Translations under genes and position numbers: made by a program
Source: Bacteroidaceae bacterium
Lineage (GTDB): Bacteria; Bacteroidota; Bacteroidia; Bacteroidales; Bacteroidaceae
NCBI GenBank assembly: GCA_902362375.1
Contig: CABIVS010000002.1
Span: 639,878-688,440 of the forward strand
Length of the DNA stretch: 48,563 nt
Direction: 5' to 3'
Shown: positions 1 through 48,563 of the stretch, one piece after another
How the letters are laid out: each line of letters opens with the position of its first letter
Position numbering within the stretch: position 1 is the first letter of the stretch
The notes under the pieces: model-generated
Databases searched by the model: none
What the model saw: only the letters and a program-made list of their open reading frames with translations
What the model was told of the DNA's origin: nothing

Positions 1-159
1 AAAATAATGGAAAGAAGTTTGGATAAACAAATGTCTTATGAGGAGTTTGCCGTATTTGATTTGCAGAATAGATCACAAACGCGCAGTGCTAAATCAACAG
101 TAGGACCAAGTAAGCCATTCACACGTCCTCACTTTGTAAATAGAATGTTAGATAAGTAA
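1..159 (+). CDS. 3' end of a protein of unknown function (partial)
   Basis: The first frame is open from the first base and ends with TAA at 157-159, giving 52 residues that end FVNRMLDK. A Met codon at 7 could start a 50-residue protein, but no upstream sequence is available, so I read it as the C-terminus of a gene that begins outside the window. The tail is basic and Ser/Thr-rich, with no membrane segment and no recognised motif. It converges with the antiporter gene ending at 193, leaving 33 bp between the two stops. Function not recognised. Confidence 0.5.
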   Translation, partial: KIMERSLDKQMSYEEFAVFDLQNRSQTRSAKSTVGPSKPFTRPHFVNRMLDK

Positions 160-192
160 AGCAGATGTATTCCATTCTGGCTTAGATACCAA

Positions 193-2448
193 TTACGTTA
201 AGTACAGTATTTTTCTAATCTTTTCCCGGTTGCCCACAATCCAAACGAGATCTCCTAATTGGAAAGTTGTGTCTTTATCCAGGGGAATCAGTTCGTCATT
301 TCGTTCAATAGCTACAACAATACTGTCATGCTTCTCTCCTAAATGAGACTGCGCGATGGTCTGATTTAAAAAGCGGAATTCTTCGTCTACCGTGAAAGAG
401 TGGAGAGTTATCTTTTTATCCACTGCATCCATATCTGATGTATTTTTTACATCTTCTATTCTATTTCTGAATTCCTGTAATTGCGTATCTGTACCAACTA
501 CTGTCAATTTATCCTGCGGATAGATGTGTTCAGAGCTTTTCGGTATATATATGTTCAGATCGCCACGAGTGATTGCGACGACATTTACTCCAAAATTTTG
601 CCTGAATGAAAGTTCTCCTAAAGACTTGCCGATGTAATCGGAATAAGGCGATACGAGGATAGATGTCAAATCAAGGTCTTTATCATTGAATTCGCTATTG
701 AAACTTGTTTTTAGCGGGTGCCGTTTTTTAGCTACCTCTTCCCGTCGGTTAAGATTGGCAAGGAATCTTGTTTCCAATCGTGAATATTGCGTGAGGTCTT
801 CCCTAAGAATAAGAATCAATGCTACCACGGCTATGGCAATAATCACACTTATTCCCCAGTTTAGTTTAAAGTAGCTGATGACTACACTAGTGATAAAGAA
901 AAGAGCAACAGATACACGTCCCAGAACCAGGGAAACCAGGCGTCCGTGATTGTAATTCTCGTCTCTCCATAGCTTCAGGAATAATTCCGAAGAGTTGTAT
1001 TTGTTGGAGATGAGCGCCCATAAAAAAGGAGTCATAAGTAGAAGAGTACCCAGACACATCACCAGGTTGATCCATACAGTGACAGGAGCAAACATTTCGC
1101 TGATGGCGGGATAAATGATTTGTATCGACAGCAGCCAAATAGCAGTGAGCAGTACGCTATAGATAACAACTCTCCCAATCATGTTTTTTAGTAATTTCTT
1201 CCAGTCACTATCGTGGTTCATGGTCTTCTTGCCGGAAGCATAACGATCTAATGTCTCCTGTACTTTAGTAGGCAATATTTTGTAAAGCCATTCGGCAAAA
1301 GGATTGGCTAAACGGATAAAGTAAGGAGTCGTGAAAGTGGTGATAACAGATACAGCCACAATGATAGGTGAAATAAACGGATCAAGCACTTTGAGCGAAA
1401 CACCCAGTCCGGCAATGATGAAAGCAAACTCTCCGATTTGTGCCAGGCTGAATCCGGATTTGATGGAAGTATTCAGTGGTTCTCCGGATAAGAGTACGCC
1501 AAACGAAGAGAAAATGGCTTTGCCGATAATGGTAACCAGTGTAATGATGATGACAGGCCAGGCGTATTCTACCAATACAGCCGGATTCACCAGCATACCG
1601 ACCGAAACGAAAAAGATAGCTCCGAAGAGGTCTTTTACCGGTTGTATGATATGTTCGATGTGTTCGGCCTCGATAGTTTCGGCAAGGATAGATCCCATGA
1701 TAAATGCTCCCAGTGCTGTTGAAAACCCTGTATAAGTAGCCAATACTACCATTCCCAGACAAAGACCGAGAGAAACAATCAGAAGAGTCTCGTTATTCAT
1801 CAACTTCTTTGCTTTTTTGAGAAAAGCCGGAATAACGAAGATACCTATGAGAAACCACAGGATTAAAAAGAAAACGACCTTGAGCACACTTATCAGCAAA
1901 TCTTCACCTACAAAGTCCTGACTCACTGCCATTGTGGAAAGAAGCACCATCATTAAGATAGCAATCAGGTCTTCCACTACCAGAGTACCGAATACGATAC
2001 CGGTAAAACGTTGGTTACGCAATTCCAGATCATTGAAGGCTTTGATAATGATTGTAGTGGATGACATAGACAACATTCCTCCCAGGAAAATGGAATTCAT
2101 GGTGCCCCATCCTAATAATTGTCCCACCAAATACCCAATGAGTAACATGCTGATTACTTCGGTGATAGCCGTAATAAAAGCTGTGGAACCTACATTCATG
2201 AGCTTCTTAAAGCTAAACTCCAGTCCGAGTGCAAAGAGCAGGAATATAACACCTATTTCTGCCCATATATTGATATTCTCAATATCTCCCACTGTAGGGA
2301 AAATATTAATATAAGGACCTGCCAGCAATCCGGCAATAATGTAACCTAAGACTAAAGGCTGTTTTAGCCATTTGAACAACAAGGTTATGATACTGGCCGA
2401 TATTAATATCAGCGCAAGGTCGGCAATCAAAGTTGGCAAGTGTGACAT
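193..2448 (-). CDS. KefB-type cation:proton antiporter with two C-terminal RCK_C domains
   Basis: 751 residues. Residues 1-390 form a Na+/H+ exchanger-type (CPA2) membrane domain of about 12 hydrophobic segments, with typical family stretches such as LFALGLEFSFKKL (about 71-83) and VVEDLIAI (about 156-163). Residues 420-560 add further membrane segments. The cytosolic tail after about 590 shows two successive TrkA_C (RCK_C) modules, about 592-665 and 680-750, the second ending in GDLVWIVGNREKI. I see no Rossmann TrkA_N domain. The family exchanges K+ or Na+ for H+ across the inner membrane, and RCK_C modules usually sense a ligand. It lies 51 bp downstream of the phosphate permease gene on the same strand and may share its transcript. 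The transported ion cannot be told from sequence. Confidence 0.9.
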   Translation of the reverse strand: MSHLPTLIADLALILISASIITLLFKWLKQPLVLGYIIAGLLAGPYINIFPTVGDIENINIWAEIGVIFLLFALGLEFSFKKLMNVGSTAFITAITEVISMLLIGYLVGQLLGWGTMNSIFLGGMLSMSSTTIIIKAFNDLELRNQRFTGIVFGTLVVEDLIAILMMVLLSTMAVSQDFVGEDLLISVLKVVFFLILWFLIGIFVIPAFLKKAKKLMNNETLLIVSLGLCLGMVVLATYTGFSTALGAFIMGSILAETIEAEHIEHIIQPVKDLFGAIFFVSVGMLVNPAVLVEYAWPVIIITLVTIIGKAIFSSFGVLLSGEPLNTSIKSGFSLAQIGEFAFIIAGLGVSLKVLDPFISPIIVAVSVITTFTTPYFIRLANPFAEWLYKILPTKVQETLDRYASGKKTMNHDSDWKKLLKNMIGRVVIYSVLLTAIWLLSIQIIYPAISEMFAPVTVWINLVMCLGTLLLMTPFLWALISNKYNSSELFLKLWRDENYNHGRLVSLVLGRVSVALFFITSVVISYFKLNWGISVIIAIAVVALILILREDLTQYSRLETRFLANLNRREEVAKKRHPLKTSFNSEFNDKDLDLTSILVSPYSDYIGKSLGELSFRQNFGVNVVAITRGDLNIYIPKSSEHIYPQDKLTVVGTDTQLQEFRNRIEDVKNTSDMDAVDKKITLHSFTVDEEFRFLNQTIAQSHLGEKHDSIVVAIERNDELIPLDKDTTFQLGDLVWIVGNREKIRKILYLT

Positions 2449-2499
2449 TAGGTGTGGGTTTATTTATTATAACATTCCTGATAGATAATATGTTTCCAT

Positions 2500-3516
2500 C
2501 TATAAAAAGATGGAAACAATATAATAAATAGCTGCAGCTAAGAGTCCACTGACTGGAATTGTAAGAATCCAGGCAGTCATGAGGCTTTTGGTTACTCCCC
2601 AACGAACGGCAGAGAGGCGTTTAGTTGCGCCTACTCCAATAATCGCTCCTGTGATAGTATGTGTGGTACTAACGGGGATTTTCAACATTTCCGTAATGTA
2701 GAGAGTGAAAGCACCTGCTGTTTCGGCAATCACTCCTTCCAGTGGGGTTACTTTGGTAATTTTTGTTCCCATTGTTTTCACTATCTTCCAGCCACCGGAC
2801 ATCGTACCGAGTGAAATTGCTGTGAAGCACGAAAAAGCAACCCAGTCGGGAAGGTCATTGATACTGTTGATGCCCATGCCCAATCCCATTGAATGGCCGG
2901 CTATCATGGCAGCGGCAATAATACCCATTACTTTCTGTGAATCGTTCAAGCCATGTCCGACGCTGAAGAGGGCGGAGGATACGAGTTGTAACCTCTTGAA
3001 CCATTGCTCGGCTGTGTGGGGATGTGCGCGTCGGCAGATGTAGAGGACAAACAGGGTGAAACCGAAAGCAATGACCATTCCGATAAAAGGAGCCAGAAAG
3101 ATAAAGGCTGCAATTTTAAGAATGATGTTAAGCTGAATTGCTTCAAATCCGTTTGCCATAATGGCAGCTCCTGCAAAACCTCCGATAAGGGTGTGTGAGG
3201 AAGAAGACGGAATCCCTTTCCACCAGGTAACCAGGTTCCAAGTGATAGCCGCTATAACTCCTGCTAATATAATGGGCAGGGTGATATATTGCTCTACCAC
3301 AGTCTTGGATACTGTATTGGCGATACCGAATCCACCTATTATATATTTGGCAATGAAAAAGGCTACGAAGTTGAAGAAAGCAGCCCATATTACAGCTTGA
3401 AAGGGAGTAAGCACCCTGGTAGATACGATGGTAGCTATTGAGTTTGCTGCATCGTGAAAGCCGTTGATATAATCGAATATCAGAGCCAGAATGATGATAG
3501 TCACTAATAATTCCAT
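2500..3516 (-). CDS. Low-affinity inorganic phosphate permease, Pit family
   Basis: 338 residues, hydrophobic throughout. It carries the two inverted PHO4 signature regions: GFHDAANSIATIVSTRVL near residues 20-37, and the second copy in the C-terminal half around GHGLNDSQKVMGI and STTHTITGAIIGVG. Family members co-transport metal-phosphate or phosphate with H+ or Na+ through the inner membrane. The gene starts 15 bp after the DUF47 gene ends. The Pit/DUF47 pairing is widespread and the DUF47 protein is taken to modulate the permease. The length is normal for short bacterial Pit proteins. Confidence 0.95.
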   Translation of the reverse strand: MELLVTIIILALIFDYINGFHDAANSIATIVSTRVLTPFQAVIWAAFFNFVAFFIAKYIIGGFGIANTVSKTVVEQYITLPIILAGVIAAITWNLVTWWKGIPSSSSHTLIGGFAGAAIMANGFEAIQLNIILKIAAFIFLAPFIGMVIAFGFTLFVLYICRRAHPHTAEQWFKRLQLVSSALFSVGHGLNDSQKVMGIIAAAMIAGHSMGLGMGINSINDLPDWVAFSCFTAISLGTMSGGWKIVKTMGTKITKVTPLEGVIAETAGAFTLYITEMLKIPVSTTHTITGAIIGVGATKRLSAVRWGVTKSLMTAWILTIPVSGLLAAAIYYIVSIFL

Positions 3517-3531
3517 GTGTTCCGGCTTGCT

Positions 3532-4179
3532 TTATGCGTACTTTACAATCAGGTTTTTGAGAATCTTGCCTACATGCTCTGCGGCATCGGTCGTTTTTTC
3601 CAGTTCATGCATGATCTCCTTTATTTTGATAAGTTCAATGCAATCTTTTTCCTCTTCGAAAAGTTTGGTGATAAAGAATTCGTATACATCATCCGCCTGG
3701 TTCTCGATTTCATGCAGTTTGGAACAATATTCACGGAGAAGAGTCGGTTTCTTACGGAATGTTTCGAGTTCGTCCATGGCTTTGCATATATAGATCGCTT
3801 CCTCCTGAATCAAACGGCTCAACTCTTTGCCATTCTCTGAAATAGGACGGGGATTGTAAATAGAGATTCGTTTGGCACAACTGTTTATTCCGTCAATGAC
3901 GTCATCCATGCAGGAAGCTAAGTCATGAATATCTTCGCGGTCGAAAGGAGTGATAAAGGTAGTACCTAATTCATCAAAAATCAGGTGTGTCAGTCTGTCG
4001 CCTTCCCGTTCTAGGTCTTTGATTTTTTTGTAGTAGTCCGAACGTTCTGTAGGTGAGTCATGTTGCAAGCTTTCTATTAAAACAACTGATGCTTCGCAGA
4101 GCACTTCTGATAGCTGTTTCAGTAAAGGGAAAAATTTGGGCTCCTTTGGAGTAAACCGGCTAAAAAAAGAATTTTTCAT
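3532..4179 (-). CDS. DUF47 (PhoU-like) partner of the phosphate permease
   Basis: 215 residues, almost entirely charged helices and no signal peptide. It contains the PhoU-like features of the DUF47/YkaA family: an E-x-x-x-D-x-x repeat around LEREGDRLTHLIFDEL (about 51-66), then PFDREDIHDLASCMDDVIDGI (about 78-98, acidic metal-binding type). It is the first gene of the pair with the Pit permease, 15 bp apart. The role as a cytosolic regulator of phosphate uptake is inferred from the conserved pairing. About 80 bp separate it from the DedA gene upstream, enough for its own promoter, but I found no convincing TAnnTTTG box there. Confidence 0.93.
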   Translation of the reverse strand: MKNSFFSRFTPKEPKFFPLLKQLSEVLCEASVVLIESLQHDSPTERSDYYKKIKDLEREGDRLTHLIFDELGTTFITPFDREDIHDLASCMDDVIDGINSCAKRISIYNPRPISENGKELSRLIQEEAIYICKAMDELETFRKKPTLLREYCSKLHEIENQADDVYEFFITKLFEEEKDCIELIKIKEIMHELEKTTDAAEHVGKILKNLIVKYA

Positions 4180-4257
4180 AAGTGTAAAAACTTTAAATTG
4201 TTTTTTCTTCTCTATTTATATTAGTAACAAATGAATACAGATTATAGTTTGCTGTTT

Positions 4258-4893
4258 TTAAGATTTTAGTTTGGCACGTACTACCTCTATAATGGCAGGC
4301 AATACAGAGATAAATATGATGGCTACAATCAGTAACTTCAGGTTTTCCTGCACAAACGGAAGGTCGCCGAAGAAATAACCAGCATAACAGAATACGGCAA
4401 CCCAGAGCGCACCACCAACTAAATTATACATCATAAAATAGTAGTAATTCATCTTTCCCATTCCTGCTACGAAAGGTGCAAATGTGCGTACTATCGGGAC
4501 AAATCTGGCTAGAATAATTGTTTTCCCACCATACTTTTTATAGAACTCGTGTGTTTTCTCCAGATAACTTTGTTTGAATATTCTGGAGTTGGGATTATTA
4601 AACAGCTTTCGACCGAAGAAATGTCCTATCATGTAATTGCAGGAATCGCCCAATACGGCAGCGGCAAATAAGATAATGACAAGTATATGCACGCTGATGG
4701 GCATATCGGGTAATGCTGAAATGGCTCCTGCAACGAAGAGTAAAGAATCACCGGGAAGAAAAGGAGTGACCACTAATCCGGTTTCACAGAAGATGATAAA
4801 AAACAAGATGGCGTATGTCCAGGCATGATAATCACGCACAATCATCACCATATATTGATCGATATGAAGTATAAAATCCAATAAAAAGTCCAT
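4258..4893 (-). CDS. DedA-family inner-membrane protein
   Basis: 211 residues with 4-5 hydrophobic segments. DedA signatures are visible: the re-entrant stretch [17 protein letters not shown] (about 42-58), the G-x-x-x-G region ending [17 protein letters not shown], and the second conserved block [20 protein letters not shown] (about 122-141). DedA/SNARE-associated proteins act as lipid (undecaprenyl phosphate or phospholipid) flippases and contribute to membrane homeostasis. This one looks complete, with the conserved acidic and Arg residues present. It lies upstream of the phosphate genes on the same strand but is separated by 78 bp, so co-transcription is uncertain. Confidence 0.93.
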
Positions 4894-4994
4894 TTTATAT
4901 ACTTTGGTTATTATTGTAATGAAAGAATGTTATAGGCTTCCAGACCATAGTGAATTTTCTTTTCACTCAAATGGTGGATGCAAACAGAAAGTGG

Positions 4995-5023
4995 GGCATA
5001 AAAGACTTGAATTGTCCTATGCC
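4995..5023. terminator. Weak hairpin in the gap between the unknown gene and dedA
   Basis: GGCATA at 4995-5000 pairs with TATGCC at 5018-5023, and an inner GAC/GTC pair extends the stem. It lies just past the stop of the small protein gene ending at 5043. On the plus strand it is followed by an A-run rather than a T-run, so termination is only a possibility. Confidence 0.3.
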
Positions 5024-5042
5024 GAAAAAAGATATAAAATGG

Positions 5043-5474
5043 CTAAATGAGTATGTGTCCTAATGAATAGATATGATATCTATCGGAATATTTAAAAAGA
5101 TTGGTATAATATGAAAAACCTGTCCATTGATTTTGAGGAAGTTGAATCTTTAGCGAGCTTAGTATGCGGATAGTGACAGAAGGAATATTGAATCTTAGTA
5201 TTTTTAAGGGAGAGAGGTGGCGGAAGGAAAATGGATTTAAAACGCCGTTATCGTTATTGTAATTTTGCTTTCCGGCGTATTCTTTTGTCTTGACTAGTTT
5301 CTGTTCTTGATCCAGTTGTATAATGCTAGCTTTAGAGGTGTATGAATTGGAATAGGTTTGTATGCCGTTACTACCGGCTTCTAACCGGTATGCCTCTTGT
5401 GCTTCGTCGGAAATCAGATGGAATCCCCAACACAGAAATACGCCTAATAGTATACAAAATATGTACTTCATCAT
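5043..5474 (-). CDS. Small exported protein of unknown function
   Basis: 143 residues beginning MMKYIFCILLGVFLCWGFHL, a hydrophobic N-terminus that reads as a signal peptide or anchor. The rest is polar, with many Asn, Ser and Tyr, and no motif I recognise. The second Met codon (5471) is an equally possible start. A perfect TACCTTTG box on the same strand lies only 9-12 bp before the start codons, so the transcript would have almost no leader. The gene stands alone between dedA and the acetyltransferase gene. It is either a short lineage-specific envelope protein or a decayed remnant; codon use gives no clear answer. Confidence 0.55.
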   Translation of the reverse strand: MMKYIFCILLGVFLCWGFHLISDEAQEAYRLEAGSNGIQTYSNSYTSKASIIQLDQEQKLVKTKEYAGKQNYNNDNGVLNPFSFRHLSPLKILRFNIPSVTIRILSSLKIQLPQNQWTGFSYYTNLFKYSDRYHIYSLGHILI

Positions 5475-5482
5475 AACCGCCG

Positions 5483-5490
5483 CAAAGGTA
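5483..5490 (-). promoter_or_regulatory. -7 box for the small exported protein gene
   Basis: The minus strand reads TACCTTTG, matching the Bacteroidetes -7 consensus TAnnTTTG. A clear TTTG -33 element at the usual spacing is missing. Transcription would begin within a few bases of the ATG. Confidence 0.45.
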
Positions 5491-5558
5491 GAAACTATTT
5501 TTATATGAAATACATATTCACAAGCATAATTAACAATTATATCAGTGATTATCGGGAA

Positions 5559-6005
5559 TTATTCTTTGAAGTTGCTTATCGTAAATTTCATCGGAGTATA
5601 TGTTATCCCATTGGTACATTGTTTCCCGGCAATTTTATCGAAGCCCAGACTTTGATAAAAAGGAATAGCGTATGTGGATGAATTAACTGTCATTTCATTT
5701 ACTGGGCAATGCTTGATTGCAAAATTGAATAATTGTTTGCCGATGCCTTTACGGTGGTGTTCTTTTCCGATGAAGAACAGGGATAGATGCTTCCCTTCAT
5801 TCTTCGTTCCCATAATTCCTACTAGATTTTCATTGTCAAAAGCCCCGTAAATCACTAATTCATTCATAAGTTGCTCACTAAAGATAAAACTTTTGAATGA
5901 ATTCAAACCTTCTTCATCGAAGTCTTCCGCTCCACATTGTATATATACCTCCAATGCTAATGAGGTAGCCCGGTCGTATTCGGTCTTGTCTAATTTGCGT
6001 ATCAT
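5559..6005 (-). CDS. GNAT-family N-acetyltransferase
   Basis: From the chosen start the protein has 148 residues and begins MIRKLDKTEYDRATSLALE, the usual first strand and helix of a GNAT fold. The acetyl-CoA-binding motif A is clear: LFFIGKEHHRKGIGKQLFNFAI, with the Q/R-x-x-G-x-G/A pattern as HRKGIGK. Near the C-terminus NSSTYAIPFYQSLGF is the typical motif B (Tyr donor, YQSLGF). The protein transfers acetyl from acetyl-CoA to an amine; the substrate is unknown. The frame stays open upstream to Met codons at 6023 and 6065, but the extra residues do not belong to the fold, so I prefer 6005. It stands alone, divergent from the gene at 6174. Confidence 0.85.
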   Translation of the reverse strand: MIRKLDKTEYDRATSLALEVYIQCGAEDFDEEGLNSFKSFIFSEQLMNELVIYGAFDNENLVGIMGTKNEGKHLSLFFIGKEHHRKGIGKQLFNFAIKHCPVNEMTVNSSTYAIPFYQSLGFDKIAGKQCTNGITYTPMKFTISNFKE

Positions 6006-6173
6006 GGCGATTGCTTTTATCATTAATTTGCCGGGAAATTTACTATTAATTCCCGGATATAACATTGGAATATGATTTCTTTTTCTTTTTTTTTGTAAAA
6101 GCTGTAGGGTATTTCCAGTCTGAGCGCTCTTATAAATAGAAACGTAATTTATTTACCTTTAAAAAGCATCAGT

Positions 6174-6803
6174 ATGAAGAATGTAGAAAAACACTTGGTT
6201 GGATGGCTGTCAGTTTGTTTGCTGCTTTGTAGCTTTCCTGTGTGGGCGCAAGGAGATGCCGGAGATTATCTGACAATCGTTGGTATGGTGAAAGACAAGC
6301 AAAATAAAAAAGCTCTGGAGAACGTAAATGTATCTGTGCATGGCAGTAATATCGGCACTGTGACGAATGCGGAAGGAGAATTTGCTTTGAAAATCAAAAA
6401 AACAGAAGCGTCGCGCGAACTGGAGATTTCACATATAGGTTATGTAAATAATCATATCTCTCTGGAGAAAGAAACACCCTCTAAGTTGACGGTTTGGCTG
6501 ACACCTCATGCCAACCTGCTGAATGAAGTGGTGGTGTTTGCTGAAAATCCACGTATGATTGTAGAGAAGGCAATCAGTAAGATTCCTCTAAATTATAGTG
6601 ATAAGCGTGATATGCTGACGGGATTTTATCGGGAGACTGTACAGAAAGGGCGTCGGTATATTGGTATATCGGAGGCTGTGATCGATGTGTCCAAAACAGC
6701 CTACACTAATAGAAATACTAATCATGACAAAGTAAGGGTGGTGAAGGGACGTCGCCTGCTTAGCCAGAAAGCGAGTGATATCTTTAGAGCACGCAGTGGA
6801 TAA
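6174..6803 (+). pseudogene. 5' part of a carboxypeptidase-regulatory-domain protein (truncated)
   Basis: 209 residues. Residues 1-25 are a signal peptide (LLLCSFPVWAQ). About 33-115 is a CarboxypepD_reg-like (DUF4480-type) beta-sandwich: GMVKDKQNKKALENVNVSV, then GTVTNAEGEFALKI. It continues with NEVVVFAENPRMIVEKAISKIP and GFYRETVQKGRRYIGISEAV, the usual second domain of a Bacteroidales family that normally runs to about 400 residues. The frame stops soon after RLLSQKASDI, with the unrelated tail FRARSG. The missing C-terminal part is found downstream in the frame ending at 7354. I read this as one gene whose middle was lost and replaced by foreign sequence. Residual expression as a short secreted protein is possible. 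Confidence 0.8.
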
Positions 6804-6821
6804 ATTAAAAAAGCAATCGAA

Positions 6822-6850
6822 TTGAAACAGGGATAGTTTTCTTATATTTG
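6822..6850 (+). promoter_or_regulatory. Promoter carried in with the sigma-factor fragment
   Basis: TATATTTG at 6843-6850 matches the TAnnTTTG -7 box, with TTG at 6822-6824 at about -33 spacing. It lies 15 bp before the ATG at 6866. It probably is the native promoter of the ECF sigma gene whose 5' end is embedded here. Confidence 0.5.
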
Positions 6851-6865
6851 AGGTCAATCATAAAG

Positions 6866-7354
6866 ATGCTGGATGAACTGCTCATACTAAAAAAGATAAA
6901 AGGAGGTGACATGAAAGCGTTTGAGGAACTTTTTCGTCGTTACTATTTTCCTCTTTGCTGTTATGCGGCAGGTATGTTTGTCGAAAGGCGTACGCGTAAC
7001 GTGCGAATGATTCCTCAAAAGGTGGTGTATACTATTTCTTATAAACCGTGGCAAGGGACTTATTACATACACCATATCCGTGGAGATCTTCATTTCAAAG
7101 TGAAACGGGCAAAAATGCTGTTCGGCAGCCGGGATCTTCATATCTGGTTTGAGATGATTACTTGTAAGGTGGATACCGAACAAGTGGTCGTATTTCCCCG
7201 TACAGACAGATTGCCCACCCGTACCATCTTCTCTGACACCAATTTCAAATATGATGAGAACTTCTGGAAGGACTTCAACGTGATCCCATTGGAAGAGGAA
7301 ATCAGTAAACTGATAGAAAAGATCTCTTTGAAGATAGAAGAAATAGGTGATTGA
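6866..7354 (+). pseudogene. Chimera: ECF sigma N-terminus fused to the C-terminus of the carboxypeptidase-regulatory-domain protein
   Basis: From ATG 6866 the first ~40 residues (DELLILKKIKGGDMKAFEEL, then FRRYYFPLCCYAAG) are the region 2.1 start of an ECF sigma-70 factor. After about position 6985 the frame becomes RMIPQKVVYTISYKP, FKVKRAKMLFGSRDLHIWFEM and KYDENFWKDFNVIPLEEEI. That is the typical end of the same secreted family that begins at 6174. The join is in frame, giving a 162-residue open frame. Nothing of sigma regions 2.2-4 remains, so it cannot be a working sigma factor, and the family part lacks its signal peptide. This is a rearrangement product. Whether the hybrid is translated cannot be told. 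Confidence 0.8.
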
Positions 7355-7359
7355 TTTGT

Positions 7360-7390
7360 TTTGTCATTCAATGAGATTACTGTACCTTTG
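7360..7390 (+). promoter_or_regulatory. Strong promoter for the DUF4250 gene
   Basis: TTTG at 7360-7363, a 19-nt spacer, then TACCTTTG at 7383-7390: a near-ideal Bacteroidetes promoter. It lies 25 bp before the ATG at 7416 and overlaps the end of the chimeric frame by nothing more than a few bases. Confidence 0.75.
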
Positions 7391-7415
7391 CATCCGGTTT
7401 AAAAGATTGTATGTT

Positions 7416-7592
7416 ATGGAATTACCAAAAGATCCGATGATGTTGTTCAGCGTCATCAATATGAAGTTACGTGATTGTTATTCTTCACTTGACGAACTTT
7501 GTGAAGATATGAATGTGGACAAGGATGAATTAGTGAATCAGTTGAAAGCCGTGGGCTTTGAATATAGTGTGGAACACAATAAGTTCTGGTAA
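7416..7592 (+). CDS. DUF4250 small cytosolic protein
   Basis: 58 residues starting MELPKDPMMLFSVINMKLRD, which is the characteristic opening of DUF4250 proteins, and ending VGFEYSVEHNKFW. The family is short (about 55-60 residues), so this is full length. The frame is open upstream to 7347, but the extra residues precede the promoter at 7360-7390, so I take the ATG at 7416 as the start. The sequence reads as a small helix-turn-helix-like three-helix fold (SLDELCEDMNVDKDELVNQL). The function of the family is unknown. A hairpin follows at 7629-7670. Confidence 0.85.
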   Translation: MELPKDPMMLFSVINMKLRDCYSSLDELCEDMNVDKDELVNQLKAVGFEYSVEHNKFW

Positions 7593-7628
7593 TCATTTTC
7601 TTGTTTATAACTTATAGATAAACTACTA

Positions 7629-7670
7629 AAAGTGCCTTCATCGCCTTTACAAAGGATATGGAGGCACTTT
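7629..7670. terminator. Terminator hairpin after the DUF4250 gene
   Basis: AAAGTGCCTTCAT (7629-7641) pairs with ATGGAGGCACTTT (7658-7670), 13 pairs including one G-U, around a 16-nt loop. The distal arm ends in TTT followed by CTATAT, so the U-tract is short. Confidence 0.6.
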
Positions 7671-7791
7671 CTATATCTTATGCGCAGCTTCTCTCTTACT
7701 CTTTCTTGTTAATAAAAGCAAAATGCGGATTCCCGTATTTAACTTCCCGGCTCTTCTGCGTTCTAACTAATAAAGCTTAGAAAAAGAATTG

Positions 7792-8331
7792 ATGATAAAC
7801 GAGAATAAAATTCGTGAAGCTTGTGCCTCGAATCGCGAACGGGGATTCAAGATGTTGATGGACTCTTTTCAGGTACCGATATATAATTATATCCGTAGAC
7901 TGGTCGTATCTCATGAAGATGCGGAGGATGTGCTTCAGGAAGTCTTTATCCGGGTGTTCCGGCATATCGATCAGTTTCGCGAAGAAAGTTCACTGTCAAC
8001 CTGGATTTACCGGATTGCCACGAATGAGAGTTTACGCTTGCTGAACGGTCGTAAAGATGAGGGAGTTGTTTCTGCAGAAGATGTTCAGGAAGAGTTGATG
8101 GGCAAGTTGAAGGCTTCCGATTATATTGATTATGAAAATGAGTTGGCAGTGAAGTTTCAGGAAGCCATTCTAAGTTTGCCTGAAAAGCAACGGCTTGTAT
8201 TCAACTTACGTTATTACGATGAACTTGAATATGAAGAGATTGCCCGTGTACTGGATAGTAAAGTGGATACACTAAAGGTGAATTACCACTATGCGAAAGA
8301 GAAGATTAAGGAATATATATTAAACAGATAG
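7792..8331 (+). CDS. ECF RNA polymerase sigma factor
   Basis: 179 residues from the ATG at 7792 (a TTG in frame just before it is less likely). Sigma region 2: YNYIRRLVVSHEDAEDVLQEVFIRVFRHIDQFR (about 32-64), followed by STWIYRIATNESLRLL. Region 4: ILSLPEKQRLVFNLRYYDELEYEEIARVLDSKVDTLKVNYHYAKEKIKEY, the sigma-70 region 4 helix-turn-helix. It directs RNA polymerase to a private set of promoters. The next gene begins 1 bp after its stop and probably encodes its anti-sigma factor. The genes that follow are envelope genes, so an envelope-stress role is a fair inference. Confidence 0.93.
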   Translation: MINENKIREACASNRERGFKMLMDSFQVPIYNYIRRLVVSHEDAEDVLQEVFIRVFRHIDQFREESSLSTWIYRIATNESLRLLNGRKDEGVVSAEDVQEELMGKLKASDYIDYENELAVKFQEAILSLPEKQRLVFNLRYYDELEYEEIARVLDSKVDTLKVNYHYAKEKIKEYILNR

Positions 8332-8332
8332 A

Positions 8333-8680
8333 ATGATGAAAAAGGATTTTGATTTTGACGATATTGGTAAACGGACACCTTACCGTACCCCCGATGGATT
8401 CTTCGAGGACGTGCAACGAAAGGTGATGGAACGCGCCGGAGTGAAGCAACAGCGGAAATCTCACATGAAGCTGATTATTTCTACGGTGATTACCATGGCG
8501 GCAGTATTGATCGGATTTCTGTTTGTTCCATCTTTGAGACAGGCAGATGAGGCGAAAACGTCTTCTTCGAAAGTGTTAGCTAATGGTACAGAATCTGTAG
8601 ATAAATGGATTAAAGAACTATCGGATGAGGAGTTGGAGGAGCTCGTCAACTTCTCTGAAAATGATATATTTTTGAATTAA
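8333..8680 (+). CDS. Putative membrane anti-sigma factor
   Basis: 115 residues. Residues 1-45 are cytosolic and charged (KDFDFDDIGKRTPYRTPDGF). One transmembrane helix follows at about 46-66 (IISTVITMAAVLIGFLFV), then an acidic extracytoplasmic tail ending SDEELEELVNFSENDIFLN. The architecture (short N-terminal cytosolic part, single helix, periplasmic tail) and the 1-bp spacing behind the ECF sigma gene fit an anti-sigma factor of the small Bacteroidales type. No zinc ZAS motif (HxxxCxxC) is present. The assignment rests on context, not on a recognised domain. Confidence 0.65.
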   Translation: MMKKDFDFDDIGKRTPYRTPDGFFEDVQRKVMERAGVKQQRKSHMKLIISTVITMAAVLIGFLFVPSLRQADEAKTSSSKVLANGTESVDKWIKELSDEELEELVNFSENDIFLN

Positions 8681-8712
8681 GTAACTCAATTATTATTTTA
8701 AACGTGAAGATT

Positions 8713-9273
8713 ATGAAGACTAAATTTATTTATGTAATTTTGGCTGTCCTATTGATGGGAAGCCAGATGACTTTGTCTGCACAGAATACAGATAACAAAG
8801 AAAAGAAACAGCGCCCTACACCGGAACAAATGGTGCAGATGCAGACTAACCAGATGGTGAAAATACTGATGCTGGATGATGCAACAGCTACCAAGTTTAC
8901 TCCGGTTTATGAGAAATATCTGAAAGAGTTACGCGAATGTCGTATGATGTCCAAACCGAGAACCGAAAAAGCGAAAAAACAAGGGATGGATGCCAATGCT
9001 AAGCAGGAACGGTCGTCCATGACTGACGACCAGATTGCAACCATGTTGCGGAATCAGTTTACTCAAAGCCGTAAAATGCTGGATGTTCGTGAAAAGTATT
9101 ACAATGAATTCAGTAAGATACTTTCGCAGAAGCAGATTCTGAAGATTTATCAGCAGGAAAAGATGAATGCTAATAAGTTTAAGAAAGAGTTTGACCGCAG
9201 AAAAGGACAGAAACCTGGACAAGGACACCACCAGGGACAAAGAACTCGTAGTCCGCGTTCAGACCAGAAATAA
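8713..9273 (+). CDS. Secreted Spy/CpxP-like helical protein
   Basis: 186 residues from the ATG at 8713 (an in-frame GTG lies 9 bp earlier). A signal peptide runs to about 24 (FIYVILAVLLMGSQMTLSAQ). The mature part is helical and rich in Gln, Lys and Met: PEQMVQMQTNQMVKILMLDD and, further on, LRNQFTQSRKMLDVREKYYNEF and LSQKQILKIYQQEKM. This pattern of two LTxxQ-like helices resembles periplasmic Spy/CpxP chaperones and sensors. The C-terminus is a basic low-complexity tail (RRKGQKPGQGHHQGQRTRS). It follows the sigma/anti-sigma pair by 32 bp and precedes the outer-membrane barrel gene by 48 bp. A role in envelope-protein quality control is inference. Confidence 0.65.
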   Translation: MKTKFIYVILAVLLMGSQMTLSAQNTDNKEKKQRPTPEQMVQMQTNQMVKILMLDDATATKFTPVYEKYLKELRECRMMSKPRTEKAKKQGMDANAKQERSSMTDDQIATMLRNQFTQSRKMLDVREKYYNEFSKILSQKQILKIYQQEKMNANKFKKEFDRRKGQKPGQGHHQGQRTRSPRSDQK

Positions 9274-9321
9274 AGATTAGGTTTATTTTATTATAGTTTT
9301 ATTTTACTAAATCAACACAAT

Positions 9322-12078
9322 TTGAACATAGACAGCCATATTTATTCTTTTCAGTACCGTTTGATTACTTGTTATGTCTTGTTACTGATTAGTTTGACTG
9401 TTTTTGCTCAGTCCGGCAAAGAACGTTTTTCCGGTCGTGTGATTGATACTGAAACTTATCAGCCGGTACCGTTTGCTACGGTCCGGCTTTTAGCTTTACC
9501 GGATAGTACATTGTTGGGCGGCGGCGCTACGGATGCTATCGGTAAATTTCAACTTTCCGTTTCCATTCCTAATCATGCAACTAAAGCGAAGTCTTTATTA
9601 TTACAGGTTTCATATATCGGATATAAGCCGGTTTTTCATCCCGTTTCCATTTCCAGCAAAAGTTCTTCTTATGAATTGGGGGATATGAATCTGACTCCGG
9701 AAAGTTATGCTTTGGATGAAGCAGTGGTAGTAGGACAGGCTCCAATGGCGGTGACAGAGGGGGATACAACGGTATTCAACGCTTCTGCCTATCGTACTCC
9801 CGAAGGTTCAATGCTTGAAGAATTGGTAAAACAGCTTCCGGGAGGTGAAATAGATGCAGACGGTAAGTTGCTGATACATGGCAAGGAAGTAAAAAAGATT
9901 TTGGTGGACGGTAAAGAGTTTTTCTCTGATGATCCGAAAGCCGCTCTTAAAAATCTTCCTGTGGAGATGGTGGAGAAGTTAAAAGCGTATGAACGTCAAT
10001 CGGATTTGGCACGTCTTACGGGAATAGATGACGGAGAGGAAGAGATGATTCTGGACTTGTCTGTGAAAAAAAATATGAAACGGGGCTGGATGGAGAATTT
10101 TATGGGAGGATATGGAAGTAAAGACCGTTATGAATTAGCCAATACTTTGAACCGTTTTCGTGAAAACTCTCAATTAACCATTATCGGGAATCTGAATAAT
10201 ACCAATAACCAGGGATTCTCGGAATTACAGAATGAATCTTCCAGTTCAACAGGCAATATCCGTAGCCGGATGGGACTGACTACCTCCCGCTCATTGGGGC
10301 TTAATGCAACTTATGACTGGAAGCGCGTTAAATTACGTTCAAATATTCAATATGTTGGCACCGATCGTTTGGAAGATAGCCGCACCACAGTCGACAACTT
10401 TCTCCGGGAAGATAAATCAATCAATCTGGGCACAAGTCATAGCCGGCAACAGAATCACGGACTGGTAGCCAATGCTTCTCTTGAATGGAAAATGGATTCT
10501 GTTACTACATTGATTTTCCGTCCTCAATATCGTTTCGCAGCCAATGATAGAGAGAATAATGGTTTTCAGGAAGGGTGGGGGAATGATGTGTTGCTGAATG
10601 AGAGAGAGTCCTCCGGCACTAATCATAATTCCCGGTATAATCTGGCACTGATGTTGCAGCTTAGTCGGAAATTGAGTCGTCTGGGGAGAAATGTTGCTTT
10701 GAAGGTAGACTATGGTGCTAATGCTTCAGCTACAGAGCGGACGAACCTTTCTACTACCCGGTACTTCAAAAATAATACGAAGAAGATTCAGAATCAGAAA
10801 ATAGAGGATGATGTTGACGGATTCAATTACCGGGTGCAGTTGGTGTATGTAGAGCCATTACCGTGGCGGCATTTCCTGCAACTGCGTTACAGTTATCAGT
10901 ATAGAGTGAACAATTCTGATCGCTTTGTCTATGACTGGGATAAGGAATTGGAAGAGTTTGCTCCTGACTTTGATGAAGAATCCAGTAACCGTTTTGAGAA
11001 TCAATATAGTAATCATTTAGTAAATCTTGCGATACGTACCTCGCAAAAAAAGTACAATTATAATATTGGTGTTGATTTTGAACCTCAAAAGTCTGTTAGC
11101 CATTCATTGTTGAGTGATGCTCCCGAAGATCAGTTGGAAAGAACGGTCATGAATTTTTCGCCTACTGTCAATTTCCGCTATAAGTTTTCAAAACGCACCC
11201 GTTTGCAAATTGTGTATAGGGGAAAGGGGAAACAGCCTAATATACGTGATCTCCAACCTGTGACCGACCGTACCAACCCTTTGAATATCCGTGTCGGAAA
11301 CCCTTCGTTGAAGCCTTCATATATGAATACTTTTACGCTGAATTTCAATTCTTACAATACCAGACATCAGCGAAATATGGTAGCTACCGCTTTGTTCGAG
11401 AATACCATTAACAATGTAACCAATCAGGTGACTTATGATAGTGAAACCGGTGTACGAACTACGTCTCCGGTCAATATGAATGGTAATTGGCGGGCTATGG
11501 GTTCTTTTTCTCTCAATACCCCTTTTAAGAATCGTAACTGGATATTTCGTACTTACTCCTATCTGCAATACCGGAATCAGAATGGCTATACAACCTTGAA
11601 TAAAGAAGAACCGGTGAAAACTTCCGTACAGCATTTAACGGGACGCGAACGTCTACGGATTACTTATCGTACCCGCCAAATGGAACTTACAGGGCTTGTT
11701 GGCCTGACTTATAACAATTCTTATAATGATGTACGGGAGAAGCGTACTGAAACTTTTGATTATCAGGCAGGGACCGAATTGCAGCTTTATCTTCCCTGGG
11801 GGATGGAATTATATAATGACCTGACTTATTTTCTCCGTACCGGATATGGTTATGAGGGTTATGCCAAAGCAAATTTCATGTGGAACTGCCAGCTGTCAAA
11901 AGCCTTTTTGAAGAGGAAACAGTTACTAATCCGCTTCAAAATATATGATATTCTTCATCAGGACATTTCCATGATACGCACGATAACCGCTACTGCCATT
12001 CGTGACACTGATTATAATGCACTGGGTTCTTATTTTATGGTGCATGCTATCCTTCGTTTGAATATGATGGGAAAATAA
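9322..12078 (+). CDS. Outer-membrane beta-barrel protein (TonB-receptor-like, PF14905 type) with CarboxypepD_reg domain
   Basis: 918 residues. No ATG precedes the signal peptide (ITCYVLLLISLTVFAQ), so the start is the TTG at 9322. Residues about 32-115 are a carboxypeptidase-regulatory-like domain (GRVIDTETYQPVPFATVRLL, then GKFQLSV). About 130-250 is a plug-like domain with the family hallmarks LEELVKQLPGGEIDADGKL and VLVDGKEFFSDDPKAAL-type sequence, read here as ILVDGKEFFSDDPKAAL. The remainder is an amphipathic beta-barrel. Barrels of this type are related to TonB-dependent receptors, but the ligand is unknown. It closes the sigma/anti-sigma/Spy-like cluster. A role as substrate or effector of the envelope regulon is inference. 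Confidence 0.85.
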   Translation: MNIDSHIYSFQYRLITCYVLLLISLTVFAQSGKERFSGRVIDTETYQPVPFATVRLLALPDSTLLGGGATDAIGKFQLSVSIPNHATKAKSLLLQVSYIGYKPVFHPVSISSKSSSYELGDMNLTPESYALDEAVVVGQAPMAVTEGDTTVFNASAYRTPEGSMLEELVKQLPGGEIDADGKLLIHGKEVKKILVDGKEFFSDDPKAALKNLPVEMVEKLKAYERQSDLARLTGIDDGEEEMILDLSVKKNMKRGWMENFMGGYGSKDRYELANTLNRFRENSQLTIIGNLNNTNNQGFSELQNESSSSTGNIRSRMGLTTSRSLGLNATYDWKRVKLRSNIQYVGTDRLEDSRTTVDNFLREDKSINLGTSHSRQQNHGLVANASLEWKMDSVTTLIFRPQYRFAANDRENNGFQEGWGNDVLLNERESSGTNHNSRYNLALMLQLSRKLSRLGRNVALKVDYGANASATERTNLSTTRYFKNNTKKIQNQKIEDDVDGFNYRVQLVYVEPLPWRHFLQLRYSYQYRVNNSDRFVYDWDKELEEFAPDFDEESSNRFENQYSNHLVNLAIRTSQKKYNYNIGVDFEPQKSVSHSLLSDAPEDQLERTVMNFSPTVNFRYKFSKRTRLQIVYRGKGKQPNIRDLQPVTDRTNPLNIRVGNPSLKPSYMNTFTLNFNSYNTRHQRNMVATALFENTINNVTNQVTYDSETGVRTTSPVNMNGNWRAMGSFSLNTPFKNRNWIFRTYSYLQYRNQNGYTTLNKEEPVKTSVQHLTGRERLRITYRTRQMELTGLVGLTYNNSYNDVREKRTETFDYQAGTELQLYLPWGMELYNDLTYFLRTGYGYEGYAKANFMWNCQLSKAFLKRKQLLIRFKIYDILHQDISMIRTITATAIRDTDYNALGSYFMVHAILRLNMMGK

Positions 12079-12104
12079 TTAGAAATTAAATCTTCATTAG
12101 TTCG

Positions 12105-12123
12105 AAAACCACAGCAGGGTTTT
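12105..12123. terminator. Short hairpin between the barrel and clc genes
   Basis: AAAACC (12105-12110) pairs with GGTTTT (12118-12123) around a 7-nt loop, 27 bp after the barrel stop codon. It is short and without a long U-tract, so it is a weak candidate. Confidence 0.3.
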
Positions 12124-12168
12124 GATTGTTGTATGTCCTACGTATAAAAACAATGTAAGGCTGGCTGA

Positions 12169-13740
12169 ATGTTTCGACTGATAAAAAAGATAAAAGATAA
12201 AGGTCGTTGGCGTATTTTTAAACTGAAGTTGATTGATGCCCGACTGTACTTTGTCAGTATCTTCGTAGGATTACTGACAGGACTTGTAGCTGTGCCTTAT
12301 CATTACCTATTACAGTTTTTCTTTAATCTCCGTCACGATTTCTTTGATTCTCGTCCTAAGTGGTATTGGTACATACCTCTTTTTCTTTTGATGTGGGGAA
12401 TACTTGTATTCGTATCCTGGTTGGTAAAGAAAATGCCGCTTATTACCGGTGGGGGTATTCCGCAAACACGTGGAGTTATCAATGGCAGGGTTGATTATAA
12501 ACATCCTTTTCTGGAATTGGTGGCAAAGTTTGTAGGGGGAATACTTGCATTAAGTACCGGATTGTCTTTGGGGCGTGAAGGTCCCTCTGTACAAATAGGT
12601 TCGTATGTAGGATATCTGGTATCCAAATGGGGGAGGGTGCTTAGCGGTGAACGGAAACAGTTATTGTCCGCTGGTGCCGGTGCCGGGTTAGCGGCAGCTT
12701 TTGCTGCCCCATTGGCTTCGTCATTGTTGGTGATCGAATCTATCGAGCGGTTCGATGCACCTAAAACAGCTATTACCACACTTCTGGCAGGAGTAGTGGC
12801 AGGTGGAGTTGCTAGTTGGATTTTCCCGATTAATCCTTATTTTCATATTGATGCTATTGTACCGGGAATGACTTTCTGGGGACAAGTGAAATTGTTTCTT
12901 TTGTTGGCAGCAGTCGTTTCTGTTTTTGGAAAGTTCTTTTCTGTCACCACTCTTCAGGTGAAACGTATTTACCCTGGCATTAAGCATCCGGAATACGTGA
13001 AGATGCTGTATTTGCTTTTTATAGCTTTTCTAATTTCTATGGCCGAGTTTAATCTGACCGGAGGAGGCGAACAGTTCTTGTTATCACAAGCTATGCATCC
13101 GGACACACATATCCTCTGGATTGTTGGCATGATGTTATTGCATTTTGTTTTTAGCACTTTTTCTTTTTCTTCGGGTTTACCGGGAGGAAGTTTTATCCCG
13201 ACACTGGTGACGGGAGGACTTCTTGGACAAATAGTAGGATTGATTATGGTTCAACAAGGTGTTATTGCTTATGAGAATATCAGCTATATCATGTTGATTT
13301 GTATGTCTGCATTCCTTGTAGCAGTAATCCGTACCCCTTTGACAGCTATTGTACTAATAACCGAGATTACAGGGCATTTGGAAGTCTTTTATCCTTCCAT
13401 TGTTGTAGGGGGATTAACTTATTACTTTACGGAAATGCTTCAGATCAAGCCGTTTAATGTTATTTTGTATGACGATATGATTCATTCACCTGCATTTACG
13501 GAAGAACCCCGTTATACACTATCTGTAGAAGTAATGAGTGGCTCCTATTTGGATGGAAAGATGGTGGACGAACTTCGTTTGCCAGAACGTTGTATGATCA
13601 TTAATATACATCGTGATCGTAAGAACTGGCCTCCCAAGGGGCAGAAATTAATGCCTGGCGATCAGGTTCAAATAGAAATGGACTCACAGGATATAGAAAA
13701 ATTGTATGAACCTTTAGTAAGTATGGCGAATATTTATTAA
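12169..13740 (+). CDS. ClC-family chloride channel/transporter with C-terminal RCK_C-like domain
   Basis: 523 residues. ClC signatures are GGGIPQTRG (94-102), GREGPSVQIG (135-144, with gating Glu137) and GLPGGSFIPT near 340. The N-terminal 430 residues hold the membrane helices. After about 445 follows a soluble module ending in LPERCMIINIHRDRKNWPPKGQKLMPGDQVQIE, resembling TrkA_C rather than the CBS pairs common in ClC proteins. By manual alignment with E. coli ClC-ec1 the internal proton glutamate (Glu203) is Ser191, and the first-motif Ser107 is Gly95. It may thus be a passive channel or a differently coupled exchanger. It probably is a separate transcription unit, 90 bp after the barrel gene. 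Confidence 0.92.
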   Translation: MFRLIKKIKDKGRWRIFKLKLIDARLYFVSIFVGLLTGLVAVPYHYLLQFFFNLRHDFFDSRPKWYWYIPLFLLMWGILVFVSWLVKKMPLITGGGIPQTRGVINGRVDYKHPFLELVAKFVGGILALSTGLSLGREGPSVQIGSYVGYLVSKWGRVLSGERKQLLSAGAGAGLAAAFAAPLASSLLVIESIERFDAPKTAITTLLAGVVAGGVASWIFPINPYFHIDAIVPGMTFWGQVKLFLLLAAVVSVFGKFFSVTTLQVKRIYPGIKHPEYVKMLYLLFIAFLISMAEFNLTGGGEQFLLSQAMHPDTHILWIVGMMLLHFVFSTFSFSSGLPGGSFIPTLVTGGLLGQIVGLIMVQQGVIAYENISYIMLICMSAFLVAVIRTPLTAIVLITEITGHLEVFYPSIVVGGLTYYFTEMLQIKPFNVILYDDMIHSPAFTEEPRYTLSVEVMSGSYLDGKMVDELRLPERCMIINIHRDRKNWPPKGQKLMPGDQVQIEMDSQDIEKLYEPLVSMANIY

Positions 13741-13777
13741 GTATTTCATCTTTAGATTCTGGTCCTTGATATATAAA

Positions 13778-13808
13778 AATAGCTGAAAGAGAGATTCTTC
13801 CAGCTATT
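13778..13808. terminator. Bidirectional terminator between convergent clc and LruC genes
   Basis: AATAGCTG (13778-13785) pairs with CAGCTATT (13801-13808), and AAGA/TCTT extends the stem inward with one mismatch. It sits between two stop codons facing each other. Confidence 0.6.
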
Positions 13809-13827
13809 CTTTCAGTATATTAAATAC

Positions 13828-15780
13828 TTATTTTTTCTTATACCAATCGGGGTTTGTACCATATTTAGCCCAGTCTATAAATTTAGGATAGATTTCACTG
13901 ATAGGTTTTTTCTCGTTTTTATCGAAGTTTTTTAATTCTGCAATATCATTTACATTGGCATTTGACAGGTAGAATGCAAAAGGGTAAATATTCTCTTGAT
14001 CCGATACATAGTAGATACCTTCGTTAGGTTTTGAACGGTCGTCATATTGTCCGAAGAGGGAAGTATCTACTTTAGAAGTCGGTTTTTGCATTGGACTATG
14101 AACTTCCAGGCGATTACCTTCTTTACTAGGACGGTATATGAATGCATCGATTGATGTTTCCTGCTTTTTATTCGAGTTTTTATCTCCGTATTTGAATGTT
14201 ACTTTATATTCGGCATTCGGGTTTGTTTTGACGTTATCAGTCAATATGATTGCATTACTTTCACGAGTAAATTTGTCAGCTCCCGAAGCTACAGTAAAGT
14301 CCTTTTCATTTTCTTTTCTAATAAAGTATTCAGTTGACTGTGCGTTTCCCTCATTTGAAAGAGTGAAACCTAATCCGTTAGTAAATACAGTCGATTTATT
14401 ATATAAAGTTTTAAGCGTAAATGATTCGCTTAAAATTTCATTATATATATTGAAAACTTTTTGATAAGTATACTGAACCAATACGTCATTCATATCGTAA
14501 TCACCAGCTTTAGGCCATTCATCTTCAAATGCGTATACACCTGTCTTTTCGATGGTTGTATTTAAATCTTCATCTACAGGAGGGACATTGGTGATTTCAG
14601 GATTGGCTTTTAAGGAGAACACAACATCTGTAAAGTTCTGGTCATCCATGAAATCTTCAAAAGCGATAGCAATGTTGTTGTTTTTATCTTTAAACATAGC
14701 CGTACGTACATCTATATTGCTATTCACTTTAGTGCTAAATCCTTTGGTGGAGCTAGCATAAAATCCTGCGGTTTGGGTATAGCTATTGAAGCCTGTAAAA
14801 TAGGTGTTCCATGCGTTACATGCTAGAACAAAACCGATGCTATATCCTTTGGGGAAATTTGTCCCTTCCGGATGTTCAGGATCATCAAAATATTTTAGCT
14901 GTACAGCAGTGCCTTCTTTTACGCCTTGTGGAGAAGCTTGAAGGCTTCCGTTATTCCAAGTCATTTGGGTGTTTGGGAATATAGCATATACCTTTGCATC
15001 TTTCAGGCTAGCAGGAGCTTGGTCAAGTCGGTAATAGTAGTAGCCTAATGAACTGTTCCAACAGGTCCATCCTTTTAATGCGGTTAGAACTACGGCTGTT
15101 TCGTCTTTTTCAACATATAAATCGGCAGGAGTGCGAAATCCCTCTGGACAACTTCCTAATGTATTTAATACTTTATTTACAGTAGTACGCAATTCATTCA
15201 TTTCAGATTTACTCAAAGTGAGTTTAGGATCGTTACCTTTATAAGCATAATCAATAACCCCACTACGTTTATCAAATGAGCCGAGATTAGTATTCCATCC
15301 TAGATTATTAAACCGATTTCCATCAAATTTTGTTGATTCTTTATAAGACGCTCTAGTCGTAGGCTGTTCATCTGTGTCTGATACCTTTAAAACACCGTTA
15401 ACTATTTTTCCGGGTATTGCCTGTCTGGCAAAAGGTGATGTAGAAACGATATACACATTAGATACATAAGCCGGCAATTCTATTGTTGTAGTGAATTTGC
15501 CTTGTTCATCTGTCCATGCACCATCTAATGGCTGAACATTTTCTTTTAGAATAGTAGTGTTTTCACCTTCAATCAATGGATTTCCATCATAAATGGAGAA
15601 AGGAACTCTTGATTCAGAATTAGAATAGTCAATTTCTACTTGTACTTTTTGTATAGTAGAAAAGTTAGAGGGGTTAATTTCTGCTCCTGGAGCTTCTTGG
15701 TATAAGTCTTTATCACTGTCTACACAGCTGCTTACACCCATTGCAATAATCACTGTACATGCTAACCAAAATTTCTTCAT
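13828..15780 (-). CDS. LruC-domain surface lipoprotein
   Basis: 650 residues from the Met codon at 15780. The frame extends 24 bp further upstream, but MKKFWLACTVIIAMGVSSC is a complete lipoprotein signal with the lipid-bearing Cys in VSSC. The next residues, VDSDKD, are acidic, as in Bacteroidetes surface-export signals. The C-terminal half contains the LruC hallmark YAFEDEWPKAGDYDMNDVLV (about 430-450) followed by a beta-rich DUF4842 domain. LruC proteins are secreted or surface proteins of unknown function with a calcium-like acidic motif (DYDMND). The gene stands alone and converges with clc. Its promoter and a hairpin lie just upstream. Confidence 0.88.
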   Translation of the reverse strand: MKKFWLACTVIIAMGVSSCVDSDKDLYQEAPGAEINPSNFSTIQKVQVEIDYSNSESRVPFSIYDGNPLIEGENTTILKENVQPLDGAWTDEQGKFTTTIELPAYVSNVYIVSTSPFARQAIPGKIVNGVLKVSDTDEQPTTRASYKESTKFDGNRFNNLGWNTNLGSFDKRSGVIDYAYKGNDPKLTLSKSEMNELRTTVNKVLNTLGSCPEGFRTPADLYVEKDETAVVLTALKGWTCWNSSLGYYYYRLDQAPASLKDAKVYAIFPNTQMTWNNGSLQASPQGVKEGTAVQLKYFDDPEHPEGTNFPKGYSIGFVLACNAWNTYFTGFNSYTQTAGFYASSTKGFSTKVNSNIDVRTAMFKDKNNNIAIAFEDFMDDQNFTDVVFSLKANPEITNVPPVDEDLNTTIEKTGVYAFEDEWPKAGDYDMNDVLVQYTYQKVFNIYNEILSESFTLKTLYNKSTVFTNGLGFTLSNEGNAQSTEYFIRKENEKDFTVASGADKFTRESNAIILTDNVKTNPNAEYKVTFKYGDKNSNKKQETSIDAFIYRPSKEGNRLEVHSPMQKPTSKVDTSLFGQYDDRSKPNEGIYYVSDQENIYPFAFYLSNANVNDIAELKNFDKNEKKPISEIYPKFIDWAKYGTNPDWYKKK

Positions 15781-15832
15781 ATGTGTTGTTTTTTGTTTAT
15801 GCAATAATTTAGTTCGTTTTGTTTTAAAAGAA

Positions 15833-15868
15833 ACCCGTAAGCTCTTTAAAGTTCAAAAGCTTACGGGT
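15833..15868. repeat. Perfect 11-bp inverted repeat at the 5' end of the LruC transcript
   Basis: ACCCGTAAGCT (15833-15843) and AGCTTACGGGT (15858-15868) are exact reverse complements with a 14-nt loop. The -7 box at 15870-15877 places the transcription start inside or at the edge of the repeat. The leader would therefore begin with, or contain part of, this stem, 50-90 nt before the start codon. It may be an operator or an mRNA-stabilising hairpin. Confidence 0.6.
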
Positions 15869-15869
15869 G

Positions 15870-15877
15870 CAAAGATA
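15870..15877 (-). promoter_or_regulatory. -7 box of the LruC gene
   Basis: The minus strand reads TATCTTTG, a match to TAnnTTTG. The -33 element is poor (a TTG with a short 16-nt spacer). Confidence 0.45.
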
Positions 15878-15965
15878 TATATATTATTCAATACAATCAT
15901 AGAAAAGTTGAATAATTTTCAAAAATATGTTCTATAACTTGTATTTTCCAGTCTTTTTTATCTCA

Positions 15966-16799
15966 TTATTCCATACTTCTTAGCCATGCAATTTCTTCTT
16001 TCCATTTATTTTCATCTGGGGTTTCGAGTATTAACGGAATATTATCAAATCTGGAATCTTGCATCAATCTTTCAAAAAAAACTTTGCCAATCAATCCTTC
16101 ACCAATGCTGTCGTGGCGGTCAACATGGGTGCCTAATGCTTTTTTAGAATCATTCAAGTGCATACCGCGGAGGTAGTTGAATCCCACTTCCTTGTTAAAT
16201 TCATCAAAAACTTTATCATATTCATTGACAATGTCGTAACCTGCAGTATAAGTATGACAAGTATCGAGGCAAACACCTACCCGGCTCTTATCGTTTACCC
16301 GGTCGATGATATATTTCAGTTGCCAGAACTTGCTTCCTAAATTACTACCTTGTCCGGCTGTGTTTTCAATAACGGCTGTCACTCCGTTTGTTTTTTCTAA
16401 AGCAAGATTAATGCTTTCTGCAATAAGCGACAGGCAATCTTCTGTTGATATTTTATTGAGAGAGCTACCGGGATGAAAATTTAAAAGTTTCAAACCAAGC
16501 TGTTCGCAACGTTTCATTTCGTCCAGAAAAGCGGCACGGCTTTTTTGAAGTCCCTCTTCCTCCGGATGCCCCAGATTGATAAGATAACTGTCATGTGGCA
16601 GGATATATTCCGGTTGGAAACCGTACTTCTCACAATTCTCTTTAAAGAGGTTGATACTTTCTTTCGTTAAAGGTTTACTTACCCATTGACGTTGATTCTT
16701 GGTGAATAATGCAAAAGCATTTGCTCCTATTTCGCGCGCATTAATGGGGGCGAATTCAACGCCACCGGATGCGCTAACGTGTGCTCCGATATATTTCAT
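15966..16799 (-). CDS. nfo: Endonuclease IV
   Basis: 277 residues, the normal length. It is an AP-endonuclease family 2 TIM barrel that cuts DNA 5' to abasic sites in base-excision repair, in the cytosol. Visible signatures: [12 protein letters not shown] at the N-terminus, FHPGSSLNK (His ligand, about 103), VIENTAGQG (Glu ligand), [14 protein letters not shown] (Asp and His ligands), [24 protein letters not shown] (His, Asp, His ligands) and LETPDE near the C-terminus (last Glu ligand). All nine tri-zinc ligands expected in the family appear to be present. It is monocistronic, with a TATATTTG box 30 bp upstream. Confidence 0.97.
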
Positions 16800-16828
16800 A
16801 TTTTGTTTTTTAATCTGATTCCAGTTTG

Positions 16829-16836
16829 CAAATATA
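16829..16836 (-). promoter_or_regulatory. -7 box of nfo
   Basis: The minus strand reads TATATTTG, 30 bp upstream of the nfo start codon. No TTTG at -33 spacing. Confidence 0.5.
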
Positions 16837-17171
16837 ACATTTTTGGAAGAACTAATGTTTGAAAAAACAATTAGGGTAGGTCGACTGCACCAAAAATGTT
16901 TTAATAGGAGTGGAGATGAACTAAATGGTAGCTTCCAATAGTTAGTAAGAGGTAAGCTGTCTTAATGCAGTATTTAACTTCCTGTTTTTTACTAATAATA
17001 CTTTGAACTGCATTCTAGTTTACGTTCCACAACTGTTGAACGTAAATTCATAGGAATGAAGAAAATAGCAGTTCCAAGAAGAGTTACTAAAAATAGTATT
17101 GCGTTAGATTAATCCTTGTAACTATGAATTTAGTTCAAAACGCTCATAGAAAGGAAAAAAGTGAAATAAAG
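16837..17171. other. Gene-free stretch between the nfo promoter and the next promoter
   Basis: AT-rich sequence with stops in every frame and no frame that looks coding. The only structure I see is the perfect inverted repeat at 17019-17046, listed separately. Confidence 0.5.
17019..17046. repeat. Perfect 9-bp inverted repeat, operator-like
   Basis: TTTACGTTC (17019-17027) and GAACGTAAA (17038-17046) are exact reverse complements around 10 nt, and two more flanking bases pair with one wobble. The repeat lies about 125 bp upstream of the promoter at 17172-17203. The two arms are spaced about two helical turns apart from centre to centre, as a dimeric regulator would need. There is no T-run, so a terminator is less likely. 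Confidence 0.5.
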
Positions 17172-17203
17172 TTTGTAGTTCTTAATTTAACTTTCTATAT
17201 TTG
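17172..17203 (+). promoter_or_regulatory. Strong promoter for the structured RNA and/or the SusC/SusD pair
   Basis: TTTG at 17172-17175, a 20-nt spacer and TATATTTG at 17196-17203: a full match to the Bacteroidetes promoter consensus. The start of transcription should fall at about 17208-17211. Confidence 0.75.
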
Positions 17204-17208
17204 CGATA

Positions 17209-17490
17209 TCCAGCTAGCTCCGGAGGGGGCGGTGGGGTGTTTTTTTTATTTAAGAAAGGCGTTTACCAAACGTTATCTTCTGAACTCAAATCTCGCAAAT
17301 TTGAAATCTACAAGAAGATAAGGCAACGGAAGCGTTCACTAAGGATGTGTTATCAAACATTGTGCTTTGCATAATGTTCTGTATATCTCGTCTTGGCGTG
17401 GGCTAGCTGTGTTGCTTATCCTTGTAGATGGGCAATGCGAGAGCCTGAGTTCGGGATAAGCAGAAGTACAGACTCCCATGCCTTTTTTTA
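17209..17490 (+). ncRNA. Candidate structured ncRNA (or structured leader of the SusC mRNA)
   Basis: The segment starts just after a consensus promoter and ends at CC followed by seven T (17481-17489). It is non-coding in all frames and rich in nested pairing. CAGCTAGC (17211-17218) pairs with GCTAGCTG (17402-17409). TTATCTTCT (17273-17281) pairs with AGAAGATAA (17313-17321). AACATTGTGC (17356-17365) pairs with GCATAATGTT (17369-17378), closed by a TTT loop. TGCTTATCC (17413-17421) pairs with GGATAAGCA (17454-17462). The G-rich 5' segment (17223-17238) can also pair with CCCATGCC before the T-run. A free-standing RNA of the Bacteroidales-1 or 6S-like kind is one possibility. I cannot confirm a family. 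If the T-run does not stop transcription, this is a 320-nt leader. Confidence 0.55.
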
Positions 17491-17530
17491 TTTACTGCTC
17501 AATCCGGGGAGGCTATAAGCCATAAATAAC

Positions 17531-20500
17531 ATGCAAATGAATTATCATGCTCCCAATTCTTTGTTTTCTTATTTGAATGTAGCCTTTATTAAAAGTATCG
17601 GCTGTTTATGTGCTCTTTTCCTATGTATGGCTAGCTACGCGCAGGATGTCACTGTACGAGGAAAAGTTTCTACTCATGGAGAGGAAATGGCAGGTGTGAC
17701 TATTGTTGTGAAAGGTAGCAATGGACAGCAGGGCACAGTAACCTCAGTTAATGGCAATTATTCATTGAAAGTGGATAGTAAAGGAACTCTTATCTTTTCG
17801 TATATTGGTTGTGAAACAATGGAGGTTCCGGTAAAAGGGCGTACTACGATCAATGTGGAGATGAAAGAAACTTCTTTGGCTGTTGATGAAGTAATCATTA
17901 CTGTGCCTTACGGAACTGTTAAGAAATCTACATTTACCGGTTCGGCCGGAGTTGTTGATAAAAAGTTGATTGCGTCATCACAAGTAAGTAGTGTCTCAAA
18001 AGCATTACAAGGAAGTGTGGCAGGTTTACAATCATTCTCAACGAGTGGACAACCCGGAGAAGATGCTAGTATCTATATCCGTGGTATTGGTTCGGCCAAT
18101 GCATCTACCACTCCGCTTTACGTAGTGGATGGCGTTCCCTACGACGGTGCTTTGTCTTCCATTTCTTCACAGGATATTGCTTCTATTACTGTGTTGAAAG
18201 ATGCTGCGGCTGCTACGTTGTATGGATCGCGTGCTGCAAACGGTGTAATCATGATTACCACCAAACAGGGAGTCGAGTCTGCTCCGGTTATCGAGTTGTC
18301 TGCTAAATTCGGTTTTTCAAGTCGTGCGGTAAGAGATTATGACCAGTTAAGTACCAATGATTATTTTATGTTGCAATGGGAAGCTATGCGTAATAAATAT
18401 ATAAACGATGGTCATTCGGCAGAAGATGCTGCACAGCGATCTTCATCCGAGTTAATATCTGCTATTGGCATTAATCCTTATGGAAGCAAATATGTCCAGC
18501 CGGTTGGGGTAGATGGTAAATTGGTGGCAGGAGCTACACCATTGTGGGACGACAGTTGGGAGGATGCTTTAACGCAAGACGCACACTATACGGATTTAAG
18601 TGCTCGAATTTCAGGTGGAAGTAAGAATACGAAATATTACTTCTCGTTGGGGTATCTGGACGATCAAGGGGCATATATCTGTTCTGGCTTCAAGCGTTAT
18701 ACATTGCGTTCTAATATCACTTCCGATCTGCGTGACTGGTTACAGGTGGGTTTGAACGTTTCGGGTACCCATTCTATTCAGGATTATCCGAAGCAGGATG
18801 ATACTGCAATCGGTAATATTGTATTGGCTGCACGTTCATTACCTTCATTCTATCCGGTTTACGAGCGGAATCCCGATACCGGTGAGTATTTGCTCGGTGA
18901 CGATGGAAATAAAATCTATGATTACGGAAATTATCGCAAGAGTTCTTACCGCGGTTATAATTTTGTTCAATCTATGCCCTATGACAAGAATGAGATAAAG
19001 AGGGATGCGGCTTCGGTACGCGGATATTTGCAGATTGCTCCGATTAAGGGATTATCCTATAAGATGTCTTTGAGCATAGATTACAACAGTAAATTTTCGC
19101 ATGATTATACTAATCCCACTTATGGAAAAGAACCTTTGGTAGGTTCGGTTAGTAAGCGCAATTATCGGACTACAGGTATGACATTCAATAATGTGGTAAA
19201 TTGGGAGCATAAATTCAAAGAACTCCACAATATTCGTTTGATGGCAGGTCAAGAATATTATGAGTACAATACTTCCAACTTCGGAGGATCACGTTCCGGT
19301 GTCATTACTGATGGCTTTTTTGAACCGGACGCAGCTTCTACATTGACAGGTTTCAGTGGAAATAGCGATCAGTATAAATTACTTAGTTATTTCGGAAGTG
19401 CCGAATATGCTTTCAATCAGCGTTATTTCTTATCGGCGTCCATGCGTACTGATGGATCATCACGTTTTCATCCCGACAATCGTTGGGGAACATTTTGGTC
19501 GTTTGGGGCTTCCTGGAAAATTCATCAGGAGTCTTTTATGAAAGGTGTTGCTGACAAATGGCTGTCAAACCTAAGTATTCGTGCCAGTTATGGTGCTCAG
19601 GGAAATGATAATGTGGGTTATTATGCGTATCAAGAATTATACGGTATCGGTAGCTTCTTGGGTGAGACTACTCTTCACGCTTCTCGTCTGGCAACTCCTG
19701 ATTTGTCGTGGGAAACGAACTTGAACTTTAATGTCGGTTTGGACTTCGGTTTTTTGAATAACCGCATCAATGGTACGATTGAATACTTTAACCGTGCGTC
19801 CAAAGATTTGCTGTTCAGCCGTGATTTAGTACTTTCTTCCGGTTTTAGTTCTATTGATGCCAATATTGGAAAATTGAAAAACTACGGTTGGGAATTTACT
19901 GTAAATGCTACACCTGTATTGACTCGTGACTGGACATGGCGGTTGTCGGTTAATATGACGACTTATAAAAACAAAATAGTGCAGTTGCCCACGGAAGTAA
20001 TGTGGCAAGGTAGTAAGAAATGGGTACAGGGTGGTTCATTGTATGACTTTTGGTTGTATGAATGGGGTGGTGTAGATCCCGAAACCGGAAGTGCGCAATG
20101 GGCTTATTATGATGCTGACGGCATGAGGCATTTAACAGATGACTATTCGGCTCTGACTTCTGATAAGAAGGTAAAAGCTGGTAGCTCTTTGCCGAAATTA
20201 AGTGGAGGTTTCCAGTCAGATCTTACATGGAAAGATCTGTCATTATCTATGTTGTTCTCTTATGGTATCGGTGGAAAAATCTATAATAATGATATAACGA
20301 TGCTGATGAGAGTAAACGGTGGTAATGGAGATAGTATGAGTAAAGAACTCTTGAACCGTTGGACACCAGAAAATACAAATACAAATATTCCCCGGTTGAC
20401 ACAGGATGGTACAAGCAAGTTTACTTCCTCGTCTACACGTTGGCTGGTAGATCGTTCTTTCCTTCGTTTAAAAACAATAACACTCAACTATAACTTACCG

Positions 20501-20677
20501 AAGAAATGGTTGCACCCACTGACTTTGAAAGATGCAAGCGTATTTGTGCAAGGTGAAAATATGCTGACATTCAGTAAGCAGCAGGGACTTGATCCGGAAC
20601 AGCCGGTCAGTGGTATGGCTTCTTTCCGTTATCCGGCTATGAAGACAATTTCATTTGGTATCAATGTAAAACTTTAA
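17531..20677 (+). CDS. SusC-family TonB-dependent outer-membrane transporter
   Basis: 1048 residues. A signal peptide ends near MASYAQ (about 37), followed by a CarboxypepD_reg-like domain (VRGKVSTHGEEMAGVTIVVKG, about 42-120). A plug begins near 130 (VPYGTVKKSTFTGSAGVV) and contains IYIRGIGSANASTTPLYVVD and LYGSRAANGVIMITTK, the SusC/RagA signatures. The rest is a 22-strand barrel ending in an aromatic-poor KL terminus. It imports an oligosaccharide across the outer membrane using TonB energy, capped by the SusD partner encoded 1 bp downstream. No glycosidase, lyase or regulator accompanies the pair, so the substrate is unknown. It converges on the PL15 gene of the heparin locus but has its own promoter. 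An in-frame ATG two codons downstream is an alternative start. Confidence 0.95.
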   Translation: MQMNYHAPNSLFSYLNVAFIKSIGCLCALFLCMASYAQDVTVRGKVSTHGEEMAGVTIVVKGSNGQQGTVTSVNGNYSLKVDSKGTLIFSYIGCETMEVPVKGRTTINVEMKETSLAVDEVIITVPYGTVKKSTFTGSAGVVDKKLIASSQVSSVSKALQGSVAGLQSFSTSGQPGEDASIYIRGIGSANASTTPLYVVDGVPYDGALSSISSQDIASITVLKDAAAATLYGSRAANGVIMITTKQGVESAPVIELSAKFGFSSRAVRDYDQLSTNDYFMLQWEAMRNKYINDGHSAEDAAQRSSSELISAIGINPYGSKYVQPVGVDGKLVAGATPLWDDSWEDALTQDAHYTDLSARISGGSKNTKYYFSLGYLDDQGAYICSGFKRYTLRSNITSDLRDWLQVGLNVSGTHSIQDYPKQDDTAIGNIVLAARSLPSFYPVYERNPDTGEYLLGDDGNKIYDYGNYRKSSYRGYNFVQSMPYDKNEIKRDAASVRGYLQIAPIKGLSYKMSLSIDYNSKFSHDYTNPTYGKEPLVGSVSKRNYRTTGMTFNNVVNWEHKFKELHNIRLMAGQEYYEYNTSNFGGSRSGVITDGFFEPDAASTLTGFSGNSDQYKLLSYFGSAEYAFNQRYFLSASMRTDGSSRFHPDNRWGTFWSFGASWKIHQESFMKGVADKWLSNLSIRASYGAQGNDNVGYYAYQELYGIGSFLGETTLHASRLATPDLSWETNLNFNVGLDFGFLNNRINGTIEYFNRASKDLLFSRDLVLSSGFSSIDANIGKLKNYGWEFTVNATPVLTRDWTWRLSVNMTTYKNKIVQLPTEVMWQGSKKWVQGGSLYDFWLYEWGGVDPETGSAQWAYYDADGMRHLTDDYSALTSDKKVKAGSSLPKLSGGFQSDLTWKDLSLSMLFSYGIGGKIYNNDITMLMRVNGGNGDSMSKELLNRWTPENTNTNIPRLTQDGTSKFTSSSTRWLVDRSFLRLKTITLNYNLPKKWLHPLTLKDASVFVQGENMLTFSKQQGLDPEQPVSGMASFRYPAMKTISFGINVKL

Positions 20678-20678
20678 A

Positions 20679-22214
20679 ATGAATACAACAATGAAGATAA
20701 AACTTAAAAATGTATGTGGACTTATTTTGATGGTATGTGCAGTGGTGTCATGTGATTTAGATACTACTCCTACCACTTCATTGGATGCTCCGAATGTATA
20801 TAAAGATACGAAGAATGCGGAACGTGTGTTGAGGGGCGCATGGAACTATATCTTTAATACGGGCTCCACTTATGCATCTATTGGTATGGGTTCCATAATG
20901 TTGAATGACGATTTTGCCGGTTCAGACGCTGTCAGAACAAGAAGCTATGGTTTCTCCGGCAGTTATAACCTGACAAACGGATATTCACGCGGCGAGTATA
21001 ATGGCGTGCTTTGGGATTTGATGTATGATCCGATTAATAATTGTAACGGCATATTGAAGTATATAGACGATGTGGCGGGAACTAAAGAAGATAAGGCCAG
21101 GATCAAAGGACAGGCATTGGCTACACGTGGGTACGCATATATGATTTTGGCTACACATTATTCTTTTGCCATCGACAAAGATCCGAATGCTGTTTGCGCT
21201 CCAATATATACTGAACCAACAGATAACGAAGTAGCTTTGACAGGAAAACCTGCTTCTAGTGTATCAGAAGTTTTTGCTCAAGCTCTGAGTGATTTGGAAG
21301 ATGCCTTGTTGTTTATTCCTGAAAACTATTCACATGGGAATGATGCGAATGCCCAGTATCAGATTGATTATTCTGTTGCATTGGGCTTGCTGGCACGTAC
21401 TCATCTATATGCTCGTAGCTGGCAGAAGGCGTATGATTATGCGACGGATGCTTTAGCTATCAATTCTTATTTAATGAATGAGAATGAATATAAGAGTGGC
21501 TTTAATGATTATACCAATAAAGAGTGGATGTGGGGATTGTCATGTACAATTGACGATAATATGCCCTGTTATCTGTTTTATTTCAAGGATTGCACATCCG
21601 ATGGTTATACAAACCTCAATGCCGATCCTTATTTCAAGGAAGAGTTTGAAGATGGTGACTACCGTAAGGATTTATTCGGTTGGGGACAGACGGCTTATGG
21701 AGACTGGGCTATGTTGAATAAGAAATTCATATTTAAAGACCTCGACAATATGTTGGCGGATTTAGTATTGATGCGTACTTCGGAGATGTATTTGATTAAA
21801 GCTGAAGCGGCTGCTCATTTAGCAGGTAAAGAGGGTGAAGCACAACAGTTGTTACAGACTTTGCGTAATGCCCGTATGAAGGAAGGTAAAACTGCGCATG
21901 CAGTTACGGAAACCGGTGATGCGTTGATACAGGAAATATGGAAAGAGCGTCGTAAAGAATTGTGGGGTGAAGGTTTTGCTTTGACTGACCTTATTCGTAA
22001 CCAACAATCAGTGGAACGTAAGGAATATGATGGAAAGATTACTGTGGGTGGCAAAGAAATATCGGTTAAGGGACATACTATTATTAGTTTACCGGATAAT
22101 ACTCCTTTTGTTCCGAATAGTAAATATTATCTGTTCCGCATTCCTGAAAAGGAAGAGTTGCAGAATACCGGACTTTATTCGAAATATCCGAGATTGTCTA
22201 TTTATGATTTATAA
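20679..22214 (+). CDS. SusD-family surface glycan-binding lipoprotein
   Basis: 511 residues. The start may equally be the second Met at 20691, which gives MKIKLKNVCGLILMVCAVVSC, a lipoprotein signal with Cys in VVSC. The mature part is a RagB/SusD fold of TPR-like helices: NAERVLRGAWNYIFNTG near the N-terminus, QALATRGYAYMILATHYSFAI (about 145-165), and the C-terminal SusD block with ADLVLMRTSEMYLIKAEAAAHLAG and IWKERRKELWGEGFALTDLIR. It binds glycan at the cell surface and forms the lid of the adjacent SusC protein. A strong bidirectional terminator follows it. Confidence 0.95.
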   Translation: MNTTMKIKLKNVCGLILMVCAVVSCDLDTTPTTSLDAPNVYKDTKNAERVLRGAWNYIFNTGSTYASIGMGSIMLNDDFAGSDAVRTRSYGFSGSYNLTNGYSRGEYNGVLWDLMYDPINNCNGILKYIDDVAGTKEDKARIKGQALATRGYAYMILATHYSFAIDKDPNAVCAPIYTEPTDNEVALTGKPASSVSEVFAQALSDLEDALLFIPENYSHGNDANAQYQIDYSVALGLLARTHLYARSWQKAYDYATDALAINSYLMNENEYKSGFNDYTNKEWMWGLSCTIDDNMPCYLFYFKDCTSDGYTNLNADPYFKEEFEDGDYRKDLFGWGQTAYGDWAMLNKKFIFKDLDNMLADLVLMRTSEMYLIKAEAAAHLAGKEGEAQQLLQTLRNARMKEGKTAHAVTETGDALIQEIWKERRKELWGEGFALTDLIRNQQSVERKEYDGKITVGGKEISVKGHTIISLPDNTPFVPNSKYYLFRIPEKEELQNTGLYSKYPRLSIYDL

Positions 22215-22233
22215 ATCCGTATAACTATAAAAC

Positions 22234-22273
22234 CAGTCCCTTCTTCTTTTGATAATCAAAAAAGAAGGGGCTG
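22234..22273. terminator. Bidirectional terminator between convergent SusD and PL15 genes
   Basis: A near-perfect inverted repeat: CAGTCCCTTCTTC at the left arm and AAGAAGGGGCTG at the right, with a T-rich/A-rich inner part and a short loop. Flanking T-rich sequence on both strands supports termination in both directions. Confidence 0.75.
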
Positions 22274-22295
22274 ATTTTGATATAAAGAGCATTGA

Positions 22296-24917
22296 TTAAA
22301 TTTCAAAATCAGGCAAATAGTCTGTCAGCACTTTACTAACTTGTTTCCCTTTTACTTGGTCAATAACAGTCGTCGCACCTTCCTTTTTACCTGCATCATA
22401 GTTTAAGGAAACTTTTTCCACTTTATTACTAACGTGAATAGCGGCTTTTCCTTTTTCCGTAAGGTTGCAAGTGATAGTCCAGTCACCTACTTGAATGGTA
22501 TTGCCTTTGCGAACTAACTGCATATCCGGGCGATTATTTCCATGTATATCCATAACCGTTAAGAAACGGGCGGTTTTGCAAGGAACTGTTGTAGAAGAGA
22601 AATGCCAGTGATTAGGATATTTCACCGCTTTTCCTTGTGCATTCGTTACATTTTTCCAGTTGGTCGGAGCACAGAAGAAAGTATCTACCATTGCCTGTTC
22701 CGTTTTTGCCGAACTGAAAAGATGAGCAACAGAGATACCACCGGCTTTATTTCTTCCGGTTACTTTCACTTCATTAGTCAGTTCCAGTATTTCCATCGGT
22801 AATTCTACAGTATGTAAAAGGTAACTCCATGTTACGGCTTCTTTTCCTTCCAGCTCATCATAAATCACGAAAATTCCGGTAGTTCCCAATTGGATGATAT
22901 GACGGCGGAACATATCCAATTTATTCTCATCCCATCCTTTTTCAGGCGTATATTGCGTACCGGATAGTTCGCCACGTTTCAGCCATAGGGGAGAAGTCAC
23001 TTTGCCATAAGCATTGGAAGCATCTCCTACCATATAAGCGATTTTTTCTCCTTCATACCAACGCGGAATCCAGCCATATCCTTCTGTTCCAATCTTTTGA
23101 GTCATTCCATTTACCAAAATACTGTTGTGTGCACGGGTGTTACGGTAAGAATACATACAATGATCGTCCGTAAAACCTGTACGATGTCCGCTGCTGTAAA
23201 AAATGGCTTTACCCCCATAGAATGTATTGAAAGCATTCTGATTGGCTAGTGCATGGGAAGTGGAACCATAAGAACTGGAGCGGAACGATAACATGGCATT
23301 CCTGTCTATATCTCCCAAAGAAGTATTCATCGTACCGATTCCTGTTTCATTGAATACTTTCGCCATGGGTAGCTCGGCAAGAGTATGTCCTTCTTTGGGG
23401 AGAGTTTTCTTGGTTGTACAACGATACCAGGTCAAATCTCCGGATTTTCCGAGGAAAGTCTTTTCCATAATATCCGGTTCTTTTTGCAGAATAGTACGTA
23501 CATAAGCGGCCGCCCACGGATTATTACATTCACGTGCCAAGGCATCCGCATAACCTACTCGTGTACCGTTCGGCTTCATCTTGCTCTCGTGTGAATTGCC
23601 TTGTCCGGCAGATTTTGAGAATGGAGGTTGCTGGTAGATGACGTAAAATGCATTGTTGTTATACCACGTATCAGCGAAGAAATCGAATCCGCTGATACGG
23701 GAGTAGAAAGCGGGAACTTCAATCAATGTGCGAAGATTGACCTGGAAATAGGAATCACCATTGTGCCATCCTCCGTCAGCGTTGAGGCCCGGAAGACGGG
23801 ATACCCATTCATTGTAGCAATAATCCACCCAGGTGGAAGCCATCGGTAGCTCACCATACGTAGCAAATGCCGCCATATTCAAGATACGGAAAGTCATTTG
23901 CCAGACATGATTATCAGCAATGCGGTTTTCCAAGTGATTGACATATTCATGATAGAACTTCTTTCCATTGTCACGAATCGTTCTTAGGAGTAGTTTTCTC
24001 TCATTCGGAGTCAACAGATTGTACCATGCATCATACGCTGAAGTACTCATGGACAGAATAGTAGAACGATTGAAATCTCCGGCAAAGTATTTACTGTTTT
24101 TCCAGGAAAGAATTTCGGAAAGCCGCTTTATACCTTCTTTGTAGTATACCTCGTCTTTCGTTAGCAGGTAAGCGCGTACCATGGCTTCGATATTTGCTTC
24201 TTCACGGTCTACAATCTTACGACTTTCCCGAATCAGGGCAGAACGATATTGAACAATGTTTGTCAGCTTGACAACCTGGGTTGTATCAATTTCTTCTTCC
24301 AGATGTTTCAGCGGGTGGTTCAGGCATTTATCGGCTTTTCGGATATAAGCCTGTGCCTCCGGATTGTTTTTATTCCGTTCGATGATATTATCCCAATCTT
24401 CGGTATCAAGCAAGATGCGGGGATGGGTTTGGGGTAATTTGGCTAATACTTCCTGTAGAGAAGGAGGACTGAATGTACGTATGTGTTCGTCTATATAAAA
24501 ATGATAAACAGGTGACCATTCTTCTTTTCCTTCTTTGTCAACGTAGGCATGTTGCCAATACCATTTCCCTTTTTCAAAGAGTTTGAATGGGTTGAAAAAG
24601 GCCCATTTTCTTTCGGCGGTAATCACTTCCGATTTGAATTCGGGGTCGCGTGCGATACGGATGCGGTAGGTTACTTCCGGTTTGTAGTCCTCTTCTTCAA
24701 CTCCGTCCAATACGGCACCGAGGTGCGGGAACTTATCCGGCCACATAAAACGCGGAGGATTGACGGTAATATGCTGTCCGTCCAGGGGCGAAGGCGTTTC
24801 GCGGACTTCATGCATCAAGGTCTGTTGAGTCAGATGCATGATTCCTTTTTGTGCATACCCGTTGGCGAATAGCAAAAGGGTGAACAAGAGGAAAATAGAT
24901 ATTCGTTGTTTCATCAT
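22296..24917 (-). CDS. Polysaccharide lyase PL15, heparinase II/III-like exolyase (BT4652-like)
   Basis: 873 residues. A signal peptide ends at about 22 (FTLLLFANGYAQ). Residues about 45-145 are a fibronectin-like N-terminal part of the DUF4962 kind (SPLDGQHITVNPPRFMWP). Then comes an alpha/alpha toroid with IADNHVWQMTFRILNMAAFA (the Asn/His catalytic region, about 336-355) and DGGWHNGDSYFQVNLRTL. The heparinase II/III beta-sheet domain starts near 520 (ISFRSSSYGSTSHALANQNAF-like sequence around 545-565). The family degrades heparan-sulfate or heparin oligosaccharides by beta-elimination in the periplasm. Position and length match BT4652 of B. thetaiotaomicron. It is the last gene of the leftward locus, 34 bp after the transporter gene. 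Confidence 0.9.
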   Translation of the reverse strand: MMKQRISIFLLFTLLLFANGYAQKGIMHLTQQTLMHEVRETPSPLDGQHITVNPPRFMWPDKFPHLGAVLDGVEEEDYKPEVTYRIRIARDPEFKSEVITAERKWAFFNPFKLFEKGKWYWQHAYVDKEGKEEWSPVYHFYIDEHIRTFSPPSLQEVLAKLPQTHPRILLDTEDWDNIIERNKNNPEAQAYIRKADKCLNHPLKHLEEEIDTTQVVKLTNIVQYRSALIRESRKIVDREEANIEAMVRAYLLTKDEVYYKEGIKRLSEILSWKNSKYFAGDFNRSTILSMSTSAYDAWYNLLTPNERKLLLRTIRDNGKKFYHEYVNHLENRIADNHVWQMTFRILNMAAFATYGELPMASTWVDYCYNEWVSRLPGLNADGGWHNGDSYFQVNLRTLIEVPAFYSRISGFDFFADTWYNNNAFYVIYQQPPFSKSAGQGNSHESKMKPNGTRVGYADALARECNNPWAAAYVRTILQKEPDIMEKTFLGKSGDLTWYRCTTKKTLPKEGHTLAELPMAKVFNETGIGTMNTSLGDIDRNAMLSFRSSSYGSTSHALANQNAFNTFYGGKAIFYSSGHRTGFTDDHCMYSYRNTRAHNSILVNGMTQKIGTEGYGWIPRWYEGEKIAYMVGDASNAYGKVTSPLWLKRGELSGTQYTPEKGWDENKLDMFRRHIIQLGTTGIFVIYDELEGKEAVTWSYLLHTVELPMEILELTNEVKVTGRNKAGGISVAHLFSSAKTEQAMVDTFFCAPTNWKNVTNAQGKAVKYPNHWHFSSTTVPCKTARFLTVMDIHGNNRPDMQLVRKGNTIQVGDWTITCNLTEKGKAAIHVSNKVEKVSLNYDAGKKEGATTVIDQVKGKQVSKVLTDYLPDFEI

Positions 24918-24951
24918 ATAACTTTGCTTTTATTATTCATCGCTTTGTTGT

Positions 24952-26220
24952 TCAGCGTTGTTTGAACAAATCTTTCAGACGAATAGTCTTGTTATTAATC
25001 AGTGGACGTGCCCAGAAACCAATAAAGGTGATATATCCTACGAAAACAAGGATAAAGAGCATACCCGTGCGAAGTGATGTTGCATCTGCCAGCGTACTTA
25101 CAATCATCGGACCACCGGCACCACCTACAATTGCTGAGCATAGTATACCTGCGAATGAACCGTGGTGCTGTGACGCAGAGTTCAGTGCTAATGAGAATAC
25201 GATGGAATACATCATGGAGATACTGAAGCCAACAGCTGGGAAAGCAAGCATAGATACTTCTTTACTTCCGAACAATGCTGATAATAATAGAATGATCGTC
25301 AGAATTCCGGAAATCTGTAACAATCGTTTGCTGTCAATCAACTTGAGTAGGATCATGCCTACCAGACAACCGGCTGTCATCAATCCCCAAAAATAGCTCA
25401 CGGCTTGTGCACCGTCTGTTTGCGGGTTAACTCCATGGTATTGTTCCAGGAAGGTACTCATAAAGATTGAAGTTCCTTGTTCCGTGCTTACATAGCAGAA
25501 GATTCCCAGGAAAAACAGCCATACATATTTCTGTTTGAATAAAGCCAGATATGAATCTTTAGATCCGCTTTTCTCGTCTTCTTTCAACTCGATTTTGGGA
25601 AAACGGGATACACCGACAGCAATCAGCATGACCAATAGCAGGATTGTAAATACCCAATAAAGAGATACCCACGGCATTTCCCGTGGAGTGACATCGGCCA
25701 ACAAGTCGATAAAGAAACCCTTACCTGCTGTATATGTCGCCGGATTAAGTTCGCGAATCAGATAAGTATATACCAGAGGACTTAGGAAAGAAGCAATGCC
25801 AAACATAAATTGCGCCAATTCAGCGATAAATGCATAGTTTTCTTCTCCTCCTACGGTACGTTGGAGTGGATTCAATACCGTTTGTAACATGGCCATTCCT
25901 AACCCGATGATGAAAGAAGAAGCTAATAACATTGGATACGTGTGCATGCAGGCAAACAAGATGGTACCGATGAACGGCATCAGAAACCCACCGAATAATA
26001 CCGGCTTTTCACCGAAACGGTCAATGAGCAATCCGGCAGGGATAGACATGATGGCATAGGCCAGGAAGAAAGAAGTCGGGATAAATCCCGCCATTGCCAG
26101 GTCGCTTAGATTGAAGTTGTGGATAATATCCGGAATGAGTGGACCTAGAATATTGGTGATAAACGAGATGGTAAACCAGAACGCCATAATCAGCGCCAGC
26201 ATTCCTAAATTTTTTCTCAT
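24952..26220 (-). CDS. MFS sugar transporter (FucP-like; BT4653 position)
   Basis: 422 residues with 12 hydrophobic segments. The MFS loop 2-3 motif is present as GLLIDRFGEKPVLFGG (about 63-78). The overall pattern, with NPLQRTVGGEENYAFIAELAQFMFGIAS after helix 4 and an extended loop between helices 5 and 6, matches the fucose/glucose:H+ symporter (FHS) branch. In the locus it should carry the monosaccharides released from heparan sulfate (GlcNAc, GlcN or the unsaturated uronate product) through the inner membrane. The next gene upstream encodes a sugar kinase that would trap the product. Substrate assignment is by context only. Confidence 0.88.
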   Translation of the reverse strand: MRKNLGMLALIMAFWFTISFITNILGPLIPDIIHNFNLSDLAMAGFIPTSFFLAYAIMSIPAGLLIDRFGEKPVLFGGFLMPFIGTILFACMHTYPMLLASSFIIGLGMAMLQTVLNPLQRTVGGEENYAFIAELAQFMFGIASFLSPLVYTYLIRELNPATYTAGKGFFIDLLADVTPREMPWVSLYWVFTILLLVMLIAVGVSRFPKIELKEDEKSGSKDSYLALFKQKYVWLFFLGIFCYVSTEQGTSIFMSTFLEQYHGVNPQTDGAQAVSYFWGLMTAGCLVGMILLKLIDSKRLLQISGILTIILLLSALFGSKEVSMLAFPAVGFSISMMYSIVFSLALNSASQHHGSFAGILCSAIVGGAGGPMIVSTLADATSLRTGMLFILVFVGYITFIGFWARPLINNKTIRLKDLFKQR

Positions 26221-26229
26221 AATCTTAAA

Positions 26230-26346
26230 TAGTTGATAGTTGATAAATGATAACTGATAGATGGAAGTTGATAATTAATGATGATTGAGTATTTGTATGT
26301 TGGAATAACTTTCATTTACTAACTATCATTTATCAACTATCAACTA
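26230..26346. repeat. Perfect 23-bp inverted repeat filling the MFS-ROK gap
   Basis: The left arm (26230-26252) and right arm (26324-26346) are exact reverse complements built from TAGTTGATAGTTGATAAATG units; 71 bp lie between them. The arms themselves contain tandem AGTTGAT units, with further partial copies between the arms. The whole intergenic region could fold into one long hairpin. It resembles a dispersed Bacteroides intergenic repeat more than a promoter. Confidence 0.75.
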
Positions 26347-26362
26347 TCATTTATTTTTGTTT

Positions 26363-27304
26363 TCATTTGAAAAAGAGTGAAGCAGCTCCAATACTTCCGG
26401 CCTTGTTTCCAAGAGCGGCAGCTATGATTTGAGTATTCACGGCGCAGTCGGGGATAGCGTAACTGCGGGCTTTTTCACTTACTTTTTGAATATAAAAGTC
26501 TCCGGCTTCGGAAAGTCCTCCACCGATCACAATCTTTTGAGGGCTGAAGATATTGATAAACCCTGCAATTCCGTGTCCCAGAAAATCGCAGTGTTCTTCC
26601 AGCGATAGTTGTGCAATCTTATCTCCTTGTTTGTAAAGGCGGACGATCAGTTCTCCATTAATCTCTTCATCCGGGTAGGAGATACCTGCGTCTATTATCC
26701 GTTGACTGAAACGGCGTACCAAGGCAGAAGTGGAAGCGTAATGTTCCAGACAGCCGACGGAACCACAGGCACAAGGTTCGCCATTGGCAATGAGAGGCAC
26801 GTGCCCCAGTTCTGTCCCCCGGTTGGCATAACCGTTGAACAATTTGCCATCAATGACTACTGCACCGCCAATGCCTGTTCCTACTGTTAGGAAAACAACA
26901 TGAGTGGCTCCCTGTCCGGCTCCATACATTGTTTCTCCTAATCCCATCAGATTAGCATCATTTCCCAATAAAGCCGGGAGTCCGGTTTCCTTTTCAATAC
27001 GGTCTGCCAGATGTATGTTTTCCCAACCGTTGATGTTTTCCGCACCTCCTAGAACAATACGGTTTGTAGAATCTACGATGCCTGGTGTACCAATTCCTAT
27101 ACCATTGATTTTGTAGCCTTGTTCTTGTGCAAAAGCTTTTACCTCATTGATAGCAGTAACCAACTGTCCGATGACAGCTTCTGCTGATACATCGGCTTTC
27201 GACGGTAACTTCCCTTGAAAGTAAAATACGCCTTCATTATCAATTAGGGCGTATTTTACAGAAGTTCCGCCAAGGTCAATTCCTATAGCGTATTCTTTTT
27301 CCAT
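26363..27304 (-). CDS. ROK-family sugar kinase (BT4654 position)
   Basis: 313 residues, full length. The ATP-binding phosphate loop is AIGIDLGGTSVKYALID (6-22). GNDAN with catalytic Asp116 lies at 114-118. The ROK signature runs from ELGH (165-168, zinc and sugar-binding His168) to the zinc Cys cluster CACGSVGC (178-185). VGTGIGGAVV (141-150) is the second phosphate motif. The enzyme phosphorylates a hexose or amino sugar in the cytosol. In the heparan-sulfate locus GlcN or GlcNAc is the likely substrate, feeding the 6-phosphate into central amino-sugar metabolism. It is separated from the MFS gene by a 142-bp gap holding a long inverted repeat. Confidence 0.92.
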   Translation of the reverse strand: MEKEYAIGIDLGGTSVKYALIDNEGVFYFQGKLPSKADVSAEAVIGQLVTAINEVKAFAQEQGYKINGIGIGTPGIVDSTNRIVLGGAENINGWENIHLADRIEKETGLPALLGNDANLMGLGETMYGAGQGATHVVFLTVGTGIGGAVVIDGKLFNGYANRGTELGHVPLIANGEPCACGSVGCLEHYASTSALVRRFSQRIIDAGISYPDEEINGELIVRLYKQGDKIAQLSLEEHCDFLGHGIAGFINIFSPQKIVIGGGLSEAGDFYIQKVSEKARSYAIPDCAVNTQIIAAALGNKAGSIGAASLFFK

Positions 27305-27313
27305 ATCACCAAG

Positions 27314-27344
27314 TAATACTTAATACATAATACTTAATACTTAA
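27314..27344. repeat. Tandem 13-bp repeats in the PHP-ROK gap
   Basis: TAATACTTAATAC occurs at 27314-27326 and again at 27328-27340, followed by a third partial unit. This array fills nearly all of the 45-bp gap between the two genes. Confidence 0.65.
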
Positions 27345-27349
27345 AAAAA

Positions 27350-28978
27350 TCACACTCTCTCTGCCCAAATCGGTGAACTCCAAGCCCATTGTCCGTCACG
27401 TTGGCGAACGCGTACATAGTAGTAATCCGTATCACGCTGCGGCTCTTTATCTTCCATGTAGTGTTCCAAAGTGAAGCAGCTTTCCGGCATAGCACGATTG
27501 AAGAGGATTGCCTCGCTCAACCAACCGATCATGAAGTGTGAGCGTGAACCTTCGAGCAATTCGCCCAATGTATGTTCAAACTTCTTGCCATTGAATTCGG
27601 CAATGATCTTGCCGTCTTTGGGCATTTCCACATCCAGAATGACGGCTTGCATGGCTGCTGTAGTTGTATTCGGATTCTTGCTGCTGTACATATCCAATTC
27701 CGTTTCCTTGTCGCCAACGGATACAATACGGTTGACATGCGTGTGGAATTCAGTTTCACCTTCTTGCGGAGAAGTGAACGCTGCGCCACGGAAACAAGGA
27801 GTTACACTATGGATCTGTCCTTTGTCTACTGACAGTTTGCCCTGCCAATGTACGTATTTCTCTTCACGATTCCAACCAAAATCAACTTTAACTTTGCAAC
27901 GTACCGTATCACCTTCCGGAGCAATCGGAGTCAGAGGGCCGTTCATGCGAGCTAAAATCTGTCCATTCTTGACAATATCCACGTAGTCGATACAGCTTTC
28001 ACCTGTGACGTTCAGATAGATACGGCGGCTGTTACCGCGAACTACGTCACCCATGAAAGCGTCGTTGAGGCGGAAGTCAATAATAATTTTATCACCGGTT
28101 GCGGCACATACGTGGCGGGTGCGGAGAGCTTCCCAAATAGCGTCACGAGTCAATGACGGAGCCATGACACCGATACGACCGTCGCCATAGCTTCCCGGAT
28201 AACCGGAATGTTGGTCGGTAGAAGCCATAATACCGAATTTGTTACCTAATTCAAGACCATATTGAATGGTTCCTTCCCATTGGCGCGGACCCATATCGTG
28301 TAAATAAGGATAGTCTCCCTGGTCGCTTTCTGCCAGACCGTGGCGGGAATACATTTCTACGAATGGGGTAATATCTCCTTCGGTAAAGCATTTCCAGTTG
28401 TAACCACGATAGCCACCCTGATAACCCATGTGATGCGGAGTGATAAATACTTTGTGGCCTTTTGCCTTCTGTTTCCAGTCTTCGATAGAAGTACATTCCA
28501 CAAGCGGTGCGTCAAGATCATAATTCAATGCAACATGGTCACCATGTTCCATGCTGTGGGCTTCGTATCCGACAAAAGTAAGGAATTCACCTTCTTTATT
28601 GTATTCATTCGTCATTTTTACGTACTTCTCATAACCGCCTTCACGCAAACGTTTGAAAGCTCCCGTGTGGTAATCGATCACCCATTTCAGGCGGGGATCA
28701 TCTGCTCCGGGAATATCCGGCCACATAGCATGAGGAGTGACACTGACAAAATCCAATTGTGCTTTTGCAGCTTCAAAAGCGTCGCGCATGTCGCCGTGTC
28801 CATATGTGATGTTGCAATGGTTGTGTAAGTCGCCCCAGTACATTTTGAGGTTACTGGCTGACGGCATAATTTTTTTTGCTTCTTTGCTTCCAGCTGCGCA
28901 AGAACCCAGTAAACTGCCTGAAGCTGCCAATCCGAGGAAAGACCAGCCTGTGTTTTTTAAAAACTTTCTTCTATCCAT
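27350..28978 (-). CDS. PHP-type metallohydrolase, DUF3604-like (BT4655 position)
   Basis: 542 residues. The N-terminus MDRRKFLKNTGWSFLGLAAS has an RRxFLK twin-arginine-like start and a lipobox (LLGSC, Cys27). The catalytic part is a PHP barrel: YWGDLHNHCNITYG (about 48-61, the HxH metal pair), FVSVTPHAMWP, FVGYEAHSMEHGDHVALNY, FITPHHMGY and GIMASTDQHSGYPG, each supplying the expected His/Asp ligands. The C-terminal third is beta-rich. PHP proteins hydrolyse phosphoesters or related bonds with three metals. The gene keeps this place in heparin loci, yet the reaction is not one I can assign. A periplasmic lipoprotein acting on a glycosaminoglycan fragment is the inference. Confidence 0.8.
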   Translation of the reverse strand: MDRRKFLKNTGWSFLGLAASGSLLGSCAAGSKEAKKIMPSASNLKMYWGDLHNHCNITYGHGDMRDAFEAAKAQLDFVSVTPHAMWPDIPGADDPRLKWVIDYHTGAFKRLREGGYEKYVKMTNEYNKEGEFLTFVGYEAHSMEHGDHVALNYDLDAPLVECTSIEDWKQKAKGHKVFITPHHMGYQGGYRGYNWKCFTEGDITPFVEMYSRHGLAESDQGDYPYLHDMGPRQWEGTIQYGLELGNKFGIMASTDQHSGYPGSYGDGRIGVMAPSLTRDAIWEALRTRHVCAATGDKIIIDFRLNDAFMGDVVRGNSRRIYLNVTGESCIDYVDIVKNGQILARMNGPLTPIAPEGDTVRCKVKVDFGWNREEKYVHWQGKLSVDKGQIHSVTPCFRGAAFTSPQEGETEFHTHVNRIVSVGDKETELDMYSSKNPNTTTAAMQAVILDVEMPKDGKIIAEFNGKKFEHTLGELLEGSRSHFMIGWLSEAILFNRAMPESCFTLEHYMEDKEPQRDTDYYYVRVRQRDGQWAWSSPIWAERV

Positions 28979-29004
28979 GGTTTTATCTAATTTATTCGGT
29001 TATG

Positions 29005-29085
29005 AGGCACGGATTACACGGATTTCACGGTTTTTAGAATGATGATGAGGTAAAACAACAGCGTTCATCCGTGTAATCCGTGCCT
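29005..29085. repeat. Perfect 19-bp inverted repeat in the sulfatase-PHP gap
   Basis: AGGCACGGATTACACGGAT (29005-29023) and its exact reverse complement (29067-29085) frame 43 bp. Inside the left arm the unit CACGGATT is repeated imperfectly (CACGGATTT, CACGGTTTT). This sequence type recurs between genes in Bacteroides genomes as I remember them, so it probably is a dispersed palindromic repeat. Confidence 0.75.
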
Positions 29086-29143
29086 AAATTTATTATGTAA
29101 ACTAATTATGAAGCATATTAATTCTTATTGATATGTCCTCTTC

Positions 29144-30760
29144 TTAGCGGTTTTGCATTTGCCGACGATCACCTTTAAAGAGGACTTTTTCCTTTTCATC
29201 GGGGTCAGTATCTTTGTACTGTTTTTGAGTATCCTGAAGCAGCTCTATCAGCTCTTCTTGTACTTTAGCATACTCCGGTTTGCCGAAGACGTTGTTCATC
29301 TCTCTCGGATCAGCTTTCATGTCATACATTTCCCATTCGTCAATATCATTGTAGAAATGAATCAACTTGAAATCTTGTGTACGGATACCATAGTGACGTT
29401 TTACAGAGTGTTCTGCAGGATATTCGTAGTAGTGGTAATAAGCTGCTTTACGCCAGTCGGCCGGGGTTTTTCCTTCGTTGACCAATATCGGTTTCAAAGA
29501 AGCTCCTTGAATATCTGACGGAATATCTACTCCGGCAAAGTCTAGGAAGGTAGGAGCAAAGTCTACATTCATACTGATTGCATTACTGGTACTTCCTGCT
29601 TTGATTGCTTTCGGGTAACGGATGATAAGAGGCATACGCTGACATTCTTCATACATGAAGCGTTTGTCAAACCAGCCATGTTCGCCAAGGAAGAAACCTT
29701 GGTCGGAGGTGTATACAATGATTGTATTGTCCAGTTCACCAATCTTTTCGAGATAATTCAATAGTCGGCCGATATTTTCGTCTACTGCCAGAACCGTAGC
29801 CAGATAATCGCGCATATATTGTTGATATTTCCAGCTGATTAAAGATTTGCCTTTCAAGTCACCTTTGCGGTATTCGGCAATGCGCCCGGCGTATACAGAA
29901 TCCCATTTATCCTGAACTTCAACAGGCATACGTTTATATACACTATAAAGACGGTTGGTTGTATCTTTCAGCATCTCTTCACGAGTTATCAATTTGAGAT
30001 CCCAGTCGTTTGTCAACGTGTGTTCGATAGACATATCCTGCTCACGAGCAGCTCTTCCACGACCTTCGTAGTCGTCGAACAGATTAGCCGGTTCCGGGAA
30101 AGTGGTATTGTTGAATATACCCAAATGACGGGGAGCAGGCATCCAGTTACGGTGTGGGGCTTTCTGGTGATACATCATGCAGAAAGGCTTGTTCTTGTCA
30201 CGTCCTTCGAGGAATTTAATTGCTTTGTCGGTAATAATATCCGTAGCGTATCCTTTTTCTATGATATGTTTTCCGTCCTCCCAGAAATCAGGATTGTAAT
30301 AGTCACCTTGCTCATGTTGGCCGCTAAGGATACTCCAATGGTCGAAACCTTGCGGTTCGCTGATGAGATGCCATTTGCCGATCATGGCAGTCTGGTATCC
30401 GGCTTGCTGAAGAAGTTTGGGGAATGTCTGCTGATCGCCGTTGAATGTACTTGCATTATCGGTAAAACCATTCTCGTGACTGAACTTGCCGGTGAGGATG
30501 CAAGCGCGTGAAGGTCCTGAAAGAGCATTGACAGCGTAACAATTATCAAAGCGAATACCTTCGTTGGCAATCCGGTCCATATTAGGAGTTTGGATTAGAT
30601 TTCCTCCATAACAGGACATCGCTTGAGTGGTGTGATCATCCGTCATCATGAAGATAATGTTCGGTTGTCTGACTTCTTCTTTCTTTTGGCTGTTGCAAGA
30701 AACGAGGTTTAATGCTGCCAATGGGAGGAGTAGGGTAGAGGAGGTGTAATAGTTTTCCAT
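29144..30760 (-). CDS. S1-family sulfatase, probable N-acetylglucosamine-6-O-sulfatase (BT4656-like)
   Basis: 538 residues. A lipoprotein-type signal (LLLPLAALNLVSC, Cys22) is followed by the sulfatase domain: NIIFMMTDDHTTQAMSCYG (calcium ligands Asp41, Asp42), then SGPSRACILTG (81-91). Ser81 is in the S-x-P-S-R motif that is converted to formylglycine by a radical-SAM maturase. GKWHL (about 137-141) and HQKAPHRNWMPA give further active-site Lys and His residues. The C-terminal subdomain ends with YDMKADPREMNNVFG. In BT4656 this class removes 6-O-sulfate from GlcNAc/GlcNS of heparan-sulfate products in the periplasm. The gene lies between the PL12 and PHP genes as in B. thetaiotaomicron. Confidence 0.92.
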   Translation of the reverse strand: MENYYTSSTLLLPLAALNLVSCNSQKKEEVRQPNIIFMMTDDHTTQAMSCYGGNLIQTPNMDRIANEGIRFDNCYAVNALSGPSRACILTGKFSHENGFTDNASTFNGDQQTFPKLLQQAGYQTAMIGKWHLISEPQGFDHWSILSGQHEQGDYYNPDFWEDGKHIIEKGYATDIITDKAIKFLEGRDKNKPFCMMYHQKAPHRNWMPAPRHLGIFNNTTFPEPANLFDDYEGRGRAAREQDMSIEHTLTNDWDLKLITREEMLKDTTNRLYSVYKRMPVEVQDKWDSVYAGRIAEYRKGDLKGKSLISWKYQQYMRDYLATVLAVDENIGRLLNYLEKIGELDNTIIVYTSDQGFFLGEHGWFDKRFMYEECQRMPLIIRYPKAIKAGSTSNAISMNVDFAPTFLDFAGVDIPSDIQGASLKPILVNEGKTPADWRKAAYYHYYEYPAEHSVKRHYGIRTQDFKLIHFYNDIDEWEMYDMKADPREMNNVFGKPEYAKVQEELIELLQDTQKQYKDTDPDEKEKVLFKGDRRQMQNR

Positions 30761-30773
30761 AATGATGAAGAAG

Positions 30774-30801
30774 CCTCTCCCAAGAAAAGGGGCAGGGAGA
30801 G
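30774..30801. terminator. GC-rich hairpin between the PL12 and sulfatase genes
   Basis: CTCTCCC (30775-30781) pairs with GGGAGAG (30795-30801) around 13 nt. The hairpin lies in the 54-bp gap within the operon. It could cause partial termination or protect an mRNA end. The A-rich sequence on its far side makes full termination unlikely. Confidence 0.35.
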
Positions 30802-30814
30802 ACTTTGAGGTTTT

Positions 30815-32815
30815 TTATAGTTTGTATTTTAATGACTGTTTCTTTCCGTTTACTTTCACTTCTACTTCCAGACCGTTTTCATCGAACGCTTTGTTCTTGA
30901 ATTTAGCGTCAAATTTAGGGGCATCTGCGCTTTTCTTAACCGGGTAGATAACAGTGATGTAACGTACAGCTTCTTCACCGTCTTTTCTTACGTTGAATGA
31001 TACATTCATACGTTTGTAGCGTTTGCGATAAGCTGTTGAACACCATCCCGGTTCTTTCTTCATACTCATGCCGGCAGGGCCGAAGCATTGCAGTTTCATG
31101 TTGCTTCCATCCTCAAACTGTGTCAGGAATGTCATGTCTTCGCGGCTGTTGGCAATTTCTCCTTTCGGCATCTGATAGTGAAGATTGATAGAACCTTTAC
31201 CGCTACCTACCATTTCATCTACAATGACAAAGTAAGTGTTATTAACGAAGAAAACAGAACGGCGGTGTTTCAAATTCTTATAACTCGGATTTTCAGTTAC
31301 TAAAGTCTGGATAGCACCTTCCGGTTGCCACAACTTAGTAACAGATTCTGTTGTATCGAGATTCTTATTATCCAGGGTTACTGTGTTGTGAACACAAGTC
31401 TGACGGTGCCAGTTGCGTTGTTCCATTACTTCGCCTTCACCGGCGTATACATACGAACCTGAATCCGGGAACAAATTCTTACCGTTGAACCAAAGTTCAA
31501 ATGTTCCGTTGTCCGGCTGACAGTGCCAGAAAGCTTTCGGACCTGCCTTTACTACCATTTGGGTAGCATCCATTCCCCATGAATTACGGAATACAAAAAA
31601 GCCTGATTTCAGGAAACCTTTAGACATATAATCCGGCAATGCACCTTCTTTTCCTTCTGTAGCAAAGTATTTGATTGTCTGGTTCTTCGGGAACAGTTTA
31701 CTCCATGACTTGTAGTTTTTCACCATTTCTTTCTTTGTTGTCAACTTGGCGTCGCTGAAACATGGATTAGTGTAATCAGGGAAAGAAATGTTTGCATAGA
31801 ACATAATCATGTTTTCAATGGTATCCAAATAATCTTGGGGGAATTCCTTACGGAATCCGTTAGCATCTGCGATACCTAAGGCTTTACAGAAAATGTTAAT
31901 AGCTGCCAGATGATAATGTGGGTCAAGTTCGAACTGTCCGCCATCTTCGTATACTTGTACGTGAATTTCACGGTTCAGAATGTCGATACCACTTTTTCTC
32001 CAAGCCGGAGCATCTTTGAATTCAGGGAAAAAGGCACCTGCATAAATCATGCGTTGAGCTTCAAACAGTAAATGGTTGCCTTGATCCGAGTAATTAGCAA
32101 GGATATGTACAGCATGTTTGTAATAGTTCACCAGGAATTCTGTCAGGAAGTCCGGAGTGAAAGAAGGTGAGGGAAGGAATAACTGGAACTGTGAAGTCTG
32201 GTCTTGCAGACGATTACTCACTTCCAGGGGACGCCATGCAAAACGTACGTTTTCTACTTCGCCTTTGATTTTTCCATCACTTACCAGCTCATATTCTTTC
32301 TTGTCCATCTTCACTAACGGATTTTTTTTAATCCAATCGATATACTGGTGTGCCCATTCTTTAGCATATTTTTCATCACCGGATATACGGTAAGCCTTAC
32401 CCATCGGAGTGAACCATTTGTGACGGTGCAACTGCCAGCGGAGCTCATTATCTTTCACCGGCCAGTATTGCCAGTTGATATCTTCTCCATAATTGTAAGA
32501 AGGTTGATAACCTTTATGTACGAAGAATGTATGTTTCAATCCGTCATCCGCCCATTGCTGTTCTTCTTTGCTGATAGTCACTTTGTTCAGATTGATATCC
32601 GGAGTTTTTACGTTGGTACGTGCACGGTAATAGTCCAGTAATGCTTTGGCAGCATCCTCATCTTTACCCTCCTGATGCAAAGTTTTTACTTTCTCCAGTC
32701 CCGGATAGTCCAGGTTAAGGAGAGAAAAGACTTCGCTTTTCAGTTCTTGGGCGTAACCCTTGCTTACGAAACATGCGATTGCAAGCAGAACGATGTACTT
32801 TAAAGTTTTATTCAT
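30815..32815 (-). CDS. Polysaccharide lyase PL12, heparinase III (BT4657-like)
   Basis: 666 residues. A signal peptide of the cleavable type (LLAIACFVSKGYAQ, to about 22) and no lipobox indicate a periplasmic enzyme. Residues about 25-380 form the alpha/alpha toroid and 390-666 the beta-sandwich. Candidate catalytic residues are Asn247 in SDQGNHLL, Tyr301 in LDPHYHL and His431 in WHCQPDNGTFELWFNGKNLF. The family cleaves low-sulfated heparan sulfate by beta-elimination, leaving unsaturated uronates for the GH88 enzyme encoded next to it (28 bp upstream). Length and setting agree with BT4657. Confidence 0.93.
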   Translation of the reverse strand: MNKTLKYIVLLAIACFVSKGYAQELKSEVFSLLNLDYPGLEKVKTLHQEGKDEDAAKALLDYYRARTNVKTPDINLNKVTISKEEQQWADDGLKHTFFVHKGYQPSYNYGEDINWQYWPVKDNELRWQLHRHKWFTPMGKAYRISGDEKYAKEWAHQYIDWIKKNPLVKMDKKEYELVSDGKIKGEVENVRFAWRPLEVSNRLQDQTSQFQLFLPSPSFTPDFLTEFLVNYYKHAVHILANYSDQGNHLLFEAQRMIYAGAFFPEFKDAPAWRKSGIDILNREIHVQVYEDGGQFELDPHYHLAAINIFCKALGIADANGFRKEFPQDYLDTIENMIMFYANISFPDYTNPCFSDAKLTTKKEMVKNYKSWSKLFPKNQTIKYFATEGKEGALPDYMSKGFLKSGFFVFRNSWGMDATQMVVKAGPKAFWHCQPDNGTFELWFNGKNLFPDSGSYVYAGEGEVMEQRNWHRQTCVHNTVTLDNKNLDTTESVTKLWQPEGAIQTLVTENPSYKNLKHRRSVFFVNNTYFVIVDEMVGSGKGSINLHYQMPKGEIANSREDMTFLTQFEDGSNMKLQCFGPAGMSMKKEPGWCSTAYRKRYKRMNVSFNVRKDGEEAVRYITVIYPVKKSADAPKFDAKFKNKAFDENGLEVEVKVNGKKQSLKYKL

Positions 32816-32843
32816 GATATAATAGGTGTTATAATTTAATGTA

Positions 32844-34121
32844 TTAGATATCTTTATAGTTGATACCTTTCAGATCCATGAATCTCTTCAATGCTTCCAG
32901 ATAATAGTAGTCAGCATAGTTCAGTGGAGTGTCTATTTCAGAACCATTCGGCAGTGAACCTACGGAATGCATCAAAATGAATCCTTGATTGTCACCCACT
33001 TTTGCGAGATATGCATCACTTGACAAACTTTTCAGAATCTTTTCTGCATAATCCAGATATTTCTGTCCGTCGGGAACCATCGTACTTAGTTCGATCATTG
33101 CAGAAGCAGTAACAGAAGCGGCCGATACATCACGTGGAGTTTCTTTGGTTACAGGAGCATCATAATCCCAGTAAGGAATAGCATCATCCGTTTTTACGCG
33201 GTTCATAATCATATCAGCTATGTCCTTTGCAAAGTTCAGGAATATGCTGTCATTCGTTTCGCGGTAGCAAGCGGTATATCCGTATATAGCCCATGCCTGT
33301 CCCCGTGCCCATGAAGAGTCATCGTTTTTGCCTTGGAAAGTTTGTTTGTTTTCCACTGTTCCGTCGTTGTTATAGCTTACTACATGCCAGCAAGTATAAT
33401 CCGGGCGGAAGTGATTATGCATTGTAGTCATGGCATGCTTGATAGCGATGTCTTTATATCTATTGTCACCTGTTGCTTTTGCTACATTGAACAGAAGATC
33501 AAGGTTCATCATATTGTCGATAATAACCGGGAAGTTCCATGTTCCGAAATCCCATGAGCGAATAGCGCCGATGGAATCGTTGAAACGACCACAGAGGTTA
33601 TCGGCAGTTTCTTTCATCACTGCAGCGATTGTATCGTTAGGTGAAAGACGTTCTGCATTGCCGTAACTACAGTTGACCATAAATCCCAAATCATGTGTAC
33701 CTTTATAATAACGCACCGGATTCAGAAGATTTGTATATTCGATTGCTTGAGTTTTCAGTGTATTGTTTTCTGTTAGTTCGTATGCATACCATAATGAACC
33801 GGGGAAGAAACCACTCGTCCAGTCATAAACGTTGCAGAGGCGACGTTTGCCTAGCTGGTCAGCAGTGGGTTGTGCGCGTAGTGAATCCTTAAATGTTAAT
33901 GAATCTCTTTCCAACTGGCGGCAAAGGAAATTCATGTCATAGCCGGTACGGATGGAACGTGGCAACATCCCTGTACCACTAACCTCTTCAGCGGAAAGTT
34001 GTAATTGGGCAGAAGCTACATCCAGTCCTTTTTTTATCCAACTGTAGTCTTCCTTTGGGGTTGTCTGGCACGACGCGAGTGCAATACTAACCGAAGCAAA
34101 GAGAACAAGTTTCTTTTTCAT
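32844..34121 (-). CDS. Unsaturated glucuronyl hydrolase, GH88 (BT4658-like)
   Basis: 425 residues from the second Met (34121); three more codons upstream are possible. MKKKLVLFASVSIALASC is a lipoprotein signal. The alpha6/alpha6 barrel shows the GH88 marks. Numbered from the longer start, these are NVYDWTSGFFPGSLWYAYEL with Asp103, THDLGFMVNCSYG (His146) and NMMNLDLLF with Asp211, the two Asp residues corresponding to the catalytic pair of unsaturated glucuronyl hydrolases. The enzyme hydrates the 4,5-double bond of the uronate left by the lyases and so releases the next amino sugar. It begins the second half of the locus after a hairpin and has its own -7 box. Confidence 0.93.
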   Translation of the reverse strand: MKKKLVLFASVSIALASCQTTPKEDYSWIKKGLDVASAQLQLSAEEVSGTGMLPRSIRTGYDMNFLCRQLERDSLTFKDSLRAQPTADQLGKRRLCNVYDWTSGFFPGSLWYAYELTENNTLKTQAIEYTNLLNPVRYYKGTHDLGFMVNCSYGNAERLSPNDTIAAVMKETADNLCGRFNDSIGAIRSWDFGTWNFPVIIDNMMNLDLLFNVAKATGDNRYKDIAIKHAMTTMHNHFRPDYTCWHVVSYNNDGTVENKQTFQGKNDDSSWARGQAWAIYGYTACYRETNDSIFLNFAKDIADMIMNRVKTDDAIPYWDYDAPVTKETPRDVSAASVTASAMIELSTMVPDGQKYLDYAEKILKSLSSDAYLAKVGDNQGFILMHSVGSLPNGSEIDTPLNYADYYYLEALKRFMDLKGINYKDI

Positions 34122-34165
34122 GTTATTCATTTTAAGTGATTGTTTTTAGAAGTTTTGTACTGATG

Positions 34166-34173
34166 CAAAAGTA
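34166..34173 (-). promoter_or_regulatory. -7 box upstream of the GH88 gene
   Basis: The minus strand reads TACTTTTG, matching TAnnTTTG, about 45 bp before the start codon. There is no clear TTTG at -33. Together with the hairpin at 34267-34300 it suggests a separate transcript for GH88 and the genes behind it. Confidence 0.5.
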
Positions 34174-34228
34174 TGCGAAAAGCCTGATTTTTTATTACAG
34201 GATTGTCGAAAAGGCATTTAAATAGAGC

Positions 34229-34259
34229 TTTTCAAGTTTCGATTTTGTTGAAAAAGGTT
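34229..34259. promoter_or_regulatory. Candidate regulator site upstream of GH88
   Basis: TTTTCAA (34229-34235) and TTGAAAA (34248-34254) form an inverted repeat. The block GTT-N7/8-TTTGTTGAAAAA (34236-34255) also resembles the TTGTTC-repeat site at 43562-43586: I count 16-18 identical positions of 25. It lies about 70 bp upstream of the -7 box. Confidence 0.35.
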
Positions 34260-34266
34260 TTAAATA

Positions 34267-34300
34267 TCTCCAATATGCCCCAACCAAGGCATATTGGAGA
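34267..34300. terminator. Hairpin after the SusD gene
   Basis: TCTCCAATATGCC (34267-34279) and GGCATATTGGAGA (34288-34300) are a perfect 13-bp inverted repeat with an 8-nt loop, 15 bp past the SusD stop. The following bases on the minus strand are T/A-rich (TATTTAAAACC then TTTTT). It may trim the SusC/SusD message from the lyase genes. Confidence 0.65.
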
Positions 34301-34314
34301 ATACTTTATTTAAA

Positions 34315-35988
34315 TTACCACTTAGGATTTTGATTGAATAAAATACATAAATCCATATCTCGTTGTGGAATAGGGAATAACTCATGTTTACCATTAACTG
34401 TATATGTTGCCACAGAATAATTAGGAGAGCCAGCACTTTCCCACCAATAACCTAATTCTTTCGCAGTCTCTTGTATGGTATTATAATAAATACCCCAACG
34501 AACTAAGTCCATACGTCGATGACCTTCGAATGATAATTCATAACTACGTTCTTTACGAACTGCTTCACGGAATCCTTTTTCATCAAGCCCTTCTGTTAAA
34601 TCACATGTACTTGTATTACCCGGGTTACCATAACCACGACGACGTACTGCATTAATAGCATTGTATGCATCGGTTGTAGGACCATGTTTCCATTCATTCA
34701 ATGCTTCAGCATATAACAACAATACATCAGCATACCGTAAGAAGTACCAATTTACATTTGATTTATCATTATTAATGAAACTGTTGGTCGTTACATATTT
34801 CTGAATATCCCATTTGGCTGGGGTATAATTCTGTTTATTTTTTTGTGCTTTTGTCGGATCTGCATCTTTTGCAGCTGCACTTTCTTCCGTGTCACTAGCA
34901 CTAGCTGCCCAAAGAGTTTTCTTTGTGTCAGTATATTGGTAGTTGGCTACGGACAAATCACGACGAATATCAGCTGTATTCTCTCTCCAGTCAAGTACAA
35001 ATGTATGAACTACCTTTACGTTAGCAGCACAACTTCCACGAACACCAGCAATTGCAGTAGTTTTTACCCCATTCCATTTACCGATACGCCCTACTGGATC
35101 ACTATTACCAGATACGGTTGGTGAGTAAAACGAAATTTCAATTAAGCTTTCAGTAGGATCCCAAACCCCATTACAAGTATTTTTCCATAATTGCTCATAA
35201 TCTGTTAGTAGTCCATGTTTTCCAGATTCAATTAGGATACGTGCAGTTTTGGCCGCAGCCTCCCATTTGGATGTATCTTTCACTGGATCTCCTGCCCAAG
35301 TAGCATAGACTTTAGTAAGTAATCCTAATGCAGCTCCTTTTGAAAAACGGTATTCATTACTTTCACGATATTGGTCATCGATTGCATATGGTAATATATC
35401 AGATGCATATAACAAATCATCTTCAATGTACTCATAGACTTTTTCTGGGGCTGATTGTACATATGTTGCCGGATCTTGATTAGACATTTCTGTACTGGTC
35501 ATCAAAACTACATTCCCAAATCGTCTTACTAACTCAAAATAAAACATAGCTCTTAATGCCCTGGCCTCTGCAATGTATATGGTTGCCAGTTTCTTATCAG
35601 TGTTAGTATACGATTCTATTTTGTTAGAAATACGTTCTAAAAAATCATTAGCCCTGTAGATACCTGTATAGAGTGCAGCCCATGTTTGCTGTACTTCTGA
35701 TTGTGTTGTGGGAAATGAGTTCGTAGGAATTATACGAAAGTTTTCATTGCCACTTCCTTCTACCTGTGAAATGTCTGTTCCTAAATTGAATAGTATGGAT
35801 AAATGATAACCATACATGGCATCTACAATGGTTGTACGGTATACGCCAAGTAATACATCCTTTGCTTCATCCGCATTGTTCATATAATTTTTCTTCTCTA
35901 CTTCAGTTCTGGTTTCTTCCTCCAATGAACAAGAAAAAGGAAGTAAACACATTACTGATATGGCTATATAGTATATTATCTTTTTCAT
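34315..35988 (-). CDS. SusD-family glycan-binding lipoprotein of the heparin locus (BT4659-like)
   Basis: 557 residues with the lipoprotein signal MKKIIYYIAISVMCLLPFSC and acidic residues after the Cys (SLEEETRTE), as in surface-exported lipoproteins. The RagB/SusD fold is seen in NNADEAKDVLLGVYRTTIVD near the N-terminus, IAEARALRAMFYFELVRRFG (about 135-155) and the C-terminal block VNWYFLRYADVLLLYAEALN with FEGHRRMDLVRWG. It captures heparan-sulfate oligosaccharides at the cell surface and lids the SusC barrel encoded 17 bp upstream. It is followed by a strong hairpin. Confidence 0.95.
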   Translation of the reverse strand: MKKIIYYIAISVMCLLPFSCSLEEETRTEVEKKNYMNNADEAKDVLLGVYRTTIVDAMYGYHLSILFNLGTDISQVEGSGNENFRIIPTNSFPTTQSEVQQTWAALYTGIYRANDFLERISNKIESYTNTDKKLATIYIAEARALRAMFYFELVRRFGNVVLMTSTEMSNQDPATYVQSAPEKVYEYIEDDLLYASDILPYAIDDQYRESNEYRFSKGAALGLLTKVYATWAGDPVKDTSKWEAAAKTARILIESGKHGLLTDYEQLWKNTCNGVWDPTESLIEISFYSPTVSGNSDPVGRIGKWNGVKTTAIAGVRGSCAANVKVVHTFVLDWRENTADIRRDLSVANYQYTDTKKTLWAASASDTEESAAAKDADPTKAQKNKQNYTPAKWDIQKYVTTNSFINNDKSNVNWYFLRYADVLLLYAEALNEWKHGPTTDAYNAINAVRRRGYGNPGNTSTCDLTEGLDEKGFREAVRKERSYELSFEGHRRMDLVRWGIYYNTIQETAKELGYWWESAGSPNYSVATYTVNGKHELFPIPQRDMDLCILFNQNPKW

Positions 35989-36005
35989 ATTATATTTTTT
36001 GTGGA

Positions 36006-39000
36006 TTAGAATTGAAGATCAATACCAAATGTAAATACTCTACTCTTCGGGTAGGCACCCCAGTCTAGTCCTGGAGTCATAGGGTTGCTGCTTGCACTAT
36101 TAACTTCCGGGTCATAACCGCTGTATCCGCTTATGCAGAATAAATTCTGACCTGTTGCATATATGCGAAGCTTAGATGCATGAAACTTACGAGTCCATTT
36201 GTGTGGCAGTGTATATCCTAAAGTTATATTTTTTAAACGTAGGAATGAGCCATCTTCTATAAAGCGGGAATATACATCATTAACAATATATCCATCCTGT
36301 GAAGGAACTTTATTTGATGCATTTGTCGGACTCCAACGATCGGCAACTTCAGCCAACATATTTCTACGACCACTTCTGGATTGTGTAGCATACAAACGGG
36401 TAGCATTATATATGTCATTTCCATAATTGAACTGGAACATGAAACTGAAGTCTATACCTTTGTAATTAAATGTATTTGTAATACCACCATACCATTTGGG
36501 CATAGCATTACCAATAACGGTACGGTCATTAGTAGTAATAATGCCATCGCCATCCTGATCTTTATATTTCACAACACCCGGCTTAACACTACCATATCGT
36601 GCATTATTTGTGATTCCTTCTTTCAGAATCAACTGATTGTCAGGAGTTGTGTAAAAATCAGAACTTTGATAAATACCGTCAAATTCATATCCGTAAATAA
36701 GACCAAGTGACTGTCCGACTGTTGCAATATAGTCATATGCAGTAAAGTTGCTGTCGAATCCAGAACGTGCATACATTGACTCTACTCCTGAAGCTAATCC
36801 CTTCAACGTGTTTTTGATAAATGAGATGTTGAAGTTGGTCTGCCAAGTAAAGTTACGTGTCTGAATATTAGTAGAGTTAAGACTTAGCTCAATTCCTTTA
36901 TTCTGGATCTTACCAATATTCTGCATTTGTGAATCGAATCCAGTAACATGTGCTAATGACTGTGCTAATAATAGATCTTTTGTATCTTTGATAAAGAAAT
37001 CAGCTGTAACATTTAATCTGTTGTCAAAGAATCCTAAATCGACTCCTAAGTTAACACTGCTTGCGCCTTCCCATTTTAAATTAGCATTTTTCAATTGTTT
37101 GGGAGTTAGGACAGTAACAGTGTTGTTGCCAATTCCATATTTGTTTGCTTCATATAAATCCATGGAAAGATAATTGGAAATACGGTCATTTCCTACGATA
37201 CCCCAACCTAGACGGACTTTAAAATTAGATACCCATTCAACATCTTTCATGAAAGCTTCTTCCGAAACACGCCATGCGGCTGAAAATGAGGGGAAGAATC
37301 CCCACTTATTTTTATTAGAGAATACAGTTGATCCATCGGCACGTACTGTAGCTGTAAATAAATACCGATTATCATAGTTGTAGTTTCCACGTGCAAAGAA
37401 TGATAGAAGCGTTTTCTCGCTGTAACTACTTTCAACTCTACTCGGAGTAGCTCCCAGTCCCAGATAGTCGTTGCCTAAATTGTCAAAAGGGAAATCCATT
37501 GCTTCACCTAGTAAATATTCTGTGCTTTTAAAAGAAACTTCATGACCTAACATAATGTCATAGTTGTGCTTTTTTACCTTCTGTTTCCAAGTAAGGTTGT
37601 TGGAGTTTGTCCATCGTACGTCACGACCCATTTGTGTGCGTCCATAAGGTTTTTGACCATTACGGTATGCTTCTTTTGAACCATCTTTGTAGAATATATC
37701 TGTACGATTGTTGGTTGTATTGTAGGTCCCTGAAGTCTTGAATGTCAGTCCTTTAATGATCTGCCATGTTGCCGAAGCGTTTCCGGACCACATTTCTGCA
37801 CGTTTATTATTTGTTACCGACTCGGTTTGTTTAACTGGGTTTACTTGGGCTAAACTTTCACCTGATTCGAGCATTTCAGGGTCAATAGCTGAAGCTAGGA
37901 GTTCTTCGTCTGTCAGTTTTAGTCCACCCGTGGGACGGGCACTTAATATTTGTGCAAGCATATTGAAGCGTCCGGAATCACCGGATGTACCTACACCTTC
38001 ACGGTTTGTCAATGCATAGTTAACAGTAAAATTGAAGGAAAGGCTTTTACTTAATTTCTGATCAAGACGGAATTTACCTGTTGTTTTATTAAAACCACTA
38101 TTTTTGAAAATACCATTTTCAATATAGCGTGAGAATGATGCATTATATTTAGTATCTTCCGTACCTCCCATAATTGATAAACTATGATCTTGTGACCACG
38201 TCGGATTGAATGTTTCATCTTGCCAGTTTACACCGCTTACACCAATATAGTCATCCAGGGATTGATAACGATAAGGGTTTCCGTCATCATCATTTCCTGT
38301 TTTAAAATAACTGTCGGAGTATTTAGAGTTTACTTCTCCTTGTAATTTAACGAATTCATATGGAGATAGGACATCTAATTTCTTTGATATTTTACGATAA
38401 CTAGCTGAACCATTATAGTTAATAATAGGTTTCCCTATTTTTCCAGATTTAGTGCTGATCAATACGACTCCATTTGCTGCACGTGCACCATAAATAGCTG
38501 AAGAAGATGCGTCTTTCAGAATCTCAATAGACTCAATGTCAGAATTAGACAGATAGTCAATATCATCTACTTCAAAACCATCGACAATATAAAGTGGAGA
38601 GGAATCTCCCGTCAGAGTTCCGACACCACGGATATTAATACTGAAACCAGCACCTGGAGTACCATCTGTTGATGTGATTTGTACACCTGCGATTTGTCCT
38701 CCTAATGCGCCTGCCACTGAACTGGTTTTAAATCCTTCTACATCTTTGGCTGCTATAGAAGCTACGGAACCTGTTAAGTCACTGCGTTTCATTGTGCCAT
38801 AGCCAACTACAACTACTTCATCTAGAGTTTGGTTGTCAGGAACCATTTTAATGTTGACGGTAGGTTGCCCGGTAAATTTAATTTCCTGTGTTTTGTATCC
38901 AATATATGAGAATGTAATAACAGCACCTTTATTGGCTTTAATTGTATAATTACCATCAAAGTCAGTTATACTTCCAGTTGAAGTTCCTTTTACTTGTACA

Positions 39001-39149
39001 GTAGCTCCGATGAGAGGAGTATCTGTTTCGTCTACAATAACACCTTTTAAAGTGGCATTCTGGGCATATAGGCTGATCGTTAGGATCAGTGTCAAGAGGG
39101 TGAACCACCCTCTTGTGCTAATTGATTTTATAAAATTTATATTGTACAT
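36006..39149 (-). CDS. SusC-family TonB-dependent transporter of the heparin locus (BT4660-like)
   Basis: 1047 residues. A signal peptide ends at about 30 (LTLILTISLYAQ). CarboxypepD_reg-like domain about 33-115 (LKGVIVDETDTPLIGATVQV, then TDFDGNYTIKA), and the linker TLDEVVVVGYGTMKRSDLTG, the SusC hallmark. The plug contains INIRGVGTLTGDSSPLYIVD and IYGARAANGVVLISTK. The barrel ends VFTFGIDLQF with a terminal Phe, as expected for BAM-folded barrels. It takes up heparan-sulfate oligosaccharides with TonB energy. It is downstream of the glycan-binding protein gene (24 bp) and upstream of SusD (17 bp). Confidence 0.96.
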   Translation of the reverse strand: MYNINFIKSISTRGWFTLLTLILTISLYAQNATLKGVIVDETDTPLIGATVQVKGTSTGSITDFDGNYTIKANKGAVITFSYIGYKTQEIKFTGQPTVNIKMVPDNQTLDEVVVVGYGTMKRSDLTGSVASIAAKDVEGFKTSSVAGALGGQIAGVQITSTDGTPGAGFSINIRGVGTLTGDSSPLYIVDGFEVDDIDYLSNSDIESIEILKDASSSAIYGARAANGVVLISTKSGKIGKPIINYNGSASYRKISKKLDVLSPYEFVKLQGEVNSKYSDSYFKTGNDDDGNPYRYQSLDDYIGVSGVNWQDETFNPTWSQDHSLSIMGGTEDTKYNASFSRYIENGIFKNSGFNKTTGKFRLDQKLSKSLSFNFTVNYALTNREGVGTSGDSGRFNMLAQILSARPTGGLKLTDEELLASAIDPEMLESGESLAQVNPVKQTESVTNNKRAEMWSGNASATWQIIKGLTFKTSGTYNTTNNRTDIFYKDGSKEAYRNGQKPYGRTQMGRDVRWTNSNNLTWKQKVKKHNYDIMLGHEVSFKSTEYLLGEAMDFPFDNLGNDYLGLGATPSRVESSYSEKTLLSFFARGNYNYDNRYLFTATVRADGSTVFSNKNKWGFFPSFSAAWRVSEEAFMKDVEWVSNFKVRLGWGIVGNDRISNYLSMDLYEANKYGIGNNTVTVLTPKQLKNANLKWEGASSVNLGVDLGFFDNRLNVTADFFIKDTKDLLLAQSLAHVTGFDSQMQNIGKIQNKGIELSLNSTNIQTRNFTWQTNFNISFIKNTLKGLASGVESMYARSGFDSNFTAYDYIATVGQSLGLIYGYEFDGIYQSSDFYTTPDNQLILKEGITNNARYGSVKPGVVKYKDQDGDGIITTNDRTVIGNAMPKWYGGITNTFNYKGIDFSFMFQFNYGNDIYNATRLYATQSRSGRRNMLAEVADRWSPTNASNKVPSQDGYIVNDVYSRFIEDGSFLRLKNITLGYTLPHKWTRKFHASKLRIYATGQNLFCISGYSGYDPEVNSASSNPMTPGLDWGAYPKSRVFTFGIDLQF

Positions 39150-39173
39150 AACGAGTATTTTTGCATGTATTTA

Positions 39174-41354
39174 TTAGAATTTAGTATCAAACCAGATAAA
39201 CATAGGAGAAACTCTTGCTCCACTAGCAGCTCCTTGAGGATCTTCTCCTTTGACGCTGTAAGTCATTTGACCAATCATTGCTCCATTAGCATTGCCATCT
39301 TTTGTGCGCCACATATTAGGATTAATATGTACCTTAAAGTCGGTCTGATCTATGTATCCTAGAGGTTTACTCAAATCTGTTATATTATCAAAATATGAGA
39401 CAGGTTTTCTGGATGTACCTGCATCTATACTATATGAATTCCATAATGTAGATAAGAAATTGTTGACTCCTTGTGCTAATTGACCACTTATATGTGAATC
39501 GGGACCTGCTATGTTATAGTAGAAGAAATCACGTCTATAGTCTAATCTGAATGTTGATTTGTCTATATCGGTTCCTAAGCTTGGAGCTTCAGATACACCA
39601 CCTTTCATCGGATTAACTTGGAAGACAAATGGAGTGTATTCTAATTGTACATTATTATCTGATAAAGTAGAGAAGTGGAAGAATACGGGTTGACTTACAG
39701 AAACTGCAGTTTTTCCTTCTCCTGCTGTAGCTGTAACCATAACCATACCACATTGTCCGGCTTTTAAACCTGTGATAGTAATTTGTCCGGTAGTAGCATC
39801 GATAGTTGCTTTTGTATTGTTGGGATTATGCTTCAATTCAACCTCCCATTTTAACGATTCCAATCCACCCGATGCATCTGTTGAAACTGGCGTAGGTTTG
39901 ACTGTGTTGAGTTTAGCACCAGCTGCAATTCTAAATTGATCAGCGTAGTTCTCTATTGGCTGTAAGTTTAGATTGTTTCCATAACGGAAGAAGGTGAAAT
40001 AATTCGGATTTTCTATAATCTTCAATGTAAATGTCGCAGTTTCTGAACCTTTGGTATTTGTTGCCATCACTTGAACGGTATACTGTCCGACAGGAATAGT
40101 ATTACCTTTTTTAATAGTGATGTTGCCATCCAGATCAAGATTTAATTGTCCTTGAAGTTCAGTTGCGAGGTCTATGAACTCATATTTCACTTCATCACCT
40201 TTGAAGTTGTCATTCTTCTGAATATCAATTTCTACAGCTTGAACTTCTTCTACATTAGTATATCCGAAATTGGCTATCGGCTCTATAAATTCGACTGCAT
40301 TTAATGTGAGTACATTTTCAAATACGACCCCTTCTGTAGAGTATTCGTTTATAACTTTGACACTGATTTCGTATTTTTCTCCATCTTTGAAACCATGATG
40401 CGCAGCCACAGACAATACTCCAGTTGTTGGATCTATAGTAATTTTGTCTGTACTTGGGCTTATTGAGCTGATGCTGTAAGTCAACCCTTCTGTAGAACCT
40501 TTCAGTACTGGTGGGTTGCTCTGGAAAGTTGTTTCCGGACTAAGCTCTCCCTCTTCTTCTATTTTACCTTCATTGGGAGTATATGTTAGAGACAGAGGTC
40601 TGGAAGTGACATTAATTTCCAATGCATTTTCAAAAATACCCATTTCAGGATCTTCTCCAGTCGCTGCTGTTGTTAACTTGAATGATAAGATGTATTTGCC
40701 AGGTTGGATATTCTGGTTACCTTTGATAATTGATATTTCGCCGGTTTCCGAAACTGTAAAATAAGTGTCTGGGTCTTCTATTATAGTTTCATTCCATACA
40801 ACGGAAGCAATTGTGTAGTTTGTAATGGAAATATGATTACCTTCCGTTGTTATTTGTGAGGTCGGTAATTCTTGACTGCTTTCAGTATCAATAATATCTG
40901 CATATTCTACCTGAAGTTTTTCAGGAATGGCTTTGATGCCATCTGGCACAGGTTTCATCATATTGATTTCTACAATATCTGCATATTCGTATCTGCTACC
41001 ATTAGAATAGCAAGAGATAGATAACTTGTACAAGCCTACTGGAGTATTGCCTGTACTATTTAATGTGATTTTTCCTGTTTCTGAATCAATGGTAAAGATA
41101 TTGCCAGAAAAGGCTTCTCCATCGAGTGTTATTTTGGTAATACTAAAATCGTATGGAGTACTACCTTTGTAAGTCGGACTACTGATAATTCCTGTCATGG
41201 AAGGGCCGATATCAGTCATACCTGTGTAGTAAATAGTAAACTTCGTAGAGTCAGTGGTTTCCGTATCAGTACAAGAACTATTGACTACTGTCAATATGAT
41301 TACTATGAGTGTTCCTAGTAATCTTGAAGTAATGTTTAGTAATTTAGATCTCAT
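39174..41354 (-). CDS. Surface glycan-binding lipoprotein with tandem beta-sandwich repeats (BT4661-like)
   Basis: 726 residues. The signal LIVIILTVVNSSC is lipidated at Cys and followed by acidic TDTETTD. About five Ig/cadherin-like repeats follow, each with an FTID-x-x-TGxIxL turn and an x-P-x-GxYxLxV strand: FTIDSETGKITLNSTGNTPV (about 86-105), FTVSETGEISII, ITIDPTTGVLSVAA, LNLDLDGNITIKKGNTIPVG and ATIDATTGQITITGL. The last ~250 residues form a separate C-terminal domain that presumably binds glycan. It corresponds in place to BT4661, a heparin-binding surface protein. It is predicted to hold the chain for SusCD and the surface lyase and has no enzyme motif. It lies 18 bp after the PL12 gene. 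Confidence 0.88.
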   Translation of the reverse strand: MRSKLLNITSRLLGTLIVIILTVVNSSCTDTETTDSTKFTIYYTGMTDIGPSMTGIISSPTYKGSTPYDFSITKITLDGEAFSGNIFTIDSETGKITLNSTGNTPVGLYKLSISCYSNGSRYEYADIVEINMMKPVPDGIKAIPEKLQVEYADIIDTESSQELPTSQITTEGNHISITNYTIASVVWNETIIEDPDTYFTVSETGEISIIKGNQNIQPGKYILSFKLTTAATGEDPEMGIFENALEINVTSRPLSLTYTPNEGKIEEEGELSPETTFQSNPPVLKGSTEGLTYSISSISPSTDKITIDPTTGVLSVAAHHGFKDGEKYEISVKVINEYSTEGVVFENVLTLNAVEFIEPIANFGYTNVEEVQAVEIDIQKNDNFKGDEVKYEFIDLATELQGQLNLDLDGNITIKKGNTIPVGQYTVQVMATNTKGSETATFTLKIIENPNYFTFFRYGNNLNLQPIENYADQFRIAAGAKLNTVKPTPVSTDASGGLESLKWEVELKHNPNNTKATIDATTGQITITGLKAGQCGMVMVTATAGEGKTAVSVSQPVFFHFSTLSDNNVQLEYTPFVFQVNPMKGGVSEAPSLGTDIDKSTFRLDYRRDFFYYNIAGPDSHISGQLAQGVNNFLSTLWNSYSIDAGTSRKPVSYFDNITDLSKPLGYIDQTDFKVHINPNMWRTKDGNANGAMIGQMTYSVKGEDPQGAASGARVSPMFIWFDTKF

Positions 41355-41372
41355 ATTTTAAGAGTTATTAGT

Positions 41373-43481
41373 TTATAAGGTATATGATAATGGGTATATA
41401 GTTCCTCCTACATTTACTTCTATAGATACGCTATTTTCACTATATCCGTTATCTGTGAAATGAGCAGATATGTTATTTATATCAGTGCTTTTTTTAACTG
41501 GTATGATAACTGTGATATAACGTGCTGTTTCATTAGATTCTTTATTCATATCTATAGTATATGATTGCCGGTCATTATAGTTACCGTCAACAAGATATGC
41601 TATGCGTCCTGTAAAAGGTGAACAGGTTATCTCCTTATTGGCAAAAGTACGTACAATGATATTATTGTCATTGCTAAATGCTGTATGAACACCGTTTTCT
41701 TCTTTGTCCATAACTACTTCGGTACTACTACCTTCACAAAGATTAAAGCTTAGATTTACAGTACCTTCAGCACTCCCAATGCCTTCGTCTACCAGTACGA
41801 AAAATTCTTTATTTACATAAAATACAGCACGACGGTGTTTTAAGTTGTCATATCCTTGATTCTCAAATACAACAAGTTCTGTTGCACCTTCTTCAGATTT
41901 TAAAAGTTTGCCTTCGGCCTTTTTTATGTTTTGCTTCCCTAATGATAATGTATTATGCTTGTCAATACCGCGAAACCAATAACGTAGTGTGTTGTCGCCA
42001 CCAGTACTGTAATAGGTACATACTCCTGAATCGGGGAAGAAATTACGCCCATTGTGATAAAGTTCAAATGTTCCATTGTCAGGTTGATTATGGCTGTATG
42101 CACTGATAGAGTTGGAGGCGTCATTACTTTTATTATTACTTAAAATCATGACAGTAGAGCCATACGTCCAGCCGTTGCGTAATACGTAATATCCTGCTTG
42201 GTCAAATAATTTCATATCGTTATTTGGAGTATGTCCTTGGGGAGTACCACCGTTACCTGCAGTTTGCATGTATTTAAGTTCCTCACTGTTAGGGAACATT
42301 TCTACATATTGTTTGAAATTTGTATTTTTAAGTACATTACGTGTCCGACTCCATGAATCATTAAACATGGGTACTACATTATCAGAACCTTTGCTAAAAT
42401 AGTTGGGATAAGTGAAATGCATTACTACTTCAGCTGCTTTGCGAAGTGGTTCTGTAAAATTACTAGGCAATTTACTGGAAAGTTGGTTTGCCTCTGCTAA
42501 TTTCATAGCCTCATAGAAATCTGCTACAATACTTATATGATAATGAAGAGACATTTCTTTATGCCATCCATCACTCATTATCTGATTTTGTACTTCTTCA
42601 CTAAGTATTTGGTAACCAGTTTCCATCCATTTTTCAGCATTTTTGAATTCCGGCATTAATGTTCCGGCAGTTGCCAGTGCATTAGCTTGTGATATCAGAA
42701 TATTACCTCCTGATTCATAAGGATAATCAACAAGAAAGTCAGCTTGCTCTGCAAACTCTACTAAAAAAGTAGTAAGCCATTCTGGTGTGAAATTAATAGA
42801 GTTTTTGAAGTATTCCAATAATTGTACTTGATCATTGATACGGGTTGCTACTTGTAATTGCCACCAAGACGTTGTGTTTGTACCGCTTTCCGGTTTAGGA
42901 TTTTGGTCTATCCAATTATTATATACCTCAATCCATGATTGAATGTATTTTTCATTTCCGCTAATTCGATAGGCTTTAGCCTGTGGAATAAACCATTGAT
43001 GGCGATGTAGTTGTTTCTGATACTCGTCAGAGGCACCTTCTGGAGAAAATGTCCAATTAATCGTTCCATCTTTCTTTAAAGAATATGGTTTCAATGTTTC
43101 TTGATCTTCATAGAAATTGTTTACATGAAAGCGATAGTCCTCCAATGCATAATCCGCTTTTGTTTGATCTGCTTCTGAGATTGTTACATTAATTAAGGAC
43201 AAATTGGGATTAGTAACATTAGTTCTTGTTCTGTAGTATTCCAATAAAGCATTGGCCGCGTAATAATATTCCCCTGTTTCATAGAATTCTTTCACTTTTT
43301 CTAATCCGGGATAATTAAGGTTGATAATGTCGAATACGTTGGTATTTACAACATCATTGGGCTTAGAATCGGGAAGTAGATCTATATCTACATTTCCTCC
43401 GGTTAATAGATCGTCGTCATCGTCTGCGCATCCTGTAAAAGCGAAAAGCGCACATAAACAAATAAAGAAGATGTTCTTCAT
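41373..43481 (-). CDS. Surface polysaccharide lyase PL12, heparinase-type lipoprotein (BT4662-like)
   Basis: 702 residues. The lipoprotein signal LCALFAFTGC (Cys18) is followed by an acidic run (ADDDDD), the typical surface-export tag, so it probably acts outside the cell on long chains. The alpha/alpha toroid spans about 45-420 and the beta-sandwich 430-702. Catalytic candidates are Asn260 in YESGGNILIS, Tyr314 in SLHYHI and the His of SHNQPDNGTFELYHNGRNFF. It is closer in sequence to the lyase encoded at 46009-48144 than to the periplasmic one at 30815. It opens the SusC/SusD transcript, with its own promoter and operator-like palindrome in the 249-bp gap upstream. Confidence 0.92.
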   Translation of the reverse strand: MKNIFFICLCALFAFTGCADDDDDLLTGGNVDIDLLPDSKPNDVVNTNVFDIINLNYPGLEKVKEFYETGEYYYAANALLEYYRTRTNVTNPNLSLINVTISEADQTKADYALEDYRFHVNNFYEDQETLKPYSLKKDGTINWTFSPEGASDEYQKQLHRHQWFIPQAKAYRISGNEKYIQSWIEVYNNWIDQNPKPESGTNTTSWWQLQVATRINDQVQLLEYFKNSINFTPEWLTTFLVEFAEQADFLVDYPYESGGNILISQANALATAGTLMPEFKNAEKWMETGYQILSEEVQNQIMSDGWHKEMSLHYHISIVADFYEAMKLAEANQLSSKLPSNFTEPLRKAAEVVMHFTYPNYFSKGSDNVVPMFNDSWSRTRNVLKNTNFKQYVEMFPNSEELKYMQTAGNGGTPQGHTPNNDMKLFDQAGYYVLRNGWTYGSTVMILSNNKSNDASNSISAYSHNQPDNGTFELYHNGRNFFPDSGVCTYYSTGGDNTLRYWFRGIDKHNTLSLGKQNIKKAEGKLLKSEEGATELVVFENQGYDNLKHRRAVFYVNKEFFVLVDEGIGSAEGTVNLSFNLCEGSSTEVVMDKEENGVHTAFSNDNNIIVRTFANKEITCSPFTGRIAYLVDGNYNDRQSYTIDMNKESNETARYITVIIPVKKSTDINNISAHFTDNGYSENSVSIEVNVGGTIYPLSYTL

Positions 43482-43525
43482 ACTTTATTAGGTTTTAATT
43501 ATTAAAAGTTATATTTTACTGTTTG

Positions 43526-43533
43526 CAAAATTA
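43526..43533 (-). promoter_or_regulatory. -7 box of the main PL12-SGBP-SusC-SusD operon
   Basis: The minus strand reads TAATTTTG, a TAnnTTTG match 45 bp before the start codon of the PL12 gene. The -33 region coincides with the palindrome at 43547-43560. Confidence 0.55.
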
Positions 43534-43546
43534 GCTTATTAAATTA

Positions 43547-43560
43547 TAGACTATAGTCTA
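43547..43560. promoter_or_regulatory. Perfect 14-bp palindrome over the -33 region
   Basis: TAGACTATAGTCTA is its own reverse complement. It begins 13 bp upstream of the -7 box, where the -33 element should be, so a bound dimer would block or replace -33 contacts. Such a site suggests a repressor or a dimeric activator of the operon. Confidence 0.6.
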
Positions 43561-43562
43561 CC

Positions 43563-43579
43563 TTGTTCACACTTTGTTC
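43563..43579. promoter_or_regulatory. Two TTGTTC repeats one helical turn apart
   Basis: TTGTTC at 43563-43568 and again at 43574-43579, a period of 11 bp, just upstream of the palindrome. AraC-type DNA-binding domains of hybrid two-component regulators bind direct repeats on one face of the helix, so this is a plausible activator site. Confidence 0.45.
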
Positions 43580-43730
43580 AAAAATGATTTTTTTGATATT
43601 AAATTTGTTGAATCATATGTTATTTCTGTCTAAAAAACTGTTGTGGAACTGATAGAAGGCTATTTTTGTATCATAATGTAATCTAATCTACCAGTGTTTA
43701 CAAGGTTGGTTTTGTACATTTTTAGGTGTT

Positions 43731-45992
43731 CTATTGGATGATTTTTAATCCATAATGATTTTTGGAAGTATGAGGAATCGGAGAAATAATAAAATCTGGC
43801 TTTTCTCCTTGAGGGGAAATGTAGACCTCTTCTCCTTTTTTTAAATCAATCCGATAAGTATTGCTTTCGAGTGATTGTACAGTGAAGTCTCTTTCTCCTT
43901 TAAAGATAGGGTTAACTATATCAGTCGTTATAATGCAAGGTTCTCCAGCCAGACTTTTGATATGGATGAATTGTGTTTTTCCCTGTTTTCTGCTAGCAGA
44001 AACTTTGAACGCTCCTTCCGTACGCAGACCGGAATAGGCGATGTCTTTCCATGCATCAGGAATAGCTGGAAAAATGCGGATTTTTCCACCCCAACTTTGT
44101 AGTAGCATGTCGTGAATACTTTGAGCACCGGAAAGAGGCGTTTCAATAACAGGACCGCTCTCCCTATACATGGTGGTTGGACTGAGAAACTTGCCAAATA
44201 ATTTGTTTAAATAAGTTAGTGCGTCATTTCCCTTTCCGATGGCAGAGGATATGGAAGATGCACCTGTACATGAATAACCTAAGAGAGCTTTGGGCTTGCT
44301 TTGCCAGAAAGTGAGTGATTTTTCAATCGTTTCGATACCGCCCGGCTGTTCTTTATTGATAAGGTACAGCGGATAGATGGCGAGTAGATGCGAATAATGT
44401 CTATGAGAGAATGCATATGGCATATCTTTCCCAATAAGTAATCCATTCTTATCCATAGGATAAGGAGTTAGATTATAAAGGACGTCTTTCCATGTATTAG
44501 CCAATGGATCTTGAATGTTCAGACGATGGGCTGATTCCAATAGAGTTTGGCATCCCCAACGTAATAATGCAAGATCAAAATTACAATCTTCCGTACTATC
44601 GTACTCAGGAGAATAAGTTGCCGGAAGGTGAAATTTCCCATCTTCTCCTTTTTTAAGAAAATGCAGGTAGTAGTTGATTGACTCTTTTAATAAAGGAAAT
44701 AGTTTATTCCGTAGAATGTCATCATCCATTTTATGACGGTAGATAAGCCATAGGTTGTGACAGGCCCATGGGAGCAGGCCTACTTGCGCTTTACCTTTTC
44801 CGGGAATACCTACTTCTGTAGTCATACATTCCAAATTGGAAGCGACTCCTATGCCTAATGAATTATGACGATAATTAGGATGAATGTTGAGACGTAACTG
44901 GTCTATGTGATTGTAAAGTGCATTTTCTAAAGAGGCTGCGAGATCTAAATGGTCGGAAGCATTTAGTGCCCAGTATGTGAGCTGTACATTGAGGTTCCAC
45001 CAAGCATTTGGCCAGGGAGTTTCCGTCAGCCATGGACCTGTATTGTCTATTAGAGCACGGTCGCTACGGGTAGCAGAAGCTAGTTTGTACATTTGAATCC
45101 AATAAAAGTTCTCTTTTTGTGCTTCCGGTAATGTGATGAAGCTACTTGGATAAAAGGAATTCCACCATTTACGATGTGTCTTTTGCAAGGATGGATAGCC
45201 TTCGCTTATAGCTTTCCGGATTTCAGTTTTACATATTTCACTCGAATTATTTTGAGGATATGTATGTGTAAGGTTTATCCATAAGGTACGTTCCTTTTTA
45301 GTTGATTGAGTCTCTTTCCAGCCTACTGTTGTTTCACCACCTGCCAATAACTTCTGAACAGATAAGTTGATATCTTCTTTTCGAGTGATTGTTGGTGCAG
45401 GATTGAGTTCATAGTCTTTGGGAATTTTATTGATTTGTCCCCGCCTTTTAAAAAGTAGATAGCGGGGGCTATTGGCTTCAGCCGCTACCCATTCCCATTT
45501 GAAGTCATGTTCTTCTCCTTCTGTAGTTGCTTTTACTGCTATTATCATATTGTCAGCATGGGCAAAGGTTTGTAGGTGGATAACCCCTTTGGTGGTGATA
45601 ATATCTGTTGATGCTTCGGCATTCCAAAGGTCAAGGCGCATCTTACCGCTGATTATTTCTCCTCTAGGATGCAGGGCAAAGTAACCGGTAAGTAGTCGGG
45701 GGATCCCGAATACATCTCTTTTTGTACGATGGTCATGCACATCACAGTTACCGGTTTCCAGACGCAAGTAGTTTTCACCGGGTGCTTTGTAGATCATTAA
45801 TCCTAATTTGCCGTTGCCTAGATAAGCTGATTCATACCAGTATTCTGGCAGCTTTTCCCATACCATATCTTGCTGGCTCATGAATTCAGGCCAATTAATA
45901 TCCTGTTTAAGAGTTGTAGAATGGGCGTCTACAGTGAAAGAACAGATTAAAAATAGAAAGATACAGTTAAGGTATTTACGTCGAATATTCAT
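43731..45992 (-). CDS. GH95-like glycoside hydrolase, divergent active site
   Basis: 753 residues with a cleavable signal peptide (CIFLFLICSFTVDAHS). Residues about 45-290 are the N-terminal beta-sandwich (ESAYLGNGKLGLMIY), about 295-640 the (alpha/alpha)6 barrel and 640-753 a C-terminal beta domain. GH95-type landmarks are the N-x-N pair in WWNLNVQLTYW (Asn333, Asn335), YSPEYD with the general-acid candidate Glu463, HRHYSHLLAIYP (530-541) and MLLQSWGGKIRIFPAIPDAW. By hand alignment the catalytic Asp of the fucosidase IDGNFG motif is Glu617 here (VIETPL). GH95 enzymes act on alpha-L-fucosides or L-galactosides, which heparan sulfate lacks, so the substrate is open. It lies 16 bp after the PL12 gene and shares its transcript. 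Confidence 0.8.
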   Translation of the reverse strand: MNIRRKYLNCIFLFLICSFTVDAHSTTLKQDINWPEFMSQQDMVWEKLPEYWYESAYLGNGKLGLMIYKAPGENYLRLETGNCDVHDHRTKRDVFGIPRLLTGYFALHPRGEIISGKMRLDLWNAEASTDIITTKGVIHLQTFAHADNMIIAVKATTEGEEHDFKWEWVAAEANSPRYLLFKRRGQINKIPKDYELNPAPTITRKEDINLSVQKLLAGGETTVGWKETQSTKKERTLWINLTHTYPQNNSSEICKTEIRKAISEGYPSLQKTHRKWWNSFYPSSFITLPEAQKENFYWIQMYKLASATRSDRALIDNTGPWLTETPWPNAWWNLNVQLTYWALNASDHLDLAASLENALYNHIDQLRLNIHPNYRHNSLGIGVASNLECMTTEVGIPGKGKAQVGLLPWACHNLWLIYRHKMDDDILRNKLFPLLKESINYYLHFLKKGEDGKFHLPATYSPEYDSTEDCNFDLALLRWGCQTLLESAHRLNIQDPLANTWKDVLYNLTPYPMDKNGLLIGKDMPYAFSHRHYSHLLAIYPLYLINKEQPGGIETIEKSLTFWQSKPKALLGYSCTGASSISSAIGKGNDALTYLNKLFGKFLSPTTMYRESGPVIETPLSGAQSIHDMLLQSWGGKIRIFPAIPDAWKDIAYSGLRTEGAFKVSASRKQGKTQFIHIKSLAGEPCIITTDIVNPIFKGERDFTVQSLESNTYRIDLKKGEEVYISPQGEKPDFIISPIPHTSKNHYGLKIIQ

Positions 45993-46008
45993 AGTGCTAT
46001 CTCTTATA

Positions 46009-48144
46009 TTAATTCTTAAGTTCGTAATTTAGATTATATGTTTCATTATCAATTGTCACTTCAATAGAAACATTATCTGAATCTGAAGGATTATCTGTGA
46101 ATTTAGCGTTAATCTTGTGATTGAAAGCTGTTGTTACCGGATATAATATGGTAATATAACGTACGGATGTGTTTTTCTTTTTCTCCATAACTAATGAATA
46201 AGCTTTTCTGACAGAGAATTTTCTATCTGTCTGATATGAGATTCGTCCCTCAAAAGGTTTTAATACAATGTCTTGATTCCCAAAACTGCGAATAAGCAAG
46301 TTGTTATTATCTTCAAAAGTTGTATGCGCACCCATCTCTTGAATATCCAAATTGACATTGTTGACTGATGTCTCGTCACAAAGATGGAAATATAATTTGG
46401 AATATCCGGTAGCTGCTCCAAAGCCTTCATCTACAAAAGCGAAGAATTCGACAGGCTTTTTCACATAGAAGATGGCACGGCGGTGTTTGAAGTTACTATA
46501 TCCTTGATTTTCTGTTATTATTAGTTGTTGGTTATCGTTTTCTTCTGATAATAATAGTTTGCCTTGTGCCTTGTTGATGTCTTCGGTTCCGGTGGCTTCA
46601 TGCTCTTCCAATTGTCCCAAAACCATAGTATTGTGCGCTTTGGTCTGACGGAACCACCTGCGTAATTCCATTACTTCCGTATCATTTTCTTTCATATATG
46701 AACAAACGCCGGAATCCGGAAAGAAGTTGCGACCATTGTGATATAGTTCGAACGTCCCATTGTCGAGTTGGTTGTGACTTGAATCTTCTAATTTGGAAGA
46801 TACATTGTTGCTGTGTACCAACATTGTTGATTGGGGAGTCCAGCCATTGCGTAATACATAGAATCCAGAGTATTCGAACGTTTTGATTTTGGTATCGGGT
46901 GGAGTTCCTTTTCCGTATGTTTTCATGTAGTCAAGTTCTGAATCATCCGGGAACATTTTGGCATATTTTACGAAGTTCTTGTTCAGTACACTGCGTGTTT
47001 TTATCCACGAATCGTTGAATGCAGGACTGCAATCCTTACTTCCTTTAATGAAGTAGCTAGGATATGTAAAGTGCATGACGACTTTAGTGGCTTTCAGCAA
47101 GACGTTGTCGAGTTCTGGAGAAAGCAGGTTGTCCGGTAGCTTATTTAATTGGATTAATCTCTTTAAATCATATAGCCCGTCCACTATACCTATGTGATAG
47201 TGGAGTGAGAGATCATTCGTCATCCCATCTCTTAAAAACAATTTTGTGGTTTGCTCATTAATGATGTTACATCCTGTTTTTTGCCACTGTGGGGCATTTT
47301 TTAGTTCGGGGAATAAGGTTCCTGCAAAGACTAATGCTACTGCTTGGCTTAGTAGAATATTGTTTTCTCCGGTGTATTTGTACATGGACAAATAGTCGGC
47401 GTGTTCTGCAAAGTGTATGAGGAAAAAAGAAAGCCATTCGGTTGTGAAGTTGGGAGAGGACTTGAAATGCTCGAATGATTCTGTTTGTCCCATGATACGT
47501 GTGGATACCTGAAGTTGATACCATTTGAACTTGTCCGGTTTTCCATCAGGTTTGGGGTTCTTGGCAATCCAGTCGGTATATACTTCTTTCCATGAATATA
47601 TGTATTTTTCATCGTGAGAGTTTTGGTAAGCTTTCCCTTGAAGGGGCATCCAGTTATGACGATGTAATTGTTTTTGATATTCATTGTCGGCTCCTTTGGG
47701 AGCAAATTCCCAGTTAATTGTTTTATCGTTGTTTTGCAATGAATAAGGGATCTTTCTGGTTTTGTCTTCCAGATAATTGTCATTGACATAAAAGCGATAT
47801 TCGTTTATTGCATAGTCGGCATATCCTTGTTCCGTTTCATTAAGGGTAGTAGATAGGTTTGGATTTATTATCTCTGTTCTATTCTTGTAATAGGTGAGCA
47901 GCTTTTTCAGGGCAGCATCACTGTCATCGGTTTCATACAGAGATTTTACCTCCTCCAATCCGGGATAATCAAGATTGAGTATTTCAAATAAATATTCTTC
48001 AGTATTCTCTTTCGGAGGTGTCGGTTCCTCTTTTGACGGAATGTCATTGTTCTCTTTTTGAGGGATATCATTATCAGTACATCCTACGATTGTAAAGACA
48101 AAGACTAGCAATATATTAATCCGGAAACCGTTTTTGAAATTCAT
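46009..48144 (-). CDS. Additional surface PL12 lyase lipoprotein
   Basis: 711 residues from the Met at 48144. The frame is open 73 codons further, but MNFKNGFRINILLVFVFTIV and the lipid Cys at 22 (VGC) form a complete lipoprotein signal, and the promoter box lies within the longer frame. An acidic, Pro-rich linker follows (TDNDIPQK, then EEPTPPKENTEE). PL12 landmarks are Asn262 in GENNILLS, Tyr316 in SLHYHI and the His of SHNQLDNGTFELYHNGRNFF, where the usual Pro is Leu. It is a paralogue of the lyase at 41373, sharing FFPDSGVC. It begins the upstream transcript with the GH95-like gene and probably broadens the range of chains cut at the surface. Confidence 0.9.
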   Translation of the reverse strand: MNFKNGFRINILLVFVFTIVGCTDNDIPQKENNDIPSKEEPTPPKENTEEYLFEILNLDYPGLEEVKSLYETDDSDAALKKLLTYYKNRTEIINPNLSTTLNETEQGYADYAINEYRFYVNDNYLEDKTRKIPYSLQNNDKTINWEFAPKGADNEYQKQLHRHNWMPLQGKAYQNSHDEKYIYSWKEVYTDWIAKNPKPDGKPDKFKWYQLQVSTRIMGQTESFEHFKSSPNFTTEWLSFFLIHFAEHADYLSMYKYTGENNILLSQAVALVFAGTLFPELKNAPQWQKTGCNIINEQTTKLFLRDGMTNDLSLHYHIGIVDGLYDLKRLIQLNKLPDNLLSPELDNVLLKATKVVMHFTYPSYFIKGSKDCSPAFNDSWIKTRSVLNKNFVKYAKMFPDDSELDYMKTYGKGTPPDTKIKTFEYSGFYVLRNGWTPQSTMLVHSNNVSSKLEDSSHNQLDNGTFELYHNGRNFFPDSGVCSYMKENDTEVMELRRWFRQTKAHNTMVLGQLEEHEATGTEDINKAQGKLLLSEENDNQQLIITENQGYSNFKHRRAIFYVKKPVEFFAFVDEGFGAATGYSKLYFHLCDETSVNNVNLDIQEMGAHTTFEDNNNLLIRSFGNQDIVLKPFEGRISYQTDRKFSVRKAYSLVMEKKKNTSVRYITILYPVTTAFNHKINAKFTDNPSDSDNVSIEVTIDNETYNLNYELKN

Positions 48145-48412
48145 AGTATAAATTTTAGTTTGGATAGATTTTAATTTATATGAGAGCTGGTTATTAACTC
48201 TATGCAAATATATGGGGTAAAGTAGCTTTGTTGCTAATAGTTTTATCGAATAGTATATCAAATTTGTGCAATGATTCTGCTTGATATATATAAAGGACAG
48301 TATTCTTTCTCTAAATGATGCAGAAGTATTAACGATTTCATCTAATTGAATTTTATAAATCATGCTATCTTTTTAGTAACTTCTTTTAATTAGTTTAGTC
48401 AGTTACAGTTAG
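48145..48412. other. AT-rich gap between the PL12 gene and the insertion sequence
   Basis: No coding frame fits here apart from the non-translated extension of the PL12 frame. A -7 box (48205-48212) is the only recognised signal. A regulator site may lie here, but I see no palindrome or phased repeat as clear as those at 43547-43579. Confidence 0.4.
48205..48212 (-). promoter_or_regulatory. -7 box of the PL12/GH95-like operon
   Basis: The minus strand reads TATATTTG, 61 bp before the chosen start codon at 48144. No TTTG at -33 spacing, which fits an activator-dependent promoter. Confidence 0.5.
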
Positions 48413-48563
48413 CAGGGCAGACGCATTAAAAATCATTATCCTGTAAAAGTTTTGATAAATATTTTTCATCCCACCCAGCTTTTAGCCTTTTTAGATTCAT
48501 ACTTCCTTTAGTTGTTTTATCCTTCTTCAGGATAGTAAGTGCCATTTTTGTTGCTGCGGAAAA
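48413..48563 (-). mobile_element. One end of an ISAs1-type insertion sequence (partial)
   Basis: The element appears to end at CAGGGCAGACGCATT (48413-48427), a CAGGG-type terminus that overlaps the stop codon of the transposase. The rest lies outside the window, so neither the second inverted repeat nor the target duplication can be checked. Confidence 0.6.
48426..48563 (-). CDS. C-terminal end of an ISAs1-family transposase (partial)
   Basis: 45 codons and a TAA at 48426-48428 on the minus strand; the 5' part is outside the window. The peptide includes MALTILKKDKTTKGSMNLKR and then LKAGWDEKYLSKLLQ. This matches the conserved end of ISAs1 transposases (pattern R/K-x-ALxLLKxDKTxKxxxxxKRLKAGWDxxYLxKLL). 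DDE catalytic residues are not within this piece. It lies upstream of the heparin locus in the place where the regulator gene would be expected. Confidence 0.75.
   Translation of the reverse strand, partial: FSAATKMALTILKKDKTTKGSMNLKRLKAGWDEKYLSKLLQDNDF

Follow-up and report, generated by a model that had tools for sequence, protein, structure and literature searches.

The locus considered here raises the question of what a relative of the GH95 fucosidases is doing among heparan-sulfate lyases. The window, meaning the whole stretch of 48,563 nucleotides from a Bacteroidaceae bacterium that was analyzed, carries on its minus strand (43731..45992) an open reading frame with an ATG start that encodes a GH95-like protein of 753 amino acids. 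An earlier note on this DNA had taken an altered catalytic Asp, set among retained GH95 landmarks, as a sign that the protein belongs to a new subfamily or has a new activity, for which a glycosaminoglycan was one suggested target. The coordinates of the reading frame and the positions that it gave for NLN (333-335) and SPE (461-463) were borne out on the translated sequence; the HRHYSHL motif is indeed retained, but at 530-536, one residue off the claimed 529-535. Sequence comparisons modestly favor the reading that the protein is a glycosaminoglycan exo-glycosidase and not a fucosidase, within a GH95-related family of inverting enzymes that has no characterized member.

The heparan-sulfate character of the locus, also claimed by the earlier note, is well founded. 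Upstream of the GH95-like gene lies a PL12 heparan-sulfate lyase gene recognized by profile (46009..48363, minus strand), whose stop is separated from the GH95-like start by 16 bp; the two are likely in the same operon, and the true start of this PL12 is probably at about 48144, where Met74 is followed by a lipobox-like IVGC. Downstream, beyond a 249-bp gap and likewise on the minus strand, come a second PL12 lyase (41373..43481; HepC model, 1339.7 bits), a BT4661-like surface glycan-binding protein (SGBP; 39174..41354; PF16319, 1145.5 bits), a SusC-like receptor (36006..39149; profiles), a SusD-like protein (34315..35988; Pfam), a GH88-domain protein resembling unsaturated glucuronyl hydrolases (32844..34130; PF07470, 32.6 bits against a cut-off of 26.6), a third PL12 lyase (30815..32815; profiles), a sulfatase (29144..30760; Pfam) and a heparinase II/III-like protein (22296..24917) close to the solved structure 6lja (1408.5 bits). 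We take the last of these to be of PL15 type, by analogy with BT4652-PL15. A ROK kinase and an MFS transporter are also among the genes of the locus, and the reading frame at 27350-28978, which does not enter the locus counts below, shows a weak DUF3604 stretch alone in Pfam. A scan with a Bacteroides promoter motif gave 4 matches where 1.7 are expected, none of them adjoining the GH95-like gene.

The heparin/heparan-sulfate locus BT4652-BT4675 of B. thetaiotaomicron, in the available part of its description, contains a PL15, two PL12 enzymes, a GH88, SusC/D and the BT4661 SGBP (PMC9067506). These described parts are all matched by the other genes of the window. What the window has in addition is the GH95-like gene and one more PL12, both placed upstream of the PL12 that comes before the gene for the SGBP. 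Judged by eye, the two PL12 neighbors of the GH95-like gene have lipobox-like N-termini, and the GH95-like protein itself begins with a putative type I signal peptide (45924..45992, minus strand) without a lipobox. This plain N-terminus suggests a periplasmic location, and the combination fits surface lyases feeding a periplasmic trimming enzyme.

In Pfam, the protein matches the GH95 catalytic domain PF22124 with 100.7 bits (cut-off 27), as against 381-613 bits in 25 canonical GH95 copies, and the GH95 C-terminal domain PF21307 with 50 bits (cut-off 27.6); PF14498, the usual GH95 N-terminal domain, gave no match at E 0.01. The only NCBIfam match was the kojibiose hydrolase model NF053734, at 18 bits far under its cut-off of 800. 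Among solved structures, phmmer retrieved 2rdy, 7kmq, 8zbv, 7znz, 7zo0, 2eab/2eae/2ead and 4ufc, with 9hmb found weakly. Profiles and a structural model predict an N-terminal beta-domain, a helical barrel at about residues 250-630 and a C-terminal beta-domain, and the predicted fold overlays on that of GH95, with its (alpha/alpha)6 barrel between two beta-domains. Identity in the structural alignments is 18-20%. The structural match covers the N-terminal part of the protein despite the missing PF14498 match.

Most of the catalytic apparatus of GH95 can be traced in the protein (all codons on the minus strand). Asn333-Leu-Asn335 (44988..44996) is the counterpart of Asn421/Asn423 in AfcA of Bifidobacterium bifidum, and Glu463 of SPE (44604..44606) that of the general acid Glu566; HRHYSHL (44385..44405) is retained by alignment. 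The Asn-x-Asn pair and the acid Glu are thus common to this protein and to the GH95 enzymes AfcA, BACOVA_03438, Xac1774 and FucOB. The differences from these enzymes lie elsewhere. Glu617 of VIETPL (615-620; codon 44142..44144) stands in the column of the fucosidase Asp, D766 of AfcA: in phmmer's printed alignments it pairs with the IDgnf Asp of both 2rdy and 7kmq, and MAFFT places it on the Asp of IDGNFG. The GNFG of canonical GH95 is gone, as the earlier note had read, and TPLS stands in its place. To this can be added three linked changes that the note did not mention, namely Glu611 (44160..44162), six residues upstream, in place of the His of canonical DAHPPFQIDG; Tyr573 of GYSxTG (44274..44276), with Gly577, in place of the Trp of GWSMGW; and Asp316 (45045..45047), where canonical GH95 has the Asn of PANLQG. 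The GH95 Thr370/His419, described in the available text of PMC4491172 as contacting C6, pairs in one alignment with Trp332, or with Trp331 if one counts back from the Asn, the placement of the gap being unsure.

These residues are strongly conserved. Glu617 is kept in 112 of 113 alignment rows, the query included, and in 152 of a set of 154 homologues (one Ala, one Asp) made up of 112 proteins of 700-820 amino acids from the best 120 of 3061 matches and 42 from a second listing. In the same set, Glu611 is present in 154/154, Asn335, Glu463, Arg531 and His532 in 153/154 each, Asp316 in 148/154, Tyr573 in 145/154 and Asn333 in 139/154, with Asp in the other 15. The comparison set of 25 canonical PF22124 proteins, of which 24 belong to the same genus as the nearest genome and one to another family, has Asp at the Glu617 column in 25/25, His at the Glu611 column in 23/25 (one Leu, one Ser), Asn at the Asp316 column in 24/25, Trp at the Tyr573 column in 25/25 and Glu at the Glu463 column in 25/25. 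Because the His, Asn and Trp columns have changed as well, the replacement of Asp by Glu617 is one of a linked set. Chance, a frameshift or a sequencing error at Glu617 can be ruled out by its presence in 152 of the 154 sampled relatives.

The mechanistic meaning of these changes can be approached from studies of related families. For AfcA, the available portions of one paper name Asn423 as the proposed base, activated by D766, and hold that Asn421 helps to position the acid E566 (PMC12282258), so that the earlier note had the right column but a loose wording when it spoke of the "catalytic Asp." BACOVA_03438 likewise lacks a carboxylate positioned as base, according to the accessible text (PMC4491172). 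In GH139, by the same partial account, the D766 column is occupied by N729, and D723, six residues before it, bonds the base Asn412 and is the proposed activator (PMC12282258). In the GH95-like protein each of these two seats is taken by an acid, Glu611 and Glu617, which lie six residues apart like D723 and N729. We would model it as a catalytically competent, inverting exo-glycosidase in which Glu463 would protonate the leaving group, a water held by Asn335 would attack from the opposite side, and Asn335, assisted by Glu617 and/or Glu611, would serve as base. Glu617 would occupy the seat of AfcA D766, and Glu611 that of the GH139 acid D723. As excerpted, the source describes the GH95 -1 site as a Trp flanked by two His (PMC12282258), and from the alignment this Trp and one His would correspond to the Tyr573 and Glu611 columns.

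The protein departs from GH139, as typified by the 2-O-methyl-alpha-L-fucosidase BT0984, which has Asn729 in the Glu617 column and adjacent Gln411-Asn412 where the GH95-like protein has Asn333-Leu-Asn335. Of these active-site features only an acid at the seat six residues upstream (Glu611) is common to both, and the sequence matches to 9hmb and 9hyq span only 48 and 62 profile positions. The GH65 hydrolases, which cut alpha-glucosides, use a simple Glu as base, located in the corresponding loop ahead of the last barrel helix, in the portion of the source available (PMC8626586); either Glu611 or Glu617 might be its counterpart. The match of the GH95-like protein to FjGH65A kojibiose hydrolase and human PGGHG is weak in sequence, and hhalign pairs Glu617 with the GH65 base Glu616 only through a 7-residue gap. 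A fragment of residues 245-617 was also folded to see which PDB residue its end aligns to, yielding a poor model (pLDDT 79.5, about 35-41 in the Asn-Asn stretch). The built-in controls missed their expected residues, by a uniform +4 (770 vs 766 in 2eac, 694 vs 690 in 7kmq, 733 vs 729 in 9hyq), from which Glu617, D766, D690 and N729 look to be in register in this model. In the same overlay the fragment end lands at 631 in GH65 7fe3 (base 616) and at 590 in PGGHG (Glu574 per entry titles), and with the control offset of +4 the GH65 base Glu would fall some 11-12 residues before the D766 column.

Could the protein then simply be an ordinary GH95-type enzyme that removes alpha-L-fucose or L-galactose from glycans accompanying proteoglycans, with Glu617 doing the job of the Asp? 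Retention of the Asn-Asn pair, the acid Glu and HRH speaks for this, as do the six GH95 entries that head the structural list, the naming of homologues as alpha-L-fucosidase 2 by some database sources, and a protein with a fucosidase domain (PF01120) within one related locus, L052. We nonetheless judge it unlikely. Glu611, Tyr573/Gly577 and Asp316 all fall on columns that GH95 conserves, the family forms a separate clade, and the PF22124 score of the protein, 100.7 bits, lies far below the canonical range. Furthermore, an acid in the Glu611 seat, in the form of GH139 D723, is reported in the available text to clash with O4 of L-fucose as bound in GH95 (PMC12282258). Glu611 would be expected to block that mode of L-fucose binding, and hence the sugar in the -1 site of the GH95-like protein is probably neither L-Fuc nor L-Gal.

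The altered Asp is not a peculiarity of one protein but marks a whole family and also occurs in its sister branch. In a maximum-likelihood tree of 46 proteins, for which the program warns of long branches meeting, eight canonical GH95 rows are set apart by a branch whose length is 3.5 changes per column. The 34 rows that represent the GH95-like family group together as a single clade (support 100/100), behind another branch of length 2.3, and four rows of the sister branch lie next to them. The sister branch consists of Bacteroides PF22124 proteins about 25% identical to the GH95-like protein, two of which scored 166.5 and 175.1 bits with PF22124. It shares Glu in the 617 column (TLEGNF or TLEGNM in 11/11 rows shown) and GYS instead of GWS, but keeps EGNF/EGNM where the GH95-like family has lost GNFG and reads VIETP, and it carries Asn in the 611 column and Cys or Ser in that of Asp316. 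By alignment, Glu at 617 is therefore a mark of more than the GH95-like family, and Glu611 is absent from the sister branch. The distant relatives L062-L064 have Glu at 617 with Leu or Pro at 611. Distribution is patchy: matches occur in 23/99 genomes sampled from the nearest genus (E 1e-30, sister branch included), in 15/399 from the family (E 1e-150) and in 9/393 from the order (E 1e-90).

An indication of the substrate class comes from the gene context of relatives. A core of 27 distinct loci was compiled at an identity of at least 46%, the window included, with duplicates from one genome merged (for example L002/L073 into L086, L003/L074 into L087, L009/L081 into L095, L013/L098 into L001 and L014/L099 into L007) and with the partial or contig-end matches L036, L040, L047 and L050 left out of the counts. 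Neighbors within about 10 kb were compared by BLAST at E 1e-20 with 13 glycosaminoglycan enzymes. At least one such enzyme was found in 19 of the 27 core loci, a count inflated because some of the queries were themselves taken from core loci, as against 1/20 canonical GH95 loci, 3/13 sister-branch loci (L162, L164, L169) and 1/11 more distant loci; 11 of the 13 sister-branch proteins were seen as EGNF or EGNM and the other two were assigned by similarity. Removing the window leaves 18/26 (Fisher p 8e-6, 0.008 and 0.001 against canonical, sister and distant loci, significance that is overstated by kinship among the loci), and moving L096/L097, counted as distant but inside the core in the tree, gives 18/28. 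With queries from the window only (PL12, PL15-type, GH88), the figures among these loci related by descent are 13/26 core against 1/20 canonical (p 9e-4), and no such neighbor occurs in the 13 sister or 11 distant loci. The loci are not independent, L086/L087, L004/L005 and L054/L055/L093/L094 being close kin, and short core contigs (L012, 3.7 kb; L056, L071, L091 and L008, about 12 kb) understate the context.

The partners vary from locus to locus. PL12 is found near the gene in the window, L001 (B. finegoldii), L007 (B. faecis), L085, L011, L055, L056 and L094; GH88 in the window and eight other core loci; the PL15 type twice in L093, with a weak piece lacking a Pfam match in L012; and GH89 in L086, L087, L056 and L092. 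In L004 and L005 a PL8 gene follows immediately downstream, and L092 has one in another position; the L004 enzyme is closest to chondroitinase AC (1cb8, 291.5 bits). In L088, a GH95-like part and a PL8, both confirmed by Pfam, share a single frame of 1411 amino acids, and the junction lacks the signal-peptide-like start seen on the PL8 of L004 and L005, which favors a genuine fusion over the loss of a stop codon. The fusion comes from one genome, and none of the 46 matches listed covers more than 54% of the fused protein in the manner of a second one. A stray insertion into the locus of the window can be ruled out by the recurrence of relatives in several differently built glycosaminoglycan-enzyme loci.

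These associations might also reflect the ordinary reshuffling of utilization loci around an enzyme that cuts some other dietary or microbial polysaccharide. Eight of the 27 core loci have no glycosaminoglycan enzyme: the surroundings of L006, L008 and L095 look housekeeping (few Pfam hits), L071 and L091 also lack one, and L090, L053 and L060 place the gene beside SusC/D, GH16-like or GH43-like genes (the last two by eye). The more distant relatives have sulfatase, GH43-, GH106-, GH105- or GH116-like neighbors, mostly judged by eye, and family members named among the matches listed come from Bacteroides, Nonomuraea, Longispora, Neorhodopirellula, Coraliomargarita and Opitutaceae; Bacteroides, Nonomuraea, Neorhodopirellula and Coraliomargarita presumably represent four phyla. 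L086/L087, with GH89 and alpha-galactosidase-type genes, and L052, with its GH29-type fucosidase, could be mucin-type loci. The sister locus L164 contains both a heparinase-like protein (85% to that of L055) and a GH89 (70%), and partners of this kind thus also occur outside the core. Against reshuffling stand the contrast of 13/26 with 1/20 obtained from window-only queries, the occurrence of differing partners (two kinds of PL12, PL15-type, PL8, heparinase-like) across different subclades, and the L088 fusion with its missing PL8 signal peptide. On balance this explanation seems rather improbable, and the core clade would have been recruited mainly to glycosaminoglycan breakdown (heparan sulfate, chondroitin/dermatan). 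The separate clade, changed active-site columns and recurrent context lend partial support to the new subfamily or activity of the earlier note.

For the preferred glycosaminoglycan exo-glycosidase, the choice of sugar can be narrowed further. Lyases leave unsaturated uronates, which GH88 removes. The terminus thereby exposed is either a GlcN derivative, alpha-linked in the case of heparan sulfate, or beta-GalNAc, and behind it stands GlcA or alpha-L-IdoA. The protein, probably periplasmic, would trim a terminal and probably alpha-linked sugar from PL12-made oligosaccharides. Heparan and dermatan chains share a single alpha-linked sugar, L-iduronate, and an iduronidase would therefore explain the PL12, PL15-type, PL8, GH88 and GH89 partners together with the chondroitinase-AC-like fusion. 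As a special case of the exo-glycosidase reading, we tentatively raise an alpha-L-iduronidase. It is likewise possible, if doubtful, that the protein founds a new glycoside hydrolase family as a bacterial exo-alpha-L-iduronidase or a hydrolase of another terminal alpha-linked glycosaminoglycan sugar, inverting and with a base of two carboxylates plus Asn. The acids gained at active-site columns speak against a uronate there, since they would not readily accommodate one at the -1 position.

Those same gained acids, Glu611 and Asp316, would suit a free amine, and another special case of the exo-glycosidase reading is an alpha-glucosaminidase working in series with GH89, which would remove terminal GlcN or N-sulfated GlcN from heparan sulfate after GH88, while GH89 takes off GlcNAc. 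GH89 neighbors in four core loci are in keeping with it, as are the alpha-glucoside-cutting activity of the related GH65 enzymes (PMC8626586, in part) and the report, in the text available, that a B. thetaiotaomicron GH89 cleaves heparosan oligosaccharides (PMC8225759). This version is quite unlikely: chondroitin and hyaluronan contain no alpha-hexosamine, yet in L004 and L005, as in the fused protein of L088, the partner is a PL8. A non-catalytic, sugar-binding relic is very improbable indeed, for although decay is known in the family (SPE, HRH and Glu617 are all lost in L096/L097) and a GH139 member lacking its acid is thought, in the available text, to be a binding protein (PMC12282258), the expected catalytic residues are all present here and nearly invariant among the 154 homologues.

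Among the matches listed from the open-licence PMC literature, judged by title and abstract opening, no paper dealt with an enzyme of GH95 type from a locus for heparan sulfate or chondroitin; the term GH95 is absent from the available portions of PMC9067506, PMC9745678, PMC11980591 and PMC8225759, and the same literature yielded no papers on DUF5703. CAZy may already treat the GH95-like clade separately, and the names GH95 and alpha-L-fucosidase 2 given to its members in genomes are probably wrong. The double carboxylate beside the Asn pair provides a natural experiment on the amide-base enzymes of GH95 and GH139. If the GH95-like protein does act on glycosaminoglycans, it would bring hydrolysis into pathways that have been described as driven by lyases, may take off a sugar not known to be released by any of the cousins studied, and would be a useful tool in the sequencing of heparan or dermatan chains. 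Should it prove to be an iduronidase, gut Bacteroidota would be able to continue hydrolytically where the lyases stall.

Among loci of other genomes that carry homologues of the window's GH95-like protein, the GH95-like gene is repeatedly found near a heparinase II/III C-terminal-domain protein of 611-677 amino acids, recognised by Pfam at L055:15164-17110, L088:6906-8741 and L089:726-2759 and by BLAST at L054:4906-6846. We take these proteins to be, possibly, PL33-, PL35- or PL37-like lyases. At L088:8749-12984, a GH95-like enzyme and a PL8 lyase are encoded in one reading frame, and the junction between them is free of a signal-peptide-like start of the PL8 part; no second GH95-like/PL8 fusion occurs among the matches listed in the homologue search. 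A recurrent small protein adjoins both GH88 and the GH95-like gene at L054:8426-9172, L055:12902-13594 and L094:13181-13873. In L054 this protein has a match to DUF6250 and another, scoring under the cut-off, to a 3-keto-disaccharide hydrolase domain, which prompts the speculation that the three loci include an oxidative step.

Within the window, the true start of the PL12 ORF directly upstream of the GH95-like gene (46009-48363) is probably later than the listed one. A lipobox-like IVGC comes after Met74 (about 48144), and the match to the HepC model also starts in this region. The 542-aa protein at 27350-28978, whose only Pfam match is a weak DUF3604 stretch, has a 78% identical counterpart in the L011 heparan-sulfate locus.

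A separate Bacteroides branch (L067-L070 and L161-L169) consists of PF22124 proteins, not yet characterised, with the motif TLEGNF, in which Glu occupies the fucosidase Asp column. More distant GH95-like members (P0122, P0125, P0143 and P0126, the last from Nonomuraea) carry the extra Pfam domains PF15892, PF03422 and PF12708, presumably BNR-repeat, CBM6 and pectate-lyase-like, respectively.

Two GH95-like paralogues (L096:1304-3532 and L097:9023-11251) lack the active-site landmarks SPE, HRH and Glu617. The tree places them on a long branch within the clade of the window protein, and the genes around them resemble housekeeping genes. These paralogues are probable pseudoenzymes, and perhaps serve as sugar sensors. 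Elsewhere the gene is broken or shortened: the reading frame of one copy is split (L071:1446-3538, the same as L018/L037), and another copy is shortened to 687 aa, its match stopping at residue 637 (L085:9237-11300). The broken and shortened copies in these two genomes suggest that the GH95-like gene has been lost in some strains.
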